Source: Aggregatibacter aphrophilus ATCC 33389 (GTDB lineage Bacteria; Pseudomonadota; Gammaproteobacteria; Enterobacterales; Pasteurellaceae). From it: DNA of 64,000 nt. The DNA lies in assembly GCF_900636915.1 (NCBI RefSeq), contig NZ_LR134327.1, forward strand, positions 2,108,001 through 2,172,000, written 5' to 3'. A program made the translations under genes and the position numbers. Below the pieces are notes generated by a model, which saw only the letters and a program-made list of their open reading frames with translations, did not search any database and was not told the DNA's origin. Positions within the stretch are counted from its first letter, which is position 1; each line of letters starts with the position of its first letter. Shown here one piece after another: positions 1 to 64,000 of this stretch.

Positions 1-81
1 ATAGGTTGTTCCGGCATATTAATCCGTATTACCATTAAAGCTTTTCAATTCGTGCTGGAAAATGACCGCACTTTATGTTGA
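1..81 (+). CDS. C-terminal tail of an unidentified protein (partial)
   Basis: An open frame enters from the left edge and stops at TGA 79-81, giving 26 residues that begin IGCSGILIRITIKAFQFVLE. The tail is hydrophobic with scattered basic residues, as at the end of a membrane protein. Its last codons contain a complementary uptake signal (ACCGCACTT), which is common near gene ends in this genome. Too little is visible to name a family, and a chance open frame is possible. Confidence 0.3.
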   Translation: MGCSGILIRITIKAFQFVLENDRTLC

Positions 82-102
82 TCGATCATAAGTAGGAAGA
101 TT

Positions 103-1173
103 ATGGAAGCCAGACATTACCTGAGTTTTGAAATCGCCTTCGTGGCATTACAGCTTATGCTTTGGGTTTTCGCCCGCACATTAAGCTGGATTTTCAATTT
201 AGAAGGGAAAAGCCGTCGTCGTTTAACCATTTGGGTCTTTATCGTGCTGAATTGTGTGGTGTTAAGTGCACCATTACGCCTATTTGCCGAAACGTTTATC
301 GTGAGTGCCTTTACGCTCACCTTGCTTCTTTTTTCGGGCTTTAGTAGTGTTACTGTAGGCGTATTGCATATCTTTTTTAAAAAATGGGACAAGGTGTTAA
401 AACTGCTCTATCCGATTATCTTCCTTGGTTTCATCGGGCTTGGTTTGTATAACGCTTACACACCTGTGGTACACCATTATCAAGTACGATTGAACAAACC
501 GATGAAACCGTTACGTATCGGGATGGCTAGCGACACACATTTAGGGAAATTCTTTGGTGCTAAGCAATTGGACAAACTGGCTGCGATTATGCAACAGGAA
601 AAGGTGGATATTATCCTCCTGCCGGGCGATATTATGGATGATAACGTCAACGCCTATTTAGCGGAGAAAATGCAACCGCACTTAGCCAAACTACAAGCTC
701 CCCTTGGGGTTTATGCCACACTAGGCAATCATGATTTCTTTGGTGACCAAGCGCGTATTGAACAGGAAATTCGCAAAGCAGGCATTATTCCTGTGATGGA
801 TGAAAGTTTGGTGATTGATGATCGCTTTACGCTAATTGGGCGTAACGATGATTTAGTAACGGATCGACCTACCACTGCGCAATTATTAAAGGATGTGAAT
901 ACAGATCTGCCTGTGATTTTAATGGATCACCGTCCGACAGATATTGAACAACACGCCAATTTGCCCATTGATATTCAACTTTCCGGTCATGCCCATAACG
1001 GACAGATTTTTCCGGCAAATCTCATTGTGAAATTTATTTATCGTTTAAGCTATGGTTATGAACAAATCAATCAAGGCCACTTTTTCGTCACCTCCGGCTA
1101 TGGATTTTGGGGCGTGCCAATGCGTTTGGGTTCAGAATCAGAAGTGATGATCATTGACGTGGTCGGAGGTTAA
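103..1173 (+). CDS. Membrane-anchored metallophosphoesterase (YkuE/YaeI-like)
   Basis: Predicted calcineurin-like phosphoesterase of 356 residues. The first ~120 residues hold about four hydrophobic segments, so the enzyme is anchored in the inner membrane. The catalytic part follows with the family's metal-binding motifs in order: SDTHLG (143-148), PGD (174-176), GNHD (208-211) and GHAHNGQ near 294. Relatives such as YkuE and YaeI (LpxH-like fold) act on membrane lipids or phosphoesters, but the substrate here cannot be read from sequence. The start ATG at 103 follows a purine-rich AGGAAG. It is monocistronic-looking; the fec operon begins about 80 bp downstream on the same strand. Confidence 0.85.
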   Translation: MEARHYLSFEIAFVALQLMLWVFARTLSWIFNLEGKSRRRLTIWVFIVLNCVVLSAPLRLFAETFIVSAFTLTLLLFSGFSSVTVGVLHIFFKKWDKVLKLLYPIIFLGFIGLGLYNAYTPVVHHYQVRLNKPMKPLRIGMASDTHLGKFFGAKQLDKLAAIMQQEKVDIILLPGDIMDDNVNAYLAEKMQPHLAKLQAPLGVYATLGNHDFFGDQARIEQEIRKAGIIPVMDESLVIDDRFTLIGRNDDLVTDRPTTAQLLKDVNTDLPVILMDHRPTDIEQHANLPIDIQLSGHAHNGQIFPANLIVKFIYRLSYGYEQINQGHFFVTSGYGFWGVPMRLGSESEVMIIDVVGG

Positions 1174-1176
1174 AAA

Positions 1177-1195
1177 AAGAACTATTCTCAATATT
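1177..1195. promoter_or_regulatory. Possible Fur box upstream of fecBCDE
   Basis: Read on the minus strand, these 19 bases match 12 of 19 positions of the classical Fur consensus, including the TTGAGAAT core. A TATAAT hexamer at 1206-1211 could be the -10 box, so the site would overlap the -35 region, where iron repression is expected. The match is moderate and the assignment rests partly on the downstream iron-transport genes. Confidence 0.4.
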
Positions 1196-1256
1196 AAGTC
1201 CTGTGTATAATCCAACCTCTTACGCTGATATTTTTATGATGACAGAGGACTCGGAA

Positions 1257-2150
1257 ATGAAAAAATTCGTCAAAGCAACCCTTACTTCTCTTTTCCTTAT
1301 GGCTTCTGTGACGGCAAGTGCTGTAACCGTCACCGATGCTAAAGGTGAATTCACTCTTGATCAAACCCCAAGTCGCATTGTCGCATTAGAATATTCTTTC
1401 GTTGATGCCCTTGCTCAAGTCGGTGTTAGCCCGGTCGGCGTTGCCGATGACAACGACAAAACCCGCATTTTGCAGGAAGTGCGCGATAAGATTCAACCTT
1501 GGCAATCTGTCGGTACCCGTTCGCAACCAAGTCTTGAAGCGATTGCCGCATTAAAACCCGATTTAATTATCGCTGATCCTTCCCGTCACACAGCTGTGTA
1601 TGAAGAATTGAAAAAAATCGCCCCGACCATGATGTTTGATTCCCGCCATGAAAGCTATCAGGAGAATCTTGATACGGCACAAAAAATCGGCGATGTTGTC
1701 GGTAAAGGGGGTGAAATGAAATTGCAAATTGATAAACACAATAAAATTATCGAAAGCATTACGCAAAATATCAATGTGAAAGGCAAAAAAGCAATTTTCG
1801 GCACCTCCCGCGAAGACAAATTCAATTTACAAAATGACAGTGGTTATGTCGCCAGCTTCCTTGGTGTTCTAGGTTTTAACTCGCCAAAATTACCAAACGC
1901 CACTCAAGCCTTTGCTGAAATCAATCTTGAGCAATTAGTGATGGAAAAACCGGACTATATGTTTATCGCCCACTATCGCCAAGAAAGTATCGCCCGCAAA
2001 TGGGAAACTGAACCTTTATGGCAAGCCATTCCTGCCGTAAAAGCCAAACGTGTATTTAGCGTCAATGCCGATATGTGGGCACGCGGACGCGGCATTACGG
2101 CCAGTGAGATCATGGCAAAACAAGTTGAACAATTCGTTAATCAAAAATAA
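1257..2150 (+). CDS. fecB: Ferric-dicitrate type periplasmic binding protein FecB
   Basis: Periplasmic substrate-binding component of an iron(III) chelate ABC importer, 297 residues. The ATG at 1257 is chosen over an upstream in-frame ATG at 1203 because it follows GAGGACTCGGA and starts a classic signal peptide (MKKFVKATLTSLFLMASVTASA). The mature part reads as a class III binding protein: SRIVALEYSFVDALAQVGVSPVGVAD near the N terminus, then two lobes joined by a long helix, with AALKPDLII in between. The stop TAA shares its last base with the ATG of fecC. No FecA receptor or FecIR regulator is encoded nearby, so the chelate could be citrate or another siderophore-like ligand. Confidence 0.88.
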   Translation: MKKFVKATLTSLFLMASVTASAVTVTDAKGEFTLDQTPSRIVALEYSFVDALAQVGVSPVGVADDNDKTRILQEVRDKIQPWQSVGTRSQPSLEAIAALKPDLIIADPSRHTAVYEELKKIAPTMMFDSRHESYQENLDTAQKIGDVVGKGGEMKLQIDKHNKIIESITQNINVKGKKAIFGTSREDKFNLQNDSGYVASFLGVLGFNSPKLPNATQAFAEINLEQLVMEKPDYMFIAHYRQESIARKWETEPLWQAIPAVKAKRVFSVNADMWARGRGITASEIMAKQVEQFVNQK

Positions 2151-3139
2151 TGTTTGGCACAGCTTTTCGTTGGGGCTTGCCCCTACTAGGACTGGCTTTC
2201 CTGTTATGGGGAAGCCTGTTTTTATACTACCCTATTGAAATTTCACCATTAGATGCACTAAACGCCTTTTTTCCCAATGGCGATGAATTGGCCAAGATCA
2301 CCGTGGTCGATTTACGCTTTCCGCGGGCGCTAGTGGCGATCGCATTAGGCGCCAATTTGGCGGTAGCCGGGGCATTATTACAGACCATCACCCGCAACCC
2401 ACTAGCCTCACCAACGCTACTAAGCGTCAATTCCGGCGCAAGTTTGGCCATGGTAACGGCGAGTGCCATTAGCCCGGCCTTATTATCAGGCTATAGCATT
2501 GCCTTGGTGGCAAGTATCGGCGGTGGAATCAGCTGGTTGGTTGTAATGTTGATCAGCAACGCGTGGAAAGACAGTAGCGGCGATCGCAGTCGTGTTATTT
2601 TGGCGGGGATTGCCGTGTCGTTATTGTGTACTGCCCTCACCAAATTAGTGTTAATTATGTCAGAAGATCATGCCTTTGGCGTAATGAGTTGGCTTGCCGG
2701 CGGTATTTCTCATGCCCGTTGGAACGAATGGCACGCTATTTGGCCGTTTCTGCTATCGAGCGCTCTCTTTTGCCTCTTCTTTGCCAGCCGCTTAAATTTA
2801 CTCAATTTGAGCGACGAATCCGCTCAATCCTTGGGAATTAACCTGTTCCGTCTGCGTTGGTATGCCAATATCATGGCATTATTAATTGTGGGTTCAGCCG
2901 TTAGCGTAGCCGGCCCGGTCGCCTTTATCGGTTTGTTAATTCCACACTTAGCACGTTATTGGATCGGCTATGATCTACGAAAATCATTACCCATGTCCAT
3001 GTTATTAGGCGCCATTTTAATGTTGGGGGCTGATACCGTTGCCCGTGCTGTTGATTTCCCAAGTGAAGTGCCTGCCGGCGCCATTTTGGCCTTAATCGGT
3101 GCGCCAATCTTTGTATTATTTGCCAGAGGAAAACACTAA
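2150..3139 (+). CDS. fecC: Iron-chelate ABC transporter permease FecC
   Basis: Inner-membrane permease of the FecCD/BtuC family, 329 residues with about nine to ten hydrophobic segments. Family landmarks are visible: LRFPRALVAIALGANLAVAGALLQTITRNPLASP near residues 60-90 and GPVAFIGLLIPHLAR near 260, the loop that contacts the ATPase. It overlaps fecB and fecD by one base at each end (TAATG), indicating translational coupling and one-to-one assembly with FecD. Confidence 0.92.
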   Translation: MFGTAFRWGLPLLGLAFLLWGSLFLYYPIEISPLDALNAFFPNGDELAKITVVDLRFPRALVAIALGANLAVAGALLQTITRNPLASPTLLSVNSGASLAMVTASAISPALLSGYSIALVASIGGGISWLVVMLISNAWKDSSGDRSRVILAGIAVSLLCTALTKLVLIMSEDHAFGVMSWLAGGISHARWNEWHAIWPFLLSSALFCLFFASRLNLLNLSDESAQSLGINLFRLRWYANIMALLIVGSAVSVAGPVAFIGLLIPHLARYWIGYDLRKSLPMSMLLGAILMLGADTVARAVDFPSEVPAGAILALIGAPIFVLFARGKH

Positions 3140-4122
3140 TGCGCCGTTCTCATTCAGGATTCCGTGCAATCGGCTTTTACTTATCGGCACTCTGTACGGT
3201 CGCGCTATTATTTGTATTAAGCATTCGTTACGGCACTTACACGCTATCCTTTGATGAAATTAGCCTAGCCTTTCACCCTGACGATAAAAACTATTTCACT
3301 TTAATGGAATACCGTCTGCCACGCGCGCTACTCGCCATTATTATCGGCGGCGCATTGGCCATTTCCGGGGTGTTGGTGCAAAGTGTCGTGCGTAATCCGT
3401 TGGCCTCTCCTGATATTTTAGGAATCAATAATGCCGCCGGTTTAATCGCCGTCACCGTATTAATCTTCCTACCGAATTTAGCCTTTTACTGGCTACCGAT
3501 TTTCGCCTTTATCGGCGGTGTCCTGTCTTTCATTTTGTTATGGATGATATGTGGTTTTAACTTCCGTCCGATCAAAATGGCCATTATCGGCGTAGCGCTT
3601 TCTGCCCTATGGGCGGCAATCAGCCATTATTTAATGCTAACCAATCCGGTAGAAATCAACACGGCTATGCTTTGGCTAACCGGAAGTTTGTGGGGCAGAA
3701 GTTGGGCTTATGTCAATGTCGTTTTGCCTTGGTTGTTGGTGTTATTGCCGTTACCGTTTATTTTCTGTCGAGATTTGGACACCTTAGGTTTAGGTGAAAA
3801 CAAAGCGGCCACCTTGGGAGTAAGCGTAAATAAAACGCAAATCTTGGTATTAGTGCTGGCTGTTGCGCTTTCCACCACAGCCGTCGCCATTTGCGGCCCC
3901 ATCGCATTTCTCGGCTTAGTTGCACCGCACTTAGCACGCAAATTGGTCGGTGGACGTCACCGCACATTATTGCCGGCGGCCATGCTAATCGGCACGTTGT
4001 TGTTACAGATTTCCGATATTTTAGCGCGGGTTATCGATCCGCCGACAGAACTGCCCGCCGGTATTCTCACCGCCATTATCGGCGCCCCTTACTTCTTCTA
4101 TTTATTGATGAGAACGAAATAA
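3139..4122 (+). CDS. fecD: Iron-chelate ABC transporter permease FecD
   Basis: Second permease of the importer, 327 residues, homologous to FecC. It carries the same signatures: YRLPRALLAIIIGGALAISG, VVRNPLASPDILG, and the ATPase-contact loop GPIAFLGLVAPHLARKLVGG. Overall hydrophobicity predicts nine to ten membrane helices. It is coupled by TAATG junctions to fecC upstream and fecE downstream, so FecC, FecD and FecE should be made in matched amounts. Confidence 0.92.
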   Translation: MRRSHSGFRAIGFYLSALCTVALLFVLSIRYGTYTLSFDEISLAFHPDDKNYFTLMEYRLPRALLAIIIGGALAISGVLVQSVVRNPLASPDILGINNAAGLIAVTVLIFLPNLAFYWLPIFAFIGGVLSFILLWMICGFNFRPIKMAIIGVALSALWAAISHYLMLTNPVEINTAMLWLTGSLWGRSWAYVNVVLPWLLVLLPLPFIFCRDLDTLGLGENKAATLGVSVNKTQILVLVLAVALSTTAVAICGPIAFLGLVAPHLARKLVGGRHRTLLPAAMLIGTLLLQISDILARVIDPPTELPAGILTAIIGAPYFFYLLMRTK

Positions 4123-4889
4123 TGAGCATTGAGATCAATAAGTTACAATTAGGCTATCAAGATAAAACTATCGTACGGGATTTATCTCTCACCTTTCCGA
4201 GCAACCAAATCATTGCTTTAATTGGCCCGAACGGTTGTGGCAAATCCACAACACTGAAAGCGGTGGCCCGTTTGCTCAAGCCTCGCCTAGGTACAATTAC
4301 TCACAAAGGCAAAGATATTTGGCAAAGCACGCCGAAAGAATACGCCAAACAATTAGCATTCTTGCCACAACAACATTTGGTGCCGGAAGGCATTAAAGTA
4401 CGTGAATTAATTGCTTACGGCCGTTCGCCTTATTTGAATTTGTGGGGCAAATTGAGTGATAAAGATGAGCAATTAGTGGCTTGGGCTATGGAACAAACCC
4501 ACACCGCAGAATTAGCGGAACATTTGGTATCGGATTTATCCGGCGGGCAACAACAACGGGTTTTCCTAGCCATGACATTAGCGCAAGATGCAGAGCTTGT
4601 TCTGTTAGATGAACCAACCACTTATTTGGATCTCAACCGACAAGCAGAACTCATGGGCATGATGCGTCAAATGCAACAAAACGGCAAAACCGTCATTACG
4701 GTACTCCATGATTTAAATCAGGCTTGTCGTTATTGTGATTATTTAATCGTTCTCAAAGACGGCAACCTTATGGCCCAAGGGACGCCTGACGAAGTGATGA
4801 CAGAGCGGCTGTTAAAAGAGGTGTTTGATTTAGAGGTGGTGATTCACCGCGATCCGATTAGCCAAACACCAATGTTTATTTTGAAGTAA
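4122..4889 (+). CDS. fecE: Iron-chelate ABC transporter ATP-binding protein FecE
   Basis: Cytoplasmic ATPase of the fec importer, 255 residues. ATG 4122 shares a base with the fecD stop and gives the expected N terminus (MSIEINKLQLGYQ); a longer open frame running back to 3891 only reads through fecD. Walker A is GPNGCGKS (35-42), followed by the Q-loop region LAFLPQQH, the signature LSGGQQQR, Walker B LVLLDEPTTYLDL and the switch histidine in TVLHDLNQA. It closes the four-gene operon and is followed by a strong hairpin made from inverted uptake signals. Confidence 0.94.
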   Translation: MSIEINKLQLGYQDKTIVRDLSLTFPSNQIIALIGPNGCGKSTTLKAVARLLKPRLGTITHKGKDIWQSTPKEYAKQLAFLPQQHLVPEGIKVRELIAYGRSPYLNLWGKLSDKDEQLVAWAMEQTHTAELAEHLVSDLSGGQQQRVFLAMTLAQDAELVLLDEPTTYLDLNRQAELMGMMRQMQQNGKTVITVLHDLNQACRYCDYLIVLKDGNLMAQGTPDEVMTERLLKEVFDLEVVIHRDPISQTPMFILK

Positions 4890-4892
4890 ACA

Positions 4893-4937
4893 AAAAGTGC
4901 GGTCATAAAAAACATTTTATTTTTCGACCGCACTTTT
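4893..4937. terminator. Terminator built from an inverted uptake-signal pair
   Basis: AAAAGTGCGGTC at 4893-4904 pairs with GACCGCACTTTT at 4926-4937, making a 12-bp stem that ends in a T run. It lies just after fecE and before the converging epmA, so it may serve both strands. A further single copy of the core lies at 4965-4974. Confidence 0.8.
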
Positions 4938-4974
4938 AGCATTAAAAAAAACATCGCCATTGATGACCGCACTT

Positions 4975-5946
4975 TTAAGCGTTATCAATCGCAAAAGAAA
5001 TCACCTCTTTAATGCTCTCCGTGCCCATGGCAATCATCAATACGCGATCCACGCCCAACGCCACCCCCGAGCAATTCGGAATTCCTGCCTGTAATGCAGC
5101 CAATAGGCGCGTATCAATGGCGCGCGCAGGCAACCCCATTTTTTCCCGTTGCAGATTATCTTGCTGAAAGCGTCTTAATTGCTCGCGCGCATCAGACAAT
5201 TCGTGGAAACCGTTAGCCAGCTCCAATCCTTTATAATAAAACTCAAAACGTTCCGCCACACGCAAATCCTCCGAACTGATTTGCGCTAAAGCCGCCTGAC
5301 TTGCCGGGAAATGATACACCACTACCGGCGCCTCCTGCCCAATTTGCGGCTCCACTACCGTGCTAAATAAAAATTGTAATAAGGTGTCGCGACTTTCATT
5401 TTCCGCCCCCATTAACTGATGTTTTTCCGCTTTTTCCACTAATTCGGACAAGTCCGCCGATAATGGGTCCAATCCCACATATTGCTGGAAGGCAAATTGA
5501 TAGCTCATGCTTTCCGCCGGCGGGCATTCCAAAGTTTGTTGTAATAAATCATCCACTTCGTTAATCAGGCGATACATATCAAAGTGCGGTCGATACCACT
5601 CCAACATAGTAAATTCAGGGTTGTGTCGATTACCTGCCTCTTCATTACGGAATACTTTGCCGATTTGAAAAATAGGCCCGCTGCCTGCCGCCAGCAAACG
5701 TTTCATGTGATATTCCGGGCTGGTGGAAAGCCACAAGGTTTTCGATTGCTCACCGAACGGTGAAATAAATTCCGTACTAAACGTTGCGAGATGCACATCC
5801 GTGACACCAAATTCGCTCAATACCGGCGTTTCCACCTCCAACAAACCGCGATCGGTGAAAAATCGACGGATTTCTGTCAGTAATTTGGCACGGGTTAATA
5901 AATTTTTAACGGAGGCGGTAGGTTGCCATTGCTCTTGTTCAAACAT
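4975..5946 (-). CDS. epmA: Elongation factor P--(R)-beta-lysine ligase EpmA
   Basis: Class II lysyl-tRNA-synthetase paralogue (also called PoxA, GenX or YjeA), 323 residues, which attaches (R)-beta-lysine to a conserved lysine of elongation factor P. It lacks the anticodon-binding domain of LysRS and consists of the catalytic core only. Class II features are visible: the motif 2 region [22 protein letters not shown] (around 100-120) and the motif 3 region [11 protein letters not shown] near the C terminus. The length matches the E. coli protein. It diverges from frdABCD, an arrangement I recall from H. influenzae. EpmB and EF-P are not in this window. Confidence 0.95.
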
Positions 5947-6187
5947 AAAAATGCCTTTTCAAATGAGGAAAAATGAAATTGTCGCTATTTTAAAACAAGT
6001 CGTCGGGAATACATAAAGTTATTGTTCCTCATAACAACATAAAATGGTAATTACAGGTAGATGGCAAAATCTTGAAAAACATTTCATTTTCCCACCGCAC
6101 TTTTTGTTTACTTCTTGTTACGTTTTAATTAAATAAATGTTAATTATTAAACAGAATATCAACAACTCTTTATTTACAGTAACTTTT

Positions 6188-6201
6188 TTGAGGTAGATCA
6201 C
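6188..6201. promoter_or_regulatory. FNR-like site upstream of frdABCD
   Basis: TTGAG-GTAG-ATCAC matches 8 of 10 positions of the FNR consensus TTGAT-N4-ATCAA. It fits anaerobic induction of fumarate reductase, as known in E. coli and H. influenzae. The transcription start is not known. Confidence 0.55.
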
Positions 6202-6206
6202 GAAAT

Positions 6207-6222
6207 CGTGACAAATTTCACA
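6207..6222. promoter_or_regulatory. CRP-like site upstream of frdABCD
   Basis: CGTGA-CAAATT-TCACA matches 9 of 10 positions of the CRP consensus TGTGA-N6-TCACA. Its centre is about 19 bp downstream of the FNR-like site, so the two regulators would bind next to each other or compete. Confidence 0.55.
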
Positions 6223-6334
6223 AAAACAGTTTTAATAAAAAAAAATAATGGCAAAATATTCACACCCTAACAGTACCAAATAGCTTTATTTCGGTATTTT
6301 CACTCAAATTTATCTCTTTACTTGGAGGAATATC

Positions 6335-8143
6335 GTGCAAACTGTTAACGTCGATATCGCCATTGTTGGCGCCGGTGGTGGTGGTTTACGTGCGGCGATC
6401 GCTGCAGCTCAAGCTAATCCCAACCTTAAAATTGCGTTAGTCTCAAAAGTTTACCCAATGCGTAGCCATACCGTTGCAGCAGAAGGTGGTGCAGCAGCCG
6501 TCATCAAAGAAGAAGACTCTTACGACAAACACTTTCAAGATACTGTTGCCGGTGGTGACTGGCTCTGTGAACAAGACGTTGTAGAATATTTCGTTGAACA
6601 CTCACCGGTAGAAATGACCCAGCTTGAACGTTGGGGCTGTCCTTGGAGCCGTAAAGTTGATGGTGACGTAAACGTGCGTCGTTTCGGCGGCATGAAAATC
6701 GAACGAACCTGGTTCGCCGCCGATAAAACCGGTTTCCACTTATTGCACACTCTCTTCCAAACTTCTATTCAATTCCCGCAAATTGTACGTTTCGATGAAC
6801 ACTTCGTACTTGATATTTTAGTTGATGACGGCCATGCCCGCGGTATGGTTGCCATGAATATGATGGAAGGTTCTTTAGTACAAATTAACGCCAACGCTGT
6901 TGTTATCGCTACCGGCGGTGGTTGCCGCGCATTCCGTTTCAACACCAACGGCGGTATCGTTACCGGTGACGGTTTATCTATGGCTTATCGCCATGGCGTA
7001 CCGTTGCGTGATATGGAGTTCGTGCAATATCACCCGACCGGCTTGCCAAATACCGGTATCTTAATGACCGAAGGTTGTCGTGGTGAAGGCGGTATTTTGC
7101 TGAATAAGAACGGCTACCGTTATCTTCAAGACTACGGTTTGGGACCGGAAACACCAATCGGCAAACCACAAAACAAATATATGGAATTAGGTCCGCGCGA
7201 TAAAGTATCCCAAGCGTTCTGGCAAGAATGGCGCAAAGGCAATACATTAAAAACCGCCAAAGGCGTTGATGTGGTGCATTTGGATTTACGTCACCTTGGA
7301 GAACAATATTTACACGAACGTTTACCGTTTATTTGTGAATTGGCAAAAGCCTATGAAGGCGTGGATCCGGCTCAAGCCCCAATTCCTGTGCGCCCTGTAG
7401 TGCACTACACCATGGGTGGTATTGAAGTAGACTTCAACAGTGAAACCCGTATTAAAGGCTTATTTGCCGTGGGTGAATGTGCCTCTTCCGGTTTACACGG
7501 TGCTAACCGTTTAGGTTCCAATTCATTAGCCGAATTAGTGGTATTAGGTCGTGTTGCCGGCGAATATGCAGCACAACGTGCAGTGGAAGCCAAACCAGGC
7601 AACCAAAGTGCAATTGACGCTCAAGCACAAGATGTTGTTAAACGCTTAAATGACTTATTTGCCCAGGAAGGTACAGAATCTTGGTCTGAAATTCGTGATG
7701 AAATGGGTCAAGCAATGGAAGAAGGCTGCGGTATTTATCGTACACAAGAAAGTATGCAACAAGCCGTTGATAAAATTGCTGAATTGAAAGAGCGTTTTAA
7801 ACACGTTCATGTATCAGACCGCTCTAGCGTATTTAATACAGACTTATTGTACACCGTTGAATTAGGCTACATTTTAGACGTAGCGCAATCTATAGCCAAC
7901 TCTGCTATTGAGCGTAAAGAATCTCGTGGTGCACACCAACGTTTAGACTACACTGAGCGGGACGATGTGAACTACTTAAAACACACCTTGGCGTTCTATA
8001 ACGAGGACGGCGCACCACGCATTGAATACAGCCCGGTGAAAATCACTAAATCTCAACCGGCAAAACGCGTTTACGGTGCGGAAGCAGAAGCGGCTGAAGC
8101 GGCTGCCAAAGCGACAGAACAAGCTCAAGCAGGTAAGGAGTAA
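6335..8143 (+). CDS. frdA: Fumarate reductase flavoprotein subunit FrdA
   Basis: Catalytic FAD subunit of quinol:fumarate reductase, 602 residues, the same length as the E. coli protein. It reduces fumarate to succinate as the last step of anaerobic respiration. The N terminus carries the dinucleotide fold [17 protein letters not shown]. The FAD-linkage region [13 protein letters not shown] is near residue 45, and the active-site segments [21 protein letters not shown] and [21 protein letters not shown] follow. It starts with GTG at 6335, nine bases after GGAGGA. The C terminus is rich in alanine and glutamate. First gene of a tight frdABCD operon. Confidence 0.97.
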
Positions 8144-8147
8144 TAAC

Positions 8148-8918
8148 ATGGCCGAACAATCAATCATGAACGTTGAAATTCTACGTTACAACCCGGAAGT
8201 TGACAAAGAGCCACACTTGAAAACCTATCAAGTGCCTTACGATAGCCAGACCTCATTACTTGACGCTTTAGGCTATATTAAAGATAAACTTGAACCTGAG
8301 CTTTCTTATCGTTGGTCATGCCGTATGGCAATCTGTGGTTCTTGCGGCATGATGGTAAACAACATTCCGAAACTGGCATGTAAAACCTTCTTGCGTGACT
8401 ACAGTGGTCACATGCGTGTTGAAGCCTTAGCAAACTTCCCGATTGAACGCGACTTAATCGTTGACTTAAGTCACTTCATTGAAAGTTTGGAAGCCATCAA
8501 ACCTTATGTGATCGGTAACCAAGCGCCTGAGTTAGACGGTAAACCGCATCCGTCCAAAGAATTAGCTAAAAGCCGTACTAAACAAACGCCTGCGCAATTG
8601 GAAAAATACCGTCAGTTCTCTATGTGTATTAACTGTGGCTTATGCTATGCCGCCTGCCCACAATTCGGTTTAAACCCTGAATTTGTCGGTCCGGCCGTAT
8701 TAACTTTAGGTCATCGTTATAACTTAGATAACCGTGACCATGGCAAGGCAGAACGGATGAAAATCATGAATGGTGAAAACGGCGTTTGGTCTTGTACCTT
8801 TGTAGGTGCTTGCTCCGAAGTGTGTCCAAAACACGTTGGCCCAGCCACTGCCATTAACCAGGGCAAATTAGAAAGTGCCAAAGATTATCTCATTTCCATG
8901 CTTAAACCGAAGGCATAA
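8148..8918 (+). CDS. frdB: Fumarate reductase iron-sulfur subunit FrdB
   Basis: Electron-transfer subunit of fumarate reductase, 256 residues. Three cluster motifs are visible: [13 protein letters not shown] with a distal Cys for the [2Fe-2S] centre, [12 protein letters not shown] for the [4Fe-4S] centre, and [15 protein letters not shown] for the [3Fe-4S] centre. ATG 8148 is preferred over upstream in-frame starts inside frdA because it follows AAGGAG at the end of frdA and gives the family N terminus. The gap to frdA is four bases. Confidence 0.96.
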
Positions 8919-8929
8919 GGGGAAAGATT

Positions 8930-9322
8930 ATGACAACAACAGTAAGTAAACGTAAAAAATATGTCCGTGAAATGACCCCGACTTGGTGGAAAAGTTGGGA
9001 TTTCTACAAGTTCTATATGCTACGCGAAGCCACTGCACTTCCAACGGTTTGGTTCAGTTTAGTATTGCTTTATGGCGTCATTTGTTTAGGCAAAGCGGAC
9101 GGATTTGTTATGAACTTCATTCCGTTCTTACAAAATCCAATTGTCGTGATTCTTAACATCGTCTCACTGGCTGCTTTATTGCTCCACGCTGTCACCCTAT
9201 TCGACATGACAGGCGAAGTGATATCCGGCACGACAGGCTTGCCCGCAAAACTAATTAAAAACGCTTTGCGCGGAATGTTTGTGGGTGTCACCGTATTGGC
9301 TTTAGTGTTAGTATTTATTTAG
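8930..9322 (+). CDS. frdC: Fumarate reductase membrane subunit FrdC
   Basis: Membrane anchor of fumarate reductase, 130 residues with three hydrophobic helices. The N terminus KRKKYVREMTPTWWKSWDFYKFYMLREATALPT is typical of FrdC, and its conserved acidic residue lies in the quinone-site region. Together with FrdD it binds menaquinol and docks FrdAB to the inner membrane. It has its own ribosome-binding site (GGGGAAAG) 11 bases after frdB. Confidence 0.95.
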   Translation: MTTTVSKRKKYVREMTPTWWKSWDFYKFYMLREATALPTVWFSLVLLYGVICLGKADGFVMNFIPFLQNPIVVILNIVSLAALLLHAVTLFDMTGEVISGTTGLPAKLIKNALRGMFVGVTVLALVLVFI

Positions 9323-9331
9323 GGGGAAGAC

Positions 9332-9676
9332 ATGGTTAATCAAAATCCAAAACGTTCAAACGAACCACCTGTCTGGTTAATGTTTAGTGCAGGCGGCATG
9401 ATAAGCGGACTTGCCTTCCCGGTATTAATTCTTATCCTCGGTTTGCTATTACCTTTTGGCCTTGTCAGCCCGGATAACATCATCGCCTTTGCACACCACT
9501 GGGTGGGTAAATTGGTTATTCTGGCTCTTACCATTTTCCCAATGTGGGCAGGCTTGCACCGTGTCCATCACGGTATGCACGACGTTAAAGTCCATGTGCC
9601 TGCTGGCGGATTTATTTTCTATGGCCTAGCCACGCTTTACAGCATTATCGTGCTATTTGCTGTGTGTAATATCTAA
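9332..9676 (+). CDS. frdD: Fumarate reductase membrane subunit FrdD
   Basis: Second membrane anchor of fumarate reductase, 114 residues with three hydrophobic helices. The family motifs RSNEPPVWLMFSAGGM at the N terminus and HRVHHGMHDVKVHVPAGGFIFYG near residues 71-95 are clear. It is the last gene of the operon and is followed after 14 bases by a strong terminator. Confidence 0.95.
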   Translation: MVNQNPKRSNEPPVWLMFSAGGMISGLAFPVLILILGLLLPFGLVSPDNIIAFAHHWVGKLVILALTIFPMWAGLHRVHHGMHDVKVHVPAGGFIFYGLATLYSIIVLFAVCNI

Positions 9677-9690
9677 TTGGCATTTCAAAT

Positions 9691-9719
9691 AAAAAACTCC
9701 CGTTCAGCGGGAGTTTTTT
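9691..9719 (+). terminator. Rho-independent terminator after frdD
   Basis: AAAAAACTCCCG, loop TTCAG, CGGGAGTTTTTT: a 12-bp stem with a T run closing the frdABCD operon. Confidence 0.92.
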
Positions 9720-9845
9720 GCATTTATAAAAAGTGCATGTTTGCTAATGTGATGTTCAAAAATAAAACTGCACTAGTTTCCCCTTGAGATTCTCTCCAAT
9801 TCGCACTAGACTACCGCCCTATTTTTCAAACCTATTTTTTCAATT

Positions 9846-10937
9846 ATGCGTGTTGCCGATTTTAATTTTGATTTACCTGATGAGCTGATTGCCCGTTATC
9901 CGAAACCGGAGCGGACAGCCAGCCGTTTATTACAACTAAATGGTGAAAACGGGGAAATTTTTCACCGCACTTTTGCCGATGTATTAGATTTAATTCAGCC
10001 TGGCGATTTGGTGGTGTTTAATAATACCCGAGTAATTCCTGCTCGGATGTTCGGGCGAAAAACTAGCGGCGGAAAGCTTGAAGTGTTAGTTGAGCGTGTA
10101 CTGAGTGAATCGCGTTTTTTAGCCCACGTACGTTCATCCAAAGCACCGAAAGCCGGGGCGGAATTGATTTTAGGTGAAGATAAACTGGGCGAAGGCAATG
10201 GTGTGAAAGCAATAATGCTTGGTCGCCAAGATAGCTTGTTTGAGATCGAAATAGCCGAAAAACAGACCGCACTTTTTGATGTGTTGCAGCAAATCGGGCA
10301 TATGCCGTTGCCACCGTATATTGATCGCCCTGACGAGGAAGCAGATCAGGAACGTTACCAAACCGTCTATAACAAAGTGCCAGGTGCAGTGGCGGCACCG
10401 ACGGCAGGTTTGCATTTTGATGATGAACTCTTGGCAAAATTGAAAGAAAAGGGTGTAAATTTTGCCTTCGTTACCTTGCACGTGGGCGCGGGAACATTCC
10501 AACCGGTTCGAGTAGAAAACATTGAAGATCACGTTATGCACGCAGAATATGTGGAAGTGCCACAGTCGGTTTGTGATGCTATTCTCACCACAAAACAAGC
10601 CGGCAAACGGGTCATTGCGGTCGGTACGACATCAGTTCGCTCGATTGAAAGCGCAGCATTAGCCGCAGAAGAAAAACAAAGTGCGGTGTTAATTGAACCT
10701 TATTTTTCCGACACATCTATTTTTATTTACCCAGGCAAAAAGTTCCGCATCGTGGATTGTTTAATCACCAACTTCCATTTACCGGAAAGTACATTGATTA
10801 TGTTGGTTTCTGCTTTCGCAGGATTTAGCCACACCATGAATGCTTATAAAAGTGCGGTAGAAAATCGCTATCGTTTTTTCAGTTACGGTGATGCGATGTT
10901 TATTAACAAGAATCCGAATGTGAAGGGATTAGAATAA
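9846..10937 (+). CDS. queA: tRNA preQ1(34) S-adenosylmethionine ribosyltransferase-isomerase QueA
   Basis: Transfers and isomerises the ribosyl group of S-adenosylmethionine onto preQ1 at position 34 of tRNAs for Asp, Asn, His and Tyr, giving epoxyqueuosine. The protein is 363 residues, close to the family length. It opens [29 protein letters not shown] and contains [19 protein letters not shown] and TTSVRSIE, all typical. Three uptake signals lie inside the gene. The pathway partner tgt lies 1.5 kb downstream, separated by a minus-strand aminotransferase and a candidate small RNA. Confidence 0.97.
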
Positions 10938-10940
10938 AAA

Positions 10941-10969
10941 AATAAGGTGGGTTCAATGCCCACCTTATT
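10941..10969. terminator. Bidirectional terminator between queA and the aminotransferase
   Basis: AATAAGGTGGG at 10941-10951 pairs with CCCACCTTATT at 10959-10969. It is flanked by A and T runs, so it can stop transcripts from both converging genes. Confidence 0.9.
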
Positions 10970-10983
10970 TTTGTTGTTAAAGT

Positions 10984-12120
10984 CTAAACCCAACCTTTCT
11001 TTCGAAACTCTTTTAATACATTTACAAAATATTGCATTTCTTCTGGCGTACCCAAAGTCAAACGGTTCCAACCTTGAATCGGTAAAAATTCACGCCCAAC
11101 AAGAATTCTATTTGCTTTCATGCGTTCTTGATAAGTTTTTATGTTGCCTTTAATCTCATGAAAAACGAAATTGCCATTAGACGGTACAAATTTTAATCCT
11201 AACTCCTTCAACGCATTTTGCACAATCCGACGTGATTCGGCATTGCTTTGTAAACTTAACTGTGCAAAAGTTTGATCTTGCAAGGAAGCGGTAGCAGCAA
11301 CCGCACCGACAATGTTGGTATTGTCTATGGACATAAATTTTTCCACTTCCAGCACCACATCAGGATCTGCCAACATATAACCGACACGATAACCGGCTAA
11401 CGCATAAAATTTAGAAAATGTACGGGTTACTGCAACATTTTTAAACCCTTGTTTAACTAAACTAATACCACTCTCAAAGGTAGGATTTTGCACAAACTCG
11501 GCGTAAGCCTCATCTAATAAAAAGAAATAATTTTCCGGTGCTTTTTTAATCCATGGAAATAACGCCTTTGCCGGTGTAATGGCTGAAGTCGGGTTATTCG
11601 GGTTGCATAAATAAAAAATATTGAGACCACTAAATTGCTCGGCGGTTTCCTGCAACTTGGCTAAATCAAATGAAAGATCAGCAGTCAATGGTACTTTGAC
11701 TACCGGCACATTGAGAAATTTCGCGTACAATTCCGCATAATCAAAAGTCGGTTCCGGTACGATTAACTGTACCGCTTGTTTTGCCTGTCTGGCTTTATAA
11801 ACCAACCACTGAACCACAGCTTGAATATTTTCCGAAGATCCATTTCCCAAAGAGATGAAATGATCTTGCACATCATACTTTTTGGCCAGTTGTGTAATTA
11901 ATTCGGCTCGTTGATTATCAGGATAACGATAAGCGACTGCTAAACTATCAATAACCGCTTGCTTCGCTTTCTCTGACATACCTAAAGAATTTTCGTTAAA
12001 ATTCAAATATAAGGTTTCGTTAGTCTTGTTTGCTCGTTTTTTTTCTGCCATTAATGATGGAGCAACTGACATTCCCACTAATGCCAAACTGCTTAGTTTC
12101 AATAGCTCTCTACGTTGCAT
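10984..12120 (-). CDS. Tat-signal histidinol-phosphate-aminotransferase-like PLP enzyme
   Basis: Fold-type I aminotransferase of the HisC family, 378 residues. What sets it apart is the N terminus MQRRELLKLSSLALVGMSVA: a twin-arginine motif (RRELLK), a hydrophobic core and a possible cleavage after SLMA. This predicts export of the folded, cofactor-loaded enzyme to the periplasm. The catalytic domain looks intact: LNFNENSLG, the CNPNNPTS loop, DEAYAEF, and the PLP lysine in TRTFSKFYALAGYRVGYM. The substrate is unknown, and no other his genes are nearby. It interrupts the queA-tgt neighbourhood on the opposite strand. A cytoplasmic HisC with a coincidental leader is less likely. Confidence 0.82.
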   Translation of the reverse strand: MQRRELLKLSSLALVGMSVAPSLMAEKKRANKTNETLYLNFNENSLGMSEKAKQAVIDSLAVAYRYPDNQRAELITQLAKKYDVQDHFISLGNGSSENIQAVVQWLVYKARQAKQAVQLIVPEPTFDYAELYAKFLNVPVVKVPLTADLSFDLAKLQETAEQFSGLNIFYLCNPNNPTSAITPAKALFPWIKKAPENYFFLLDEAYAEFVQNPTFESGISLVKQGFKNVAVTRTFSKFYALAGYRVGYMLADPDVVLEVEKFMSIDNTNIVGAVAATASLQDQTFAQLSLQSNAESRRIVQNALKELGLKFVPSNGNFVFHEIKGNIKTYQERMKANRILVGREFLPIQGWNRLTLGTPEEMQYFVNVLKEFRKKGWV

Positions 12121-12225
12121 ATACTTCCTTTAAATAATATTAGCTTTCAGACAACAATAAGGTATTTGACAGAGTGAAATGTAAAAAATTGCAACAAATT
12201 TCAGGAAGAATAAAAAGTGTGGAAT

Positions 12226-12254
12226 TTGACTTATTTTAGAGCAAACCATAAAAT
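12226..12254 (+). promoter_or_regulatory. Strong sigma70-type promoter before the candidate small RNA
   Basis: TTGACT at 12226-12231 and TAAAAT at 12249-12254 are separated by exactly 17 bases. Transcription would begin near 12261, well ahead of the terminator at 12359-12386. Confidence 0.65.
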
Positions 12255-12260
12255 GAAAAA

Positions 12261-12386
12261 CAAGGTTCTACTAGTCTAGCCTGAAAGCAAAAACAGCTTG
12301 GCTATCATTAATAGAGTCCCCCTCTGCTCAAAAGGCATTGCGGAAAACTATAGCATGAAGCCTGTGTATTTAAGCAGGCTTTTTTA
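12261..12386 (+). ncRNA. Candidate ~125-nt structured RNA upstream of tgt
   Basis: A promoter-like pair ends at 12254 and a clear terminator ends at 12386, with no reading frame of note between them. The RNA can fold as a bulged hairpin (TAGCC-TGA-AAGC against GCTT-GGCTA, 12277-12304), a small AGAG/CTCT hairpin (12313-12325), and the terminator stem. The hexamer AGCCTG occurs twice, at 12279-12284 and in the 5' arm of the terminator, so alternative pairing with the terminator 3' arm is possible. It could be a free small RNA or an attenuating leader of tgt. I could not match it to a known RNA family. Confidence 0.55.
12359..12386 (+). terminator. Terminator of the candidate RNA, 45 nt before tgt
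   Basis: AGCCTG at 12359-12364 pairs with CAGGCT at 12375-12380, followed by a T run. If it is conditional it would attenuate tgt; if constitutive, tgt needs a promoter in the next 45 bases. Confidence 0.75.
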
Positions 12387-12430
12387 TTGACTAAAAAACC
12401 TTCGAACTGTTTATTCGTTGAGGAAATTAA

Positions 12431-13582
<1,152 letters not shown>

Positions 13583-13604
13583 TCAGCTAAAAAAATAATC
13601 AATG

Positions 13605-13647
13605 AAAAGTGCGGTGAAAAATTTAAGTGTTTTTTCCACCGCACTTT
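13605..13647. terminator. Uptake-signal inverted pair after tgt
   Basis: AAAAGTGCGGTG at 13605-13616 pairs with CACCGCACTTT at 13637-13647; the stem ends 20 bases before the next gene. It probably terminates or attenuates transcription from tgt. Confidence 0.7.
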
Positions 13648-13667
13648 CATCTATCACAGGAGTCTCT

Positions 13668-14186
13668 ATGCAAATCCTTGAACCTCAGCAATTCGCCAGT
13701 TGGAACGAACCCATTGAAATGTTGTATGCCTGTCATGGCAAAGTAAAGCGTTTCTGTCGCCAACTCACGATTTTGCCTGATTATTTAGAAAAACATGGTT
13801 GCAATCAGGCGGTGAAAAATGACGTTCAACAAATTCTAAATTATTTCAATCAGTCTGCCCCGCTACACCATGATGACGAGGAAAAAGATTTTTTCCCACT
13901 CTTAGTGAAACATGTGCCGGAAGCGCAAAAAGACATTGATGAGTTGGAAAGACAACACGTGACGTTGCATGATAACTGGGCGAAATTATCCGAACAGCTA
14001 AAATCTTTGTTGGATGGCGAACGGAATAATGTCGATATCGTATTAATTAATAATGTGGTGTCGGGCTATGACAAACACATCGCGTTGGAAGAGCCGTTAT
14101 TTGAGCTTGGTAAACAACATTTATCGGAAGCAGAATTACGTGAAATTGGTGAAATCATGAGTACCCGTCGCCAAGTACAAAAATAA
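13668..14186 (+). CDS. Hemerythrin HHE domain protein
   Basis: Predicted all-helical hemerythrin-like protein of 172 residues. The spacing of histidine and acidic residues fits a non-haem di-iron site: ACHGKVKRFC near 19, HHDDEEKDFFPLL near 66, ERQHVTLHDNW near 90 and YDKHIALEEPLF near 136. Such proteins bind O2 or NO, or buffer iron. The start at 13668 is chosen because it follows CACAGGAGT; an earlier in-frame ATG at 13602 would place the uptake-signal hairpin inside the coding sequence. It sits 19 bases before a TusA-like gene, suggesting a two-gene unit related to sulfur or iron chemistry. Confidence 0.8.
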   Translation: MQILEPQQFASWNEPIEMLYACHGKVKRFCRQLTILPDYLEKHGCNQAVKNDVQQILNYFNQSAPLHHDDEEKDFFPLLVKHVPEAQKDIDELERQHVTLHDNWAKLSEQLKSLLDGERNNVDIVLINNVVSGYDKHIALEEPLFELGKQHLSEAELREIGEIMSTRRQVQK

Positions 14187-14205
14187 GCAGTCAATAGTAA
14201 AAACC

Positions 14206-14427
14206 ATGGAATATCAAATTGATACTCGTGAGTATCGTTGTCCTCTGCCATTATTAATGACGAAGAAAGCCGTCAAAACATTAACCCTAAATGATGTATT
14301 GACGGTGTTGCTTTCATCGGAAAGTAACATTGAAGATTTTCGTTTGTTGTGCGAAGAACAAGATTTATCTTTCGTCGTGACAAATCAGTCTCAACGAAGT
14401 ATTAAAATAACCAAAATCAAGGAATAG
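14206..14427 (+). CDS. TusA-family sulfur carrier protein
   Basis: Small protein of 73 residues with the TusA/SirA/YeeD fold signature. The conserved CPxP motif is CPLP at residues 12-15 (RCPLPLLMTKKAV), and its cysteine would carry a persulfide. The family relays sulfur for tRNA thiolation, molybdopterin or other uses; the specific partner is not evident. Its position next to a hemerythrin-like gene and upstream of yajC-secDF matches what I recall of the H. influenzae order. Confidence 0.8.
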   Translation: MEYQIDTREYRCPLPLLMTKKAVKTLTLNDVLTVLLSSESNIEDFRLLCEEQDLSFVVTNQSQRSIKITKIKE

Positions 14428-14446
14428 ACCTACCCGTTTAGTACAT

Positions 14447-14490
14447 AAAAGTGCGGTCATTTTTGCCGTTATTTTTGCCGTTATTTTTGC
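14447..14490 (+). repeat. Uptake signal with a tandemly repeated tail
   Basis: AAAAGTGCGGTCATTTTTG is followed by two further copies of a CCGTTATTTTTG unit. Related tails follow uptake signals at 29415-29446 and 39805-39835. It lies between the TusA-like gene and yajC. Confidence 0.6.
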
Positions 14491-14600
14491 AATATCATTT
14501 TCACATTTAAGCAGATTTATGGTATTTTAACTGCCGATTTTAATCAGTTTACGGACGCTCCAAAGCGTCTTCTCTTTTCATTAACTAAAAGGAAATTTGA

Positions 14601-14900
14601 ATGGAAGCTCAACAAGGCAGCCCAATGTCAATGTTATTTATTTTCATTATCTTCGGATTGATTTTCTATTTTATGATTTATCGTCCGCAAGCAAAAAGAA
14701 ATAAAGAACATAAAAAATTGATGTCCGAATTAACTAAAGGCACTGAAGTATTAACTGCCGGCGGTATCATCGGTAAAATCACCAAAGTGCCTGAAAAGGG
14801 CGATGTCATCGTTATCGCATTAAATGATAAAACCGAAATTACTATTAACCGTAATTACATTGCAGCCGTATTACCCAAAGGCACAATCGAAACTCTTTAA
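14601..14900 (+). CDS. yajC: Sec translocon accessory protein YajC
   Basis: Accessory subunit of the SecDF-YajC complex, 99 residues. One N-terminal membrane helix (about 9-28, IIFGLIFYFMIYRPQAKRNK) is followed by a small cytoplasmic domain with the typical LTKGTEVLTAGGIIGKI segment. It heads the yajC-secD-secF operon, with ribosome-binding site AAGGAAA. Confidence 0.95.
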   Translation: MEAQQGSPMSMLFIFIIFGLIFYFMIYRPQAKRNKEHKKLMSELTKGTEVLTAGGIIGKITKVPEKGDVIVIALNDKTEITINRNYIAAVLPKGTIETL

Positions 14901-14927
14901 TCTATTCCTCAAGGGAACAGGAAATCT

Positions 14928-16778
14928 ATGTTAAATCGTTACCCTTTATGGAAGAATCTAATGGTGATCTTTTTGATCGCCATTGGTGTTTTATACGCTC
15001 TTCCAAATCTTTACGGTGAAGATCCTGCCGTACAAATTTCAGGAACTCGTGGCCAAGAAGCCAATTCCGGCATCTTAAGCGAAGTTCAAACCGTTCTAAA
15101 AGACAATAATCTGGCAACTAAATCCATTGTGTTGGAAAACGGTTCAATCTTAGTACGTTTTAACAACACTGATGCGCAATTACTCGCCAAAGATAAAATC
15201 ACCGAGAAATTAGGCACAAATTATTCTGTCGCCTTAAACCTTGCACCGGCAACACCAACATGGTTAAGCAGTATTGGTGGTAATCCGATGAAATGGGGCT
15301 TAGATTTGCGCGGTGGCGTACGTTTCTTAATGGAAGTGGATATGAATTCTGCTTTAAGCAAACGTCAGGAACAATTACAGGATTCCTTGCGCACAGAGTT
15401 ACGTAGAGAAAAATATCAGTACACCGCCATCAAATCGGCAGAAAATTTTGGCACAACCATTACGTTAGCTCGCCCAGAACAACTTTCCGATGTGCAACGT
15501 TATTTGCGTCGCCAACACCAAAATTTAGAAGTAAAAGCCATTTCCGATAATACATTATCCCTAGGTTTGTCTGACGCCGCATTAAACGAAGCCCGCGAAA
15601 GCGCTATTGAACAAAACTTAAGTATTTTGCGTAAACGTGTGACAGAGCTTGGTGTTGCGGAAGCGGTGATTCAGCGCCAAGGCGCAGAACGTATCGTGGT
15701 TGAGTTGCCGGGTGTGCAAGACACCGCACGCGCAAAAGAAATTCTTGGCGCGACGGCTACTCTTGAGTTCCGTTTAGTCAACGGCAACGCAAACTTAGAA
15801 GCGGCGGCTCGCGGTATGGTCACTTCTGATTCTGAAGTGAAATATGACAGAAACAATCGCCCTATCGTGCTATATAAACGCGCGGTATTAGGTGGTGAAC
15901 ACATTACTAACGCGAGTTCCGGTGTTGATCAAAATACATCCAGACCACAAGTTAGTGTAACCTTGGATAGTGAAGGTGGCGAAATTATGTCGCAAACGAC
16001 GCGTGCCAACATCCAAAAACCAATGGCAACGTTGTACGTTGAATATAAAGACAGCGGCAAAAAAGACGAAAATGGTAAAACCATTTTACAAAAACACGAA
16101 GAAGTTATTAACGTTGCAACCATTCAAGGCCGCTTCGGTAGTCAATTCCAAATTACCGGTATTGATTCTCCTGCAGAAGCACAAAATCTTGCCGTATTAC
16201 TTCGTTCCGGTGCGTTGATTGCACCGATTCAAATCGTGGAAGAACGCACCATCGGTCCGTCTCTTGGTGCGCAAAACGTAGAACAAGGTTTGCAAGCAAG
16301 CTTTTGGGGCTTAATGATCGTAGTGGCGTTTATGGTGATTTACTACCGTAAATTTGGCCTTATCGCCAATGTCGCTTTGATCGCCAACATCGTTTTATTA
16401 GTCGGTTTAATGTCGTTATTACCAGGTGCCACGCTCACCATGCCGGGTATTGCCGGTATCGTATTGGCGGTCGGGATGTCTGTGGATGCGAACGTATTAA
16501 TCTTCGAGCGGATTAAAGAAGAAATCCGCAACGGTCGTCCGGTTCAACAAGCTATTAATGAAGGTTATAGCGGTGCGTTTAGTTCCATCTTCGATGCTAA
16601 CTTAACCACCATTTTGACCGCCGTGGCACTTTACGCCGTGGGAACAGGCCCAATTAAAGGTTTCGCAATCACCTTGTCTTTAGGTATTGCCATTTCAATG
16701 TTTACCGCAATCACCGGCACACGGGCAATCGTGAACTTCTTATACGGCGGCAAACGAATTGATAAATTATCAATTTAA
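14928..16778 (+). CDS. secD: Protein translocase subunit SecD
   Basis: Proton-driven accessory subunit of the Sec translocon, 616 residues as in E. coli. It has an N-terminal membrane helix, a large periplasmic region including [15 protein letters not shown], and a C-terminal block of five helices with the RND-family segments [18 protein letters not shown] and [20 protein letters not shown]. Start ATG 14928 follows AAGGGAACAGG. It lies 27 bases after yajC. Confidence 0.97.
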
Positions 16779-16794
16779 CGGTGAGGAACATATT

Positions 16795-17760
16795 GTGAAT
16801 TTAGAAAATAGAAGTCAGCCAATTAAAGAAATTCAAGGCATTAAACTCCCTTTCCGTTTAGTGGAATTCATGAAATTCCGTATGTGGGGCTATCTTGCTT
16901 CCGTGGTTATTATCGCAGTTTCATTATTCTTTGTGTTTACCAAAGGCTTCAACTGGGGCTTAGATTTCACCGGTGGCGTGGTGGTGGATACGCACTTTTC
17001 CCAACCTGCGGATTTGGAAAAAATACGTACTACCCTTACTCAAAACGGTATCGAAAGCCCACTCGTGCAAACCACCGGTGGCGTACGTGATGTCATGATT
17101 CGCCTACCAGCAACGGAAAACGCACAAATCGGCGATCATGTGAAGAAAATGTTGAGCACATTGGATAGTGATATTCAAATTCGTTCCATTGAGTTTGTTG
17201 GGCCAAACGTAGGGGAAGAGTTAACTCAAGGTGCCATTTACGCGACTTTAACAACGCTTATTATGTTGTTACTTTATGTGGGTATGCGTTTTGAATGGCG
17301 CTTAGCAATCGGTGGTGTGCTTTCTTTAGCGCACGACGTGATTGTGACACTAGGTGCATTCTCTTACTTACAAATTGAAATGGATCTTACTTTCATCGCG
17401 GCGATTCTTTCCGTGGTGGGATATTCTTTAAACGATAGTATTGTGGTATTTGACCGAGTGCGTGAGAACTTCCGTAAAATCAGACGGATTGCTTCTATCG
17501 ACATTATTAACATTTCATTAACACAAACTCTCTCCCGAACTATTATGACTTCAGTGACGACGTTAATTGTGGTGATCGCCCTTTTTGTCTTCGGCGGCCC
17601 GACAATCCATAGTTTCTCGTTGGCCCTCCTAATAGGTATCGGATTCGGGACATACTCTTCTATCTTCGTTGCGATTGCTATTGCATATGACTTAGGTCTT
17701 GACCGTGAACACGTGGTGCAACCCAAAGTCAACAAAGATGATATTAATGAGCTGCCTTAG
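16795..17760 (+). CDS. secF: Protein translocase subunit SecF
   Basis: Partner of SecD in the Sec translocon, 321 residues. It has a first membrane helix near 33-53, the periplasmic segment NWGLDFTGGVVVD, and a C-terminal helix block with VVGYSLNDSIVVFDRVRENFRK. GTG at 16795 is preferred because GTGAGGA precedes it by eight bases and the length then matches the family. An ATG at 16759 would lie inside secD and add 12 unusual residues. Confidence 0.93.
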   Translation: MNLENRSQPIKEIQGIKLPFRLVEFMKFRMWGYLASVVIIAVSLFFVFTKGFNWGLDFTGGVVVDTHFSQPADLEKIRTTLTQNGIESPLVQTTGGVRDVMIRLPATENAQIGDHVKKMLSTLDSDIQIRSIEFVGPNVGEELTQGAIYATLTTLIMLLLYVGMRFEWRLAIGGVLSLAHDVIVTLGAFSYLQIEMDLTFIAAILSVVGYSLNDSIVVFDRVRENFRKIRRIASIDIINISLTQTLSRTIMTSVTTLIVVIALFVFGGPTIHSFSLALLIGIGFGTYSSIFVAIAIAYDLGLDREHVVQPKVNKDDINELP

Positions 17761-17768
17761 TCAATAAC

Positions 17769-17811
17769 AAAAGTGCGGTTAAAATTCATAGTGAATTTCG
17801 ACCGCACTTTT
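17769..17811. terminator. Terminator after secF (inverted uptake-signal pair)
   Basis: AAAAGTGCGGT at 17769-17779 pairs with ACCGCACTTTT at 17801-17811, and an inner AAATTCA/TGAATTT stem extends it. A T run follows. Confidence 0.85.
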
Positions 17812-17979
17812 TACTTTCAAATTTTTCAATAGAATAAGACGGAGAATCAGGAGTAATATCTAATAAATTCTCAGATGAAAGTGCAGTTATTTCAATGAAC
17901 TATATTAATTTTCACAAAGTAATATAACTGTTAATCTAATACCGTCCCTAAAATTATAATTATATTTTAAAGGAGCAGT

Positions 17980-20607
17980 ATGAATTTTAAATTTAAAAAA
18001 TCTCAAAAAAGTGACAAACGCAACCCTACACTACTCTTTTTGACCACTTTGATCTGCACATCACAAAGTATCGATGCTGCCCCTCAAACTACGGTTCTAC
18101 CGGACATAGTAGTTACCGGGCAAAGTAAAACTTCATACGAGGATGAACTGGAAAGCTATCTAAAATCCGGTTCGTACTCATATCTCAATGATACAAAAAT
18201 TCAACGTTTTCGCGGCTCATCAGTAGGTGATTTTTTAAGCGGAATTCCGGGCGTCATGGTTGGCAACAAACGAAATAGCGGCGCTATAACCCCTATAATC
18301 AGAGGTATAGCCAACGAAAACAGAATTCCTGTATTGATCGATGATTCGCTTCAGTCTATCCCTTCGTGGCAAGGCTATGCAGGTTCAAGTACCAGAACAT
18401 ATCTGGATCCTGATCTCATCTCGCGCGTAGAAATAGAAAAAGGCCCGTCACTCAAAGCAGATGCTACCGGCGCCACAGGTGGTGTAGTGAGAATGAATAC
18501 TGTAGGCTACAAAGACATAATCCCCGAAAATAAGAACTGGGGACTTCGCTTGCGGTTCGGCACGATGTCTAATACTACGGACAAACCGCCTCTTTATACA
18601 CGCGGTGGATACCGCACTAAATGGATAGACGAATGTCGTACCAACCGTTCGGGTAAATGTCCGAAGCAAACCTATAATCCCGACGCGAAATACGCATCCA
18701 AAAATCCTTTTCAAAATTTAGGCAAAAGCTACAACTACTCGCTCGCATTTTCTAAAAAGTGGGAAAACGCCGACATTGTGTTGGCCTACGCCAAAAAGAA
18801 GCAGGGCAATTATTTCGTCGGACGCCATGGCGCCGTACCAGTGATAGAAGATATCGAATATAAAAATGAAGATGATTTTGAAGTACACAGAGACCCTACG
18901 AGAAAGGACAGATTCGGCAGACCTCTTGTGACTGAAGAAGATGTTAGGATCGGTAGGCTGAGATTTAAAGAGCAAAACGGTTATACCTACTTTCGTGGTG
19001 GCGAGGAAGTACTAAATACCAGCCAGGATAATAAGTCCTATCTGGCTAAGTTTAACACTTACAACGACACGCATGCTTTAAATTTGACCTACCGCGGCTA
19101 TAGAAGCAAATTCGGCGAGCTGATGCCGTCCATTACGAGCTTTCGTGGAGACGGTGCGCTGCAGGGAGAAGGCACGGAAGTAAAGACCGATAGCTACAGC
19201 GCAAAATATATCTTCGATCCGACAAATCCATTTATCAAGCTAACTTTAAGCGGATATTACACTAAAAGTGACACTTCTAGCTTTACACCTTTCATCGAGG
19301 ATCTGGTTGATTTCAGCTCTCGCCACGCGCACTTTACAATCTCCGAGCAGAAGGGACTAAATTTAAGCAACACCAGTGTAGCGCAAATTTTCGATAGACC
19401 ACTAACGATAAACTACGGCATAAGTTACTCGCGCGAAAGAATTCATCCGCCTAAAGATATGGCTGCTAGAGTACGCGCAAAAGGCTATCCTGACAACGCT
19501 GTAGCACCGTTTTACATCAGAAACGCAAAGCGCAAAGAAAAAAGTGCCTTCATTTCGCTTAATTATCCGATCACGAACTGGCTTAAAATAGATCTAGGTC
19601 TGCGACACATCCGCACCGCAATTCATGATTTTCAGCCCAGAGTCGAAGATAAATTCGTACGCAAAAATATGCCCGATCCGAAGAATTCCGTCTGTGAACC
19701 GGTGCGCAACAACCCGTTTCAAAAAAGATGCCGGATTTATTCTTGGCCGCAACCTCCAAGCGTTAAGGCCACATCACCAATCGCGATGTTTACCTTCGAA
19801 CCACATGAGAACGCGCAAATTTACATAAAATATGCCGAGGCTGTACGCTCAGCGAGTTTGTTTCAAGCATCGCGCGGATTTAGCACACAAATAGTCGATT
19901 ATCAAACCTACAAGTTAAAGCCTGAGAGACAAAAGAACTGGGAAATTGGCACAAATCTATTATTTGATGATATAGGCGGTGGAGATAATCTTTTAGGTTT
20001 TAAATTTGCTTATTTTAATAACTTCACGAAAGATTATCTCACCAGAACGAGTACGCAAGGCAGACTACAAACCGTCAATATTAGATCCGCCCTTTTTCGT
20101 GGGTATGAGACTTCGGCATATTTTGATATGAGAAGCTTCTATACACAGATAGGTATGACACACTATCTAAAAACGAAATTTTGCCGTAGGGACGATCAAG
20201 TCGGACGAATAAGAGATACAACGCAGTGCTTTGAGGGCGGTATCAGCGGAAGCAATCTCGCCAATACGTTGCCTCCTAAAACAACGATAACGACTACAGT
20301 CGGATTTAGATTTTGGGATGATAAACTTGAACTGGGTGCGCGCCACAATTACTACTCAAAACGCATAGTTTCGATATTTTCGCCAAACAATAGTACCGGG
20401 GAGACAAATTCTGCCGAATGGAAGCCATATGCAATAGTCGATCTTTTCGCAAATTATAAAATTTCAAAGGATCTAACAATATCTGCAACGCTGGATAATC
20501 TAACTAACAGATATTATTTAGACGCGAACAATATGGGATTAAATCCTGCACCGGGCAGAACCTTGAGGTTAAACCTGGATTATAAATTTGGGTCTATATT
20601 TGATTAG
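17980..20607 (+). CDS. TonB-dependent outer-membrane receptor, probably acquired
   Basis: Outer-membrane receptor of 875 residues. A signal peptide ends near SIDAA; a TonB-box-like PDIVVTG follows at about residues 41-47; then a plug domain (SVGDFLSGIPGVMVGNKRNSG, PIIRGIANENRIPVLIDD, RVEIEKGPS) and a long beta-barrel ending NPAPGRTLRLNLDYKF. Codon usage differs from all its neighbours: arginine AGA and isoleucine ATA are frequent, and no exact uptake signal lies in its 2.6 kb. This suggests transfer from outside the family; an epsilonproteobacterial donor such as an oral Campylobacter is a guess from codon style. The ligand (haem, siderophore or other) is not identifiable. It is preceded by AAAGGAGC. 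Confidence 0.85.
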   Translation: MNFKFKKSQKSDKRNPTLLFLTTLICTSQSIDAAPQTTVLPDIVVTGQSKTSYEDELESYLKSGSYSYLNDTKIQRFRGSSVGDFLSGIPGVMVGNKRNSGAITPIIRGIANENRIPVLIDDSLQSIPSWQGYAGSSTRTYLDPDLISRVEIEKGPSLKADATGATGGVVRMNTVGYKDIIPENKNWGLRLRFGTMSNTTDKPPLYTRGGYRTKWIDECRTNRSGKCPKQTYNPDAKYASKNPFQNLGKSYNYSLAFSKKWENADIVLAYAKKKQGNYFVGRHGAVPVIEDIEYKNEDDFEVHRDPTRKDRFGRPLVTEEDVRIGRLRFKEQNGYTYFRGGEEVLNTSQDNKSYLAKFNTYNDTHALNLTYRGYRSKFGELMPSITSFRGDGALQGEGTEVKTDSYSAKYIFDPTNPFIKLTLSGYYTKSDTSSFTPFIEDLVDFSSRHAHFTISEQKGLNLSNTSVAQIFDRPLTINYGISYSRERIHPPKDMAARVRAKGYPDNAVAPFYIRNAKRKEKSAFISLNYPITNWLKIDLGLRHIRTAIHDFQPRVEDKFVRKNMPDPKNSVCEPVRNNPFQKRCRIYSWPQPPSVKATSPIAMFTFEPHENAQIYIKYAEAVRSASLFQASRGFSTQIVDYQTYKLKPERQKNWEIGTNLLFDDIGGGDNLLGFKFAYFNNFTKDYLTRTSTQGRLQTVNIRSALFRGYETSAYFDMRSFYTQIGMTHYLKTKFCRRDDQVGRIRDTTQCFEGGISGSNLANTLPPKTTITTTVGFRFWDDKLELGARHNYYSKRIVSIFSPNNSTGETNSAEWKPYAIVDLFANYKISKDLTISATLDNLTNRYYLDANNMGLNPAPGRTLRLNLDYKFGSIFD

Positions 20608-20687
20608 CCTTAAATGCCACACTAGTGTTATAAGGTTATTAATTAATGCGTTTATGTCCTCAAAGTTAAATCTAAGTTTATATTCTT

Positions 20688-20727
20688 TAAAAAAATAACG
20701 GAAAAGATTTTTTATCGATTCCGTTAT
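20688..20727. terminator. Probable terminator downstream of the receptor gene
   Basis: ATAACGGAA at 20695-20703 pairs with TTCCGTTAT at 20719-20727. The A run at 20688-20695 makes it a good terminator on the minus strand; on the plus strand the following bases are only U-rich. It may serve the receptor gene about 90 bp upstream or an unseen minus-strand transcript. Confidence 0.5.
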
Positions 20728-20838
20728 GTTTCTCAATTTCTTTGGTTTGCAATGCGTTACCTTTATTTTTATATGACCAGCATAACCGCCAATCCAACCA
20801 ATCCCAAATAAATAACGGTAGTCAAAGCAGTTTGTTTT

Positions 20839-20852
20839 TTGACCCAGATCAA
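20839..20852. promoter_or_regulatory. FNR-like site upstream of adhE
   Basis: TTGAC-CCAG-ATCAA matches 9 of 10 positions of the FNR consensus. It is consistent with anaerobic expression of the fermentative enzyme AdhE. Confidence 0.6.
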
Positions 20853-20876
20853 ACATTTCAGCTAATCACCAAAAAA

Positions 20877-20892
20877 TGTGATTAAGATCACT
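20877..20892. promoter_or_regulatory. CRP-like site upstream of adhE
   Basis: TGTGA-TTAAGA-TCACT matches 9 of 10 positions of the CRP consensus. It sits just ahead of a TATAAT at 20904-20909, so its centre would be near -32 if that is the -10 box, closer than usual for activation. The nested GTGAT-TAAG-ATCAC also resembles an FNR site (8 of 10). Confidence 0.6.
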
Positions 20893-20954
20893 TGTGCATA
20901 CAATATAATTCTAACCAGTTATATTTTAATTTTTAAACTTTAGGAGAAAACATT

Positions 20955-23576
20955 ATGAGTAATGTTGAAAATGCAGTAAGTCCTGCACAAGCAGAAGTGA
21001 ATGCTCTGGTTGAAAAAGGTTTGGTTGCGCTGAAAGAATTCCGCCAATTGAACCAAGAGCAGGTGAACTACATTGTGGCGAAAGCCTCTGTGGCGGCGCT
21101 GGATCAACATGGTGTGCTGGCGATGCACGCTTATGAAGAAACCGGGCGCGGCGTATTTGAGGATAAAGCGACCAAAAATTTATTCGCCTGTGAATATGTC
21201 GTTAACAATATGCGGCATTTAAAAACCGTCGGCGTAATAAGTGAAAATGATGTAACAGGCATCACCGAAATCGCCGATCCTGTGGGCGTCATCTGTGGGA
21301 TCACCCCGACAACCAACCCGACATCCACCGCCATTTTCAAGTCCCTCATTGCGCTAAAAACCCGTAACCCAATCATTTTTGCCTTCCACCCCTCCGCCCA
21401 ACAATCTTCCGCGCACGCCGCCCGCATTGTGTATGAAGCTGCTATTGCCGCCGGTGCGCCGAGAAATTGTATTCAATGGATCGAAAAACCATCTATGGAA
21501 GGCACATCCGCTTTAATGAAACACCCGGGCATCGCCACCATCCTTGCTACCGGCGGGAATGCCATGGTAGAAGCTGCTTATTCCTGCGGCAAACCGGCAT
21601 TGGGCGTCGGTGCAGGTAACGTGCCGGCTTATGTGGAAAAATCCGCCAACTTAAAACAAGCAGTGCACGACATCGTGATGTCTAAATCCTTCGATAACGG
21701 CATGGTGTGCGCCTCCGAACAGGCGGCCATCGTCGATGAAGAAATCTATAACGATTTTGTAAAAGAAATGCTTTCTTACGGCGTTTATATGGTGAACAAG
21801 AAAGAAAAAGCCATGCTGGAAGAATTCATGTTCGGCACAAAAGCCAACAGCAAGAACTATGGCGGCGCGAAACTGAATGCCAATGTGGTGGGTAAACCTG
21901 CCGCCTGGATTGCGGAACAGGCGGGCTTCAAAGTGCCACCGCGAACCAATATTCTGCTTGCCGAATGTAAAGAAGTGGGCGAAAAAGAGCCGCTAACCCG
22001 TGAAAAACTTTCTCCGGTACTGGCTTTAATTAAATCTACCTCCCGTGAAGACGGTCTTGAAAAAGCGGAACAAATGGTGGAATTCCACGGTTTGGGTCAC
22101 TCCGCCGCCATTCACACCTCCGATGCGGAGCTTGCCAAAGAATTTGGTAAACGGGTGAAAGCCATTCGCGTTATCTGGAACTCGCCTTCTACCTTCGGCG
22201 GTATCGGTGATGTGTATAACGCCTTCCTGCCTTCCCTTACGTTAGGTTGTGGTTCTTATGGTAAAAATTCCGTGGGCAACAACGTAAGTGCGGTCAATTT
22301 AATTAACATTAAACGAGTAGGCAGACGGAGAAACAATATGCAATGGTTTAAAGTGCCGTCAAAAATCTATTTTGAACGGGATTCAATTCAATATCTTCAA
22401 TCCATGGGCGGCATGGAACGCGTGGTCATCGTCACCGACCGTACCATGGTGGACTTAGGTTTCGTAGAAAAAATCGCCCACCAAATTACGGCTCGTGGCA
22501 ATCACGTAACCTACCAATTATTTGCCGATGTAGAACCGGATCCGTCCATTGAAACCGTACGCCGTGGTACGGAGTTAATCCGTAACTATAAACCGGATAC
22601 CATTATCGCCCTGGGTGGTGGTTCGGCAATGGATGCGGCAAAAGTGATGTGGTTATTCTATGAACAACCGGAAGTGGATTTCCGCGATTTGGTACAGAAA
22701 TTCATGGATATACGTAAACGCGCGTTTAAATTCCCGCAACTAGGTCGTAAAGCCAGATTTATCGGTATTCCGACAACATCCGGTACCGGTTCTGAAGTGA
22801 CACCGTTTGCGGTTATCACCGAAGGTAATAAAAAGTACCCGATTGCCGACTACTCGCTTACCCCGACCGTCGCCATTGTGGATCCGGCATTAGTGATCAC
22901 TGTACCGGCACATGTCGCCGCCGACACCGGCTTGGACGTATTAACCCACGCCACCGAAGCTTATGTATCCATTCTTGCTAGCGACTTCACCGATGGTCTT
23001 GCACTGCAAGCCATTAAACTGGTGTTTGAGTTCCTGGAAAAATCCGTGAACGAAAAAGATCCTGAAGCGCGCGAAAGAATGCACAACGCCTCCACCATGG
23101 CAGGTATGGCATTCGCCAATGCGTTTTTAGGGATGAACCACTCCCTTGCCCACAAAATCGGCGGGCGTTTCCATACACCACACGGACGCACCAACGCGAT
23201 TTTAATGCCGCACGTGATTCGTTATAACGGTACTCGTCCGGAAAAAACTGCTACGTGGCCGAAATATAATTACTACAAAGCAGATGTAAAATACCAAGAC
23301 ATCGCCCGTATGCTCGGCTTGCCTTGCAGCACACCGGAAGAAGGCGTACGTTCTTACGCCCAAGCCTGCTACGATTTAGCTGTGCGTTGTGGCATTAAGA
23401 TGTCTTTCAAAGAACAAGGCTTGGATGAAAAAGCGTGGATGGATGCCCGTCGTGATGTGGCACTGCTCGCCTTTGAAGACCAATGTTCCCCGGCAAACCC
23501 TCGTTTACCGATGGTAGAAGATATGCAAACGATTCTAACTCGAGCTTATTATGGGTATGATCCGAAGGATTATTAA
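20955..23576 (+). CDS. adhE: Bifunctional aldehyde-alcohol dehydrogenase AdhE
   Basis: Fermentative enzyme converting acetyl-CoA to acetaldehyde and ethanol with two NADH, 873 residues. The N-terminal half (about 1-440) is a CoA-acylating aldehyde dehydrogenase with catalytic Cys252 in SFDNGMVCASEQ. The C-terminal half (about 450-873) is an iron-dependent alcohol dehydrogenase with ALGGGSAMDAAK and the metal ligands in DVLTHATEA and NHSLAHKIGGRFHTPHGR. The enzyme forms long helical filaments (spirosomes) in E. coli. Ribosome-binding site TTAGGAGA lies just upstream. Monocistronic, with its own terminator. Confidence 0.97.
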   Translation: MSNVENAVSPAQAEVNALVEKGLVALKEFRQLNQEQVNYIVAKASVAALDQHGVLAMHAYEETGRGVFEDKATKNLFACEYVVNNMRHLKTVGVISENDVTGITEIADPVGVICGITPTTNPTSTAIFKSLIALKTRNPIIFAFHPSAQQSSAHAARIVYEAAIAAGAPRNCIQWIEKPSMEGTSALMKHPGIATILATGGNAMVEAAYSCGKPALGVGAGNVPAYVEKSANLKQAVHDIVMSKSFDNGMVCASEQAAIVDEEIYNDFVKEMLSYGVYMVNKKEKAMLEEFMFGTKANSKNYGGAKLNANVVGKPAAWIAEQAGFKVPPRTNILLAECKEVGEKEPLTREKLSPVLALIKSTSREDGLEKAEQMVEFHGLGHSAAIHTSDAELAKEFGKRVKAIRVIWNSPSTFGGIGDVYNAFLPSLTLGCGSYGKNSVGNNVSAVNLINIKRVGRRRNNMQWFKVPSKIYFERDSIQYLQSMGGMERVVIVTDRTMVDLGFVEKIAHQITARGNHVTYQLFADVEPDPSIETVRRGTELIRNYKPDTIIALGGGSAMDAAKVMWLFYEQPEVDFRDLVQKFMDIRKRAFKFPQLGRKARFIGIPTTSGTGSEVTPFAVITEGNKKYPIADYSLTPTVAIVDPALVITVPAHVAADTGLDVLTHATEAYVSILASDFTDGLALQAIKLVFEFLEKSVNEKDPEARERMHNASTMAGMAFANAFLGMNHSLAHKIGGRFHTPHGRTNAILMPHVIRYNGTRPEKTATWPKYNYYKADVKYQDIARMLGLPCSTPEEGVRSYAQACYDLAVRCGIKMSFKEQGLDEKAWMDARRDVALLAFEDQCSPANPRLPMVEDMQTILTRAYYGYDPKDY

Positions 23577-23598
23577 TTCCTCATTATGCCTTAACAAA

Positions 23599-23626
23599 AA
23601 AAGCCTAGAAATATTTCTAGGCTTTT
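23599..23626. terminator. Terminator after adhE
   Basis: AAAAGCCTAGAAA at 23599-23611 pairs with TTTCTAGGCTTTT at 23614-23626, a 13-bp perfect stem. T and A runs on both sides make it bidirectional, facing adhE and the oxidoreductase remnant. Confidence 0.9.
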
Positions 23627-23651
23627 CTTTTTCCACCCAAAGTGCGGTCAA

Positions 23652-23689
23652 AAAATCCAAAGGATTTTGAACGTTGGCTTTGCCAACGT
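23652..23689. repeat. Two adjacent perfect hairpins at the break of the truncated gene
   Basis: AAAATCC-AAA-GGATTTT (23652-23668) is followed two bases later by ACGTTGGC-TTT-GCCAACGT (23671-23689). Both are perfect with three-base loops. They sit exactly where the oxidoreductase homology ends. Confidence 0.75.
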
Positions 23690-24331
23690 CCTGCCCTAGT
23701 AAATACTGAGACATTTGAACAATATGCACGGCAAGATCGCCGAGTGCACCTAAACCGGCCTTTTCTTTCACACAGTGCCAATCCAATGGTGTATTTTTAT
23801 TAGCAAGATAATCTTCATTATGCGTACCATAAAAATGAATCACCTCACCAATTTCACCGTTTGCAATAATTTCTCTTGCTAATTGCGTTGTTGGTTTTTT
23901 TATATAATTGAACCCTACCAACGTTTTAACGCCCGCCTGTTTCGCCGCCTCATACATCAATTTGGCGTCAGTCGCGGTCAGTGCAAGTGGTTTTTCAGAA
24001 TAAACATGTTTACCATTGGCAATGGCGGCTAATGCGATTTCTTTATGAAGAAAATTAGGGGTGCATATATCTACGACATCCACATTCGGATCCTGCACAA
24101 TATCACGCCAATCGTCCGTAAAACGTTTAAATCCGAATTCTTTTGCTTTCTTTTCCGCTAACTCCGATGTGACTTCGGCCAAATATTCCAACACTAATTC
24201 GGCATCAAGCGAAAAAACCGTTGGTGCCTGCGCATAAGCAATTGCATGATAACGTCCGATATACCCTGTTCCGACTAAACCGATACGCACTTGTTTCATA
24301 CCCTATCCTTACCATTTATTGCATAAAATAA

Positions 24332-24366
24332 GAGGAGATAAGTTCCAATTTTCCATTATCTCCTCC
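24332..24366 (-). terminator. Probable terminator after iolA
   Basis: AGGAGATAA at 24333-24341 pairs with TTATCTCCT at 24356-24364. The minus-strand continuation is T rich. It separates iolA from the truncated oxidoreductase gene. Confidence 0.65.
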
Positions 24367-24389
24367 CAATGATTTAAAAATGAAGCTGA

Positions 24390-25898
24390 TTACAATGTAG
24401 GCATACTAAATGCCGCATTCTCAATCACATATTTATTCGGCCAACGTGTGGTGACGGTTTTCATCTTCGTGTAGAAACGAACACCGTCCGGACCATAAAC
24501 GTTCAACGTGCTGTAAGAAGAATGTTTCCAACCGCCAAAACAGTGGAATGACATCGGCACCGGAATCGGCACATTAATACCCACCATACCGGCTTGAACG
24601 TGATACGCAAATTCACGCGCCGCACCACCATCGGAGGTAAAGATTGCCGTACCATTTCCATAAGGATGTTCATTAATCAATTTCATCGCTTCTTCAAAAC
24701 TTTTCGCTCTGACAATACCAAGCACCGGACCAAAGATTTCTTCTTTATAAATCACCATATCGCCAGTTACATTGTCAAACAAGGAGCCACCAATAAAGAA
24801 ACCATTTTCATGACCTGCCGGTTTTTTACCCCGACCATCAACAACGAGTGTTGCGCCTTCTTCCACACCAGTTGTAATGTAATTCGTCACATTATTAAGA
24901 TGTTGTTGAGTAATTAACGGACCAAAGTCCATTTCTTTTTCACCGTCTTTCGGAATACCCGGACCATAACGAAGCGCTTCTACTTTCGGTTTTAAGGCCG
25001 CCACTAATTTATCTGCGGTTTCATCATCAATCGTCACAGCTAATGCCAGTGCCATACAACGCTCACCCGCTGCACCAAATGCGGCTCCCAACAAAGCGTT
25101 CGCCGTGGATTCAATATCCGCATCAGGCATAATCAATGCATGGTTTTTCGCCGCACCAAAAGTTTGCACGCGTTTGCCGAACTCGGAACCGACTTTATAT
25201 ACATGTGCCGCCGCCGGTGTAGAGCCCACAAAGCTCACTGCATGAACGCGCGGATCACGTAATAAAATTTCATTGTCATTACGGTCACCATGTACCACAT
25301 TAAATACACCATCAGGCAAGCCGGCTTCTTTTAGCAACTCAGCCAAACGAATGGACAAAGAAGGATCGGCTTTCGCCGGTTTTAAAATAAAGGTATTACC
25401 ACAGGCTAATGCAATCGGGAACATCCACATCGGCACCATTACTGGGAAATTAAATGGCGTAATACCTACAGTTACCCCTAATGGTTGTAAGGAAGAATGA
25501 ATATCAATGCCACGCCCTGCCTGCTCTGAAAATTCACCTTTCAATAAATGAGGAATACCGCATGAAAACTCCACCACTTCCAAACCACGTGTCAACTCAC
25601 CACAGGCATCGGAATAAACTTTACCATGTTCTTCAACAATTAAACGCGCCAATGAATCCCAATCTCTTTCCAATAATTCTTTAAATTTAAACATAATACG
25701 GGCACGACGTAGCGGAGAGGTCGCTGACCAATCGGCAAAGGCTTTATGCGCAACCTCAATCGCTTCATTGACATCATCAGGCGAACTCATGATCACTTGG
25801 CGAATTTGCTCGCCTGTTGCCGGATTATAAATCGGATGCGCTTTTGTCCCTCTGCTTGGCACTTGTTTACCATTAATAAAGTTATAAACAGTTTCCAT
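24390..25898 (-). CDS. iolA: Methylmalonate-semialdehyde dehydrogenase (CoA-acylating) IolA/MmsA
   Basis: Last step of inositol breakdown: malonic semialdehyde plus CoA and NAD+ to acetyl-CoA and CO2. The protein is 502 residues of the aldehyde dehydrogenase superfamily. It shows the oxyanion region TPFNFPVMVPMW, the cofactor loop FVGSTPAAAHVY, the catalytic cysteine in AAGERCMALALAV (near 285) and the typical C-terminal HCFGGWKHS segment. Start ATG 25898 follows AAGGAG on the minus strand. It is separated from the upstream transporter gene by 235 bp carrying its own operator and CRP-like site, so it has an independent promoter. Confidence 0.95.
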   Translation of the reverse strand: METVYNFINGKQVPSRGTKAHPIYNPATGEQIRQVIMSSPDDVNEAIEVAHKAFADWSATSPLRRARIMFKFKELLERDWDSLARLIVEEHGKVYSDACGELTRGLEVVEFSCGIPHLLKGEFSEQAGRGIDIHSSLQPLGVTVGITPFNFPVMVPMWMFPIALACGNTFILKPAKADPSLSIRLAELLKEAGLPDGVFNVVHGDRNDNEILLRDPRVHAVSFVGSTPAAAHVYKVGSEFGKRVQTFGAAKNHALIMPDADIESTANALLGAAFGAAGERCMALALAVTIDDETADKLVAALKPKVEALRYGPGIPKDGEKEMDFGPLITQQHLNNVTNYITTGVEEGATLVVDGRGKKPAGHENGFFIGGSLFDNVTGDMVIYKEEIFGPVLGIVRAKSFEEAMKLINEHPYGNGTAIFTSDGGAAREFAYHVQAGMVGINVPIPVPMSFHCFGGWKHSSYSTLNVYGPDGVRFYTKMKTVTTRWPNKYVIENAAFSMPTL

Positions 25899-26014
25899 TT
25901 TGAACTCCTTCTTATGATTTAAGAAATTAACATGCGATAAACGAATGGCAATTTACATAAAACAACGATGCTCATCACCCAAGGTAGCTATAGAGTAGGA
26001 AAATAAAATAAAAT

Positions 26015-26020
26015 TTTCAA
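26015..26020 (-). promoter_or_regulatory. Possible -35 box of the iolA promoter
   Basis: On the minus strand TTGAAA (26015-26020) is followed after 17 bases by TACTCT (25992-25997). It lies 17 bp downstream of the operator-like element. A TTGAAT has a similar position before the phosphatase gene. Confidence 0.4.
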
Positions 26021-26037
26021 ATCATTTTTATTTCATT

Positions 26038-26053
26038 TGAATTTTTTATTTCA
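26038..26053. promoter_or_regulatory. Candidate IolR operator upstream of iolA
   Basis: TGAAT-TTTTTA-TTTCA, a near-palindrome of the form TGAAW-N6-TTTCA, 140 bp from the iolA start. It is part of a 41-bp block repeated with two mismatches at 28436-28476. The RpiR-family regulator encoded at 29666-30508 is the natural candidate to bind it; that is inference. Confidence 0.6.
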
Positions 26054-26057
26054 TTTT

Positions 26058-26073
26058 TGTGATCTGTATCTGA
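26058..26073. promoter_or_regulatory. CRP-like site upstream of iolA
   Basis: TGTGA-TCTGTA-TCTGA matches 8 of 10 CRP consensus positions, five bases beyond the operator-like element. The identical sequence recurs at 28456-28471, which supports function. It would make inositol use subject to catabolite control. Confidence 0.5.
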
Positions 26074-26091
26074 TTTTACTCTGCAAAATAT

Positions 26092-26122
26092 AAAAGTGCG
26101 GTAAAAATCCACCGCACTTTTT
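26092..26122. terminator. Terminator after the OPA-type transporter gene
   Basis: AAAAGTGCGGT at 26092-26102 pairs with ACCGCACTTTT at 26111-26121, an inverted uptake-signal pair with an eight-base loop. It ends the minus-strand phosphatase-transporter unit. Confidence 0.8.
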
Positions 26123-26133
26123 GCCATTCATCA

Positions 26134-27477
26134 TTAATTCGTTATTCGTTTGGTTTGATAATACACGACGATAGCAAATAGAACGGATGCTAAAACAGAA
26201 CAAACATCTGCACCGACCCAGAAATAAGACAAGCTGTCAAAATCATAAATTTTCTTACCGGCCTCATTAATTACGGTCGTTTTATCCAACATAAATCCAG
26301 TCAAAAATTCCCCTGCTGCAGCCCCTGCATAACCGAAAACGCCCATCATACCTAGTGCTATGCCGGAAGCAGATTTATGGGAAATGTCTGTGGCCAACAA
26401 TCCACCTAAGAAGCACAATTGGATGCCAAGCGTAATACCAAATACGGAAAGGGCGATAATGGAGAACCAAGTATTGCCATTCGGTGCAAATAAAAACGCG
26501 GCTAAGGAAATCGCATTCAACAAACTGACACCGATGGTCATAATATTTCGCTTACCATGTAGGAAACGATCGGATAACCATCCTGAAACCACTGTTCCTA
26601 AAATACCGACGATACTGTTCACGCTAATGATGGATGCGGCTTCAATAGTGGTATAACCTTTTCCGTTTTCAAGGAAAAAAACGCCCCAACTGTTCACACC
26701 GTAACGGGCGATATACATACAACAAGAGGCAACCGCCAAAATCCAAATCGCCGGATTTTTTATGACGTCCCATTGGTGCTTTAACACTTCCTTATTATCA
26801 AAAACTTCATCTTTCGATTCGGTTTTAATAATCGGTTTATATCCACAAGATTCCGGTGAATCTTTCATAAACATAATGGTCACAAGCACGCCCAATAATC
26901 CGGCAATCCCTGCAAAATTGAACCCTGCACGCCAACCGAATGTGGTAATCACGGCAGCTGTGACAACAAAGGTAATGCCTTCACCAACATTATGAGCAAC
27001 AGACCAAAAACCATAATAGGAGCCGCGTTCTTTGTCATCATACCAACGGGATAATGCCACGACACAAGGCCCCACCCCCATAGATTGCACCCAGCCGTTG
27101 AAACCCCAAATAATGGTAAGCACAATCGCACTGGTGTTCATTCCCATGGCAAAGTTAGCAAGCGCAGAAAAAAACAATCCGACGGAAAAGAAACGAACGA
27201 TATTGGAATGGTCGGCCAAAGCGCTATTGACGAATTTACCGACAGCATAAGTAATAAAGGTTGCGGAACCGATAACCCCGAGTTCTGTTGGCGTTAAGAT
27301 TCCGTTATTCACCAAAATAGGTTTGGCTACGTTAAAAGATAAACGACAGACATAATAAATGGCATAAGCAAATGAAAACGCCCAAAAGCTTTTCATTCGA
27401 GTACTCTTAAACATTTTCTCCGTATAATCTTTCAAGGGGATTGCCGAACTGGCCTTAAAAAAGCTGAGAACTGACAT
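26134..27477 (-). CDS. MFS organophosphate:phosphate antiporter-like transporter
   Basis: Twelve-helix major facilitator of the OPA family (relatives: GlpT, UhpT, UhpC, PgtP), 447 residues. Family features are an N-terminal RMKSFWAFSFAYAIYYVCRLSFNVAKPILV resembling the GlpT/UhpT opening, GFNGWVQSMGVGPCVVALSRWYDDKERGSYYG after helix 4, and WRAGFNFAGI before the central loop. OPA members exchange a phosphorylated small molecule for phosphate. It starts 18 bp after the inositol monophosphatase-family gene, so the two are co-transcribed. Within an inositol cluster this suggests import of a phosphorylated inositol. A UhpC-like sensor role is less likely without uhpAB. Confidence 0.85.
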   Translation of the reverse strand: MSVLSFFKASSAIPLKDYTEKMFKSTRMKSFWAFSFAYAIYYVCRLSFNVAKPILVNNGILTPTELGVIGSATFITYAVGKFVNSALADHSNIVRFFSVGLFFSALANFAMGMNTSAIVLTIIWGFNGWVQSMGVGPCVVALSRWYDDKERGSYYGFWSVAHNVGEGITFVVTAAVITTFGWRAGFNFAGIAGLLGVLVTIMFMKDSPESCGYKPIIKTESKDEVFDNKEVLKHQWDVIKNPAIWILAVASCCMYIARYGVNSWGVFFLENGKGYTTIEAASIISVNSIVGILGTVVSGWLSDRFLHGKRNIMTIGVSLLNAISLAAFLFAPNGNTWFSIIALSVFGITLGIQLCFLGGLLATDISHKSASGIALGMMGVFGYAGAAAGEFLTGFMLDKTTVINEAGKKIYDFDSLSYFWVGADVCSVLASVLFAIVVYYQTKRITN

Positions 27478-27495
27478 ATAGCCTCCTTTCTACTT

Positions 27496-28299
27496 TCATT
27501 GTGTTTCATGTGAGTTTTTGATGTGATTTAGTCTTGTAAACACAGCTTCACTACAACAACCTAAAATATAATTTCCTTTTAATAAGCCATCATTTTCAAG
27601 GAAATTATTCACACATCCACCGGCTTCCTGAACAATAATAATAGCTGCACAAACATCCCAAGCATTAATGTGCGGTTCAAAATAGCCAATCAAACGACCT
27701 GCCGCCACATACACCAACATTAATGCGCCGGAACCATTGCGAATAAACATTCCGCCATCAAGTAAAATTTGATGTAGCACGGGAGTAAAAGTATTAGGAT
27801 GAACGCGGTGAGACACGCCTAATCCCATTAATCCTTCTTTTAATGAGGTGGAGGAGGAAACATGAATAGGATGATCATTAAGAAATGCCCCATCACCTTT
27901 CATTGCTCTGAATAACTCATTGTGGACGGGGTCAAAAATCACACCGGAGACAATCTGATTTTTGTGTAGAATTGCAATGGAAATGCACCAAGCATTTAAT
28001 CCATATAAAAATGGGCTGGTACCATCAATAGGATCCACTACCCAACAATATTCACAGGCTAAGTTTTCTGCACCGGATTCTTCTCCTAAAAAACCATCTT
28101 GCGGGAAATACTGTTTTAATGCGTCTTTAATTTTCGCTTCGACGGTTTTATCTGCAATACTAACTTGATCCTGCAAATCGCCTTTTTTACACTCGATTTT
28201 TAACTCCTTGCGATTAAGATAAAAATCCAGTGCAATTTTCCCAACTTCTTTGACTAACTCCTGAGAAAATAAATATCTATTTCGTAGTTCAATGTCCAT
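27496..28299 (-). CDS. Inositol monophosphatase family protein
   Basis: Predicted Mg2+-dependent phosphatase of the IMPase/SuhB family, 267 residues. The metal and catalytic motifs are present: GEESG (72-76), VVDPIDGTSPF (87-97; the usual second threonine is serine) and INAWDVCAA near 221, which binds the leaving phosphate. No signal peptide is seen, so it acts in the cytoplasm. It is the first gene of a unit with the OPA-type transporter, which lies 18 bp downstream. The pair would release free myo-inositol from an imported phosphate ester for IolG. It differs from a housekeeping SuhB mainly by context. Confidence 0.88.
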   Translation of the reverse strand: MDIELRNRYLFSQELVKEVGKIALDFYLNRKELKIECKKGDLQDQVSIADKTVEAKIKDALKQYFPQDGFLGEESGAENLACEYCWVVDPIDGTSPFLYGLNAWCISIAILHKNQIVSGVIFDPVHNELFRAMKGDGAFLNDHPIHVSSSTSLKEGLMGLGVSHRVHPNTFTPVLHQILLDGGMFIRNGSGALMLVYVAAGRLIGYFEPHINAWDVCAAIIIVQEAGGCVNNFLENDGLLKGNYILGCCSEAVFTRLNHIKNSHETQ

Positions 28300-28435
28300 A
28301 TATATTCTCCTGATTAATACATTGTTGTAGATTTACGGCTTAAGTTTATAAATTGAAATATTTCTCCTTGTTTATTTTACAGACAACCCACGTTAACCCT
28401 CCATTTTGGAAAATTCAATACATATAAATAAAAAA

Positions 28436-28451
28436 TGAATTTTTTGTTTCA
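28436..28451. promoter_or_regulatory. Candidate IolR operator between the phosphatase gene and iolB
   Basis: TGAAT-TTTTTG-TTTCA, the same element as at 26038-26053. It lies 137 bp from the start of the leftward phosphatase gene, nearly the same distance and orientation as its twin to iolA, and 104 bp from iolB to the right, so it could control both. Confidence 0.6.
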
Positions 28452-28455
28452 CTTT

Positions 28456-28471
28456 TGTGATCTGTATCTGA
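28456..28471. promoter_or_regulatory. CRP-like site between the phosphatase gene and iolB
   Basis: TGTGA-TCTGTA-TCTGA, identical to 26058-26073 and at the same spacing from the operator-like element. Confidence 0.5.
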
Positions 28472-28555
28472 TTTTAATGAAATCCTAGTAGATTAATTGA
28501 GCTAAGGGAGTATTATCCAAAGGGTTTATTGAGCTATTTATTTTAGGAGGACGCG

Positions 28556-29386
28556 ATGAGTTATTTACTATCCAAATCAAGAAAAGATCATCCCGAAAAA
28601 AACGGCGAAGTACAAAAAATCACACCCCAAACGGCCAATTGGGAGTACGTCGGTTTTGAAATGTACCACTTACAAAAAGACCAAGAACTCACCTTCGACA
28701 CAGAAAATACCGAGACTTGTTTTGTTTTGGTGGCAGGTAAAGCGACCGTGACGACTGCCCAAGCGACCTTTGAGCATATCGGAAATAGAGCCTCCCCGTT
28801 TGAACGGGTCCCACCTTATTCCGTGTATGTTCCACATCATCAACAGGTTCAAATAAAAGCGGAAAGCTATTTGGAACTGGCTGTTTGTCGTGCACCAAGT
28901 CAAGGCAATTTGTCGGTTCGTTTAATTGAACCGAAAGACGTGGGCGTGGAAAAACGGGGATATGGCAATAACAAGCGTTTAGTACATAATATATTGCCAG
29001 AGACCGAAACCGCAGACGCATTATTGGTCGTAGAAGTGTTTACTGATGAGGGCAATACCAGTTCATTTCCTAGCCATAAACATGATGATAAAAACTCTCC
29101 AACAGAAACCTATTTGGAAGAAACCTATTACCACCGTTTCTCGCCATCGCAAGGTTTTGCATTACAACGGGTCTACACTGACGACCGTTCATTAGATGAA
29201 TGTATGGCGGTATATGACGGCGATGTGGTTCAGGTACCGAGAGGTTATCATCCGGTCGCTACTATTGCCGGTTATGACAACTATTACTTAAACGTCATGG
29301 CGGGACCGGTCAGAAAATGGCGCTTTACTTGGGAACAGGATCACGCCTGGATCAACAGTGAAAAATACGCCGATAAATTCAAATAA
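28556..29386 (+). CDS. iolB: 5-deoxy-glucuronate isomerase IolB
   Basis: Converts 5-deoxy-glucuronate to 2-deoxy-5-keto-gluconate in inositol catabolism, 276 residues. It is a bicupin: metal-binding residues of the second cupin are in SFPSHKHDDKNSPTETYLEETYYHRF, and the C terminus carries QVPRGYHPVATIAGYDNYYLNVMAGP, typical of IolB. Start ATG 28556 follows TTAGGAGGA. It stands alone on the plus strand, divergent from the phosphatase-transporter unit and upstream of iolR. Confidence 0.96.
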   Translation: MSYLLSKSRKDHPEKNGEVQKITPQTANWEYVGFEMYHLQKDQELTFDTENTETCFVLVAGKATVTTAQATFEHIGNRASPFERVPPYSVYVPHHQQVQIKAESYLELAVCRAPSQGNLSVRLIEPKDVGVEKRGYGNNKRLVHNILPETETADALLVVEVFTDEGNTSSFPSHKHDDKNSPTETYLEETYYHRFSPSQGFALQRVYTDDRSLDECMAVYDGDVVQVPRGYHPVATIAGYDNYYLNVMAGPVRKWRFTWEQDHAWINSEKYADKFK

Positions 29387-29414
29387 CGAAAGTTTAAATC
29401 CATAAAATCGACTT

Positions 29415-29446
29415 AAAGTGCGGTCATTTTTTCCGGTATTTTTATG
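29415..29446 (+). repeat. Uptake signal with conserved tail
   Basis: AAAGTGCGGTCATTTTTTCC followed by GGTATTTTTATG. It lies in the 279-bp gap between iolB and iolR, which holds no other gene. A degenerate second signal (GACCGCTTTTTTT) is near 29591. Confidence 0.6.
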
Positions 29447-29665
29447 TAGTTTCACAAAGCTGAAATGACGATTGGTAACCTGTCTCATCCTGAGTAATAT
29501 CTGTGTTTGGGCAGCATAAAACTCATGCGTCGACAAGCTAAACAACTGTTTTGTGCATTTGCTACACAATACTGATTTTTTCAAGCCAAATGACCGCTTT
29601 TTTTCTTGAGGTTTTTAATCCATCTCTATAAGATCTAGAAATATTTATTTTATGGATATAACAAT

Positions 29666-30508
29666 ATGAAAGAAAAATCTCAATTAACCAATTTACAAAC
29701 AGAAATACAAACCCGCTACGACAGTTTAAGTAAAAGGCTTAAGCAGGTTGCTCAATACATTTTAGATAACAGCGATAGCATCGTTTTTGATACGGTCGCC
29801 ACGATTGCAGAAAAAGCAGATGTCCCTCCCTCTACACTAATCCGTTTTGCCGCCGAATTCGGTTTTTCCGGTTTTAACGAAATGAAACAAATCTTTCGCG
29901 AAAATCTCATGGAAAAAACGACAAATTACACAGAAAGGCTGCAACTTTCGCATAAAATCGCGCAATCGGAAGGGGAAGAATCGCCGGAAGATATTTTAAC
30001 AATCTTTTCGCAAGCCAATAGTCAGGCATTGCATCAGTTAGCAGAACAAACCACAAATGAACAAATTTATGCCGCCGCTAAGATACTAAAAGAAGCAAAT
30101 AATATCTTTATTATTGGGTTAAAGCGTTCTTTTAGCGCAGCTTGCTACCTTAACTATGCACTACATCATTTGGACTGTCGTGCTTTTTTAATCAACGGCT
30201 TAGGCGGCATGTTTGATGAGCAGCTTAGTCAGGTCAAAGAAGGGGATGTGGTCGTCGCGATTAGTTTCTCACCTTATGCGGCGGAAACCGTCAACATTAT
30301 GAACACCAGCGCCAAGAAAGGCGTTAAACAAATCGCTATCACCGACAGCCAAATCAGCCCGCTACTTGCGTTTAGCGATATCGCATTTGTGATAAAAGAA
30401 GCCCAGGTGCTGGGATTCCGTTCACAATGCTCTACCATGACGCTGGTTCAAACATTGGCAATTGTGTTGGGATTGGAAAAAGAGAAAGAAAAAGAGAAAA
30501 AACACTAA
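29666..30508 (+). CDS. iolR: RpiR-family transcriptional regulator, probable IolR
   Basis: Regulator of 280 residues. The N-terminal ~80 residues form the RpiR-type helix-turn-helix (RLKQVAQYILDNSDSIVFDTVATIAEKADVPPSTLIRFAAEFGFSGFNEMKQIF). The C-terminal half is a SIS sugar-phosphate-binding domain (NNIFIIGLKRSFSAACYLNYALHHL, then GDVVVAISFSPYAAETVNIM and KQIAITDS). A phosphorylated inositol-pathway intermediate is the likely effector, as in other IolR/RpiR regulators. It sits in the centre of the iol cluster and is the best candidate to bind the four TGAAW-N6-TTTCA elements. The C terminus is a lysine-glutamate repeat (EKEKEKEKK). Confidence 0.88.
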   Translation: MKEKSQLTNLQTEIQTRYDSLSKRLKQVAQYILDNSDSIVFDTVATIAEKADVPPSTLIRFAAEFGFSGFNEMKQIFRENLMEKTTNYTERLQLSHKIAQSEGEESPEDILTIFSQANSQALHQLAEQTTNEQIYAAAKILKEANNIFIIGLKRSFSAACYLNYALHHLDCRAFLINGLGGMFDEQLSQVKEGDVVVAISFSPYAAETVNIMNTSAKKGVKQIAITDSQISPLLAFSDIAFVIKEAQVLGFRSQCSTMTLVQTLAIVLGLEKEKEKEKKH

Positions 30509-30515
30509 GTAACAA

Positions 30516-30540
30516 AAAATGCCCCATGACGGGGCATTTT
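30516..30540. terminator. Bidirectional terminator between iolR and iolC
   Basis: AAAATGCCCC at 30516-30525 pairs with GGGGCATTTT at 30531-30540. It serves the converging iolR and iolC genes. Confidence 0.9.
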
Positions 30541-30550
30541 ACGTTTATGC

Positions 30551-32461
30551 TTATTTGCGGGCTTGCCACAGTTTAATTAATCTTCTGTATCTTTCGCCCA
30601 CTTCGGTAATCAACTCGTCATCCGTTAATTTTCCAGCAAGCCAGTCTGCCGATGGTTGTCCGAAAATGGTCCGTCCAACAGCAAAGCCTTTGACTAAAGG
30701 CGCACCTACTGATGCGTCAAATACGGCTTTGAATTGTTCTTCCGGCGCATCTAAACCTAAAATCAGAATACCACGACAGTATGGATCGTTTGTGCGAATC
30801 ACTTCACTGATATTCGCCCAGCCTTGTGCCGATACGCCCGGCAATTTCCACCAATCCGGTTTAATGCCTAACTGATAGAAGTGTGCGATGATGTCTGCAT
30901 AATATTGTTCGTTTTGTTCCATATCTGCAGGCAAAATCACTTCTAATAACAATTCATGACCGGTTCGACAGCAGGCTTGATACACCTGTTTTAAGGTTGA
31001 ATCCTGCTCCGCTTTCATTTCAGCACTGTCTTTCGGATGATAAAAGACCAAACATTTCACTACATGTTCTTGTGGCCAGCCGACTAATTGGCTACCTAAA
31101 TCACCGTGTTCCAAACGTAATGGACGGGAAGACGGCAATTCAATCGGACGTCCAATCCACCACTTTTTACCGGTAATTTCATTCAATGCGGCCTGTCCGA
31201 AAGTCGTATCCGCAAGAATCCCTGCCTGACCATCATAAATACCTTCTTCTTGCGCCGTTTTTTCCGCCGCCTGCAATAAAAGCTGTTTCAATTTAGGAAT
31301 CCGTTTGACATCCGCACCGTATTTTTTCGCCATATCGACCAGTTGCTTACGATGATCAAAGGCAAAAATACACAAGTTATCCCATTTGGCTTTTCGAGTA
31401 GTCACACGGTGTAAATGATTAAGTTGTTCATCCAAATCCGGACGAGGTACCGATTCTGCACGGGCAAGATAATTATCTAACTCCGCTTTGGTCGGCATTG
31501 CAGGAGCGCAACCGTGGCGGGAAACCACCAATGCTCCGCAAGCATTGGCATAACGACAAGACTGCTCCCAACCTTCATTATTGATGTAACCACGAATCAG
31601 CCCTGACATAAAGGCATCACCCGCACCAAGCACATTCAGCACTTCCACTCTGACGCCATAAACATTTAGTCCGCCGTCCAAATCATCAGGAATCTCACCT
31701 TCAAATACCGAGCAACCCAATGCACCACGTTTACAAACTAAAACGGCGTGGCTGAACTTACGCACGTTTTTAAGTGCGGTTAATGTATCTGTCGAACCGC
31801 CGGCAATATGGAATTCTTCTTCTGTTCCCACCAACACATCAAAATGGTGTAAGACTTCTTGCAATGATTTCGTCACCGCTTCCGAATCAATAAAACGGGT
31901 TTCTCCATCCCCTAAGGAGGTCAGTCCCCATAACACCGGGCGATAATCGATATCCAACAAACGTTTTGTGTTATTTCTGCCCGCATATTCCAACGCCGTC
32001 AACACCGCTTCTCTGGTTTTCGGGTGGGACAAATGCGTGCCGGTAATGGCTAAGGCTTTGGCGGAAGCAATATAGCTTTCATCAAAATCCGCTTTGGTAA
32101 TCGCCATATCGGCACAATTTTCGCGGTAAAAAATCAACGGGAAAGTATCCTGATCTTTAATGCCTAAAATCACAAGCCCGGTCAAACGTTCTTTATCCGT
32201 AATCAAATGGCTGGTATCCACTCCGACGCGTTGTAATTCCTCGCGTAAAAAACGTCCCATGTGCTCATCACCAACGCGTGCCAACATAGAAGATTTCACG
32301 CCTTGCACCGCCGTACCATAGGCCACATTACCGGAGGATCCGCCCAGATATTTGGAAAAAGAAGAAGCGTCCTCTAATCTGGCACCGATTTGTTGTGCAT
32401 AAAGATCAACAGCAACCCGACCAAGACAGATAAGGTCTAATGTTTTTTCTACCGTTTTCAT
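30551..32461 (-). CDS. iolC: IolC kinase fused to an IolJ-like (DUF2090) aldolase domain
   Basis: Two-domain protein of 636 residues. Residues 1 to about 330 are a PfkB-type 5-dehydro-2-deoxygluconokinase, with LGGSSGNVAYG near 40 and the catalytic loop NVLGAGDAFMSGLIRGY near 275. Residues from about 345 onward are a DUF2090 domain (FAFDHRKQLVDMAKKYG, GILADTTFGQAAL, FYHPKD, RGILILGLDAP). In other bacteria this domain is linked to the aldolase step that splits the phosphorylated product into dihydroxyacetone phosphate and malonic semialdehyde. No separate iolJ is present, so the fusion probably supplies both steps. Divergent from iolD, with an operator-like element 46 bp upstream. Confidence 0.93.
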   Translation of the reverse strand: MKTVEKTLDLICLGRVAVDLYAQQIGARLEDASSFSKYLGGSSGNVAYGTAVQGVKSSMLARVGDEHMGRFLREELQRVGVDTSHLITDKERLTGLVILGIKDQDTFPLIFYRENCADMAITKADFDESYIASAKALAITGTHLSHPKTREAVLTALEYAGRNNTKRLLDIDYRPVLWGLTSLGDGETRFIDSEAVTKSLQEVLHHFDVLVGTEEEFHIAGGSTDTLTALKNVRKFSHAVLVCKRGALGCSVFEGEIPDDLDGGLNVYGVRVEVLNVLGAGDAFMSGLIRGYINNEGWEQSCRYANACGALVVSRHGCAPAMPTKAELDNYLARAESVPRPDLDEQLNHLHRVTTRKAKWDNLCIFAFDHRKQLVDMAKKYGADVKRIPKLKQLLLQAAEKTAQEEGIYDGQAGILADTTFGQAALNEITGKKWWIGRPIELPSSRPLRLEHGDLGSQLVGWPQEHVVKCLVFYHPKDSAEMKAEQDSTLKQVYQACCRTGHELLLEVILPADMEQNEQYYADIIAHFYQLGIKPDWWKLPGVSAQGWANISEVIRTNDPYCRGILILGLDAPEEQFKAVFDASVGAPLVKGFAVGRTIFGQPSADWLAGKLTDDELITEVGERYRRLIKLWQARK

Positions 32462-32506
32462 AATGCAATTCCTTCTACTTAGTAAAATTGTTTCACCTAC
32501 ACAAAT

Positions 32507-32522
32507 TGAAACACATATTTCA
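32507..32522. promoter_or_regulatory. Candidate IolR operator upstream of iolC
   Basis: TGAAA-CACATA-TTTCA, perfect inverted arms, 46 bp upstream of iolC. The arms extend to TTGAAA and TTTCAA. Confidence 0.6.
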
Positions 32523-32684
32523 AAAAAATCAATATTGAAATTTAATTTTTTAGACCTTAATCACAAAACAGACATCATCCGATTTTCTATTCGGTATTTT
32601 ATGATTCATACTGTTAATAGGCTGTTTAAGTGTTTTTTAAAGATAAAATATAAATTCGGGAAAATTTGATCTATGTCTCAAAAA

Positions 32685-32700
32685 TGAAATTTTTGTTTCA
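32685..32700. promoter_or_regulatory. Candidate IolR operator upstream of iolD
   Basis: TGAAA-TTTTTG-TTTCA, perfect inverted arms, 71 bp upstream of iolD. Confidence 0.6.
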
Positions 32701-32770
32701 AAAATATTTAAAATTAAAAGAATGCTTATATACTGGTTTCAATGCTAGCTACCCGTAAAAGGAGATTCTG

Positions 32771-34717
32771 ATGAAAACCGTAAGACTTACTGTTGCACAA
32801 GCGCTTATAAAATTTCTTGATAATCAATATATCGAATTTGATGGCAAAGTAACAAAATTTGTTGAAGGTATCTTTGGTATTTTCGGTCATGGCAATGTGC
32901 TTGGAATCGGTCAGGCGTTGGAACAAGACAGTGGTGATCTGATTGTGTGCCAAGGACGTAATGAACAAGGCATGGCGCACGTGGCAATCGGCTTTGCCAA
33001 ACAAAATCTGCGTAAAAAAATTTACGCCTGCACCTCTTCCGTCGGTCCCGGCGCCGCCAACATGATTACTGCCGCCGCCACCGCAACCGCCAATCGCATT
33101 CCGCTTCTTCTTTTACCGGGTGATGTTTTCGCCACCCGCCAACCGGATCCGGTTTTACAACAAATCGAGCAATTTCATGATTTAAGCATCAGCACAAACG
33201 ATGCTTTCCGTGCCGTGAGCAAATATTGGGATAGAGTCAGCCGTCCGGAGCAACTGATGACCGCCTGCATTAACGCCATGCGGGTATTAACGGATCCGGC
33301 GGACACCGGCGCCGTCACCATCGCCCTGCCGCAAGACGTCCAAGCAGAAGCCTACGATTTCCCGGAATATTTCCTGCAAAAACGCATTCACAGCATTGAG
33401 CGCACGCTCCCTACCGAACCTATGTTGAAATCTGCCGTGGATTTGATTCTGAAGGCGAAAAAACCGTTAATTGTCTGCGGTGGCGGGGTGCGTTATTCCG
33501 AAGCGGCGGAGCAATTAAAACAGTTTGCCGAAACCTTCCAGATTCCTTTTGCCGAAACCCAGGCGGGAAAAAGTGCGGTCGTTTCCGTGCACGTTTTGAA
33601 CGTGGGCGGTGTAGGCGAGACCGGCTGTTTGAGCGCCAACCTGTTGGCAAAAGAAGCGGATCTGATTATCGGTATCGGCACGCGCTACACGGATTTCACC
33701 ACCTCCTCCAAATGGATCTTCCAACATCCGGATGTGAAATTCCTGAACATCAACGTTGCCCGTTTCGATGCCTATAAACTGGATGGCGTCCAAGTGGTTG
33801 CCGACGCCAAAGAAACGCTGGAAAAACTGACCGCACTTTTAGCACTGACGGGCTACCGTTACCGTGCCCAATGGGGCAACGCCGTTGCCGAAGCCAAAGC
33901 GCAATTTGCCCAAGAACTCCAACGGATTTATCACGTGGTTTACACCGAAACCAATTTCGTGCCGGAAGTGGACGATGCCTTGGATCGGGAAAAAGTTTAT
34001 GCGGAATTTATTAAATTGACCCAATCCCATCTGCCCCAAAGCCGCGTGTTAGGCATTCTCAATGAAACCTTGGGCGAAAACGACATTATCGTAGGCGCCG
34101 CGGGCAGCTTGCCGGGCGACTTGCAACGGGCATGGCAATCCAAGGGCGAAAACACTTACCATCTGGAATACGGCTACTCCTGCATGGGATATGAAGTGAA
34201 CGCCGCATTGGGCGCGAAATTGGCGCAACCGGAAAAAGAGGTTTATGCCTTATTGGGCGACGGTTCTTACATGATGCTCCATTCCGAACTGGTGACCTCC
34301 GTTCAGGAACATAAAAAAATCAACGTAATTTTATTCGACAACATGACAAACGGCTGTATTAACAATCTGCAAATCGGCAGTGGTATGGACAGCTTCGCCA
34401 CCGAATTCCGCTTCAGAAATCCGCAAACCAATAAATTAGACGGCGGATTCGTGCCCGTTGACTTTGCCATGAATGCGGCATCTTACGGTTGTAAAACCTA
34501 TAAAGTCACCACTGAAGAGGAATTACGCGCCGCCCTTGCCGATGCGAAAAAACAAACCATCTCTACGTTGATTGACATAAAAGTCTTGCCAAAAACCATG
34601 ATTCACGGCTACGGCAGCTGGTGGCACGTTGGCGTAGCAGAAGTGTCAGAAAAAGAAAAAATCCGCCAAGCGCATGAAAGCAGCGTGAAACACATTAACG
34701 AAGCAAGACGTTATTAA
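32771..34717 (+). CDS. iolD: 3D-(3,5/4)-trihydroxycyclohexane-1,2-dione hydrolase IolD
   Basis: Thiamine-diphosphate enzyme that opens the inositol ring to 5-deoxy-glucuronate, 648 residues. It has the three-domain layout of acetolactate-synthase relatives: an N-terminal PYR domain with [12 protein letters not shown], a central domain with [12 protein letters not shown], and a C-terminal ThDP domain whose motif runs from LLGDGSYMM to the NNLQIGSGM segment (about 490-540). It heads the plus-strand iolDEG operon. Two uptake signals lie inside the gene, so the cluster is adapted to this genome. Confidence 0.96.
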
Positions 34718-34771
34718 TCCGATTCAATTTATTATCTCCAATTTAACCACTCTGTTGAGAAGGAAAACACT

Positions 34772-35668
34772 ATGAAAGCTGAAAACGTGAAATTAGGTAT
34801 CGCGCCAATCGGTTGGACTAACGATGATATGCCTGATCTTGGCAAAGAGAATACCTTTGAACAATGTGTCAGTGAAATGGCACTTGCGGGTTTTACCGGA
34901 TGTGAAGTTGGAAATAAATATCCGCGCGACGTGGACGTGTTAAAACATAAGCTGGCTGTTCGCGGTATTCAAATTTGTAATGCGTGGTTCAGTACGTTTT
35001 TTGTCGATGGTAAAAAAGAGGAAACCATCAAAGAATTTATCAAACATCGTGATTTCCTCCATACCATGGGCGCCAAAGTGATCGGTTGTTCCGAACAAAG
35101 CCGTAGTATTCAAGGCACCACCAAAGCCGTGTTCAAAGAGAAAACCGTATTCACCGAAGAGGAATGGCAACGCCTCGCCGAAGGTTACAACGAACTTGCC
35201 AAACTTGCCGCCGAAAAAGGCATGAAAGTTTGCCTGCACCACCACATGGGCACCGGCATTCAAACCCCAGCAGAAATTGATAAATATATGGCGGTGGTTA
35301 ATGATGACGTGTATTTGTTATTCGATTCAGGTCACCTCTACTATTCTGAAGGCTCACAAAAAGCCATGCTGGATGTTTTGGAAAAATACATCGACCGCAT
35401 TTGCCACGTGCATTTGAAAGACGTGCGCGATAAAGTGGTCGCCGACGTAAAAGCCAATAATCTGAGCTTCCTGGAAGGCGTGCGTAAAGGCACCTTTACC
35501 GTGCCGGGCGATGGTGTGATTGATTTCAGACCGATTTTCGACATTCTCGAAAAACACAATTACAAAGGCTGGATGGTCGTTGAAGCGGAACAGGATCCGG
35601 CCATTGCCAATCCATTTGAATATGCCGTTAAAGGCCGTAAGTACATTAAAGAAACAGCGGGGATTTAA
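34772..35668 (+). CDS. iolE: 2-keto-myo-inositol dehydratase IolE
   Basis: Dehydrates 2-keto-myo-inositol (inosose) to the dione used by IolD, 298 residues. It is a xylose-isomerase-like TIM barrel. The N-terminal segment [18 protein letters not shown] is typical, and metal-site residues appear in [28 protein letters not shown] and [11 protein letters not shown] 34772 follows AGAAGGAA. It is 54 bp after iolD and 2 bp before iolG. Confidence 0.96.
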
Positions 35669-35670
35669 TC

Positions 35671-36681
35671 ATGATTAAAGTAGGCATTATCGGCGCCGGT
35701 CGTATCGGTCGCGTGCATTCCGAAAGCATCACAAAATATGTCAAAGGCGCTGAAATCAAAGCGATTTCCGATGTTCGCGTCACTGATGAACTCAAACAAT
35801 GGGCGAAAGACATGGGCATTCCACACGTTTATGAGGATTACAAACAAATTCTGCAGGATCCTGAAATTGACGCCGTGTTAGTGTGTTCTTCCACCAATAC
35901 CCACGCACCGATTTCTATTGAAGCCGCCCGTGCCGGCAAACACATTTTCTGCGAAAAACCGGTAGATGCCGATGTGAATCGCATTAAAGAAGTCTTGGCT
36001 GAAGTAGAAAAAGCCGGAGTGAAATTCCAAGTAGGTTTTAACCGTCGCTTTGACCATAACTTTAAAGCCATCAAGACCCGTGTAGAAAACGGCGACATCG
36101 GCGAACCGCACTTAATTCGCGTCACCTCTCGCGACCCGGACGCACCGCCTATTGAATACGTAAAAGTCTCCGGCGGGATGTTCTTCGACATGACTATCCA
36201 CGATTTCGATATGATCCGTTATTTATCCGGTAGCGAAGTGGTGGAAGTGTATGCCGCAGGCGGCGTGTTGGTGAATCCGGAAATCGGCAAAGCCGGCGAC
36301 ATTGACACCGCCGTCATCACGTTAAAACTCGCTAACGGTGCTATCGGTGTGATCGATAACAGCCGAAAAGCGGTTTACGGCTACGACCAACGGGCAGAAG
36401 TGTTCGGCTCCAAAGGCGCGGTACAAACCCGTAATGATACGGATTCTACCGCCGTGTATTCCTGTGAAGCCGGTGTTATCGCCGAAAAACCGAAATACTT
36501 CTTCTTAGAACGCTATATGCAATCTTTCGCCGATGAAATGGCGTGTTTTGTGGATTCCGTAGTGAACGACAAACCAACTTTAGTGAACGGCAATGACGGG
36601 TTACAACCTGTGATTATCGCACTTGCCGCCAAACGTTCTTTAGATGAAGGACGCCCGGTAAAACTGGCAGAAATTGCTTAA
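35671..36681 (+). CDS. iolG: Inositol 2-dehydrogenase IolG
   Basis: First enzyme of the pathway, oxidising myo-inositol to 2-keto-myo-inositol with NAD+, 336 residues. The N-terminal Rossmann fold reads KVGIIGAGRIGRVHSESI, followed by the family motif FCEKPVD with its conserved lysine near residue 97. The substrate domain contains DMTIHDFDMIRYLSG with the catalytic Asp/His pair near 170-175. It is full length, unlike the truncated relative at 23535-24299. Last gene of iolDEG. Confidence 0.95.
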   Translation: MIKVGIIGAGRIGRVHSESITKYVKGAEIKAISDVRVTDELKQWAKDMGIPHVYEDYKQILQDPEIDAVLVCSSTNTHAPISIEAARAGKHIFCEKPVDADVNRIKEVLAEVEKAGVKFQVGFNRRFDHNFKAIKTRVENGDIGEPHLIRVTSRDPDAPPIEYVKVSGGMFFDMTIHDFDMIRYLSGSEVVEVYAAGGVLVNPEIGKAGDIDTAVITLKLANGAIGVIDNSRKAVYGYDQRAEVFGSKGAVQTRNDTDSTAVYSCEAGVIAEKPKYFFLERYMQSFADEMACFVDSVVNDKPTLVNGNDGLQPVIIALAAKRSLDEGRPVKLAEIA

Positions 36682-36700
36682 TACACGTTTTGAGTATAAA

Positions 36701-36726
36701 AAAAGACCTGAATCTTCAGGTCTTTT
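36701..36726 (+). terminator. Terminator after iolG
   Basis: AAAAGACCTGA at 36701-36711 pairs with TCAGGTCTTTT at 36716-36726, followed by a T run. Confidence 0.92.
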
Positions 36727-36872
36727 GTTTTTTTATAGTGATATGAAAAACGCTCGGAAAAACCACCGCACTTTGGATATAAAAATTAGCAGAAACTTAT
36801 CTTAATCCATTCAATCTTTAACCCAGAAACAGAAATAACATATTGAAAATATAACTAAAACACCCATAAAGA

Positions 36873-36900
36873 AAAAGCGGCAATTTTTATTGCCGCTTTT
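36873..36900 (-). terminator. Terminator after glyA
   Basis: AAAAGCGGCAAT at 36873-36884 pairs with ATTGCCGCTTTT at 36889-36900. It lies 20 bases past the glyA stop; an A run gives T residues on the minus strand. Confidence 0.88.
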
Positions 36901-36920
36901 GTTTATTCGTTTAATTGGAC

Positions 36921-38183
36921 TTAGGCATAAACCGGAAGACGTTTACAAATTGCCAATACTTTTTCCTTGGTAGCAGCAACCACTTGCTCTTCGTTTTCTT
37001 TACCAAGCGCGTCTAATATATCGCACATCCAACCTGCAAGCTCTTTCACATCAGCTTCGTTAAAACCGCGACGGGTCACGGACGGGGTGCCGACACGAAT
37101 ACCGGATGTGACAAATGGTTTTTGCGGATCATTTGGCACAGAGTTTTTATTCACCGTGATATTAGCTTTGCCAAGCGCCGCATCTGCCGCTTTACCGGTT
37201 AAACCTTGTTTGATAAAACTCACCAAGAACAAGTGGTTTTCAGTTCCGTTAGACACAACGTCGTAACCGCGTTGTTTAAACATCTCCACCATAGCTTTGG
37301 CATTTTGGATTACCTTCGCTTGATACTCTTTATACGCCGGCTCTAATGCTTCTTTGAAACAAACCGCTTTTGCCGCAATAATGTGGACTAATGGGCCACC
37401 TTGGTTTGCCGGGAATACGGAAGATTGCAATTTTTTGTAGATCTCTTCATCGCCACAAGAAGAAAGAATTAAACCACCACGCGGACCACCCAAGGTTTTA
37501 TGAGTCGTTGTAGTGACAACATGGGCGTATGGTAATGGATTTGGATATAAACCTGCCGCAATTAAGCCTGCAACGTGCGCCATATCAACAAACAAATACG
37601 CGCCCACTTCATCGGCGATTTCACGCATTTTCTTCCAATCTACCACTTGAGAATACGCAGAGAAGCCGGCCACGATCATTTTCGGCTTGCTCTCTAAGGC
37701 TTTTTGGCGTACGTCTTCATAGTCAATTAAACCATCAGCAGTAATACCATAAAGCACAGAATTGTAGATTTTACCGGAGAAACTTACTTTCGCCCCGTGG
37801 GTTAAGTGACCACCATGGGCTAAATCCATCCCTAAAATAGTATCACCTGCATTAATTAACGCGCCATATACCGCCGCATTAGCTTGTGAACCGGAATGCG
37901 GTTGTACGTTCACATAATCTGCATCAAATAATTCTTTTGCACGATCAATAGCAAGCTGTTCCACAATGTCGGCATACTCACAACCACCATAGTAACGCTT
38001 GCCCGGATAGCCTTCCGCATATTTATTGGTAAATTGTGAACCTTGTGCTTCCATGACGCGCGGGCTGGCATAGTTTTCGGAAGCGATAAGTTCAATATGC
38101 TCTTCTTGACGACGATTTTCATCTTGAATGGCTTGCCATAAAACCGGATCGTAATCGGCGATATTCATGCTCTTTTTAAACAT
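36921..38183 (-). CDS. glyA: Serine hydroxymethyltransferase GlyA
   Basis: PLP enzyme that converts serine and tetrahydrofolate to glycine and methylene-tetrahydrofolate, the main source of one-carbon units, 420 residues. It opens [19 protein letters not shown], as in E. coli GlyA. The PLP lysine is in [16 protein letters not shown] near residue 231, and [14 protein letters not shown] lies just before it. It lies on the same strand as purHD, which need glycine and formyl-folate, but two lipoprotein genes separate them here. In H. influenzae, as I recall, glyA adjoins purD directly. Confidence 0.97.
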
Positions 38184-38311
38184 TGTGTTTTCCTTCTTGG
38201 TAGTTAATTGGAATACGCGTTATTGTACTCAATTTCGTAGGTAATTTTTAATAAAATCAGATGTGTTTTTTTCACCATGATGATGAAAAATTTTCACCAA
38301 GATCATTGTTA

Positions 38312-38851
38312 TTAACGCACGCAAGAACTTATATAGCTCTTCTGTGCAGTTTTTTGTTCTAAAACAAGCGTATATTGCCCATTTTTCGAATCACGAGTTA
38401 ATGACGTAACTACAAAATTAATAGTGTTTTGTTTGTTAATGCGCTTGCTGTATTTCTTAAACAGGTTCTCTTCGTAAGGTTTATATCTGGAATCCTTTTC
38501 CATAGCGTCCAAGGCATCTTCAGTGTGATTGCGTTGTACCGAGTTGGTGGTGAGGGTATAAGTTAATTTGTGAGTCTGCTCATCTAATTTCCACGTTCCT
38601 GTACTGCTTAAATCATACACAAAGAACGGCTTATCAATGGGTTCAATAATCGAACTGTTATTTACCAACGAACCGTCACCAATCAGTTTCAAACGACTCA
38701 CCGTCTTGGTGTTATGTTCCGGATAGCTGGCGGTACATTGCCATTCACCAGTTAATTTACGATGGGTGATTTTGCCGTCATCCACGATATCCAACAAAGT
38801 ACAACCACCTAATAGTGATACGGTTAATCCGAGTAAAACTAATTTTTTCAT
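38312..38851 (-). CDS. Small outer-envelope lipoprotein, function unknown
   Basis: Predicted lipoprotein of 179 residues. The start at 38851 is chosen because it yields a clean lipoprotein signal peptide (MKKLVLLGLTVSLLGGCTLL, lipobox LGGC) preceded by AGAGGAT; a longer frame from 38917 adds an unlikely leader. The mature part begins with LTGEWQCTASYPEHNTKTVSRLKLIGDGS, then beta-strand-like segments (SSTGTWKLDEQTHKLTYTLT) and a basic central region. The GEWxC start and layout match the neighbouring lipoprotein at 39211-39759, suggesting an old duplication. No catalytic motif is seen. It could be a small-molecule or lysozyme-inhibitor-like binding protein, but that is speculation. Confidence 0.75.
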   Translation of the reverse strand: MKKLVLLGLTVSLLGGCTLLDIVDDGKITHRKLTGEWQCTASYPEHNTKTVSRLKLIGDGSLVNNSSIIEPIDKPFFVYDLSSTGTWKLDEQTHKLTYTLTTNSVQRNHTEDALDAMEKDSRYKPYEENLFKKYSKRINKQNTINFVVTSLTRDSKNGQYTLVLEQKTAQKSYISSCVR

Positions 38852-39210
38852 GTAAAAATCCTCTGTACTTACAAAAAGTAAAATCATAAGGGTACTGGCT
38901 ATTTGTGCCAAAGTCATTTAAAACGTTATAAAACAAATACAGAACCTAACGTATTGTTATTCTACTGCAAACAGCTTAAATATGTTACTAAACTATTTTT
39001 CAGTACTTTTATCCATTAAAGTTGTAATGCCCCCTAATGAATAAAAAACAGCATCAAATGCTAAAGTTAATGGGGTAAAAAGAATTTTTTCTATTTCTAA
39101 AATGCTTGACTCATTTATCAAGACGAAAAGTAGATACCACTATCACATGATACCGTTCAAAGTGCGGTCAAAATCATCTGCGTTTTTATAAACTTTAGAA
39201 TGACAACTGT
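38852..39210. other. Intergenic region between the two lipoprotein genes
   Basis: 359 AT-rich bases with one uptake signal (AAGTGCGGT near 39162) and no credible reading frame. No clear terminator or promoter is visible, although the upstream gene would need one if the two are separate units. Confidence 0.6.
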
Positions 39211-39759
39211 TTATTTCTTCGTATTAAACCACTTATTTAGTAATTTAATGTCTTTATCATTCTCCGTCACTCGTCGGCAAGTCGCATAGTCTTTGCCCAA
39301 AATCAGCTTATTGCCATCCTGTTTAAGCTCAATTGGCATTTCAACGTGATCGTTACACTTACAATAAAAATCATCCAATTGTTCTTTTTCTTGCTGTTGC
39401 AAAGTTTTATTCTGTTTAATGGCTTTAGCGGCATTTTTACTGTGTGCCGGCACCATAGAACGATCAAGGAAATCAAAACTTAAGACATCATTTTTGTTCT
39501 GCCATTTGACATTGCCTTTTGTTAAATAGCGAATTGTTGTTTCCTTATCCATCGCAATACTGGAAATTCCCCGCAACGAGCCGGAGCCATTGGATTTTAA
39601 GATAAAGTGATCCAAGCGATCGTAGGTCAATCTATCTTTCGTCGGTATAGAATGACAAATCCACTCGCCTGCTAATGCTGAACCTTGTGTGTCGCCGGAA
39701 GCACTAGCGCAACCTGCCAATAATAAGATAGCCATACTACTCAAAAAACATTTTTTCAT
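39211..39759 (-). CDS. Small outer-envelope lipoprotein, function unknown
   Basis: Predicted lipoprotein of 182 residues with signal MKKCFLSSMAILLLAGCASA and lipobox LAGC at residues 14-17. The mature part starts SALAGEWICHSIPTKDRLTYDRLDHFILKSNGSG, echoing the GEWxC start of the lipoprotein downstream at 38312-38851. A charged, lysine- and glutamine-rich helix (about 112-130) precedes a CKCNDHVEMP segment and a final strand pair ending in a cysteine (ATCRR). The cysteines suggest disulfides in the periplasm. Start ATG follows AAGGAGC. Function unknown. Confidence 0.75.
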   Translation of the reverse strand: MKKCFLSSMAILLLAGCASASGDTQGSALAGEWICHSIPTKDRLTYDRLDHFILKSNGSGSLRGISSIAMDKETTIRYLTKGNVKWQNKNDVLSFDFLDRSMVPAHSKNAAKAIKQNKTLQQQEKEQLDDFYCKCNDHVEMPIELKQDGNKLILGKDYATCRRVTENDKDIKLLNKWFNTKK

Positions 39760-39804
39760 AACATGCTCCTTTTTCTCACAATGATAAACCGCACGTTTAA
39801 ATTC

Positions 39805-39835
39805 AAAGTGCGGTCATTTTTTCCGTTATTTTTTC
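39805..39835 (+). repeat. Uptake signal with conserved tail, overlapping the purD stop
   Basis: AAAGTGCGGTCATTTTTTCC followed by GTTATTTTTTC; the stop codon of purD (minus strand, 39826-39828) falls in the tail. Same extended form as at 14447 and 29415. Confidence 0.6.
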
Positions 39836-41115
39836 TGCTCACGAGCCACGGCGCGATAGCCGATATCACGACGATAAAAACGACCGTTCCATTGAATTTG
39901 TTCAGCCAGTTTCAGGGCTTTCTGTTGCGCCTCAAATACGCTGTCGCCCAATGCTGTAGCACAAAGCACGCGGCCTCCATTGGTAACTAACTTGCCCGCT
40001 TTCGCTTCTACGCCTGCAAAAAAAACTTTCTCATTTTCGACCGCACTTTGTGGCAAGCCGCTGATTTCATCGCCTTTACGATAATCTCCCGGATAGCCTT
40101 CTGCTGCCAATACGATACCTAAAGAAGCCTTCGGGTTCCATTGGGATTTCACTTCGTCCAATTTGCCATCACAGGCTTTAAGACAAAGTTCCACCAAATC
40201 CGATTCCAAACGTAACATAATCGGTTGGGTTTCCGGATCACCGAAACGGCAGTTAAATTCGATCACTTTTGGTTGACCATTTGGCATGATCATCAAACCG
40301 GCATACAAGAAACCCGTGTAAACATTGCCTTCTGCCGCCATACTGTTGACCGTTGGATAGATCACTTCACGCATCACGCGCTCATGAATTTCAGGTGTCA
40401 CCACAGGCGCAGGAGAATAAGCCCCCATGCCGCCGGTATTCAAACCGGTGTCTTTCTCACCCACACGTTTGTGGTCTTGACTGGTCGCCATAGGCTCGAC
40501 ATTTTTGCCATCCACCATGACAATAAAACTCGCCTCTTCGCCATCTAAAAATTCTTCAATGACCACTCGACTGCCGGCTTCACCAAAGGCATTGCCGGAA
40601 AGCATATCGCGCACCGCGTCTTCCGCTTCTTTCAACGTCATCGCCACAATCACGCCTTTGCCTGCCGCCAAGCCATCCGCTTTAACGACAATTGGCGCGC
40701 CTTTTTCACGCAAGTAAGCCAATGCCGGTTCGACCTCAGTGAAGTTTTGATATTCCGCAGTTGGGATTTTATGACGCGCTAAAAAATCTTTAGTAAAGGC
40801 TTTGGAACCTTCCAATTGCGCCGCCGCTTGCGTTGGTCCAAAAATGTTTAAACTGACTGCACGAAACGCATCCACCACGCCAATCACAAGTGGCGCTTCA
40901 GGCCCCACGATCGTTAAACCAATGTGGTTATCTTGGGCAAATTTAACCAACGCAGGAACATCCGTTGCGGCAATATTCACGTTTTCGACCTTTTGTTCTA
41001 ACGCTGTCCCGGCATTGCCCGGTGCAACGAAAATTTTATCTGCTAATGGAGATTGCGCCGCTTTCCAAGCGAGGGCGTGTTCACGACCGCCGTTTCCGAT
41101 GATGAGGATGTTCAT
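39826..41115 (-). CDS. purD: Phosphoribosylamine--glycine ligase PurD
   Basis: Second step of purine synthesis, joining glycine to phosphoribosylamine with ATP, 429 residues as in E. coli. ATP-grasp fold: the N terminus MNILIIGNGGREHALAWKAAQ, then GPEAPLVIGVVDAF, VVKADGLAAGKGVIVA, EEFLDGEEASFIVMVDG and EFNCRFGDPETQPIM. The start at 41115 follows AAGGATC; a frame extended to 41169 would run into the intergenic hairpins. It follows purH on the same strand, 153 bp away. Confidence 0.96.
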   Translation of the reverse strand: MNILIIGNGGREHALAWKAAQSPLADKIFVAPGNAGTALEQKVENVNIAATDVPALVKFAQDNHIGLTIVGPEAPLVIGVVDAFRAVSLNIFGPTQAAAQLEGSKAFTKDFLARHKIPTAEYQNFTEVEPALAYLREKGAPIVVKADGLAAGKGVIVAMTLKEAEDAVRDMLSGNAFGEAGSRVVIEEFLDGEEASFIVMVDGKNVEPMATSQDHKRVGEKDTGLNTGGMGAYSPAPVVTPEIHERVMREVIYPTVNSMAAEGNVYTGFLYAGLMIMPNGQPKVIEFNCRFGDPETQPIMLRLESDLVELCLKACDGKLDEVKSQWNPKASLGIVLAAEGYPGDYRKGDEISGLPQSAVENEKVFFAGVEAKAGKLVTNGGRVLCATALGDSVFEAQQKALKLAEQIQWNGRFYRRDIGYRAVAREQKK

Positions 41116-41139
41116 AATGATCCTTGTATTTGTGAATCG

Positions 41140-41249
41140 CCGTGGGTAAGTATACCCACGGTTAAGCATAATTGTTCCCCTTTGGGGAACATTGCTCTTG
41201 CCCTAAGGGCAAAATTATAACTAACCTAGGGTAACTTGTTACCCTAGGT
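41140..41249. repeat. Array of four hairpins between purH and purD
   Basis: Four perfect inverted repeats lie in 110 bp: CCGTGGGTA/TACCCACGG (41140-41161), TGTTCCCC/GGGGAACA (41173-41191), TTGCCC/GGGCAA (41198-41212) and ACCTAGGGTAA/TTACCCTAGGT (41224-41249). Loops are three or four bases. They would be transcribed within the purHD mRNA, and none carries a clear T run on the minus strand. Confidence 0.85.
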
Positions 41250-41268
41250 AACCCAAATCCCGCAATAT

Positions 41269-42870
41269 TTAATGACGGAAATGCCGCATTCCGGTCAATA
41301 CCATCACCATATTATGCTCATCTGCCGCATCAATCACTTCCTGATCACGCATTGAGCCGCCCGGATGAATCACACATTGAATGCCTACTTTCGCCGCCGC
41401 ATCAATACCATCGCGGAATGGGAAGAACGCATCGGATGCCATTACACAACCGGCCACTTCCAAGCCTTCATCTTGCGCTTTAATGCCAGCGATTTTAGCC
41501 GAATACACGCGGCTCATTTGACCTGCACCAATGCCAATAGTTTGGTTATCTTTGGCATAAACAATGGCATTCGATTTCACAAATTTCGCTACTTTCCAGC
41601 AGAATAGTAAATCTTTCAATTCTTGTTCGGTCGGTTGACGTTTACTGACCACTTTTAAGTCATCCAAGCCCACCATGCCTAAATCCGCATCTTGTACTAA
41701 CAATCCACCATTCACGCGTTTGAAATCTAAACGTTGGGTACGCGCTTGCCATTCTCCACATTCAAGCAAACGGACATTTTTCTTACGTTTCACCACTTCA
41801 ACAGCTTCCGCAGACACTTTCGGTGCGATAATCACTTCCACAAATTGACGTTCTACAATTTCATTTGCCGTTTTTTCGTCTAATTCACGGTTAAACGCAA
41901 TGATGCCGCCAAAGGCTGAGGTTGGGTCTGTTTGATAGGCACGATTGTAGGCCTCTAAAATGTCTTTGCCTAAGGCCACGCCGCACGGATTGGCGTGTTT
42001 CACAATCACACAGGCCGGCTCATCAAATTCTTTTACACATTCAAGAGCTGCGTCGGTGTCAGCAATATTGTTATAAGACAAAGCCTTACCTTGCAGTTGG
42101 TTTGCCGTCGCCACGCTCGCTTCTTTTACATTGAGATCTACATAAAACGCGGCATTTTGATGGGCATTTTCGCCGTAACGCATGGTTTGTTTACGCACGA
42201 AATTCAAATTTAAAGTCCGTGGGAATTGACCGCACTTCGCCTCAGCATCCTCTTCAGCGGCAACATGATAAGGTTTCACCAACTGTCCGAAATAGTTGGC
42301 AATCATGGAATCGTATTGCGCGGTATGTTCAAACGCTTTGATGGCAAGATCAAAACGGGTTTCAAGCGTTAAGCTGTTTTGATGTTGATCCATTTCGGCA
42401 AGAATGGCATCAAAATCCTGATTATTAACAACAATCGCCACATCTTTATGGTTTTTCGCAGCAGAGCGCACCATAGTTGGGCCACCGATATCAATATTTT
42501 CCACAGCATCTTCTAACGTGCAGTTTGGCTTAGCTACGGTTGCGGCGAAAGGATATAAATTCACCACCACCATATCAATACCCTCAATGCCGTGTTGTTG
42601 CATGATGACATCATCCGCACCACGACGACCTAAAATCCCACCGTGCACTTTCGGGTGTAAAGTTTTCACGCGACCGTCCATCATTTCCGGAAAACCAGTG
42701 TAATCGGACACTTCGGTTACCGGCAAGCCGTTTTGTTCTAACAGTTTTGCCGTACCGCCGGTAGAAAGCAGCTTAACACCGCGTTTTACGAGGCCTTGGG
42801 TGAATTCCACAATACCGGATTTATCGGACACGCTAAGCAATGCTTGGCGAATGGGACGAGTTGATTGCAT
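41269..42870 (-). CDS. purH: Bifunctional AICAR transformylase/IMP cyclohydrolase PurH
   Basis: Last two steps of IMP synthesis, 533 residues. The N-terminal ~190 residues are the cyclohydrolase ([35 protein letters not shown]). The C-terminal part is the formyltransferase ([44 protein letters not shown]). The start at 42870 follows AAAGGAA and gives the usual N terminus; a frame extended to 43005 runs through the promoter. Controlled by a PurR operator inside its promoter. Confidence 0.96.
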
Positions 42871-42912
42871 GAATAATTTCCTTTGATTTATGAAGTAAAA
42901 TGGAGGTGTTGC

Positions 42913-42934
42913 ATTATAAAGCAAACGTTTGCTT
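42913..42934 (-). promoter_or_regulatory. purH promoter with PurR operator
   Basis: AAGCAAACGTTTGCTT (42919-42934) is a perfect 16-bp palindrome matching the PurR consensus core GCAAACGTTTGC. On the minus strand it lies directly before a TATAAT (42913-42918), so it occupies the -35/-10 spacer and PurR would block polymerase. Confidence 0.85.
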
Positions 42935-43059
42935 TTATGTAGAAATGCACGGAAAATTTGTAAAAAAGTGCGGTTGTTTTTAAACGTATTTTTGTATTTA
43001 GGCAAAAGAAAAAGCGCGAACCTGCTTTCACAAATCCGTGCTTTCTCAAGGTTACTAAA

Positions 43060-44481
43060 CTACGCTTTAGCCTGTGAGCGTTTCACTAAAACAGTGGAAA
43101 GGCTGAACGCCACAATAAAGGAAATGGCCATACCGATGCTGTACATGGCAAGACTGTCCGGTTTAATCGATGGAATACCTAAGAAACCTGCCGCACCAAG
43201 GGCGATTGCTTTTACGTTAAAGAAGGCAATGAACGCACTCGCCAGACCGGAGCCAACCATGGCTGCGATAAAGGCTTGGCGATAACGCAAGTTCACCCCG
43301 AACATGGCCGGCTCGGTAATACCAAGCAACGCAGAAATGCCGGAAGGAATGGCCAAGCCGCGAACTTTCGGATCTTTTAAGGCAAATGCCACGCCCAAAC
43401 AGGCGGCGCCCTGCGCAATGTTAGACATTGCCGCAATTGGGAAAATAAAGGTACCGCCGGTGCGTGCCATTTCCGCTAATAATTGGGTTTCCACCGCAAT
43501 GAAGGTTTGGTGCATACCGGTAATCACGATTGGTGCGTAGAAGGTACCGAAAATTGCACCGCCGATGAAACCTAATGTGTCATATAACCAGGTTAACCCT
43601 GCCGCGATTAATGAACCTGCTTCACGTCCGATTGGGCCGATGATGGTAAACGCCAAGAAGCCTGCGATAAACAAAGAAAATAACGGTGTGACCAAATTAT
43701 CTAAATAAGACGGCACAAATTTACGAAACGTTTTTTCTAACGTTGCCAACACCCAAGCGGAAATTAAGGTTGGGATCACAGTGCCTTGATAGCCTACACG
43801 TTCAATTTCCAAACCAAACACATTCCAATATTGGATTTTGCCTTCTGCCAGAGTTAAAGCATAGTTCCAACCGTCAGCCAGTGCCGGGTGAACCAATAAC
43901 ATGCCTAATGCGGCCCCAAGGAATGGGTTACCACCAAACTTACGGGTGGCGGAAAAGCCAAGCAATACCGGCAAGAACACAAACGGTGCGTTCGCAATGG
44001 TATTAATGAAATCCACTAAATCTTTGAGTTCAGGATGCATGTCAATGACGCTGAGTTCATCCACAAAGAACCCTTTGGCGGTGAGCATGCTGTAAATACC
44101 CATCAACAAACCGCCTGCCACAATGGCCGGAATGATCGGTACGAAGATATCCGCTAAACCTTTCACCAAACGTTGCAACAAACCTTGGTTACCGCTCGCG
44201 GCGTCTGCCACTTCCGCTTTACTCACATCGCCGATACCGAGTAATTTAGTTAATTCAGCGTGGACTTTATTCACGGTACCGGAACCAAAAATAATTTGAT
44301 ATTGTCCTGCCACGGCAAACTGACCTTTAACACCTTCAATGTTATCAACACCTTCCTTGTCCACTTTGCTTTCGTCGTGTAATACAATACGCAAACGTGT
44401 GGCGCAATGTGCGGCGGTTGCAATATTCTCTTTTCCACCAAGTTTCTCAATGACTTGCTGCGCAATTTTAGGAAAGTTCAT
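43060..44481 (-). CDS. scrA: Sucrose-type PTS transporter EIIBC, ScrA-like
   Basis: Phosphotransferase-system permease of 473 residues that imports and phosphorylates a glucoside. The EIIB domain is N-terminal with the phospho-cysteine in ATAAHCATRLRIVL (Cys26) and FAVAGQYQIIFGSGTVNKVH. An EIIC domain with about ten membrane segments follows (VPIIPAIVAGGLLMG, GITEPAMFGVNLRYR). These match ScrA more closely than TreB or BglF. No EIIA domain is present, so it would rely on a glucose-type EIIA. No sucrose-6-phosphate hydrolase or regulator gene is adjacent. Trehalose cannot be excluded. Confidence 0.82.
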   Translation of the reverse strand: MNFPKIAQQVIEKLGGKENIATAAHCATRLRIVLHDESKVDKEGVDNIEGVKGQFAVAGQYQIIFGSGTVNKVHAELTKLLGIGDVSKAEVADAASGNQGLLQRLVKGLADIFVPIIPAIVAGGLLMGIYSMLTAKGFFVDELSVIDMHPELKDLVDFINTIANAPFVFLPVLLGFSATRKFGGNPFLGAALGMLLVHPALADGWNYALTLAEGKIQYWNVFGLEIERVGYQGTVIPTLISAWVLATLEKTFRKFVPSYLDNLVTPLFSLFIAGFLAFTIIGPIGREAGSLIAAGLTWLYDTLGFIGGAIFGTFYAPIVITGMHQTFIAVETQLLAEMARTGGTFIFPIAAMSNIAQGAACLGVAFALKDPKVRGLAIPSGISALLGITEPAMFGVNLRYRQAFIAAMVGSGLASAFIAFFNVKAIALGAAGFLGIPSIKPDSLAMYSIGMAISFIVAFSLSTVLVKRSQAKA

Positions 44482-44566
44482 AGTCTTCTCCCGAAGTAGT
44501 AAATAATAGGTAGAATTCTAACTAAAAGGTTTTTGCTAAGCCAGTAGAATTTACTGCGTCATTCAC

Positions 44567-45571
44567 TCATCCGCGCACTGAATACACCTTAAACTTATTA
44601 TTTTTCGCCAATACCTCATGGTCGCCGAAATGTTGATCCAGCCAGTCGGCATAAGGCAAAAAGGCATTCGCCACAATGCGCAATTCACCACCGGTTTTAA
44701 GATGCCATTTTGCTTGTTTAATCAATTCGTTAACGGCAGTATAAGCGGTATCAATGCCATCATGAAACGGCGGGTTGGAGATGATCAGGTCAAATTTTCC
44801 TTCCACATGAGAAAACACATCACTTGCCAGCACCGTGCCTTGCAACTGATTTTCTCTCAACGTTCGCTGTGCCGATTCAAGTGCCATAGCGTGAATATCC
44901 GTCATCACAAGCTTAGTTTTCGGATGATGTTTTTGAATGTAACTCCCAATCACGCCTGCGCCACAACCGATATCCAGTACATCGCCCGACACATTTTTTA
45001 AGGTGGACAACAATAATGCGGTACCGCCATCCAGTTCGGCGGCGCTGAATACGCCCGGTAACGCATACACGGTGACATCGGCAAGTTGTGGGTGTTGGTA
45101 AGATTTCCAGAAGGAATTCAGCTCAAAGTGCGGTGGATTTTCTAGCTGAAAATGATAAAGACTACAACGGCGGGCAGAGTCGATTTTGTGAATATCGCCG
45201 AAGTCCGCAAGCATATTTTCGGCAGAACGTACGCCGCTACGATTTTCGCCGACAATGAGTATTTCTTGCCCCACCGGGCTTTTGGCGAGAATTTGCATTA
45301 ATTGGAAATGGCATTCCTGCTTGTTCTTCGTCCAATAAAACAGGATCAAATCGGCTTGGCGTTGAAATTCGAGGGAAAAATCCACCGCACTTTGTTGCTT
45401 TTGATTTTCTCGGTTGGCGTAATCAAAATACCAACTCCAAGCACGAGCGTTAAAACCTTGGCGTCGTAAATCGGAAAGAAAATCATCGTTCACCGCGCCG
45501 GTAAGTAATAACGATTTTCCCGTTAAAAAATCCAAATGCCGTTCCAACACTTCGCTTTCTGCACAAATCAC
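44567..45571 (-). CDS. rsmC: 16S rRNA (guanine1207-N2)-methyltransferase RsmC
   Basis: Methylates G1207 of 16S rRNA in the 30S subunit, 334 residues. The N-terminal domain is a degenerate methyltransferase fold (LILFYWTKNKQECHFQLM, IVGENRSGVRSAENML). The C-terminal domain holds SAM-binding motif VLDIGCGAGVIGSYI and the catalytic NPPFH near 240. It diverges from holD, with about 67 bp between the two starts. Confidence 0.95.
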   Translation of the reverse strand: MICAESEVLERHLDFLTGKSLLLTGAVNDDFLSDLRRQGFNARAWSWYFDYANRENQKQQSAVDFSLEFQRQADLILFYWTKNKQECHFQLMQILAKSPVGQEILIVGENRSGVRSAENMLADFGDIHKIDSARRCSLYHFQLENPPHFELNSFWKSYQHPQLADVTVYALPGVFSAAELDGGTALLLSTLKNVSGDVLDIGCGAGVIGSYIQKHHPKTKLVMTDIHAMALESAQRTLRENQLQGTVLASDVFSHVEGKFDLIISNPPFHDGIDTAYTAVNELIKQAKWHLKTGGELRIVANAFLPYADWLDQHFGDHEVLAKNNKFKVYSVRG

Positions 45572-45638
45572 GCTATTAATCCTCTGCCTTATTGGTTAAA
45601 ATGGGCGCCCATTATACTGGATTGAATTGATTTTAGAT

Positions 45639-46079
45639 ATGCAAGAAACGCGCCAACCTTACTCCCGTCGAGATGTATTACTGCAACAAATGGGCATCAG
45701 CCAATGGCAGCTCCATCGCCCTGATGTGTTGCTGGGCGCTATCAATATTGCCGTGCCGGAGCATATTCGTTTGATTATCGTCAGTCAGCAAAATCTGTTG
45801 CAGCAGCCTGTTGTGCAGGATGTGTTACGCAGCTTGACGCTTAATAGCAAGCAAGTATTAAACATCACGTTTGAGCAGCTTACTTATTTGCAAGTCAACC
45901 ACGAAGTCAGTTATTGGTTGCTTTCTAAAAACACATCAAACAACGACCGCACTTTACCTTTCCAACAACCGTTAAATGTCTGGCAGTCTGATGATCTTGA
46001 GGAATTTAAACAAAATCCGCAGGCAAAGCGTCAATTTTGGCAAACCATTCAACAATCCCCTTCCATCAATGCCGAATAA
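45639..46079 (+). CDS. holD: DNA polymerase III psi subunit HolD
   Basis: Clamp-loader accessory protein of about 146 residues that links the chi subunit to the gamma/tau complex. The N-terminal segment SRRDVLLQQMGISQWQLHRPDVLLGAI is the conserved chi/gamma-binding region, and LLSKNTSNN-like central sequence follows. ATG 45639 is chosen over a TTG at 45627; neither has a strong ribosome-binding site. It is followed 12 bases later by rimI, the usual holD-rimI pair. Confidence 0.88.
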   Translation: MQETRQPYSRRDVLLQQMGISQWQLHRPDVLLGAINIAVPEHIRLIIVSQQNLLQQPVVQDVLRSLTLNSKQVLNITFEQLTYLQVNHEVSYWLLSKNTSNNDRTLPFQQPLNVWQSDDLEEFKQNPQAKRQFWQTIQQSPSINAE

Positions 46080-46091
46080 CAAGGATCTGTC

Positions 46092-46535
46092 GTGATAACC
46101 ATTTCGCTGATTGAAGAACAAGACTTTGACGAACTTTATGCCATTGAGCAGGCGGCTCACGCCGTGCCTTGGAGTTTAGGCACGTTGAAAAATAACCAAG
46201 GCGAGCGTTATCTCAATTTAAAGATCCTCGAAGAAAATAAGATTTACGGGTTTGCTATTTGTCAGACCGTACTAGATGAAGCCACCTTATTTAATATTGC
46301 TATCGATCCGCAAAAACAAGGTTTGGGACTCGGACGACAACTCTTAAACGAACTCATCACCCAACTCAGACAAAAAGGCATTTTGACATTGTGGCTAGAA
46401 GTGCGCGAATCCAATAAAAAAGCCCTGGCGCTTTATGATTCGCTGGGCTTTAATCAGGTGGATATCCGCAAAAACTATTACCCCACTGTCGATGGCAAAC
46501 GAGAAAATGCTGTGGTGATGGCTGCGTATTTATAA
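46092..46535 (+). CDS. rimI: Ribosomal protein bS18 alanine N-acetyltransferase RimI
   Basis: GNAT acetyltransferase of 147 residues that acetylates the N-terminal alanine of ribosomal protein S18. The acetyl-CoA motif is ATLFNIAIDPQKQGLGLGRQLLNEL (residues about 66-90), followed by LWLEVRESNKKALALYDSLGF, as in RimI. It starts with GTG 46092 after AAGGAT. Second gene of the holD-rimI unit and convergent with recC two bases downstream. Confidence 0.94.
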   Translation: MITISLIEEQDFDELYAIEQAAHAVPWSLGTLKNNQGERYLNLKILEENKIYGFAICQTVLDEATLFNIAIDPQKQGLGLGRQLLNELITQLRQKGILTLWLEVRESNKKALALYDSLGFNQVDIRKNYYPTVDGKRENAVVMAAYL

Positions 46536-46537
46536 GG

Positions 46538-49500
46538 TTATTTTTCCTCCTTAATCGCTTGTAACATCGGCACAAACCACGCTTTCACCTGGTGATTTAT
46601 CCAATTCAAATCTAATTCCTGCGTTTGCACCAACACGCGCTGCCAATATAAATCGCCACGGGAATAATCATCACCTTCGGCAATTTTGGTTAGCCGCGCA
46701 AAACATTGTTCAAAATCGACCGCACTTTCATTGGAAATCAGTTCCAAATACGCGTCAATGCCCGTTGTCGGAATCAGCTGTAATTGTGCATATCCGGCTA
46801 AATAGCTTTCGACATAAATTTGCAGTTGCGCAACGGCCTCCGGTTGAGGCACCACATGAAAAATCTCGCGTTTGTCCTTGCCTTGAAAAATGGATTCCGT
46901 CGGCTGTGGCTGCGTGGCGCATAACAATAGATGATACAGCCAGGCCTCAATGCGATCTTTGTCTTTCACTGTCGCCATACGCCAAGTTACCCGCTGTGAA
47001 GGTTCGTCATACAGGCGATCCACGTTACCTGCCAAGGTAATTTCACCGTTTTTGGTCGGCACCGCCAATTGAGCAAAAAGGCTATGCGGAGTTTGTGACA
47101 CATAATCGATAATTTTCTCTTTAAACGCGTTCGTTTCCGCCAATAATTGATTGGCATACAAGGTAGCAAACTCACCGCGTGGCAGCACACCTTTCACTTT
47201 TTGGCGGGCAAAAAACGCATTTGTTTGGTCGCCATCAAACTCCACCAATTCCGCATGAATAGCGTATTTTTCCAAGGCGTTATCCAAGGCAAAATTTTCG
47301 CTATCGGCAATGCTTTCTTCCTGTTCGGAAAAATTAACGCCAAGACGACGCTCAAAGAAAAATTTCACCGGATTTTTTACAAAAGCCACCAAACGGGAAA
47401 ATTCAATGTCGCGCTCTTCTTCCCAAGCATCGAAATCCATGGGTTGAATAAAATCTTGCAAGATTCGACCAGCTTGTGAATTGGCCAACGGTAGCCATTG
47501 TTGCGCAAAAGATTGACTAAAAGTGCGGTCGTTTTTTTCAAAGTTTTTTCGACTGAATGCCGTCATGCCATGTTGTTGCACCAGTAATGCCCGCCAATCT
47601 TTGCCTTTATCCGGCAGATTTTCTACGATGTAATCCAATAACTGGCTCACCAATACGGAGGGCTCACGTTCTTGATTATCAGAAATGGAACGTCCAATGT
47701 AACTGATGTACAAATATTCCTGCGCAGACAGCAGTGCTTCAAGGAACAAATAACGATCGTCATCACGGCGTGCACGATCGCCTTTGATGCGATGATATTG
47801 CATTAAATCAAAACTATTGGCTTGTTGTTGGCGAGGATACTCACCATCATTCATCCCTAACAAACACACCACTTTGAACGGAATAGAACGCATGGGTAAT
47901 AAGGTGCAAAAATTCACTTTGCCCGCCAAAAAGCGATAGTGATTTGGGTTTTCTTCCAAAGCACTATTCATCACATCTGCCACAACATCAATGACTAAAG
48001 GTTGCTCAAAATGCACGTCCTGCAACTGTTCGGCAAATTGTTGAATCACGTCTTTTATATAAAACAAGGTTTCATTGGTTTCGGTTGTGACCGCAAAAAA
48101 ATCATCTGCCAATGCCGTTAAATACTGTTGCCACTGTGTGATGTTGAAGGAATGCTGTAAGGTTTGATACCACGCAAACAAGCGTTCTATAAATTCCGAC
48201 AATCGCCCGACTAACTGTCCTTTCAACCCAAAACTGTTATCTAACCCAAGGCTATCCTGCCAAATGCCGTTTTCCTCACGCAACGCATAACCAAGCAACA
48301 TTCGCTCTAAGCCCGCCTGCCATGAATTATAATTGGTTTCGCCGTCGGCATTTTTCTCCAACCCAAAACGCACGCCCGCATTTTTTACCCAATCACGAAT
48401 TTGAGCAAGATCCTGCAATTCAATGGCAAAACGTTCACGAATTGCCGGAATATCCAAAAACGCCAATACATCTTCCGCACTGAATGTACTTTCTTTTAGC
48501 TGTAGCAATGCTAAGAACCCGGCAATCAGCACATCATTTTCCGATAATTTGTTATCGGAAATAGAAAACGGAATGGCGCTGTTCGGTGCGCTGTTTTGCC
48601 CAAAGATCGCCTGAATATACGGCGTATATTTGTCAATATCCGCCACCATCACGATAATATCTTTCGGCGTAAGGTTTGGATCTGTTTGGAACAAATGCAA
48701 TAAATAATCTTGTAAGGTTTCCACCTCGCGCATCACGCTATGGCAAGAATGGAAGGTTAAAGAGCGGTCATTTTCCACATAATTTAACGGTTCGGTGCCA
48801 CTTGGCATTAAATGCAGAATCTGATGTTGTAATTGCGATAATAAATTACGCGGTGCAATCTCTACATAAGCTGAAATTTCCTGCGGTTCCAACTGTGTCA
48901 ATAAATAAGAAAAATCCCGTCCCAATTTTCCCCATGAAGCCAATAATGGGTTCCCTACCTGTAATTTTTCCTGATCGTAAGTCACATCCCATTGTTGCTG
49001 CACAAACTCAACTTGCTCCGCCGACAGTAACGGTTTTTCCCGCTGATTGCGATAATCGGTGCGCCGACGCAACGCTAATTTTTCTACAAATGTCGGATCC
49101 ACAATATCACCCCAATATTCCTCGCAAGGATTATTGAAGAACAAATGCACATCACAATATTGGCTAATCGCCTGAAATATTTCCAAATAGGCTTTTGGCA
49201 AGGCAGGAATACCGAAAATGAATAAGCGCTCGGGTAAAAAGAGCGGTCGATTTTCGCGGAGTTTTTCTAACAGTAACCGGTGTAAATGGGCGCGGTGTTG
49301 TACCAAATCCAACCCGGTATCGGTTTTTACCATTTGCACCAAAGCGCGCCACAATACGCCCTGCCATGTAATGTTCTGTTGAATCTGCGCCAGTAAACGA
49401 TCATTATCAACGCTTAATTGGCTTTCGATTTGTTGGCAAATTTCAACATCCCGATGCTCTTCCCAAGCGCTAATCCAATCGGGGCGGTAAACTAAATATT

Positions 49501-49915
49501 GGTCGAATAAATCGGCGATTTTCCCTGCCAATTGGTAGAGTTTGAACTGTTCCGACTGCGCGGAATGCGCCAAATAATGCCGTAATGGTTGGAAATCAGG
49601 TTGATGTAAATAGGCAGGAATCAAGCGAATTAAGCGCCACATCATGGCATTTTTGTTGAATTGGTTGCTTTGAGATACATCAGGTAAATTATCGGCATAA
49701 AGCTGCCAAATAAAACTGGCGGGCATCGGGAAAGCAAAATTCGCCGCAATGCCTTTTTGCTCGGCTATTTGCAATTGTAACCATTGCGCCATGCCCGGGC
49801 TTTGCACTAAAACGATTTCCGATTGGAGCGAATTACTCAGCGGTTGACGTTGAATTAACTCAACCAGAATGCTTTTTTGTACCTCAAGCTGATTGGAATG
49901 ATAAACGGTAAACAC
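46538..49915 (-). CDS. recC: Exodeoxyribonuclease V gamma chain RecC
   Basis: Chi-recognition subunit of the RecBCD helicase-nuclease, 1125 residues. The N terminus MFTVYHSNQLEVQKSILVELIQ matches the RecC opening. Inactivated helicase-like domains follow (IVLVQSPGMAQWLQLQIAE, FGIPALPKAYLEIF, ADIDKYTPYIQAIFG) and a C-terminal nuclease-like domain. GTG at 49915 is chosen because GGAGG (minus strand) precedes it by four bases; a start at 49969 would overlap comQ. recB and recD are not in the window. It lies 37 bp after comQ and is likely co-transcribed with the competence genes, at least in part. Confidence 0.95.
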   Translation of the reverse strand: MFTVYHSNQLEVQKSILVELIQRQPLSNSLQSEIVLVQSPGMAQWLQLQIAEQKGIAANFAFPMPASFIWQLYADNLPDVSQSNQFNKNAMMWRLIRLIPAYLHQPDFQPLRHYLAHSAQSEQFKLYQLAGKIADLFDQYLVYRPDWISAWEEHRDVEICQQIESQLSVDNDRLLAQIQQNITWQGVLWRALVQMVKTDTGLDLVQHRAHLHRLLLEKLRENRPLFLPERLFIFGIPALPKAYLEIFQAISQYCDVHLFFNNPCEEYWGDIVDPTFVEKLALRRRTDYRNQREKPLLSAEQVEFVQQQWDVTYDQEKLQVGNPLLASWGKLGRDFSYLLTQLEPQEISAYVEIAPRNLLSQLQHQILHLMPSGTEPLNYVENDRSLTFHSCHSVMREVETLQDYLLHLFQTDPNLTPKDIIVMVADIDKYTPYIQAIFGQNSAPNSAIPFSISDNKLSENDVLIAGFLALLQLKESTFSAEDVLAFLDIPAIRERFAIELQDLAQIRDWVKNAGVRFGLEKNADGETNYNSWQAGLERMLLGYALREENGIWQDSLGLDNSFGLKGQLVGRLSEFIERLFAWYQTLQHSFNITQWQQYLTALADDFFAVTTETNETLFYIKDVIQQFAEQLQDVHFEQPLVIDVVADVMNSALEENPNHYRFLAGKVNFCTLLPMRSIPFKVVCLLGMNDGEYPRQQQANSFDLMQYHRIKGDRARRDDDRYLFLEALLSAQEYLYISYIGRSISDNQEREPSVLVSQLLDYIVENLPDKGKDWRALLVQQHGMTAFSRKNFEKNDRTFSQSFAQQWLPLANSQAGRILQDFIQPMDFDAWEEERDIEFSRLVAFVKNPVKFFFERRLGVNFSEQEESIADSENFALDNALEKYAIHAELVEFDGDQTNAFFARQKVKGVLPRGEFATLYANQLLAETNAFKEKIIDYVSQTPHSLFAQLAVPTKNGEITLAGNVDRLYDEPSQRVTWRMATVKDKDRIEAWLYHLLLCATQPQPTESIFQGKDKREIFHVVPQPEAVAQLQIYVESYLAGYAQLQLIPTTGIDAYLELISNESAVDFEQCFARLTKIAEGDDYSRGDLYWQRVLVQTQELDLNWINHQVKAWFVPMLQAIKEEK

Positions 49916-49952
49916 ACAACCTCCGGGAATTCGCCAAATATAAATTGCGCTA

Positions 49953-50255
49953 TTATAAACTAATTTCACCGCGAGGATATTTCACCGTCACCTGATTTTG
50001 CCGACAAACCACCTGAAAACGAATATGATTTTGGTAAATATCCCTTTCACAAGACAGACCAAGGAACTGGCGTTGCCGTTGATTTTCGGCAATTTGGATC
50101 CCTTGAAAACGTTGGTAAATTTCCACCGCACTTTTACGTTGTGCATTACCCCATTGGTTAAACGTGAGAAAAATACCGCTAAATAAACTTAATGCCACCA
50201 ACAACGACAGCAAGCTCATGCCTTTCTGTCGAATAAAATTAAGGCGTGAAATCAT
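49953..50255 (-). CDS. comQ: Competence minor pseudopilin ComQ
   Basis: Short type IV pilin-like protein of 100 residues. After a brief basic leader (MISRLNFIRQKG) comes the hydrophobic stretch MSLLSLLVALSLFSGIFLTF, with prepilin peptidase cleavage expected after the glycine; the fifth mature residue is Leu instead of the usual Glu. Two cysteines (CERD, CRQN) may form a disulfide. It overlaps comP by 17 bases. It corresponds in position to the last gene of the H. influenzae comNOPQ operon, which is needed for DNA uptake. Confidence 0.85.
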   Translation of the reverse strand: MISRLNFIRQKGMSLLSLLVALSLFSGIFLTFNQWGNAQRKSAVEIYQRFQGIQIAENQRQRQFLGLSCERDIYQNHIRFQVVCRQNQVTVKYPRGEISL

Positions 50256-50925
50256 ACCAACTCTTCTCCGCTAAACGCCAACGGCTGTATTGTTGCACAA
50301 TCTGTGTTGCAACGGATTTTGAATAAGTCACTTTGATATTTTCATCTAAAGTTAATCGCCCTTTCGTAATAATCGAACCGCTAATTTTGCCTTGACCGCG
50401 AATATGTAAATCGCCTTCGGCGACAATCACCGCATTCACGTTTTTGTCAATCTCCCATTCGGTTTCACCTACACCAAACCAATACAATGCTACAGAGGGA
50501 GACTTAGCTAAGATTAACGGTGGCGACTGCAGTTGTTGACGAAAAAGTGCAAGCCCCGCTTCGGAAATAAACTGATCAAACAATTTTTCATGATTGTTTC
50601 GCACCAGCTGTTTTTGAAACAATTTATCCCGGCGGCACCACACATAATGCCTCACGCCATCAACGAATCGATTGTTATCCAAGCGGAATGTCAATAAAAA
50701 CGTATCGCCGCTTTCCTGCGTGGAAAGCTGTTCGCAACGCGCATTTTTCTCCGTAAAGCTGAGATGTTGCAAGGTTAGATGTTGTTCCGCATATAAATGT
50801 CGCTGAGAGGCAATGGATGAATACAAACGAAGTAAATCATCGTTAAATAGCATGGCAAGAAGCAAAACACCACTGAGCAACACCAACAAGGTGATTGTCA
50901 TCATGCCGCGTTGAGCCTTTATCAT
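50239..50925 (-). CDS. comP: Competence pseudopilin operon protein ComP
   Basis: Protein of 228 residues with a basic leader (MIKAQRG) and a hydrophobic helix (MMTITLLVLLSGVLLLAMLF), as in PilX/PulK-like minor pseudopilins. The remainder is soluble, with strand-rich sequence near 160-200 (VNAVIVAEGDLHIRGQGKISGSIITKG). It overlaps comO by four bases (ATGA). It matches the third gene of comNOPQ in H. influenzae, required for competence. Confidence 0.85.
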   Translation of the reverse strand: MIKAQRGMMTITLLVLLSGVLLLAMLFNDDLLRLYSSIASQRHLYAEQHLTLQHLSFTEKNARCEQLSTQESGDTFLLTFRLDNNRFVDGVRHYVWCRRDKLFQKQLVRNNHEKLFDQFISEAGLALFRQQLQSPPLILAKSPSVALYWFGVGETEWEIDKNVNAVIVAEGDLHIRGQGKISGSIITKGRLTLDENIKVTYSKSVATQIVQQYSRWRLAEKSWYDFTP

Positions 50926-51665
50926 GGTACTCCTCCGTTTAATAACGGCACAACGATAGCGGTTTCGTAGATAATTTTTTTATTCTGCTTTAAATTCCCA
51001 ATTAAACGCACTTCAATGCCTTTTTGTTCCGCCAGCCAATCAAAGGTTAAATGAGAGATTTCATATTCTTTATCATCTAACAAATCCACCCAACCACCGT
51101 GATTACAGGCAGATTGTTGGGTATAGCGTTGGCAATCTTCTAAACTGCAATTTTGTTTCACCGCACTTTTATACGTTAAACGGGTTTCCAGCATTTTTTT
51201 ATTGAGCCGATAACCGAATAATTCGCGTTCAATTTCTTTGGTTGCATTTCGCCCATTCGCCAGACAAGTATCGCCTTTATATTGCCCTCCCACACAACCG
51301 TTAACATCAAGATCATAAAAAAATACAACACAACTGTTGTTTTTCTCTGCATTCATTTGAGCGATAGTAATTGCAGACGGCTGATTCGGTTGTTCAAATA
51401 AGGACAAGTTATCTTTTGTTAACTTCTCGCTCACTGCCCGAAAACCGGTACGCGCCAAATCTTTTCCCATAAGCTGAACAACGCGTTGTAACTCCGTTTG
51501 TAACTGCAAACGTAAAAGAATCTCCTGATTCTGTTGCTGATGTTGACTATAAAACTGCAAAATTACCAAGAGTAAAAACGAAGAAAGCGACACCGAAAGC
51601 ATTAAGCTCACCAAACTTTGTCCCGAATAGTATTTTTGTTTTAACCTAATTCTATTCTTCATCAT
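50922..51665 (-). CDS. comO: Competence pseudopilin operon protein ComO
   Basis: PilW/PulJ-like minor pseudopilin of about 247 residues. The leader MMKNRIRLKQKYYSG is followed by QSLVSLMLSVSLSSFLLLVIL, with cleavage expected after the glycine. The body has several cysteines (NNSCVVFFYD, NGCVGGQYKGDTCL, NCSLEDCQRY, SACNHGGW). The start is uncertain: GTG 51671, ATG 51665 and ATG 51662 are in frame and all overlap the comN end, so translation is probably coupled. Confidence 0.85.
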   Translation of the reverse strand: MMKNRIRLKQKYYSGQSLVSLMLSVSLSSFLLLVILQFYSQHQQQNQEILLRLQLQTELQRVVQLMGKDLARTGFRAVSEKLTKDNLSLFEQPNQPSAITIAQMNAEKNNSCVVFFYDLDVNGCVGGQYKGDTCLANGRNATKEIERELFGYRLNKKMLETRLTYKSAVKQNCSLEDCQRYTQQSACNHGGWVDLLDDKEYEISHLTFDWLAEQKGIEVRLIGNLKQNKKIIYETAIVVPLLNGGVP

Positions 51666-52173
51666 TAACACAGGCGCTTAAGGATTGGTTATCTTTTAAC
51701 TTCAAACTACCCACATTAAAAAATGAAAATAGGGTTCGTTGATGATTCGCTTGTAACACAAAACAGGCTGTTGACGCCGTGTTCCGAATACCACTCAAAC
51801 GGGTAAATTCAAAAGGATAGTAACGCTTGCTGATTAATATGGTGTCTTCAAATGTAGGATAGTAAAAATGTGCGGAAACCTCTTGCGGGCAATGCTGCGG
51901 GTTGAGGCAATCACATAATTTGTCACTCTTAATTTGAGCAGTGAGGCACCAACGTTGCGTCATTTGATGGCGATTCGCAATTAAAAACCAAATGTCGGAT
52001 GAATTTTCCACTCTAGCCTGAATTTGACGCAAAAAGATATACAGCTTTTGTTGTTCTTTCTGCAAAATATTTTGCTGACGATGCTGCTGCCATGCGGGAA
52101 GCGACAATGTGAGCAATACACTTATTATCAGCAGGGCGATTAAGATTTCTAACAGGGTAAATCCCTTTTGCAT
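51652..52173 (-). CDS. comN: Competence pseudopilin ComN
   Basis: First gene of the comNOPQ operon, 173 residues. It has a textbook type IV prepilin start: MQKG then FTLLEILIALLIISVLLTLSLPAW, cleaved after the glycine with Glu at mature position 5. The C-terminal body has paired cysteines (CLTAQIKSDKLCDCLNPQHC). The start at 52173 follows AAAGGAAC; a frame from 52197 would include upstream uptake-signal sequence. Under the CRP-S site at 52239-52260, so expression should require Sxy and CRP and rise on starvation. Confidence 0.9.
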   Translation of the reverse strand: MQKGFTLLEILIALLIISVLLTLSLPAWQQHRQQNILQKEQQKLYIFLRQIQARVENSSDIWFLIANRHQMTQRWCLTAQIKSDKLCDCLNPQHCPQEVSAHFYYPTFEDTILISKRYYPFEFTRLSGIRNTASTACFVLQANHQRTLFSFFNVGSLKLKDNQSLSACVNDEE

Positions 52174-52238
52174 AAACGTTCCTTTTTTTGACCGCACTTT
52201 AATCAGACTAAGAATAAAAAGGAATGCTCAAGGAGAGT

Positions 52239-52260
52239 TTTTGCGATCCGGATCGCAAAA
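52239..52260 (-). promoter_or_regulatory. CRP-S (Sxy-dependent) competence promoter site
   Basis: A perfect 22-bp palindrome with core TTGCGATCCGGATCGCAA. It has the TGCGA half-sites and A/T flanks that define CRP-S sites in Pasteurellaceae competence genes. A TATTCT on the minus strand (52211-52216) is a plausible -10, which places the site near -45. Confidence 0.92.
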
Positions 52261-52350
52261 CATAAAAATTTGTAAGAGAAATAAATTAGGAGTAATACAA
52301 AATTACAACATAAAGATATCTAAAGTGATTAACTAGACAGTAGGGATAGT

Positions 52351-52427
52351 TGGTGGGTCGTATAGGATTCGAACCTATGACCAATGGATTAAGAGTCCAC
52401 TGCTCTACCAGACTAAGCTAACGACCC
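52351..52427 (-). tRNA. tRNA-Lys (anticodon CUU)
   Basis: 77-nt cloverleaf on the minus strand with acceptor GGGTCGT/ACGACCC, D arm GCTTAGTCTGGTAGAGC, anticodon stem GTGGA/TCCAT with loop CTCTTAA, T arm ATAGGTTCGAATCCTAT and encoded CCA. The anticodon is CUU. The D loop is one base longer than in the neighbouring tRNA-Lys(UUU). Confidence 0.93.
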
Positions 52428-52450
52428 ATTTGGGAAATACAGCTTTAAAT

Positions 52451-52526
52451 TGGTGGGTCGTGAAGGATTCGAACCTTCGACCAACGGATTAAAAGTCCGC
52501 TGCTCTACCGACTGAGCTAACGACCC
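52451..52526 (-). tRNA. tRNA-Lys (anticodon UUU)
   Basis: 76-nt cloverleaf on the minus strand with acceptor GGGTCGT/ACGACCC, D arm GCTCAGTCGGTAGAGC, anticodon stem GCGGA/TCCGT with loop CTTTTAA, T arm GAAGGTTCGAATCCTTC and encoded CCA. The anticodon is UUU. Confidence 0.96.
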
Positions 52527-52774
52527 AAGTAACATTTAACAACGAGCGCTTATAATACTGATTTTAATTTAATAATCAATAAAAAATTTTGTTTTTTTAC
52601 TTATTTGCCTGAATACTCATCAGGAACTATGAGTATTATATCAATAAAGTGTGCTCAAAAAAATTCATTGAATTTTGACTATCGGTTTTGATAAGAGTCT
52701 CTAGACCAATGAGAGAATAGTGGTAAAAGAATAGTTACACTATTTCTAAAAATAACACTCACATACATAAAAAC

Positions 52775-52804
52775 AAAAAAACCAGGTAGAATCCCGGTTT
52801 TTTT
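52775..52804 (-). terminator. Terminator after pal
   Basis: AAAAAACC-A-GG pairs with CC-C-GGTTTTTT around a six-base loop; on the minus strand the stem ends in a long T run. It closes the tol-pal operon 15 bases after the pal stop. Confidence 0.8.
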
Positions 52805-52819
52805 GTACGATACTGTAAA

Positions 52820-53284
52820 TTAGTATGCTAACACTGCACGACGGTTTTTAGAGTATACAGCTTCATCATGTCCTAACTCAGCTGGTTTTTCTTCACCGTA
52901 AGAAACGGTAGAGATTTGGCCAGCTTGAACACCTTTAGAAGTTAGGTAATTTTGTACGGCATGCGCACGGCGTTCACCTAATGCCATGTTGTATTCTGGT
53001 GTACCACGTTCATCGGTATGACCTTCAACACGTACACTTGTTGCTGGAGTTGCGTTTAAGTATGCAGCGTGAGCATCTAAGATTTGAACATATTCGCCTT
53101 GAATATCGTATTTATCGAAACCGAATAATACGGTGTTATAACGTTGTTGCAAATCTTGAACGGAATAGCCGCCAAAAGTTTGGCCGTTGCTGCCATTACC
53201 GTTCTCAGTTTTGTTGGAAGATCCACAAGCTGCTAGCACAGCTACTGAACCAGCAACTAATAGTGCTTTAGTCAATTTATTCAT
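52820..53284 (-). CDS. pal: Peptidoglycan-associated lipoprotein Pal (P6)
   Basis: Outer-membrane lipoprotein of 154 residues that binds peptidoglycan and TolB. The signal [20 protein letters not shown] has its lipidated cysteine at position 20. A Gly/Asn-rich linker leads to an OmpA-like domain ([36 protein letters not shown]) with the peptidoglycan-binding Asp and Arg. It is the homologue of the H. influenzae P6 antigen. Last gene of the tol-pal operon. Confidence 0.97.
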
Positions 53285-53298
53285 TGATTTCTCCTTGT

Positions 53299-54579
53299 TT
53301 ATTTAGTTAAGTATGGTGACCAAGCTGGAAATTTCACTTGTCCATCATTTCCAGGTAAACGTGCTTTAAAGCGTCCGTCAGCGGATACTAATTGTAGCAC
53401 CTTTCCTAAGCCCTGGGTAGAACTATAAATAATCATAATACCATTCGGTGAAATACTCGGGCTTTCGTCTAAGAAAGTTGAGCTTAGCACTTCAGCGCTG
53501 CCGGATGCCAAGTCTTTTTTCACGATGTTATTACTTCCATCGATCATTACTAAGGTACTACCATCTGAGCTGATTTGACCACTGCCGCGTCCACCGACTA
53601 AAGACGCACCGCCACCGGATGCACTCATACGATAAACTTGCGGAGAGCCGCCTCTATCGGATGTGAACACGATTGATTGACCGTCAGGCGACCAAGATGG
53701 TTCAGTATTATTGCCGGCACCACTGGTTAACTGAGAAACCTGTCCACTACCCAAATTTATTACATAAATATTCAATACACCGTCTTTTGAAGAGGCAAAT
53801 GCCAATCTCGAACCATCCGGAGAAAATGCCGGCGCACCATTATGGCCAGGGAATGAAGCAACAACTTTACGAGCCATAGACCCAAGATCTTGTAAAATAA
53901 TTTGTGCTTTTTTGTTTTCAAAAGAAACATAAGCTAATTTTTTACCATCTGGAGACCATGCTGGAGACATAAACGGTTGAGAGCTTCTATTTACAATAAA
54001 TTGGTTGAAACCATCATAATCGGATACGCGGACTTCATAAGGTTGAGAACCACCATTTTTTTGCACAACATATGCAATACGGGTTCTAAATGCTCCTTTA
54101 ATACCAGTTAACTTTTCAAACGACTCATCACTTACAGTGTGGGCACCATAACGAAGCCATTTTGGGGTTACAGTATATTGATTCTGAGAAAGAATTGAAC
54201 CAGCACTTCCCATAGTATCAACCAACTGATATGCGATATCAAAACCACCATTTGATGGCGTTACCTGTCCTACAATAACAGCTTCAATACCTTGTGCTGA
54301 CCAAACTTCAGGATTCACTTCCGCAGCTGAAGTCGGTTGTTGAGGCATTTTGCTAACTTGCATCGGATTGAATTTTCCACTATTACGCAAATCATCGGAA
54401 ATAATCTTTGCAATATCTGCCGGTGCGCTTCCTGGGCCATTCCACTTAAATGGGACTACTGCGATTGGACGGGCAGAATCCATCACCTCATCAATCACAA
54501 TACGAACCTCCGCTCGGGAAACTGAAGTTAACCCAAATAGCATAATAAATAAGCTAAAAATTCGAATAACTACTTTCAT
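53299..54579 (-). CDS. tolB: Tol-Pal system protein TolB
   Basis: Periplasmic protein of 426 residues linking TolA to Pal. A signal peptide ([23 protein letters not shown]) precedes the TolA-binding segment [21 protein letters not shown] and a D2 domain. The C-terminal six-bladed beta-propeller carries repeated blades such as [31 protein letters not shown] and [19 protein letters not shown]. It lies between tolA and pal. Confidence 0.97.
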
Positions 54580-54614
54580 TTGTTCTCCTATTGTTTAAAA
54601 AATACGATAAAAAA

Positions 54615-55865
54615 CTACCGCACTTTTCTTGGGTCAAAACCTAAAGTAAAACTTTTAAACATTTCATATTCTTCCGGTGTTGGTGCTCTGCGCATTTTCT
54701 TTGTTTGCTCAATTGCATTCAATGCAGCGGCACATAAATCATTTGGGCCGGATTTTTTCGCATAAGACAAAATGGTCCCGTCGCTAGCAAGTTCCATTCT
54801 AATATCGCAAACTTTACCGATGAAACGAGTGTCTCCTCGGAAATACGGTTTGACAGAAGAATAAATCACGCCGGCATAAGCCGAGCCTGTTTTACCACCA
54901 TCCCCCGCACCCATGGAAGCTCCGTAGCCTTGACTTCCTGTTTTATTAGCATTTCCACCTTGTGTTGCACTACCGCCACCGACATCGCCACCATTAAAGA
55001 AATCATCCAATGCATTTTGATCTGCTTTACGTTGAGCATCAGCTTTAGCCTTCGCGTCTGCCTCCGCTTTGGCTTTCGCGTCAGCTTTCGCCTTCGCATC
55101 CGCTTTTGCTTTCGCATCAGCCTTAGCTTTCGCTTCTGCATCCGCTTTTGCTTTAGCCTCTGCATCAGCTTTGGCCTTCGCATCCGCTTTTGCTTTTGCA
55201 TCGGCTTCTGCTTTCGCTTTGGCGTCAGCCTCTGCTTTTGCCTTGGCCTCCGCATCAGCTTTTGCCTTAGCTTCTTGTTTTGCTTTCTCAATGGCCGCAG
55301 CTTTCGCTTTGGCTTCTTCTTCCGCCTGTTTAGCTGCTGCAGCCAAACGTTTTGCTTCAGCTTCTGCTTTTAATTTAGCAGCCTCAGCAGCTTGTTTAGC
55401 CTTGGCTTCCTCTGCCTGTTTTTGTTTCTCGAGAGCTTCTAAGCGAGCTTTTTCTTCCTGTTGTTTTTTCTGTTCAGCTAACAGTTTTTGTTTTTCCTGT
55501 TCTTTCTGTTGCTCTAATTCTTTTTGTCGAGCAATTTCTTCTTGGCGCTGTTTCTCTTTTAGAGCTTCTTGTTGTTTTTGTTCTTCCTGCTTTTGTTCTT
55601 CCCGTTTTTTATCTTCCAACGCTTGTTTTTTCTGCTTTTCGGCTTGACCTTTTTTCTGCTGTTGAATTCGGCCCCATTCTTGCGCTGCTGAACCGGTATC
55701 AACCATTACCGCACCAATCACTTCGCCGTCATCACCTTCACCGCCTCCCATAATATCAATATTATGATAGAGCGAACTCAAGATTAATAACCCAAACAAA
55801 GCCACGTGCATTATGATCGAAATCACAACTGCATTAGCATCACCTTTTTGTCGCTTATTCTGCAC
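54615..55865 (-). CDS. tolA: Cell envelope integrity protein TolA
   Basis: Energy-transducing protein of 416 residues. One N-terminal membrane helix (VVISIIMHVALFGLLILSSLY) contacts TolQR. A long charged helical arm follows (about 60-290); its second half is built from AKADAEAKAKA-type repeats coded by near-identical DNA. A glycine-rich hinge leads to the C-terminal domain (GVIYSSVKPYFRGDTRFIGKVCDIRMELASDGT) that binds TolB and outer-membrane partners. The repeat region explains long meaningless open frames on the other strand and could vary in length between strains. Confidence 0.96.
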   Translation of the reverse strand: MQNKRQKGDANAVVISIIMHVALFGLLILSSLYHNIDIMGGGEGDDGEVIGAVMVDTGSAAQEWGRIQQQKKGQAEKQKKQALEDKKREEQKQEEQKQQEALKEKQRQEEIARQKELEQQKEQEKQKLLAEQKKQQEEKARLEALEKQKQAEEAKAKQAAEAAKLKAEAEAKRLAAAAKQAEEEAKAKAAAIEKAKQEAKAKADAEAKAKAEADAKAKAEADAKAKADAKAKADAEAKAKADAEAKAKADAKAKADAKAKADAKAKAEADAKAKADAQRKADQNALDDFFNGGDVGGGSATQGGNANKTGSQGYGASMGAGDGGKTGSAYAGVIYSSVKPYFRGDTRFIGKVCDIRMELASDGTILSYAKKSGPNDLCAAALNAIEQTKKMRRAPTPEEYEMFKSFTLGFDPRKVR

Positions 55866-55883
55866 AATGGTTACCTATTTTCA

Positions 55884-56306
55884 TTAAATTGGATTCGTCA
55901 TTAATCCAACTGACTTAATTCCGGCGAGATGAAGTAAATTAAGTGCTTTAATTACTTCTTCATAAGGTACTTCTTTGGCACCGCCAACTAAGAACATTGT
56001 ATTGTTATCTTTATCAAACTCTTGTTTTGATAATTGGGTAACCATATCTTCAGTTAAATTTTCCGTACGATTTCCACCAATTGAAATGGCATATTGACCA
56101 ACACCCGACACTTCTAAAATAACCGGTGTTTTGTCTTCGGTAGAAATGTTTTGACTTTGCACTGCATCAGGCAGTTCAACTTCTACACTTTGACTGATAA
56201 TAGGCGCAGTAGCCATAAAAATTAAAACCAATACCAAAAGCACATCCAAAAATGGAACAATATTGATTTCAGATTTCATATCACGACGCTGGCGACGATA
56301 AGACAT
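55884..56306 (-). CDS. tolR: Tol-Pal system protein TolR
   Basis: ExbD/TolR-type inner-membrane protein of 140 residues. It has one helix near the N terminus containing the proton-conducting aspartate (EINIVPFLDVLLVLVLIFMATAPII) and a periplasmic domain that contacts peptidoglycan. ATG 56306 is chosen because AAGG precedes it by five bases; a GTG at 56312 would leave almost no ribosome-binding spacing. An uptake-signal hairpin lies between it and tolQ. Confidence 0.95.
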   Translation of the reverse strand: MSYRRQRRDMKSEINIVPFLDVLLVLVLIFMATAPIISQSVEVELPDAVQSQNISTEDKTPVILEVSGVGQYAISIGGNRTENLTEDMVTQLSKQEFDKDNNTMFLVGGAKEVPYEEVIKALNLLHLAGIKSVGLMTNPI

Positions 56307-56388
56307 ATCCACCTTCTAAATTTATAAAACTTCTAAAATACTATTCGTTGATTGGCAACACCAATCTTTAAATCTACTAGATTTTGTG

Positions 56389-56414
56389 ACCGCACTTTTT
56401 ACATAAAGTGCGGT
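56389..56414. repeat. Inverted uptake-signal pair between tolQ and tolR
   Basis: ACCGCACTTT at 56389-56398 pairs with AAAGTGCGGT at 56405-56414. The order is opposite to the terminator-type pairs elsewhere, and it sits inside an operon, so it may reduce but not end transcription. A second small hairpin, ATTGG-CAACA-CCAAT, lies at 56351-56365. Confidence 0.7.
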
Positions 56415-56429
56415 TAATAAATTTGGCGT

Positions 56430-57119
56430 TTAGTTATGATGATTTTTACCGAATACTTGACGATGCAAGATGGTCGTAAATTCATCAATAAAATTACCGT
56501 AATTTTGTTCAAGTTTATTCACCCGTAAACTTAAACGGTTATAAGCCATTACAGCAGGAATCGCTGCGAACAAACCAATTGCGGTTGCAATCAACGCTTC
56601 GGCGATACCCGGTGCCACCATTTGTAATGTTGCTTGTTTCGCGCCACTTAACGACATAAATGCATGCATGATCCCCCATACGGTGCCGAATAAGCCAATA
56701 TAAGGACTAATGGAAGCCACGGTCGCCAAGAACGGAACACGGGTTTCAATATCTTCAATTTCACGGTTCATGGAAAGATTCATCGCACGGGTGCTACCTT
56801 TAATAATCGCTTCCGGCGCATCAGGATTGGCTTGTTTCAAACGGGAAAATTCTTTGAAACCGACATAGAAAATCTGTTCACTACCGCTTAAACCATCGCG
56901 GCGGTTAGATAAGCCTTCGTACAATTTATTTAAATCCTCACCGGACCAAAAGCGATCTTCAAACGCCATTGATTCTTTTAATGCTTTAGTCAACACACGG
57001 CTACGTTGGATAATGATTGCCCAAGATGTGATTGAAAAAATAATTAAAATTAAAATCACCAATTGAACAACGATACTGGCTTTTAGAAACAAATCTAAAA
57101 AGTTTAATTCTGCAGTCAT
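56430..57119 (-). CDS. tolQ: Tol-Pal system protein TolQ
   Basis: MotA/ExbB-type channel protein of 229 residues with three membrane helices. The N terminus [43 protein letters not shown] matches E. coli TolQ. The conserved helix 2-3 region [25 protein letters not shown] and [23 protein letters not shown] follow. The start at 57119 follows GGAG; an ATG at 57137 is less likely. With TolR it forms the proton-driven motor for TolA. Confidence 0.96.
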
Positions 57120-57148
57120 TACATACTCCGAAAACAACTTATTTATAG

Positions 57149-57553
57149 TTAACTGACAAGGGTTGTCTTGATTACCTTTGGAATTGCAACAGGTTTCATT
57201 TTTCCAAGATCAACATAGGCTACCTTCACGGTAGCCTGACATAACGTTAATTCATCCCGATTAATTGTTTGGGAGAAAATAATCGAGGCACCTTTTATTT
57301 CCGTAACAATGGTTTCAATATGTAATAAATCATCCAATTTGGCCGGAATGCGGTAATCAATATGCATAGATTTCACCACAAAAGCCCCTTTTTCTTCCTT
57401 TAACAATTCCTGTTGGGAAAAATTAAATGTTCTTAAATATTCCGTTCTAGCACGCTCTAAAAAATGCAAATAGCGTGCGTGGTAAACTACTCCGCCCGCA
57501 TCCGTATCTTCATAATAAACACGGGCAGAATAATGAAAAACATGCTGTTCCAA
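57149..57553 (-). CDS. ybgC: Acyl-CoA thioesterase YbgC
   Basis: Hot-dog fold thioesterase of the tol-pal cluster, about 134 residues. The active-site motif [29 protein letters not shown] carries the catalytic aspartate, and KMKPVAIPK is near the C terminus. A TTG at 57553, preceded by AAGGAAG, gives the family length. The frame could be extended to another TTG at 57628, but the extra residues (LRRSKIANFLYSK) do not resemble the family. The rare start may lower expression. Confidence 0.88.
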
Positions 57554-57669
57554 ATTAACTTCCTTACCTTCTGGGAATTTAGAATACAGGAAGTTGGCTA
57601 TTTTAGAGCGCCTCAAAATGATTAGCAAGCCTGAAATCGTGCTTATTAAGAAATATTAACCTATTGATT

Positions 57670-57957
57670 TTAAGTCAATAGGTTATTAAACAAACTAATT
57701 ATGCCAGCAACATAACCTACCCATGGCATAAAAATGGTTCGCCAAATCATAGTACGGATCTCAAAACCAATACCATGAATCCATAAGACAACAGTTCCCC
57801 AAATTAGTGCAAAAACATAATAAAATTCTACCGCTCTTAATTGGGTTGCAAACTGATTTACGTTAAAAAAGAAAAAAATTGTTAACGTTAGAGCCAAAAT
57901 AAATGAAAGGGTTCGTAACGAACCCTTATTTGTTAATTGGTATAGTGAGTTAATCAT
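57670..57957 (-). CDS. ybgE: Cyd operon protein YbgE
   Basis: Inner-membrane protein of 95 residues with about three hydrophobic helices (TLSFILALTLTIFFFF, YYVFALIWGTVVLWIHGIGF, WVGYVAGIISLF). The sequence GIGFEIRTMIWRTIFMPWVGY is typical of YbgE. It lies between cydX and ybgC as in enterobacteria. Its biochemical role is not established. Confidence 0.9.
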   Translation of the reverse strand: MINSLYQLTNKGSLRTLSFILALTLTIFFFFNVNQFATQLRAVEFYYVFALIWGTVVLWIHGIGFEIRTMIWRTIFMPWVGYVAGIISLFNNLLT

Positions 57958-57961
57958 TTAA

Positions 57962-58060
57962 CTACTCGTCAAATTTTCCTGTTTTTTCGATGCTGATAGT
58001 GACAACTACACTTAGCATAATTGCTAACAAAACACCCAATACCCAGACTACATAAAACAT
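57962..58060 (-). CDS. cydX: Cytochrome bd-I oxidase small subunit CydX
   Basis: 32-residue membrane peptide, MFYVVWVLGVLLAIMLSV then VVTISIEKTGKFDE, needed for stable cytochrome bd in E. coli. It has a single helix and the conserved tryptophan and glutamate. ATG 58060 follows GGAGATAGT. It lies nine bases after cydB and four bases before ybgE. Confidence 0.92.
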   Translation of the reverse strand: MFYVVWVLGVLLAIMLSVVVTISIEKTGKFDE

Positions 58061-58069
58061 ACTATCTCC

Positions 58070-59206
58070 TTAATATAATGAGTTTTTGTTTTCTTCGATG
58101 AAGCTACTATCAATTCGACCAAACATTTTATAGTAAGCCCAAATTGTGTAAGAAAGCAAAATCACTACAAAGAATAATGCTAAGAAGAACATCAAGGTTA
58201 AGGTTAATTTACTTGATGTAGCGTCCCACATTAACAAACTCATTCCCGGATTGGAAATTGAAGGCAAGACAAATGGGAACATTGCAATAGTTGCCGTTAA
58301 AATAACACCTGCCATAGTTAATGCAGAGAACAAGAAGGCAAAACCACAACGATTCGCTTTAGAAAAGACAATATTAAGTAAAGCACTGCCTACTGCTAAC
58401 ACAGGGAATAACCATAAAATTGGCATTTCTTTATAATTGTTAAACCATGCGCCGGCTTGCACAGCCACTTCTTTACCAATTGGGTTAGATGGGGCGTTAT
58501 GATCAATAACACTGGTCACTACAAAACCATCTTTGAAAAATAGCCACACACCGGCAAAAACAAACATGATTAATGTCGCAAATGCTCCTACTTGAGAAAT
58601 CGTACGCGCACGTTCACGTAACTCCGCTGTAGTCTTCATTTGTAACCAGTTAGCACCATGCGTTGTTAACATAGTAAAGCTGATAACACCACAAAGTAAG
58701 GCAAACGGATTTAATAATTCAAAGAATGTACCGGTATATTGCGGTTGCTGTAACTCATTAAACTCAAACGGAACACCTTGCAACAAATTACCAAATGCCA
58801 CACCGAAAACTAAGGACGGTACAAACCCACCGATAAATAACCCAAAATCCCAAGCTTTACGCCAAGTTGGGCTATCAATTTTAGCGCGATATTCAAACCC
58901 CACCGGGCGGAAGAATAATGCAGCCAAGACTAAAATCATTGCGATGAAAAAGCCGGAGAATGATGTTGCATAAACCGTCGGCCATGCAGCAAACATCGCA
59001 CCGCCAGCAGTAAGCAACCAAACCTGGTTACCATCCCAATGTGGAGCGATAGTATTGATCATAATGCGTTTTTCCACTTCTTTTTTACCAGTAAATGGTA
59101 ATAAGTTTAAAACACCCATATCAAAACCATCGGTAACGACAAATCCAATAAGCAATACGCAAACTAGGATCCACCATACAAAACGTAGAAATTCATAATC
59201 AAACAT
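58070..59206 (-). CDS. cydB: Cytochrome bd oxidase subunit II CydB
   Basis: Membrane subunit of the quinol oxidase, 378 residues with about nine helices. The N terminus MFDYEFLRFVWWILVCVLLIGFVVTDGFDMGV is diagnostic, and HWDGNQVWLLTAGGAMFAAWP follows. With CydA it reduces oxygen to water at low oxygen tension. Confidence 0.97.
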   Translation of the reverse strand: MFDYEFLRFVWWILVCVLLIGFVVTDGFDMGVLNLLPFTGKKEVEKRIMINTIAPHWDGNQVWLLTAGGAMFAAWPTVYATSFSGFFIAMILVLAALFFRPVGFEYRAKIDSPTWRKAWDFGLFIGGFVPSLVFGVAFGNLLQGVPFEFNELQQPQYTGTFFELLNPFALLCGVISFTMLTTHGANWLQMKTTAELRERARTISQVGAFATLIMFVFAGVWLFFKDGFVVTSVIDHNAPSNPIGKEVAVQAGAWFNNYKEMPILWLFPVLAVGSALLNIVFSKANRCGFAFLFSALTMAGVILTATIAMFPFVLPSISNPGMSLLMWDATSSKLTLTLMFFLALFFVVILLSYTIWAYYKMFGRIDSSFIEENKNSLY

Positions 59207-59220
59207 AGTTAAGCTCCTGC

Positions 59221-60786
59221 CTATTTAGAGGATTGTTCGAAATAATAACGGCCGGTTTTTAATGCACTTGGACCCAATCTTCCGTATTTAAACGTTAAGT
59301 ACATTTCTACGACGAGGAATAAGGTATATAACGCACAAATCAAACCGATAGAGAACCACAAATCGCCCGGCGCAAGCTTGGAAGCAGAAACACCTACCGG
59401 CAATACTTCATAAATCGCCCAAGGCTGACGACCATATTCCGCCAAAAACCAACCGCACTCAATACCAATCCACGGCAGTGGCAACCCCCACAATAATGCT
59501 TTTAATAATAACGGACGACTGCCTACGGTTTTACGAACATTCTGTACAAAGGCAAGCAACATTAGCAGTAAAATCGCACCACCGGTAGCCATCATCACAC
59601 GGAAAGACCAGAATGTCGGTGCTACTTTAGGAATTGTATCTGCTGCTGCCTGTTTAATTTGTTCTTCAGTAGCATCAACCACGTTATCGGTATAACGTTT
59701 TAGCAATAAGCCGAAACCTAAATCTTTTTGTACTTTATCAAATTTCGCTTTTGTTTCTTCACTTGCCTGACCGTTTGCCTTTTTCTCCGCTCTCAGTTGT
59801 TGCAATAAGGCATAGGCTTGGATACCACTACGCACACGTTCAAGATTACGTTCTTGCAAATCGATCAAACCACTGAATTGTTTGTCAAATGAACGGGTAA
59901 CAATAATCCCTGCTACATATGGAATTTGCAAGGAGAAATCATTTTTCTGCTCTGCTTGATTTGCAACAATAATCATATTCCAGGCAGCCGGAGCTGGCTG
60001 GGTATGCCATTCGCCTTCCATCGCAGCCAACTTAGTCGGCTGTGCGTAGCCGATTTCATAACCGGATTCGTCCCCCACGATTAACACAGAAACCACAGAG
60101 ATAATACCGAAAGTAGAAGCAACAGAGAAGGAACGTTTGGCAAAACCAATATCGCGACCTTTCAGTAAATAGTAGGAGCTGATTGCTAATACAAAGAATG
60201 CAGCGGAAACATAACCGGCGGATAAAGTATGTAAGAATTTACTTTGCGCAATCGGATTTAACCACAAATCCATGAAACTGGTCATTTCCATCCGCATGGT
60301 TTCAAAGTTAAATTCGGAACCGACCGGAGACTGCATCCAGCCGTTTGCCACTAGAATCCACATGGCGGAAAGATTTGAACCGAATGCAACACAGTAAGTT
60401 GCCAAAAGGTGTTTACCTTTACTTAAACGATCCCATCCAAAAAAGAAAAGACCGACAAAAGTAGATTCCAAAAAAAAGGCTAACAACGCTTCAATGGCAA
60501 GAGGTGCGCCGAAAATATCTCCCACATAATGAGAATAATATGACCAGTTAGTGCCGAATTCAAATTCCATTGTAACGCCGGTGGTTACGCCCAGCGCAAA
60601 GTTAATACCAAATAACTTACCCCAGAATTTGGTCATATCTTTATAAACTTCTTTATTTGTGACGACATAAAGTGTTTCCATGATAACCAACAGAAAAGTC
60701 ATCCCTAACGTTAATGGCACAAATATGAAGTGATATAATGCAGTTAAAGCAAACTGCAGTCTTGAGAGTTCAACAACGTCTAACAT
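59221..60786 (-). CDS. cydA: Cytochrome bd oxidase subunit I CydA
   Basis: Haem-bearing subunit of cytochrome bd oxidase, 521 residues. The N terminus [28 protein letters not shown] carries a haem-ligand histidine. Other landmarks are [34 protein letters not shown], the quinol-binding Q-loop region, and [21 protein letters not shown] 60786 follows AAGGAGTCG and matches the E. coli length; a start at 60855 adds 23 unlikely residues. First gene of the cyd operon. Confidence 0.97.
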
Positions 60787-61011
60787 CTCGACTCCTTGTA
60801 AAGGATACAAGTCCTTAAATTTTATGATTACTGAGTAACCACCCCATAAACTCAAAAATGTTTTGAATTTGCATATAGAATTATCTTTATAATGACCACT
60901 TCTTGCAGTTGTTTGAGTCGATTATTACATAGATAACCCAAGTAACTTGTGTATTCTACTACTAAATATAGGGATAAAGAATAGTAAAATTGTTATACAA
61001 GTCACATTTTT

Positions 61012-61025
61012 GTGAACTAAATCAA
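61012..61025. promoter_or_regulatory. Weak FNR-like site upstream of cydA
   Basis: GTGAA-CTAA-ATCAA matches 8 of 10 consensus positions, with one perfect half-site. It is plausible because FNR controls cyd genes in E. coli. Confidence 0.35.
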
Positions 61026-61084
61026 AAATAACCCCAAATAAGTAATTTTAGTTAAATTGATAGATGTCAAATTGCATTTCTAAT

Positions 61085-61100
61085 TAACAAACTCATAACA
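61085..61100 (-). promoter_or_regulatory. ArcA-like direct repeat upstream of cydA
   Basis: On the minus strand, TGTTA-N6-TGTTA with 11-bp spacing, the core of an ArcA box. It lies about 300 bp ahead of cydA, so the promoter would have to be distal. Confidence 0.5.
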
Positions 61101-61222
61101 TTTATTCCACTTTTATCATACAAAAATCAAAAAATATAAAAAACTCTAGACATCAATAAGAGATTCTGATAGCTTCATGCGAGATTTATGGACTATAACT
61201 TGAACAATTGAAAGGCTTTCAA

Positions 61223-61567
61223 ATGACAAAAAAAATAACTCAAATTCTGACCGCACTTTTTTCAATAATGGCGGTTATGAGTTTTTCTAATATGGTCGGC
61301 GCCACAGAAACCGTCAAAGAAAAAAACATAAAAACAGCGGTTGAAATGCCAAAGCAATGTAAAGATTTATTTAGCGAAACTGAAAATTTGATTGCCGAAG
61401 CAGAAAAACAGCCTGGCACACATCCCCAAGTTAATAAAATCAGAAGCAAGCTTAACCAAAGCAAAAAGCAAATCCTAGAAATGGAATTAGCAACACAGAT
61501 TAAAAGCTGTGATGTTGCGTTAGCTAAATTGAATAGTATGAAACAACAGCAACAACAAACGCAATAA
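61223..61567 (+). CDS. Small exported protein, function unknown
   Basis: 114-residue protein with a signal peptide (MTKKITQILTALFSIMAVMSFSNMVGA) whose DNA includes an uptake signal. The mature part is a short helical domain with two cysteines (PKQCKDLFSETENLIAEAEKQPG and TQIKSCDVALAKLNSMK), likely forming one disulfide. It ends in a glutamine run. It resembles the small periplasmic DUF5339-type proteins of Pasteurellaceae, though I cannot confirm this. ATG 61223 follows AAAGG; an in-frame start at 61208 adds five residues before it. Confidence 0.75.
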   Translation: MTKKITQILTALFSIMAVMSFSNMVGATETVKEKNIKTAVEMPKQCKDLFSETENLIAEAEKQPGTHPQVNKIRSKLNQSKKQILEMELATQIKSCDVALAKLNSMKQQQQQTQ

Positions 61568-61576
61568 TTTCTAACA

Positions 61577-61623
61577 GAACAAATAAAAGGCTTATTGATT
61601 TTCAATAAGCCTTTTATTTGTTC
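61577..61623. terminator. Very long bidirectional terminator
   Basis: A 22-bp perfect stem (61577-61598 against 61602-61623) with a TTT loop and the core AAAAGGCTTATTGA/TCAATAAGCCTTTT. It separates the small exported-protein gene and the converging ruvB. Confidence 0.93.
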
Positions 61624-61625
61624 TA

Positions 61626-62630
61626 TCATGTAATCTTTTCAACACCAAAATGGCGATATGTTGTTAGTGTCGCAATTCGCCCTCTTGGTGTTCGTTGCAA
61701 AAAGCCTTGCTGAATTAAATAAGGCTCGAGCACATCTTCAATAGTATCTCTCTCTTCACCAATCGCTGCAGCCAAGTTATCCAACCCAACCGGCCCACCA
61801 TCAAAGCGCTCTAACACAGCCATCAATAATTTTCTATCCAAATAATCAAACCCTGCGTCATCAATATCCAACATTGCTAATGCCGCTTTGGCAATTTCTT
61901 CTGTAATCATGCCATTGTTACGTACATCAGCATAATCTCGCACGCGGCGTAGTAACCGATTAGCAATACGCGGCGTGCCACGAGAGCGGCGGGCAATTTC
62001 GTAAGCGGCGGCATCATCAATTTTAAGCTGTAAACAGACCGCACTTCTATACACAATTGAGGTTAAATCCGACACAGAATAAAACTCTAAACGCTGCACA
62101 ATACCAAAACGATCACGTAGCGGCGATGTTAAAGAACCTGCGCGGGTTGTTGCACCGATTAATGTAAAGGGCGGCAAATCTAGCTTAATCGAACGGGCAG
62201 CTGGACCTTCACCAATCATAATGTCCAATTGATAGTCTTCCATAGCTGGGTAAAGAACCTCTTCGATCGCCGGTGAAAGACGATGAATTTCATCAATAAA
62301 TAACACATCATGTGGCTCAAGATTTGTTAACATTGCTGCTAAGTCACCCGCCTTTTCCAATACTGGGCCTGAGGTTGTACGAATATTGACCCCCATTTCA
62401 TTGGCGACAATATTGGCTAATGTGGTTTTTCCGAGCCCTGGCGGCCCAAAAATTAATAAATGATCTAGAGCGTCTTGGCGTAATTTAGCCGCTTTAATAA
62501 AAATTTCCATTTGCTCACAAACTTGTGGCTGTCCCACATAATCTGCCAACAATTTTGGACGAATGGCACGATCAATGACATCTTCATCTAATTTCGCGGT
62601 GGCACTGATAATTCTATCTGCTTCAATCAT
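61626..62630 (-). CDS. ruvB: Holliday junction helicase RuvB
   Basis: AAA+ motor of branch migration, 334 residues. Walker A is [11 protein letters not shown] near 63 and Walker B FIDEIHRL near 112. The C-terminal winged helix includes RTPRGRIAT. It lies 15 bases after ruvA and is driven by the ruvC-ruvA-ruvB order. Its 3' end abuts the long terminator. Confidence 0.97.
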
Positions 62631-62645
62631 CTTGGCTATCTCTAA

Positions 62646-63260
62646 TTACAATGCTGCTTTCAATGCTTCGCGAATTAATTGCTCACTGGAAAGCTCCGGT
62701 TTGGAGACTTTTTTCACCATCTTTTCAGCATCCAATGGTTTATAACCCAAGGCTATCAATGCAGCTACTGCTTCATTTGAAGGTTCAATTGTCGCTACGG
62801 TTTCAGCATTAACACTTGGCAAGTGGTCGCCCTGTACAAAGAAATCATGGGTTTTCACTTCTTTAAATTTACCTTTTAATTCAACCAACAAGCGTTCTGC
62901 CGTTTTCTTACCAATCCCCGGAATTTTAACTAAACGGGATAATTCCTCGCGCTCAATGGCATAGGCAAACTCATCCACTGACATCGCGGACAAAATCGCC
63001 AACGCCAGCTTCGGCCCCACGCCATTGGTTTTGATGAGTTCACGAAATAAAGTGCGGTCGGTTTTTTGCGAAAATCCAAAAAGCAAATGGGCGTCTTCTC
63101 GCACCACCAAATGCGTAAATAAACTGGTTTGCTTGCCCACCTCCGGCAAGTTGTAGAAACTGGTCATAGGCAATAAAAGTTCATACCCTACGCCTTGCAC
63201 ATCCAATAAAATTTCCGGAGGTTGTTTTTCCATTAAAATGCCGGTTAAATGGCCGATCAT
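62646..63260 (-). CDS. ruvA: Holliday junction DNA-binding protein RuvA
   Basis: Junction-specific binding subunit, 204 residues. An OB fold ([28 protein letters not shown]) precedes two helix-hairpin-helix motifs ([32 protein letters not shown]) and a C-terminal RuvB-contact domain ([23 protein letters not shown]). Confidence 0.97.
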
Positions 63261-63324
63261 AAGTATCCTGATGACTGAGTAAAAAATTGAGCTTAGGATA
63301 AAATAAAACTGGATAAATATCCAG

Positions 63325-63897
63325 TTAAATTTTTAATCGAAATCGCCCTCGGCTATATCTAGTACGCAAAAGTGCGGTCACTTTTTCTTGCGTTTTGTGC
63401 TGATTTACCGCACCGGCGACATGGAAAGAATGTTGTATGGAATGGGCGTGCGTAATGGCAATGGCCAAAGCATCTGCGGCATCTGCCTGTGGTTTATCGG
63501 AAAGGTTGAGAATACGCATCACCATATCCTGTACTTGAATTTTATCTGCCGAGCCAATTCCTACGACAGTTTGTTTAATTAAACGCGCAGCATATTCAAA
63601 TACCGGCAAATCATGATTTACCGCCGCAACAATAGCAGTACCTCGCGCCTGCCCCAGTTTCAAGGCAGAATCGGCATTTTTTGCCATAAATACCTGTTCA
63701 ATGACAAACATATCCGGCTGAAATTGCGTAATAATTTCCGTCACCCCCGCATAAATACGCTTTAAACGGGTTGGTAAATCATCCACTTGAGTGCGAATAG
63801 CGCCGCTGCCTAAATATTCCAATTGGCGGCCATGTTGTCGAATCACTCCATATCCTGTCACGCGCGAACCAGGATCAATACCTAAAATAATCGTCAT
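63325..63897 (-). CDS. ruvC: Holliday junction endonuclease RuvC
   Basis: Resolvase of 190 residues. The catalytic acidic residues are in [16 protein letters not shown] (Asp near 7), [23 protein letters not shown] (Glu near 66) and [14 protein letters not shown] (two Asp near 139-142). It is the first of three ruv genes on this strand, 64 bp before ruvA. Confidence 0.97.
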
Positions 63898-63914
63898 AGT
63901 CTATGGAATAAAAT

Positions 63915-63940
63915 AAACGGCTAGAATATCTAGCCGTTTT
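63915..63940 (-). terminator. Terminator between a partial gene and ruvC
   Basis: AAACGGCTAGA at 63915-63925 pairs with TCTAGCCGTTT at 63929-63939; the flanks are A/T rich on both sides. It follows the stop of the minus-strand gene at the right edge. Confidence 0.8.
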
Positions 63941-63955
63941 AATCTAAATAAGATT

Positions 63956-64000
63956 CTATTGATTTGCTTTAGCTGTGGCTTTAGCATTAATAGAACAATT
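63956..64000 (-). CDS. C-terminal end of an unidentified protein (partial)
   Basis: The last 14 codons of a minus-strand frame (NCSINAKATAKANQ, stop TAG at 63956-63958) enter from the right edge, and a terminator follows 16 bases later. It is too short to identify, and it does not end like YebC, which I recall preceding ruvC in H. influenzae. Confidence 0.35.
   Translation of the reverse strand, partial: NCSINAKATAKANQ

Follow-up and report, generated by a model that had tools for sequence, protein, structure and literature searches.

In Aggregatibacter aphrophilus ATCC 33389, an inositol-monophosphatase-family phosphatase gene and an OPA-family antiporter gene lie together inside the inositol catabolism (iol) cluster, and they probably serve the inositol regulon as an accessory module that imports inositol monophosphate for iol catabolism. 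In this model, the antiporter would move cytoplasmic phosphate out and periplasmic inositol monophosphate in, the phosphatase would then release myo-inositol, and the freed myo-inositol would be burned by IolG to IolA, with the RpiR-type regulator presumably binding the promoters and switching the pair and the iol genes in concert. The substrate may be Ins1P, another monophosphate or glycerophosphoinositol, possibly of host origin.

The iol cluster and its transporter

The window (the whole 64,000-nucleotide stretch analyzed) contains, at positions 24390 to 36681, nine genes that sequence and profile searches assign to a complete iol set and an RpiR-family regulator flanking the phosphatase/OPA pair (Table 1). 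As the initial annotation had it, all the enzymes from IolG to IolA are there, and each of IolG, E, D, B, C, and A scored over its curated NCBIfam cut-off. Its other two structural claims agree with our results as well: profile searches found no second transporter among the nine genes, leaving the OPA-family antiporter as the only one, and the coordinates (27477 to 27496) and strands reproduce the 18-bp gap between the phosphatase and OPA genes.

Table 1. Features of the iol region, in window coordinates
Feature	Position	Strand	Basis
Truncated Gfo/Idh/MocA dehydrogenase gene	23535..24299	-	3' end gone, plus the ABC genes following in congeners
Deletion junction	23688..23689		~5.4 kb of L128 (A. 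kilianii PN_528) missing from the window
iolA, methylmalonate/malonate-semialdehyde dehydrogenase (MMSDH)	24390..25898	-	TIGR01722, 644 bits, cut-off 448.5
Predicted operator TGAA-N8-TTCA before iolA, adjoining CRP-like TGTGATCTGTATCTGA	26038..26053		Motif search
OPA-family MFS antiporter, 447 aa, predicted to import phosphorylated inositol	26134..27477	-	MFS_1; GlpT 1pw4 match
Inositol-monophosphatase-family phosphatase, 267 aa, paired with the OPA gene downstream	27496..28299	-	PF00459
Predicted operator between phosphatase gene and iolB	28436..28451		Motif search
iolB, 5-deoxy-glucuronate isomerase	28556..29386	+	TIGR04378, 335.9 bits, cut-off 205
RpiR-family regulator, presumed IolR	29666..30508	+	HTH_6 + SIS
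iolC kinase fused to DUF2090 aldolase	30551..32461	-	NF047869, 890.1 bits, cut-off 600
Predicted operator, iolC side of iolC-iolD divergent promoter	32507..32522		Motif search
Predicted operator, iolD side of iolC-iolD divergent promoter	32685..32700		Motif search
iolD	32771..34717	+	TIGR04377, 975.7 bits, cut-off 715
iolE	34772..35668	+	TIGR04379, 403.5 bits, cut-off 290
iolG, inositol 2-dehydrogenase	35671..36681	+	TIGR04380, 489.3 bits, cut-off 355

According to PMC2597717, the canonical iol clusters of C. crescentus and S. meliloti likewise combine a complete enzyme set with an RpiR-type regulator and a palindromic operator, and they carry an IolT symporter or an IbpA/IatAP ABC importer. 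Their operator is given there as GGAA-N6-TTCC, whereas that of the window reads TGAAA-N6-TTTCA. Unlike them, the window has no free-inositol importer in the cluster, and the phosphate-ester antiporter and phosphatase have the iol promoter element instead.

The initial annotation had named a separate inositol permease elsewhere as a finding that would speak against it. In the rest of the genome, such an ordinary inositol importer found no support within PF00083, PF13407, and SSF, though several of the 18 MFS_1 matches are unclassified and may include an unusual permease. More specifically, the genome has six PF00083 matches, none of them IolT-like (the best, at 80.2 bits, is nearest to the aromatic-acid family; a true sugar porter, that of G041, reaches 332). 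No inositol binding protein is apparent among the six PF13407 matches, which were judged from N-termini and neighbours and assigned to Mgl and Lsr binding proteins and LacI-type regulators, and the two SSF matches are PanF and PutP, with no inositol symporter.

Four congeners also carry a sugar-type ABC importer within the iol cluster, and comparison of the sequences indicates that the window lost it by the 5.4-kb deletion. Neither this loss nor the truncation of the neighbouring gene at 23535..24299 appears in the initial annotation. Because these congeners keep the ABC importer too, and because 41 of the 58 IolE-positive genomes have no pair, the pair is accessory within the inositol regulon; the idea of a cluster "built around" phosphorylated-inositol uptake, as first annotated, must be abandoned.

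The antiporter

The six best NCBIfam matches of the antiporter are all OPA models (PgtP, UhpC, GlpT twice, UhpT, and PgtP), and none reaches its cut-off. It scored 245.8 bits against TIGR00881 (cut-off 407.75) and stayed under the equivalog cut-offs of GlpT (213.5/632.55), UhpT (165.6/497), and PgtP (156/750); its OPA membership is by similarity to the GlpT, PgtP, and UhpC models. Y38, Y42, R45, K81, H162, and R258 are invariant in 17/17 aligned orthologs, an alignment that excludes two broken ones; R45, K81, H162, and R258, all kept as expected for an OPA-family phosphate site, are what we take to be the phosphate-binding residues in GlpT. Compared with three congener loci, the dN/dS of the antiporter is low, at 0.011-0.026, with dS near or above 1, which speaks for the proposed module.

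The best solved relative is GlpT (1pw4, E 2.5e-48), which would suit an alternative that we consider unlikely: the protein adds one more transporter for glycerol phosphates to the genome, the phosphatase works on these esters, and the iol location is a historical accident. Nevertheless, PgtP-like and UhpC-like paralogs are already encoded elsewhere in the genome, as is a GlpT-like protein (L031), which reaches 603.1 bits against a cut-off of 632.55. The antiporter falls in a clade of its own apart from all of these, in a tree weakened by long branches. In addition, the use of glycerol 3-phosphate requires no phosphatase, and the pair co-occurs with iol genes and has their operator in common (see below). 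A plain GlpT, PgtP, or UhpT was rejected, the protein being below all cut-offs and the GlpT-, PgtP-, and UhpC-like paralogs sitting elsewhere. With GlpT, UhpT, PgtP, and SLC37A4 the antiporter shares the fold family, as judged by sequence, and the phosphate-binding residues; it differs from them in its separate clade, in scoring under every curated cut-off, and in being paired with a phosphatase gene and tied to inositol catabolism.

The phosphatase

The phosphatase scored 185.7 bits against PF00459 (cut-off 27) and is under every NCBIfam cut-off, the best being HisN with 150.1 bits and inositol-1-monophosphatase with 129.4, well short of the 332 of the SuhB-type equivalog (NF008027). It is the third paralog in its genome, besides CysQ and SuhB proper (L186, 428 bits). 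The PF00459 metal-site motifs EES and DPIDGT are present in the window's phosphatase and in 17/18 relatives, the 18th being broken, and dN/dS against the three congener loci is likewise low (0.047-0.065).

That the phosphatase scores higher as HisN than as inositol-1-phosphatase, with neither cut-off passed, counts against inositol monophosphate import. A protein outside all curated subfamilies would also fit a pair that serves another phosphorylated sugar or polyol (a hexose phosphate, or the phosphate of another inositol isomer) and is only co-regulated with iol, and so would the locus of G085, where the pair lies, by eye, between gal-like and mgl-like genes. We regard this as quite improbable given that IolE occurs in 17 of the 19 pair carriers and that the carriers in which the operator was found all have IolE.

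Distribution of the pair in Pasteurellaceae

In 18/18 relatives examined, as in the window, the two genes are adjacent and share a strand. The gap is 10-40 bp in 16 of these relatives and the called starts overlap in two; in one of the 18, L072, both genes are broken. The initial annotation had asked whether the pair accompanies iol genes across genomes, and the survey answers that it does. The pair was found in 19/140 family genomes, and IolE exceeded its cut-off in 17/19 carriers versus 41/121 genomes without the pair. The association has p 5e-6 by Fisher's test and p 1.2e-4 by permutation within seven genera. In Aggregatibacter the pair occupies the iolB-iolA interval and the promoter element is duplicated; in G072, the interval between the divergent iolB and iolA contains no ORF of at least 120 aa.

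Several genomes depart from this pattern. G132 and G085 have the pair and no IolE over the cut-off, and in G132 it adjoins, by eye, a glpABC-like operon, as the glycerol-phosphate alternative would have it. G012 and G025 keep IolE and have a broken OPA gene. Our preferred reading, inositol monophosphate import, is weakened by these four genomes, by G043, which has no operator, and by the 41 pairless IolE-positive genomes.

Predicted operator

In the window, the palindrome TGAAA-N6-TTTCA lies upstream of the pair as well as of iolA, iolC, and iolD, and the element before the pair, with its flank, is identical to that of iolA in 39/42 bases. Taken alone, the pattern count in the window is weak (5 matches versus 2.07 expected; 5 were reached in 4/100 shuffles). 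Pairs located away from iol in four genera (G011, G133, G114, and G022/G024/G026) have sites that outscore all 156 controls. These controls are upstream regions from which neighbours of iol genes were left out; when such neighbours were retained, the five best controls included promoters that also serve iol genes.

The sites of G016, G018 (10.7), G028 (9.8), and G017 and G025 (8.7) are each beaten by 2/156 controls, and another genus has marginal scores (G051, 10.1; G052, 7.2); these weaker sites also count against the preferred reading. The palindrome was not found at the pairs of the two IolE-less carriers (G132, 1.6; G085, 0.6), nor at the intact pair away from iol in G043 (-5.1). The element common to the iol genes and the pair is present in the window and the four genera, which suggests that the pair belongs to a putative IolR regulon, with the regulator presumably binding at this predicted operator.

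PI-PLC and a second permease in relatives

A PI-PLC gene was found in 5/140 family genomes, all five with IolE, and not in the other 135, the window's own included. A permease gene stands beside it in 5/5; this unit of PI-PLC and MFS permease borders on the pair in G017, G051, and G052 and is found inside the iol cluster in G082. It has no good operator of its own (G017, G051, and G052 negative, G082 7.0). The enzyme aligns with the solved bacterial PI-PLCs 1aod (E 3.1e-24) and 1gym, presumably those of Listeria and Bacillus, and conserves the presumed catalytic residues His, Asp, and Arg; it differs from them in having no visible signal peptide and a permease gene alongside (5/5 each). A PI-PLC of this kind next to an MFS permease suggests the use of glycerophosphoinositol in these relatives, where the second permease and the cytosolic PI-PLC-like enzyme may feed the same route.

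To our knowledge, Git1, Glut2, and GDE3 have no link to iol catabolism, and known OPA substrates are phosphate monoesters. In PMC3725514, mammalian cells are described as releasing glycerophosphoinositol, which is transported by yeast Git1 and mammalian Glut2, with GDE3 also described; as in the proposed module, a phosphorylated inositol derivative crosses a membrane and is broken down, although these systems, unlike the module, are eukaryotic. This release, and the PI-PLC adjoining the pair in three genomes, would accord with the antiporter itself importing the diester glycerophosphoinositol, which an internal phosphodiesterase would convert to inositol phosphate for hydrolysis by the phosphatase. 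We find this improbable: PI-PLC was not found in most of the family genomes, the permease beside it fits the diester better, and a diester would depart from the known monoester substrates.

The initial proposal that a phosphorylated inositol is imported and then dephosphorylated gains independent support from the co-occurrence, the common predicted operator, and the PI-PLC association in some relatives, and the substrate itself we still infer. On a broader and more tentative reading, Pasteurellaceae might possess a modular, IolR-controlled scavenging of host phosphoinositide breakdown products, with OPA and phosphatase for the monophosphate and MFS permease and cytosolic PI-PLC cleaving imported glycerophosphoinositol, both leading to iol. 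If so, it would be the first route by which a bacterium is known to take up phosphorylated inositol (our literature search gave no bacterial inositol-phosphate importer among the matches listed), with an undescribed MFS permease and a PI-PLC used intracellularly for nutrition. Some Pasteurellaceae would then use the carbon and phosphate of phosphorylated inositols inaccessible to free-inositol importers, the substrates of OPA transporters would extend to a new class, and the lack of an inositol permease in an iol cluster would be explained. The prediction is cheap and specific, with the operator, the substrate, and the two genes of the module all named.

Relatives outside the family

The closest extra-family relatives of the antiporter are in Bacteroidota (Bacteroidales), with 40-52% identity, most 46-50%. 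In 3/5 loci tested (L140, L148, and L162) they are downstream of a GDPD (glycerophosphodiesterase) gene, and the GDPD position is taken by GH3 at L158 and by a TIM-barrel/NAGPA fusion at L157. The GDPD neighbours fit glycerol 3-phosphate as substrate equally well and add to the case for a glycerol-phosphate transporter.

A search of 394 genomes drawn from a larger order, with at most four candidates scored per genome, yielded 14 further extra-family matches (37-40% identity), which were set aside; no phosphatase gene was found in the short stretches around them, 12/14 of which display the OPA ORF itself. In G138, iolC has an OPA gene next to it, and this one passes the GlpT model with 812.1 bits.

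The pair within the inositol cluster

The window carries a complete myo-inositol catabolic cluster at 23.5–36.7 kb, in which iolG, iolE, iolD, iolB, an iolC kinase/aldolase fusion, and an iolA-type dehydrogenase gene all scored above the NCBIfam cut-offs; the cluster also includes an RpiR-family regulator gene. The iolB and iolA genes are divergent, and the gap between them is occupied, on the minus strand, by an IMPase-family phosphatase gene and, 18 bp after it, by the gene of an OPA-type MFS protein of 447 aa (together, the pair). The full iol set and the two adjacent genes had been read from the sequence in the initial annotation, and these observations were borne out. The cluster is a new variant among iol clusters, as is the antiporter among OPA transporters. 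Overall, the pair is a real, conserved phosphate-ester uptake module, probably linked to inositol, the substrate of which we infer.

The six best NCBIfam matches of the antiporter were PgtP, UhpC, GlpT, and UhpT models, every score being under the cut-off, and its best match among solved structures was GlpT (E 2.5e-48). In the alignment of 17 orthologs, from which two broken copies were excluded, Y38, Y42, R45, K81, H162, and R258 are invariant; we take these Tyr, Arg, Lys, and His positions to be those around the phosphate in GlpT. In a tree of 36 rows, for which the program warned of long branches, ten Pasteurellaceae antiporters formed one clade beside nine Bacteroidota proteins, separate from the GlpT-like, PgtP-like, and UhpC-like paralogs of the window's genome. 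The ortholog in A. kilianii PN_528 is 99% identical. Given the kept phosphate-site residues, the GlpT similarity, and the separate clade, the protein looks, from its sequence, like a working phosphate-ester antiporter.

The genome encodes three PF00459 proteins: this phosphatase, SuhB, and CysQ. The phosphatase scored higher with the HisN model (150.1 bits) than with the inositol-1-phosphatase model (129.4 bits), neither cut-off being reached. Of 18 relatives, 17 retain the motifs EES and DPIDGT and the remaining one is a broken copy; a pattern search found the third-metal-ligand stretch EPHxNxWD, or close to it, in 16/18 (exceptions: L071 and the broken L072). The Glu six residues before the Trp takes the position of human IMPase Glu213, which touches inositol. 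The genome also encodes an Agp-like histidine acid phosphatase (glucose-1-phosphatase/inositol phosphatase model, 398.7 bits; cut-off, 425).

Conservation and co-occurrence with iolE

Using a match at E ≤ 1e-60, we found the antiporter in 19 of 140 Pasteurellaceae genomes (G-numbers below), and each of the 19 carriers (the window and 18 relatives) has a phosphatase gene immediately before it in the same orientation. Two carriers (G012 and G025) have a broken antiporter gene, and in G012 the phosphatase gene is broken too. These broken copies are those of Actinobacillus seminis (L072), with both genes affected, and Avibacterium paragallinarum (L066), whose OPA gene is apparently broken; iolE is kept in both. 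Among the 19 carriers, no pair was seen inside the iol core outside Aggregatibacter: these pairs are separated from it by more than 180 kb or lie on a different contig, often adjoining what we take, by eye, to be atp, pfkA, or mnmE genes.

IolE exceeded its cut-off in 58/140 genomes. The survey proposed in the initial annotation did reveal co-occurrence of the pair with iol genes: IolE is present in 17/19 carriers versus 41/121 non-carriers (Fisher P = 5e-6). The association held when permuted within seven genera (P = 1.2e-4), with genus membership taken from printed tables and G085, the sole member of its genus, outside the test. In Aggregatibacter, the pair is present in 5/5 IolE-positive and 0/4 IolE-negative genomes, counts that are not independent, since pair and iolE are neighbors there and a single loss could remove both. 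IolE over the cut-off is lacking in the carriers G132 and G085.

A shared promoter element

In the window, the predicted operator palindrome TGAA-N8-TTCA is found ahead of iolA, in the gap separating the phosphatase gene from iolB, and as two copies in the iolC–iolD gap. The iolA and pair elements are alike at 39 of 42 bases, a CRP-like site included. In G072 (genus g21), whose cluster proteins are 93–99% identical to the Aggregatibacter queries, iolB and iolA are divergent with no ORF of at least 120 aa in the gap that holds the pair in Aggregatibacter. The C. crescentus iol regulon has a related palindrome, GGAA-N6-TTCC (PMC2597717).

Family-wide, every upstream region of iolD (n = 22) and iolC (n = 14) exceeded the 95th percentile of the first controls; many of these sites belonged to the training data. 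A matrix built from iol sites alone gave the region upstream of the window's pair a score of 14.6, versus a maximum of 10.8 among 156 control regions. Pairs away from iol genes also exceeded this maximum in G011 (20.6), G133 (15.6), and G114 (14.2), as well as in G024 (13.6), G022 (13.6), and G026 (12.6), the latter three representing one genus and one locus. Among the congeners, G015 scored 12.3 and lower values were obtained for G016 and G018 (10.7 each) and G017 (8.7); scores were also lower in G028 (9.8) and G025 (8.7), of the same genus as G022, and in G051 (10.1) and G052 (7.2). The same matrix found no operator before the pair in G043 or in the decayed G012, and the site is missing in both carriers without IolE (G132, 1.6; G085, 0.6). 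Apart from its gaps, this distribution matches the expectation for co-regulation by the inositol regulator.

Loss of a probable inositol importer

In four congeners, the genes beyond gfo2 (a Gfo/Idh/MocA dehydrogenase gene) encode two periplasmic binding proteins, an ABC ATPase, and a permease, all of sugar type; similar genes are present in G072 and G082, and the G022 version has one binding protein. From its genomic place, we infer that this system is a probable free-inositol importer. In the window, gfo2 (levoglucosan-dehydrogenase-like) is truncated at the site of a 5.4-kb deletion: by BLAST, positions 23688/23689 join points 5.4 kb apart in the A. kilianii PN_528 locus. The deletion thus took the probable free-inositol importer from the window and left the OPA protein as the sole transporter of the cluster. 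The initial annotation had noted that a separate inositol permease, found elsewhere and sufficient for growth, would refute uptake of a phosphorylated inositol; PF00083, PF13407, and PF00474 searches of the genome found no replacement importer, though an IolF-like MFS protein could take that role. An IolT-like sugar porter is present in G041 (Pfam-tested) and, by N-terminal resemblance alone, in G097 and G138.

Coordinates of the features described
Feature	Location	Remark
Truncated gfo2	window, 23535–24299	minus strand
Agp-like phosphatase	L027, 5791–7110	own genome
MFS permease + PI-PLC	L055, 7248–9474	
MFS permease + PI-PLC	L068, 10694–12884	
MFS permease + PI-PLC	L069, 10634–12868	
MFS permease + PI-PLC	L108, 8360–10605	apart from inositol genes
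MFS permease + PI-PLC	L109, 5421–7664	

Substrate of the antiporter

Bacteroidota account for 27 of the 42 loci with antiporter relatives, and in the 25 displayed no phosphatase gene lies within four genes of the antiporter. Of the five loci tested, three (L140, L148, and L162) have a GDPD+DUF4996 protein gene immediately before that of the antiporter; in L158 this place is taken by GH3, and in L157 by a TIM-barrel/NAGPA fusion. The usual product of GDPD is glycerol 3-phosphate, so this may have been the ancestral antiporter substrate. This context and the absence of IolE over the cut-off in G132 and G085 speak against the phosphorylated-inositol reading and hold our confidence in it to a moderate level. 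The five Bacteroidota loci are possible phosphodiester-utilization loci.

In G017, G051, and G052, the pair is followed by two more genes, encoding an MFS protein that is below all curated cut-offs and a PI-PLC. G082, in which no antiporter ortholog was found, carries both genes within its iol cluster, and G016 has them after a phosphatase-like fragment on a separate contig. The PI-PLC has the Pfam X domain, and its best PDB match is a PI-PLC (1aod, E 3e-24); it occurs in 5/140 genomes, all five IolE-positive. His29, Asp30, Arg62, His71, and Asp263 are invariant in the five proteins, and no signal peptide was visible in any when the first 40 residues were scanned for hydrophobicity. A permease gene next to that of a cytosolic PI-PLC suggests import of glycerophosphoinositol, followed by intracellular cleavage to inositol phosphate, the presumed substrate of the phosphatase. 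No good operator was found upstream of this unit.

Among the literature matches listed, judged by titles and abstract openings, none described a bacterial importer of inositol phosphate or glycerophosphoinositol, a weak absence as most subscription journals lie outside the search. In the main text of a large iol-cluster survey (PMC9430895), a search found none of the terms Pasteurella, Aggregatibacter, Haemophilus, and phosphatase. A gut inositol review (PMC12482443) gives iolT as the uptake route and states that phytate cannot pass through bacterial membranes. Glycerophosphoinositol, which mammalian cells release, is split by the ectoenzyme GDE3 into inositol phosphate and glycerol (PMC3725514); thus, both substrates could be present at host surfaces.
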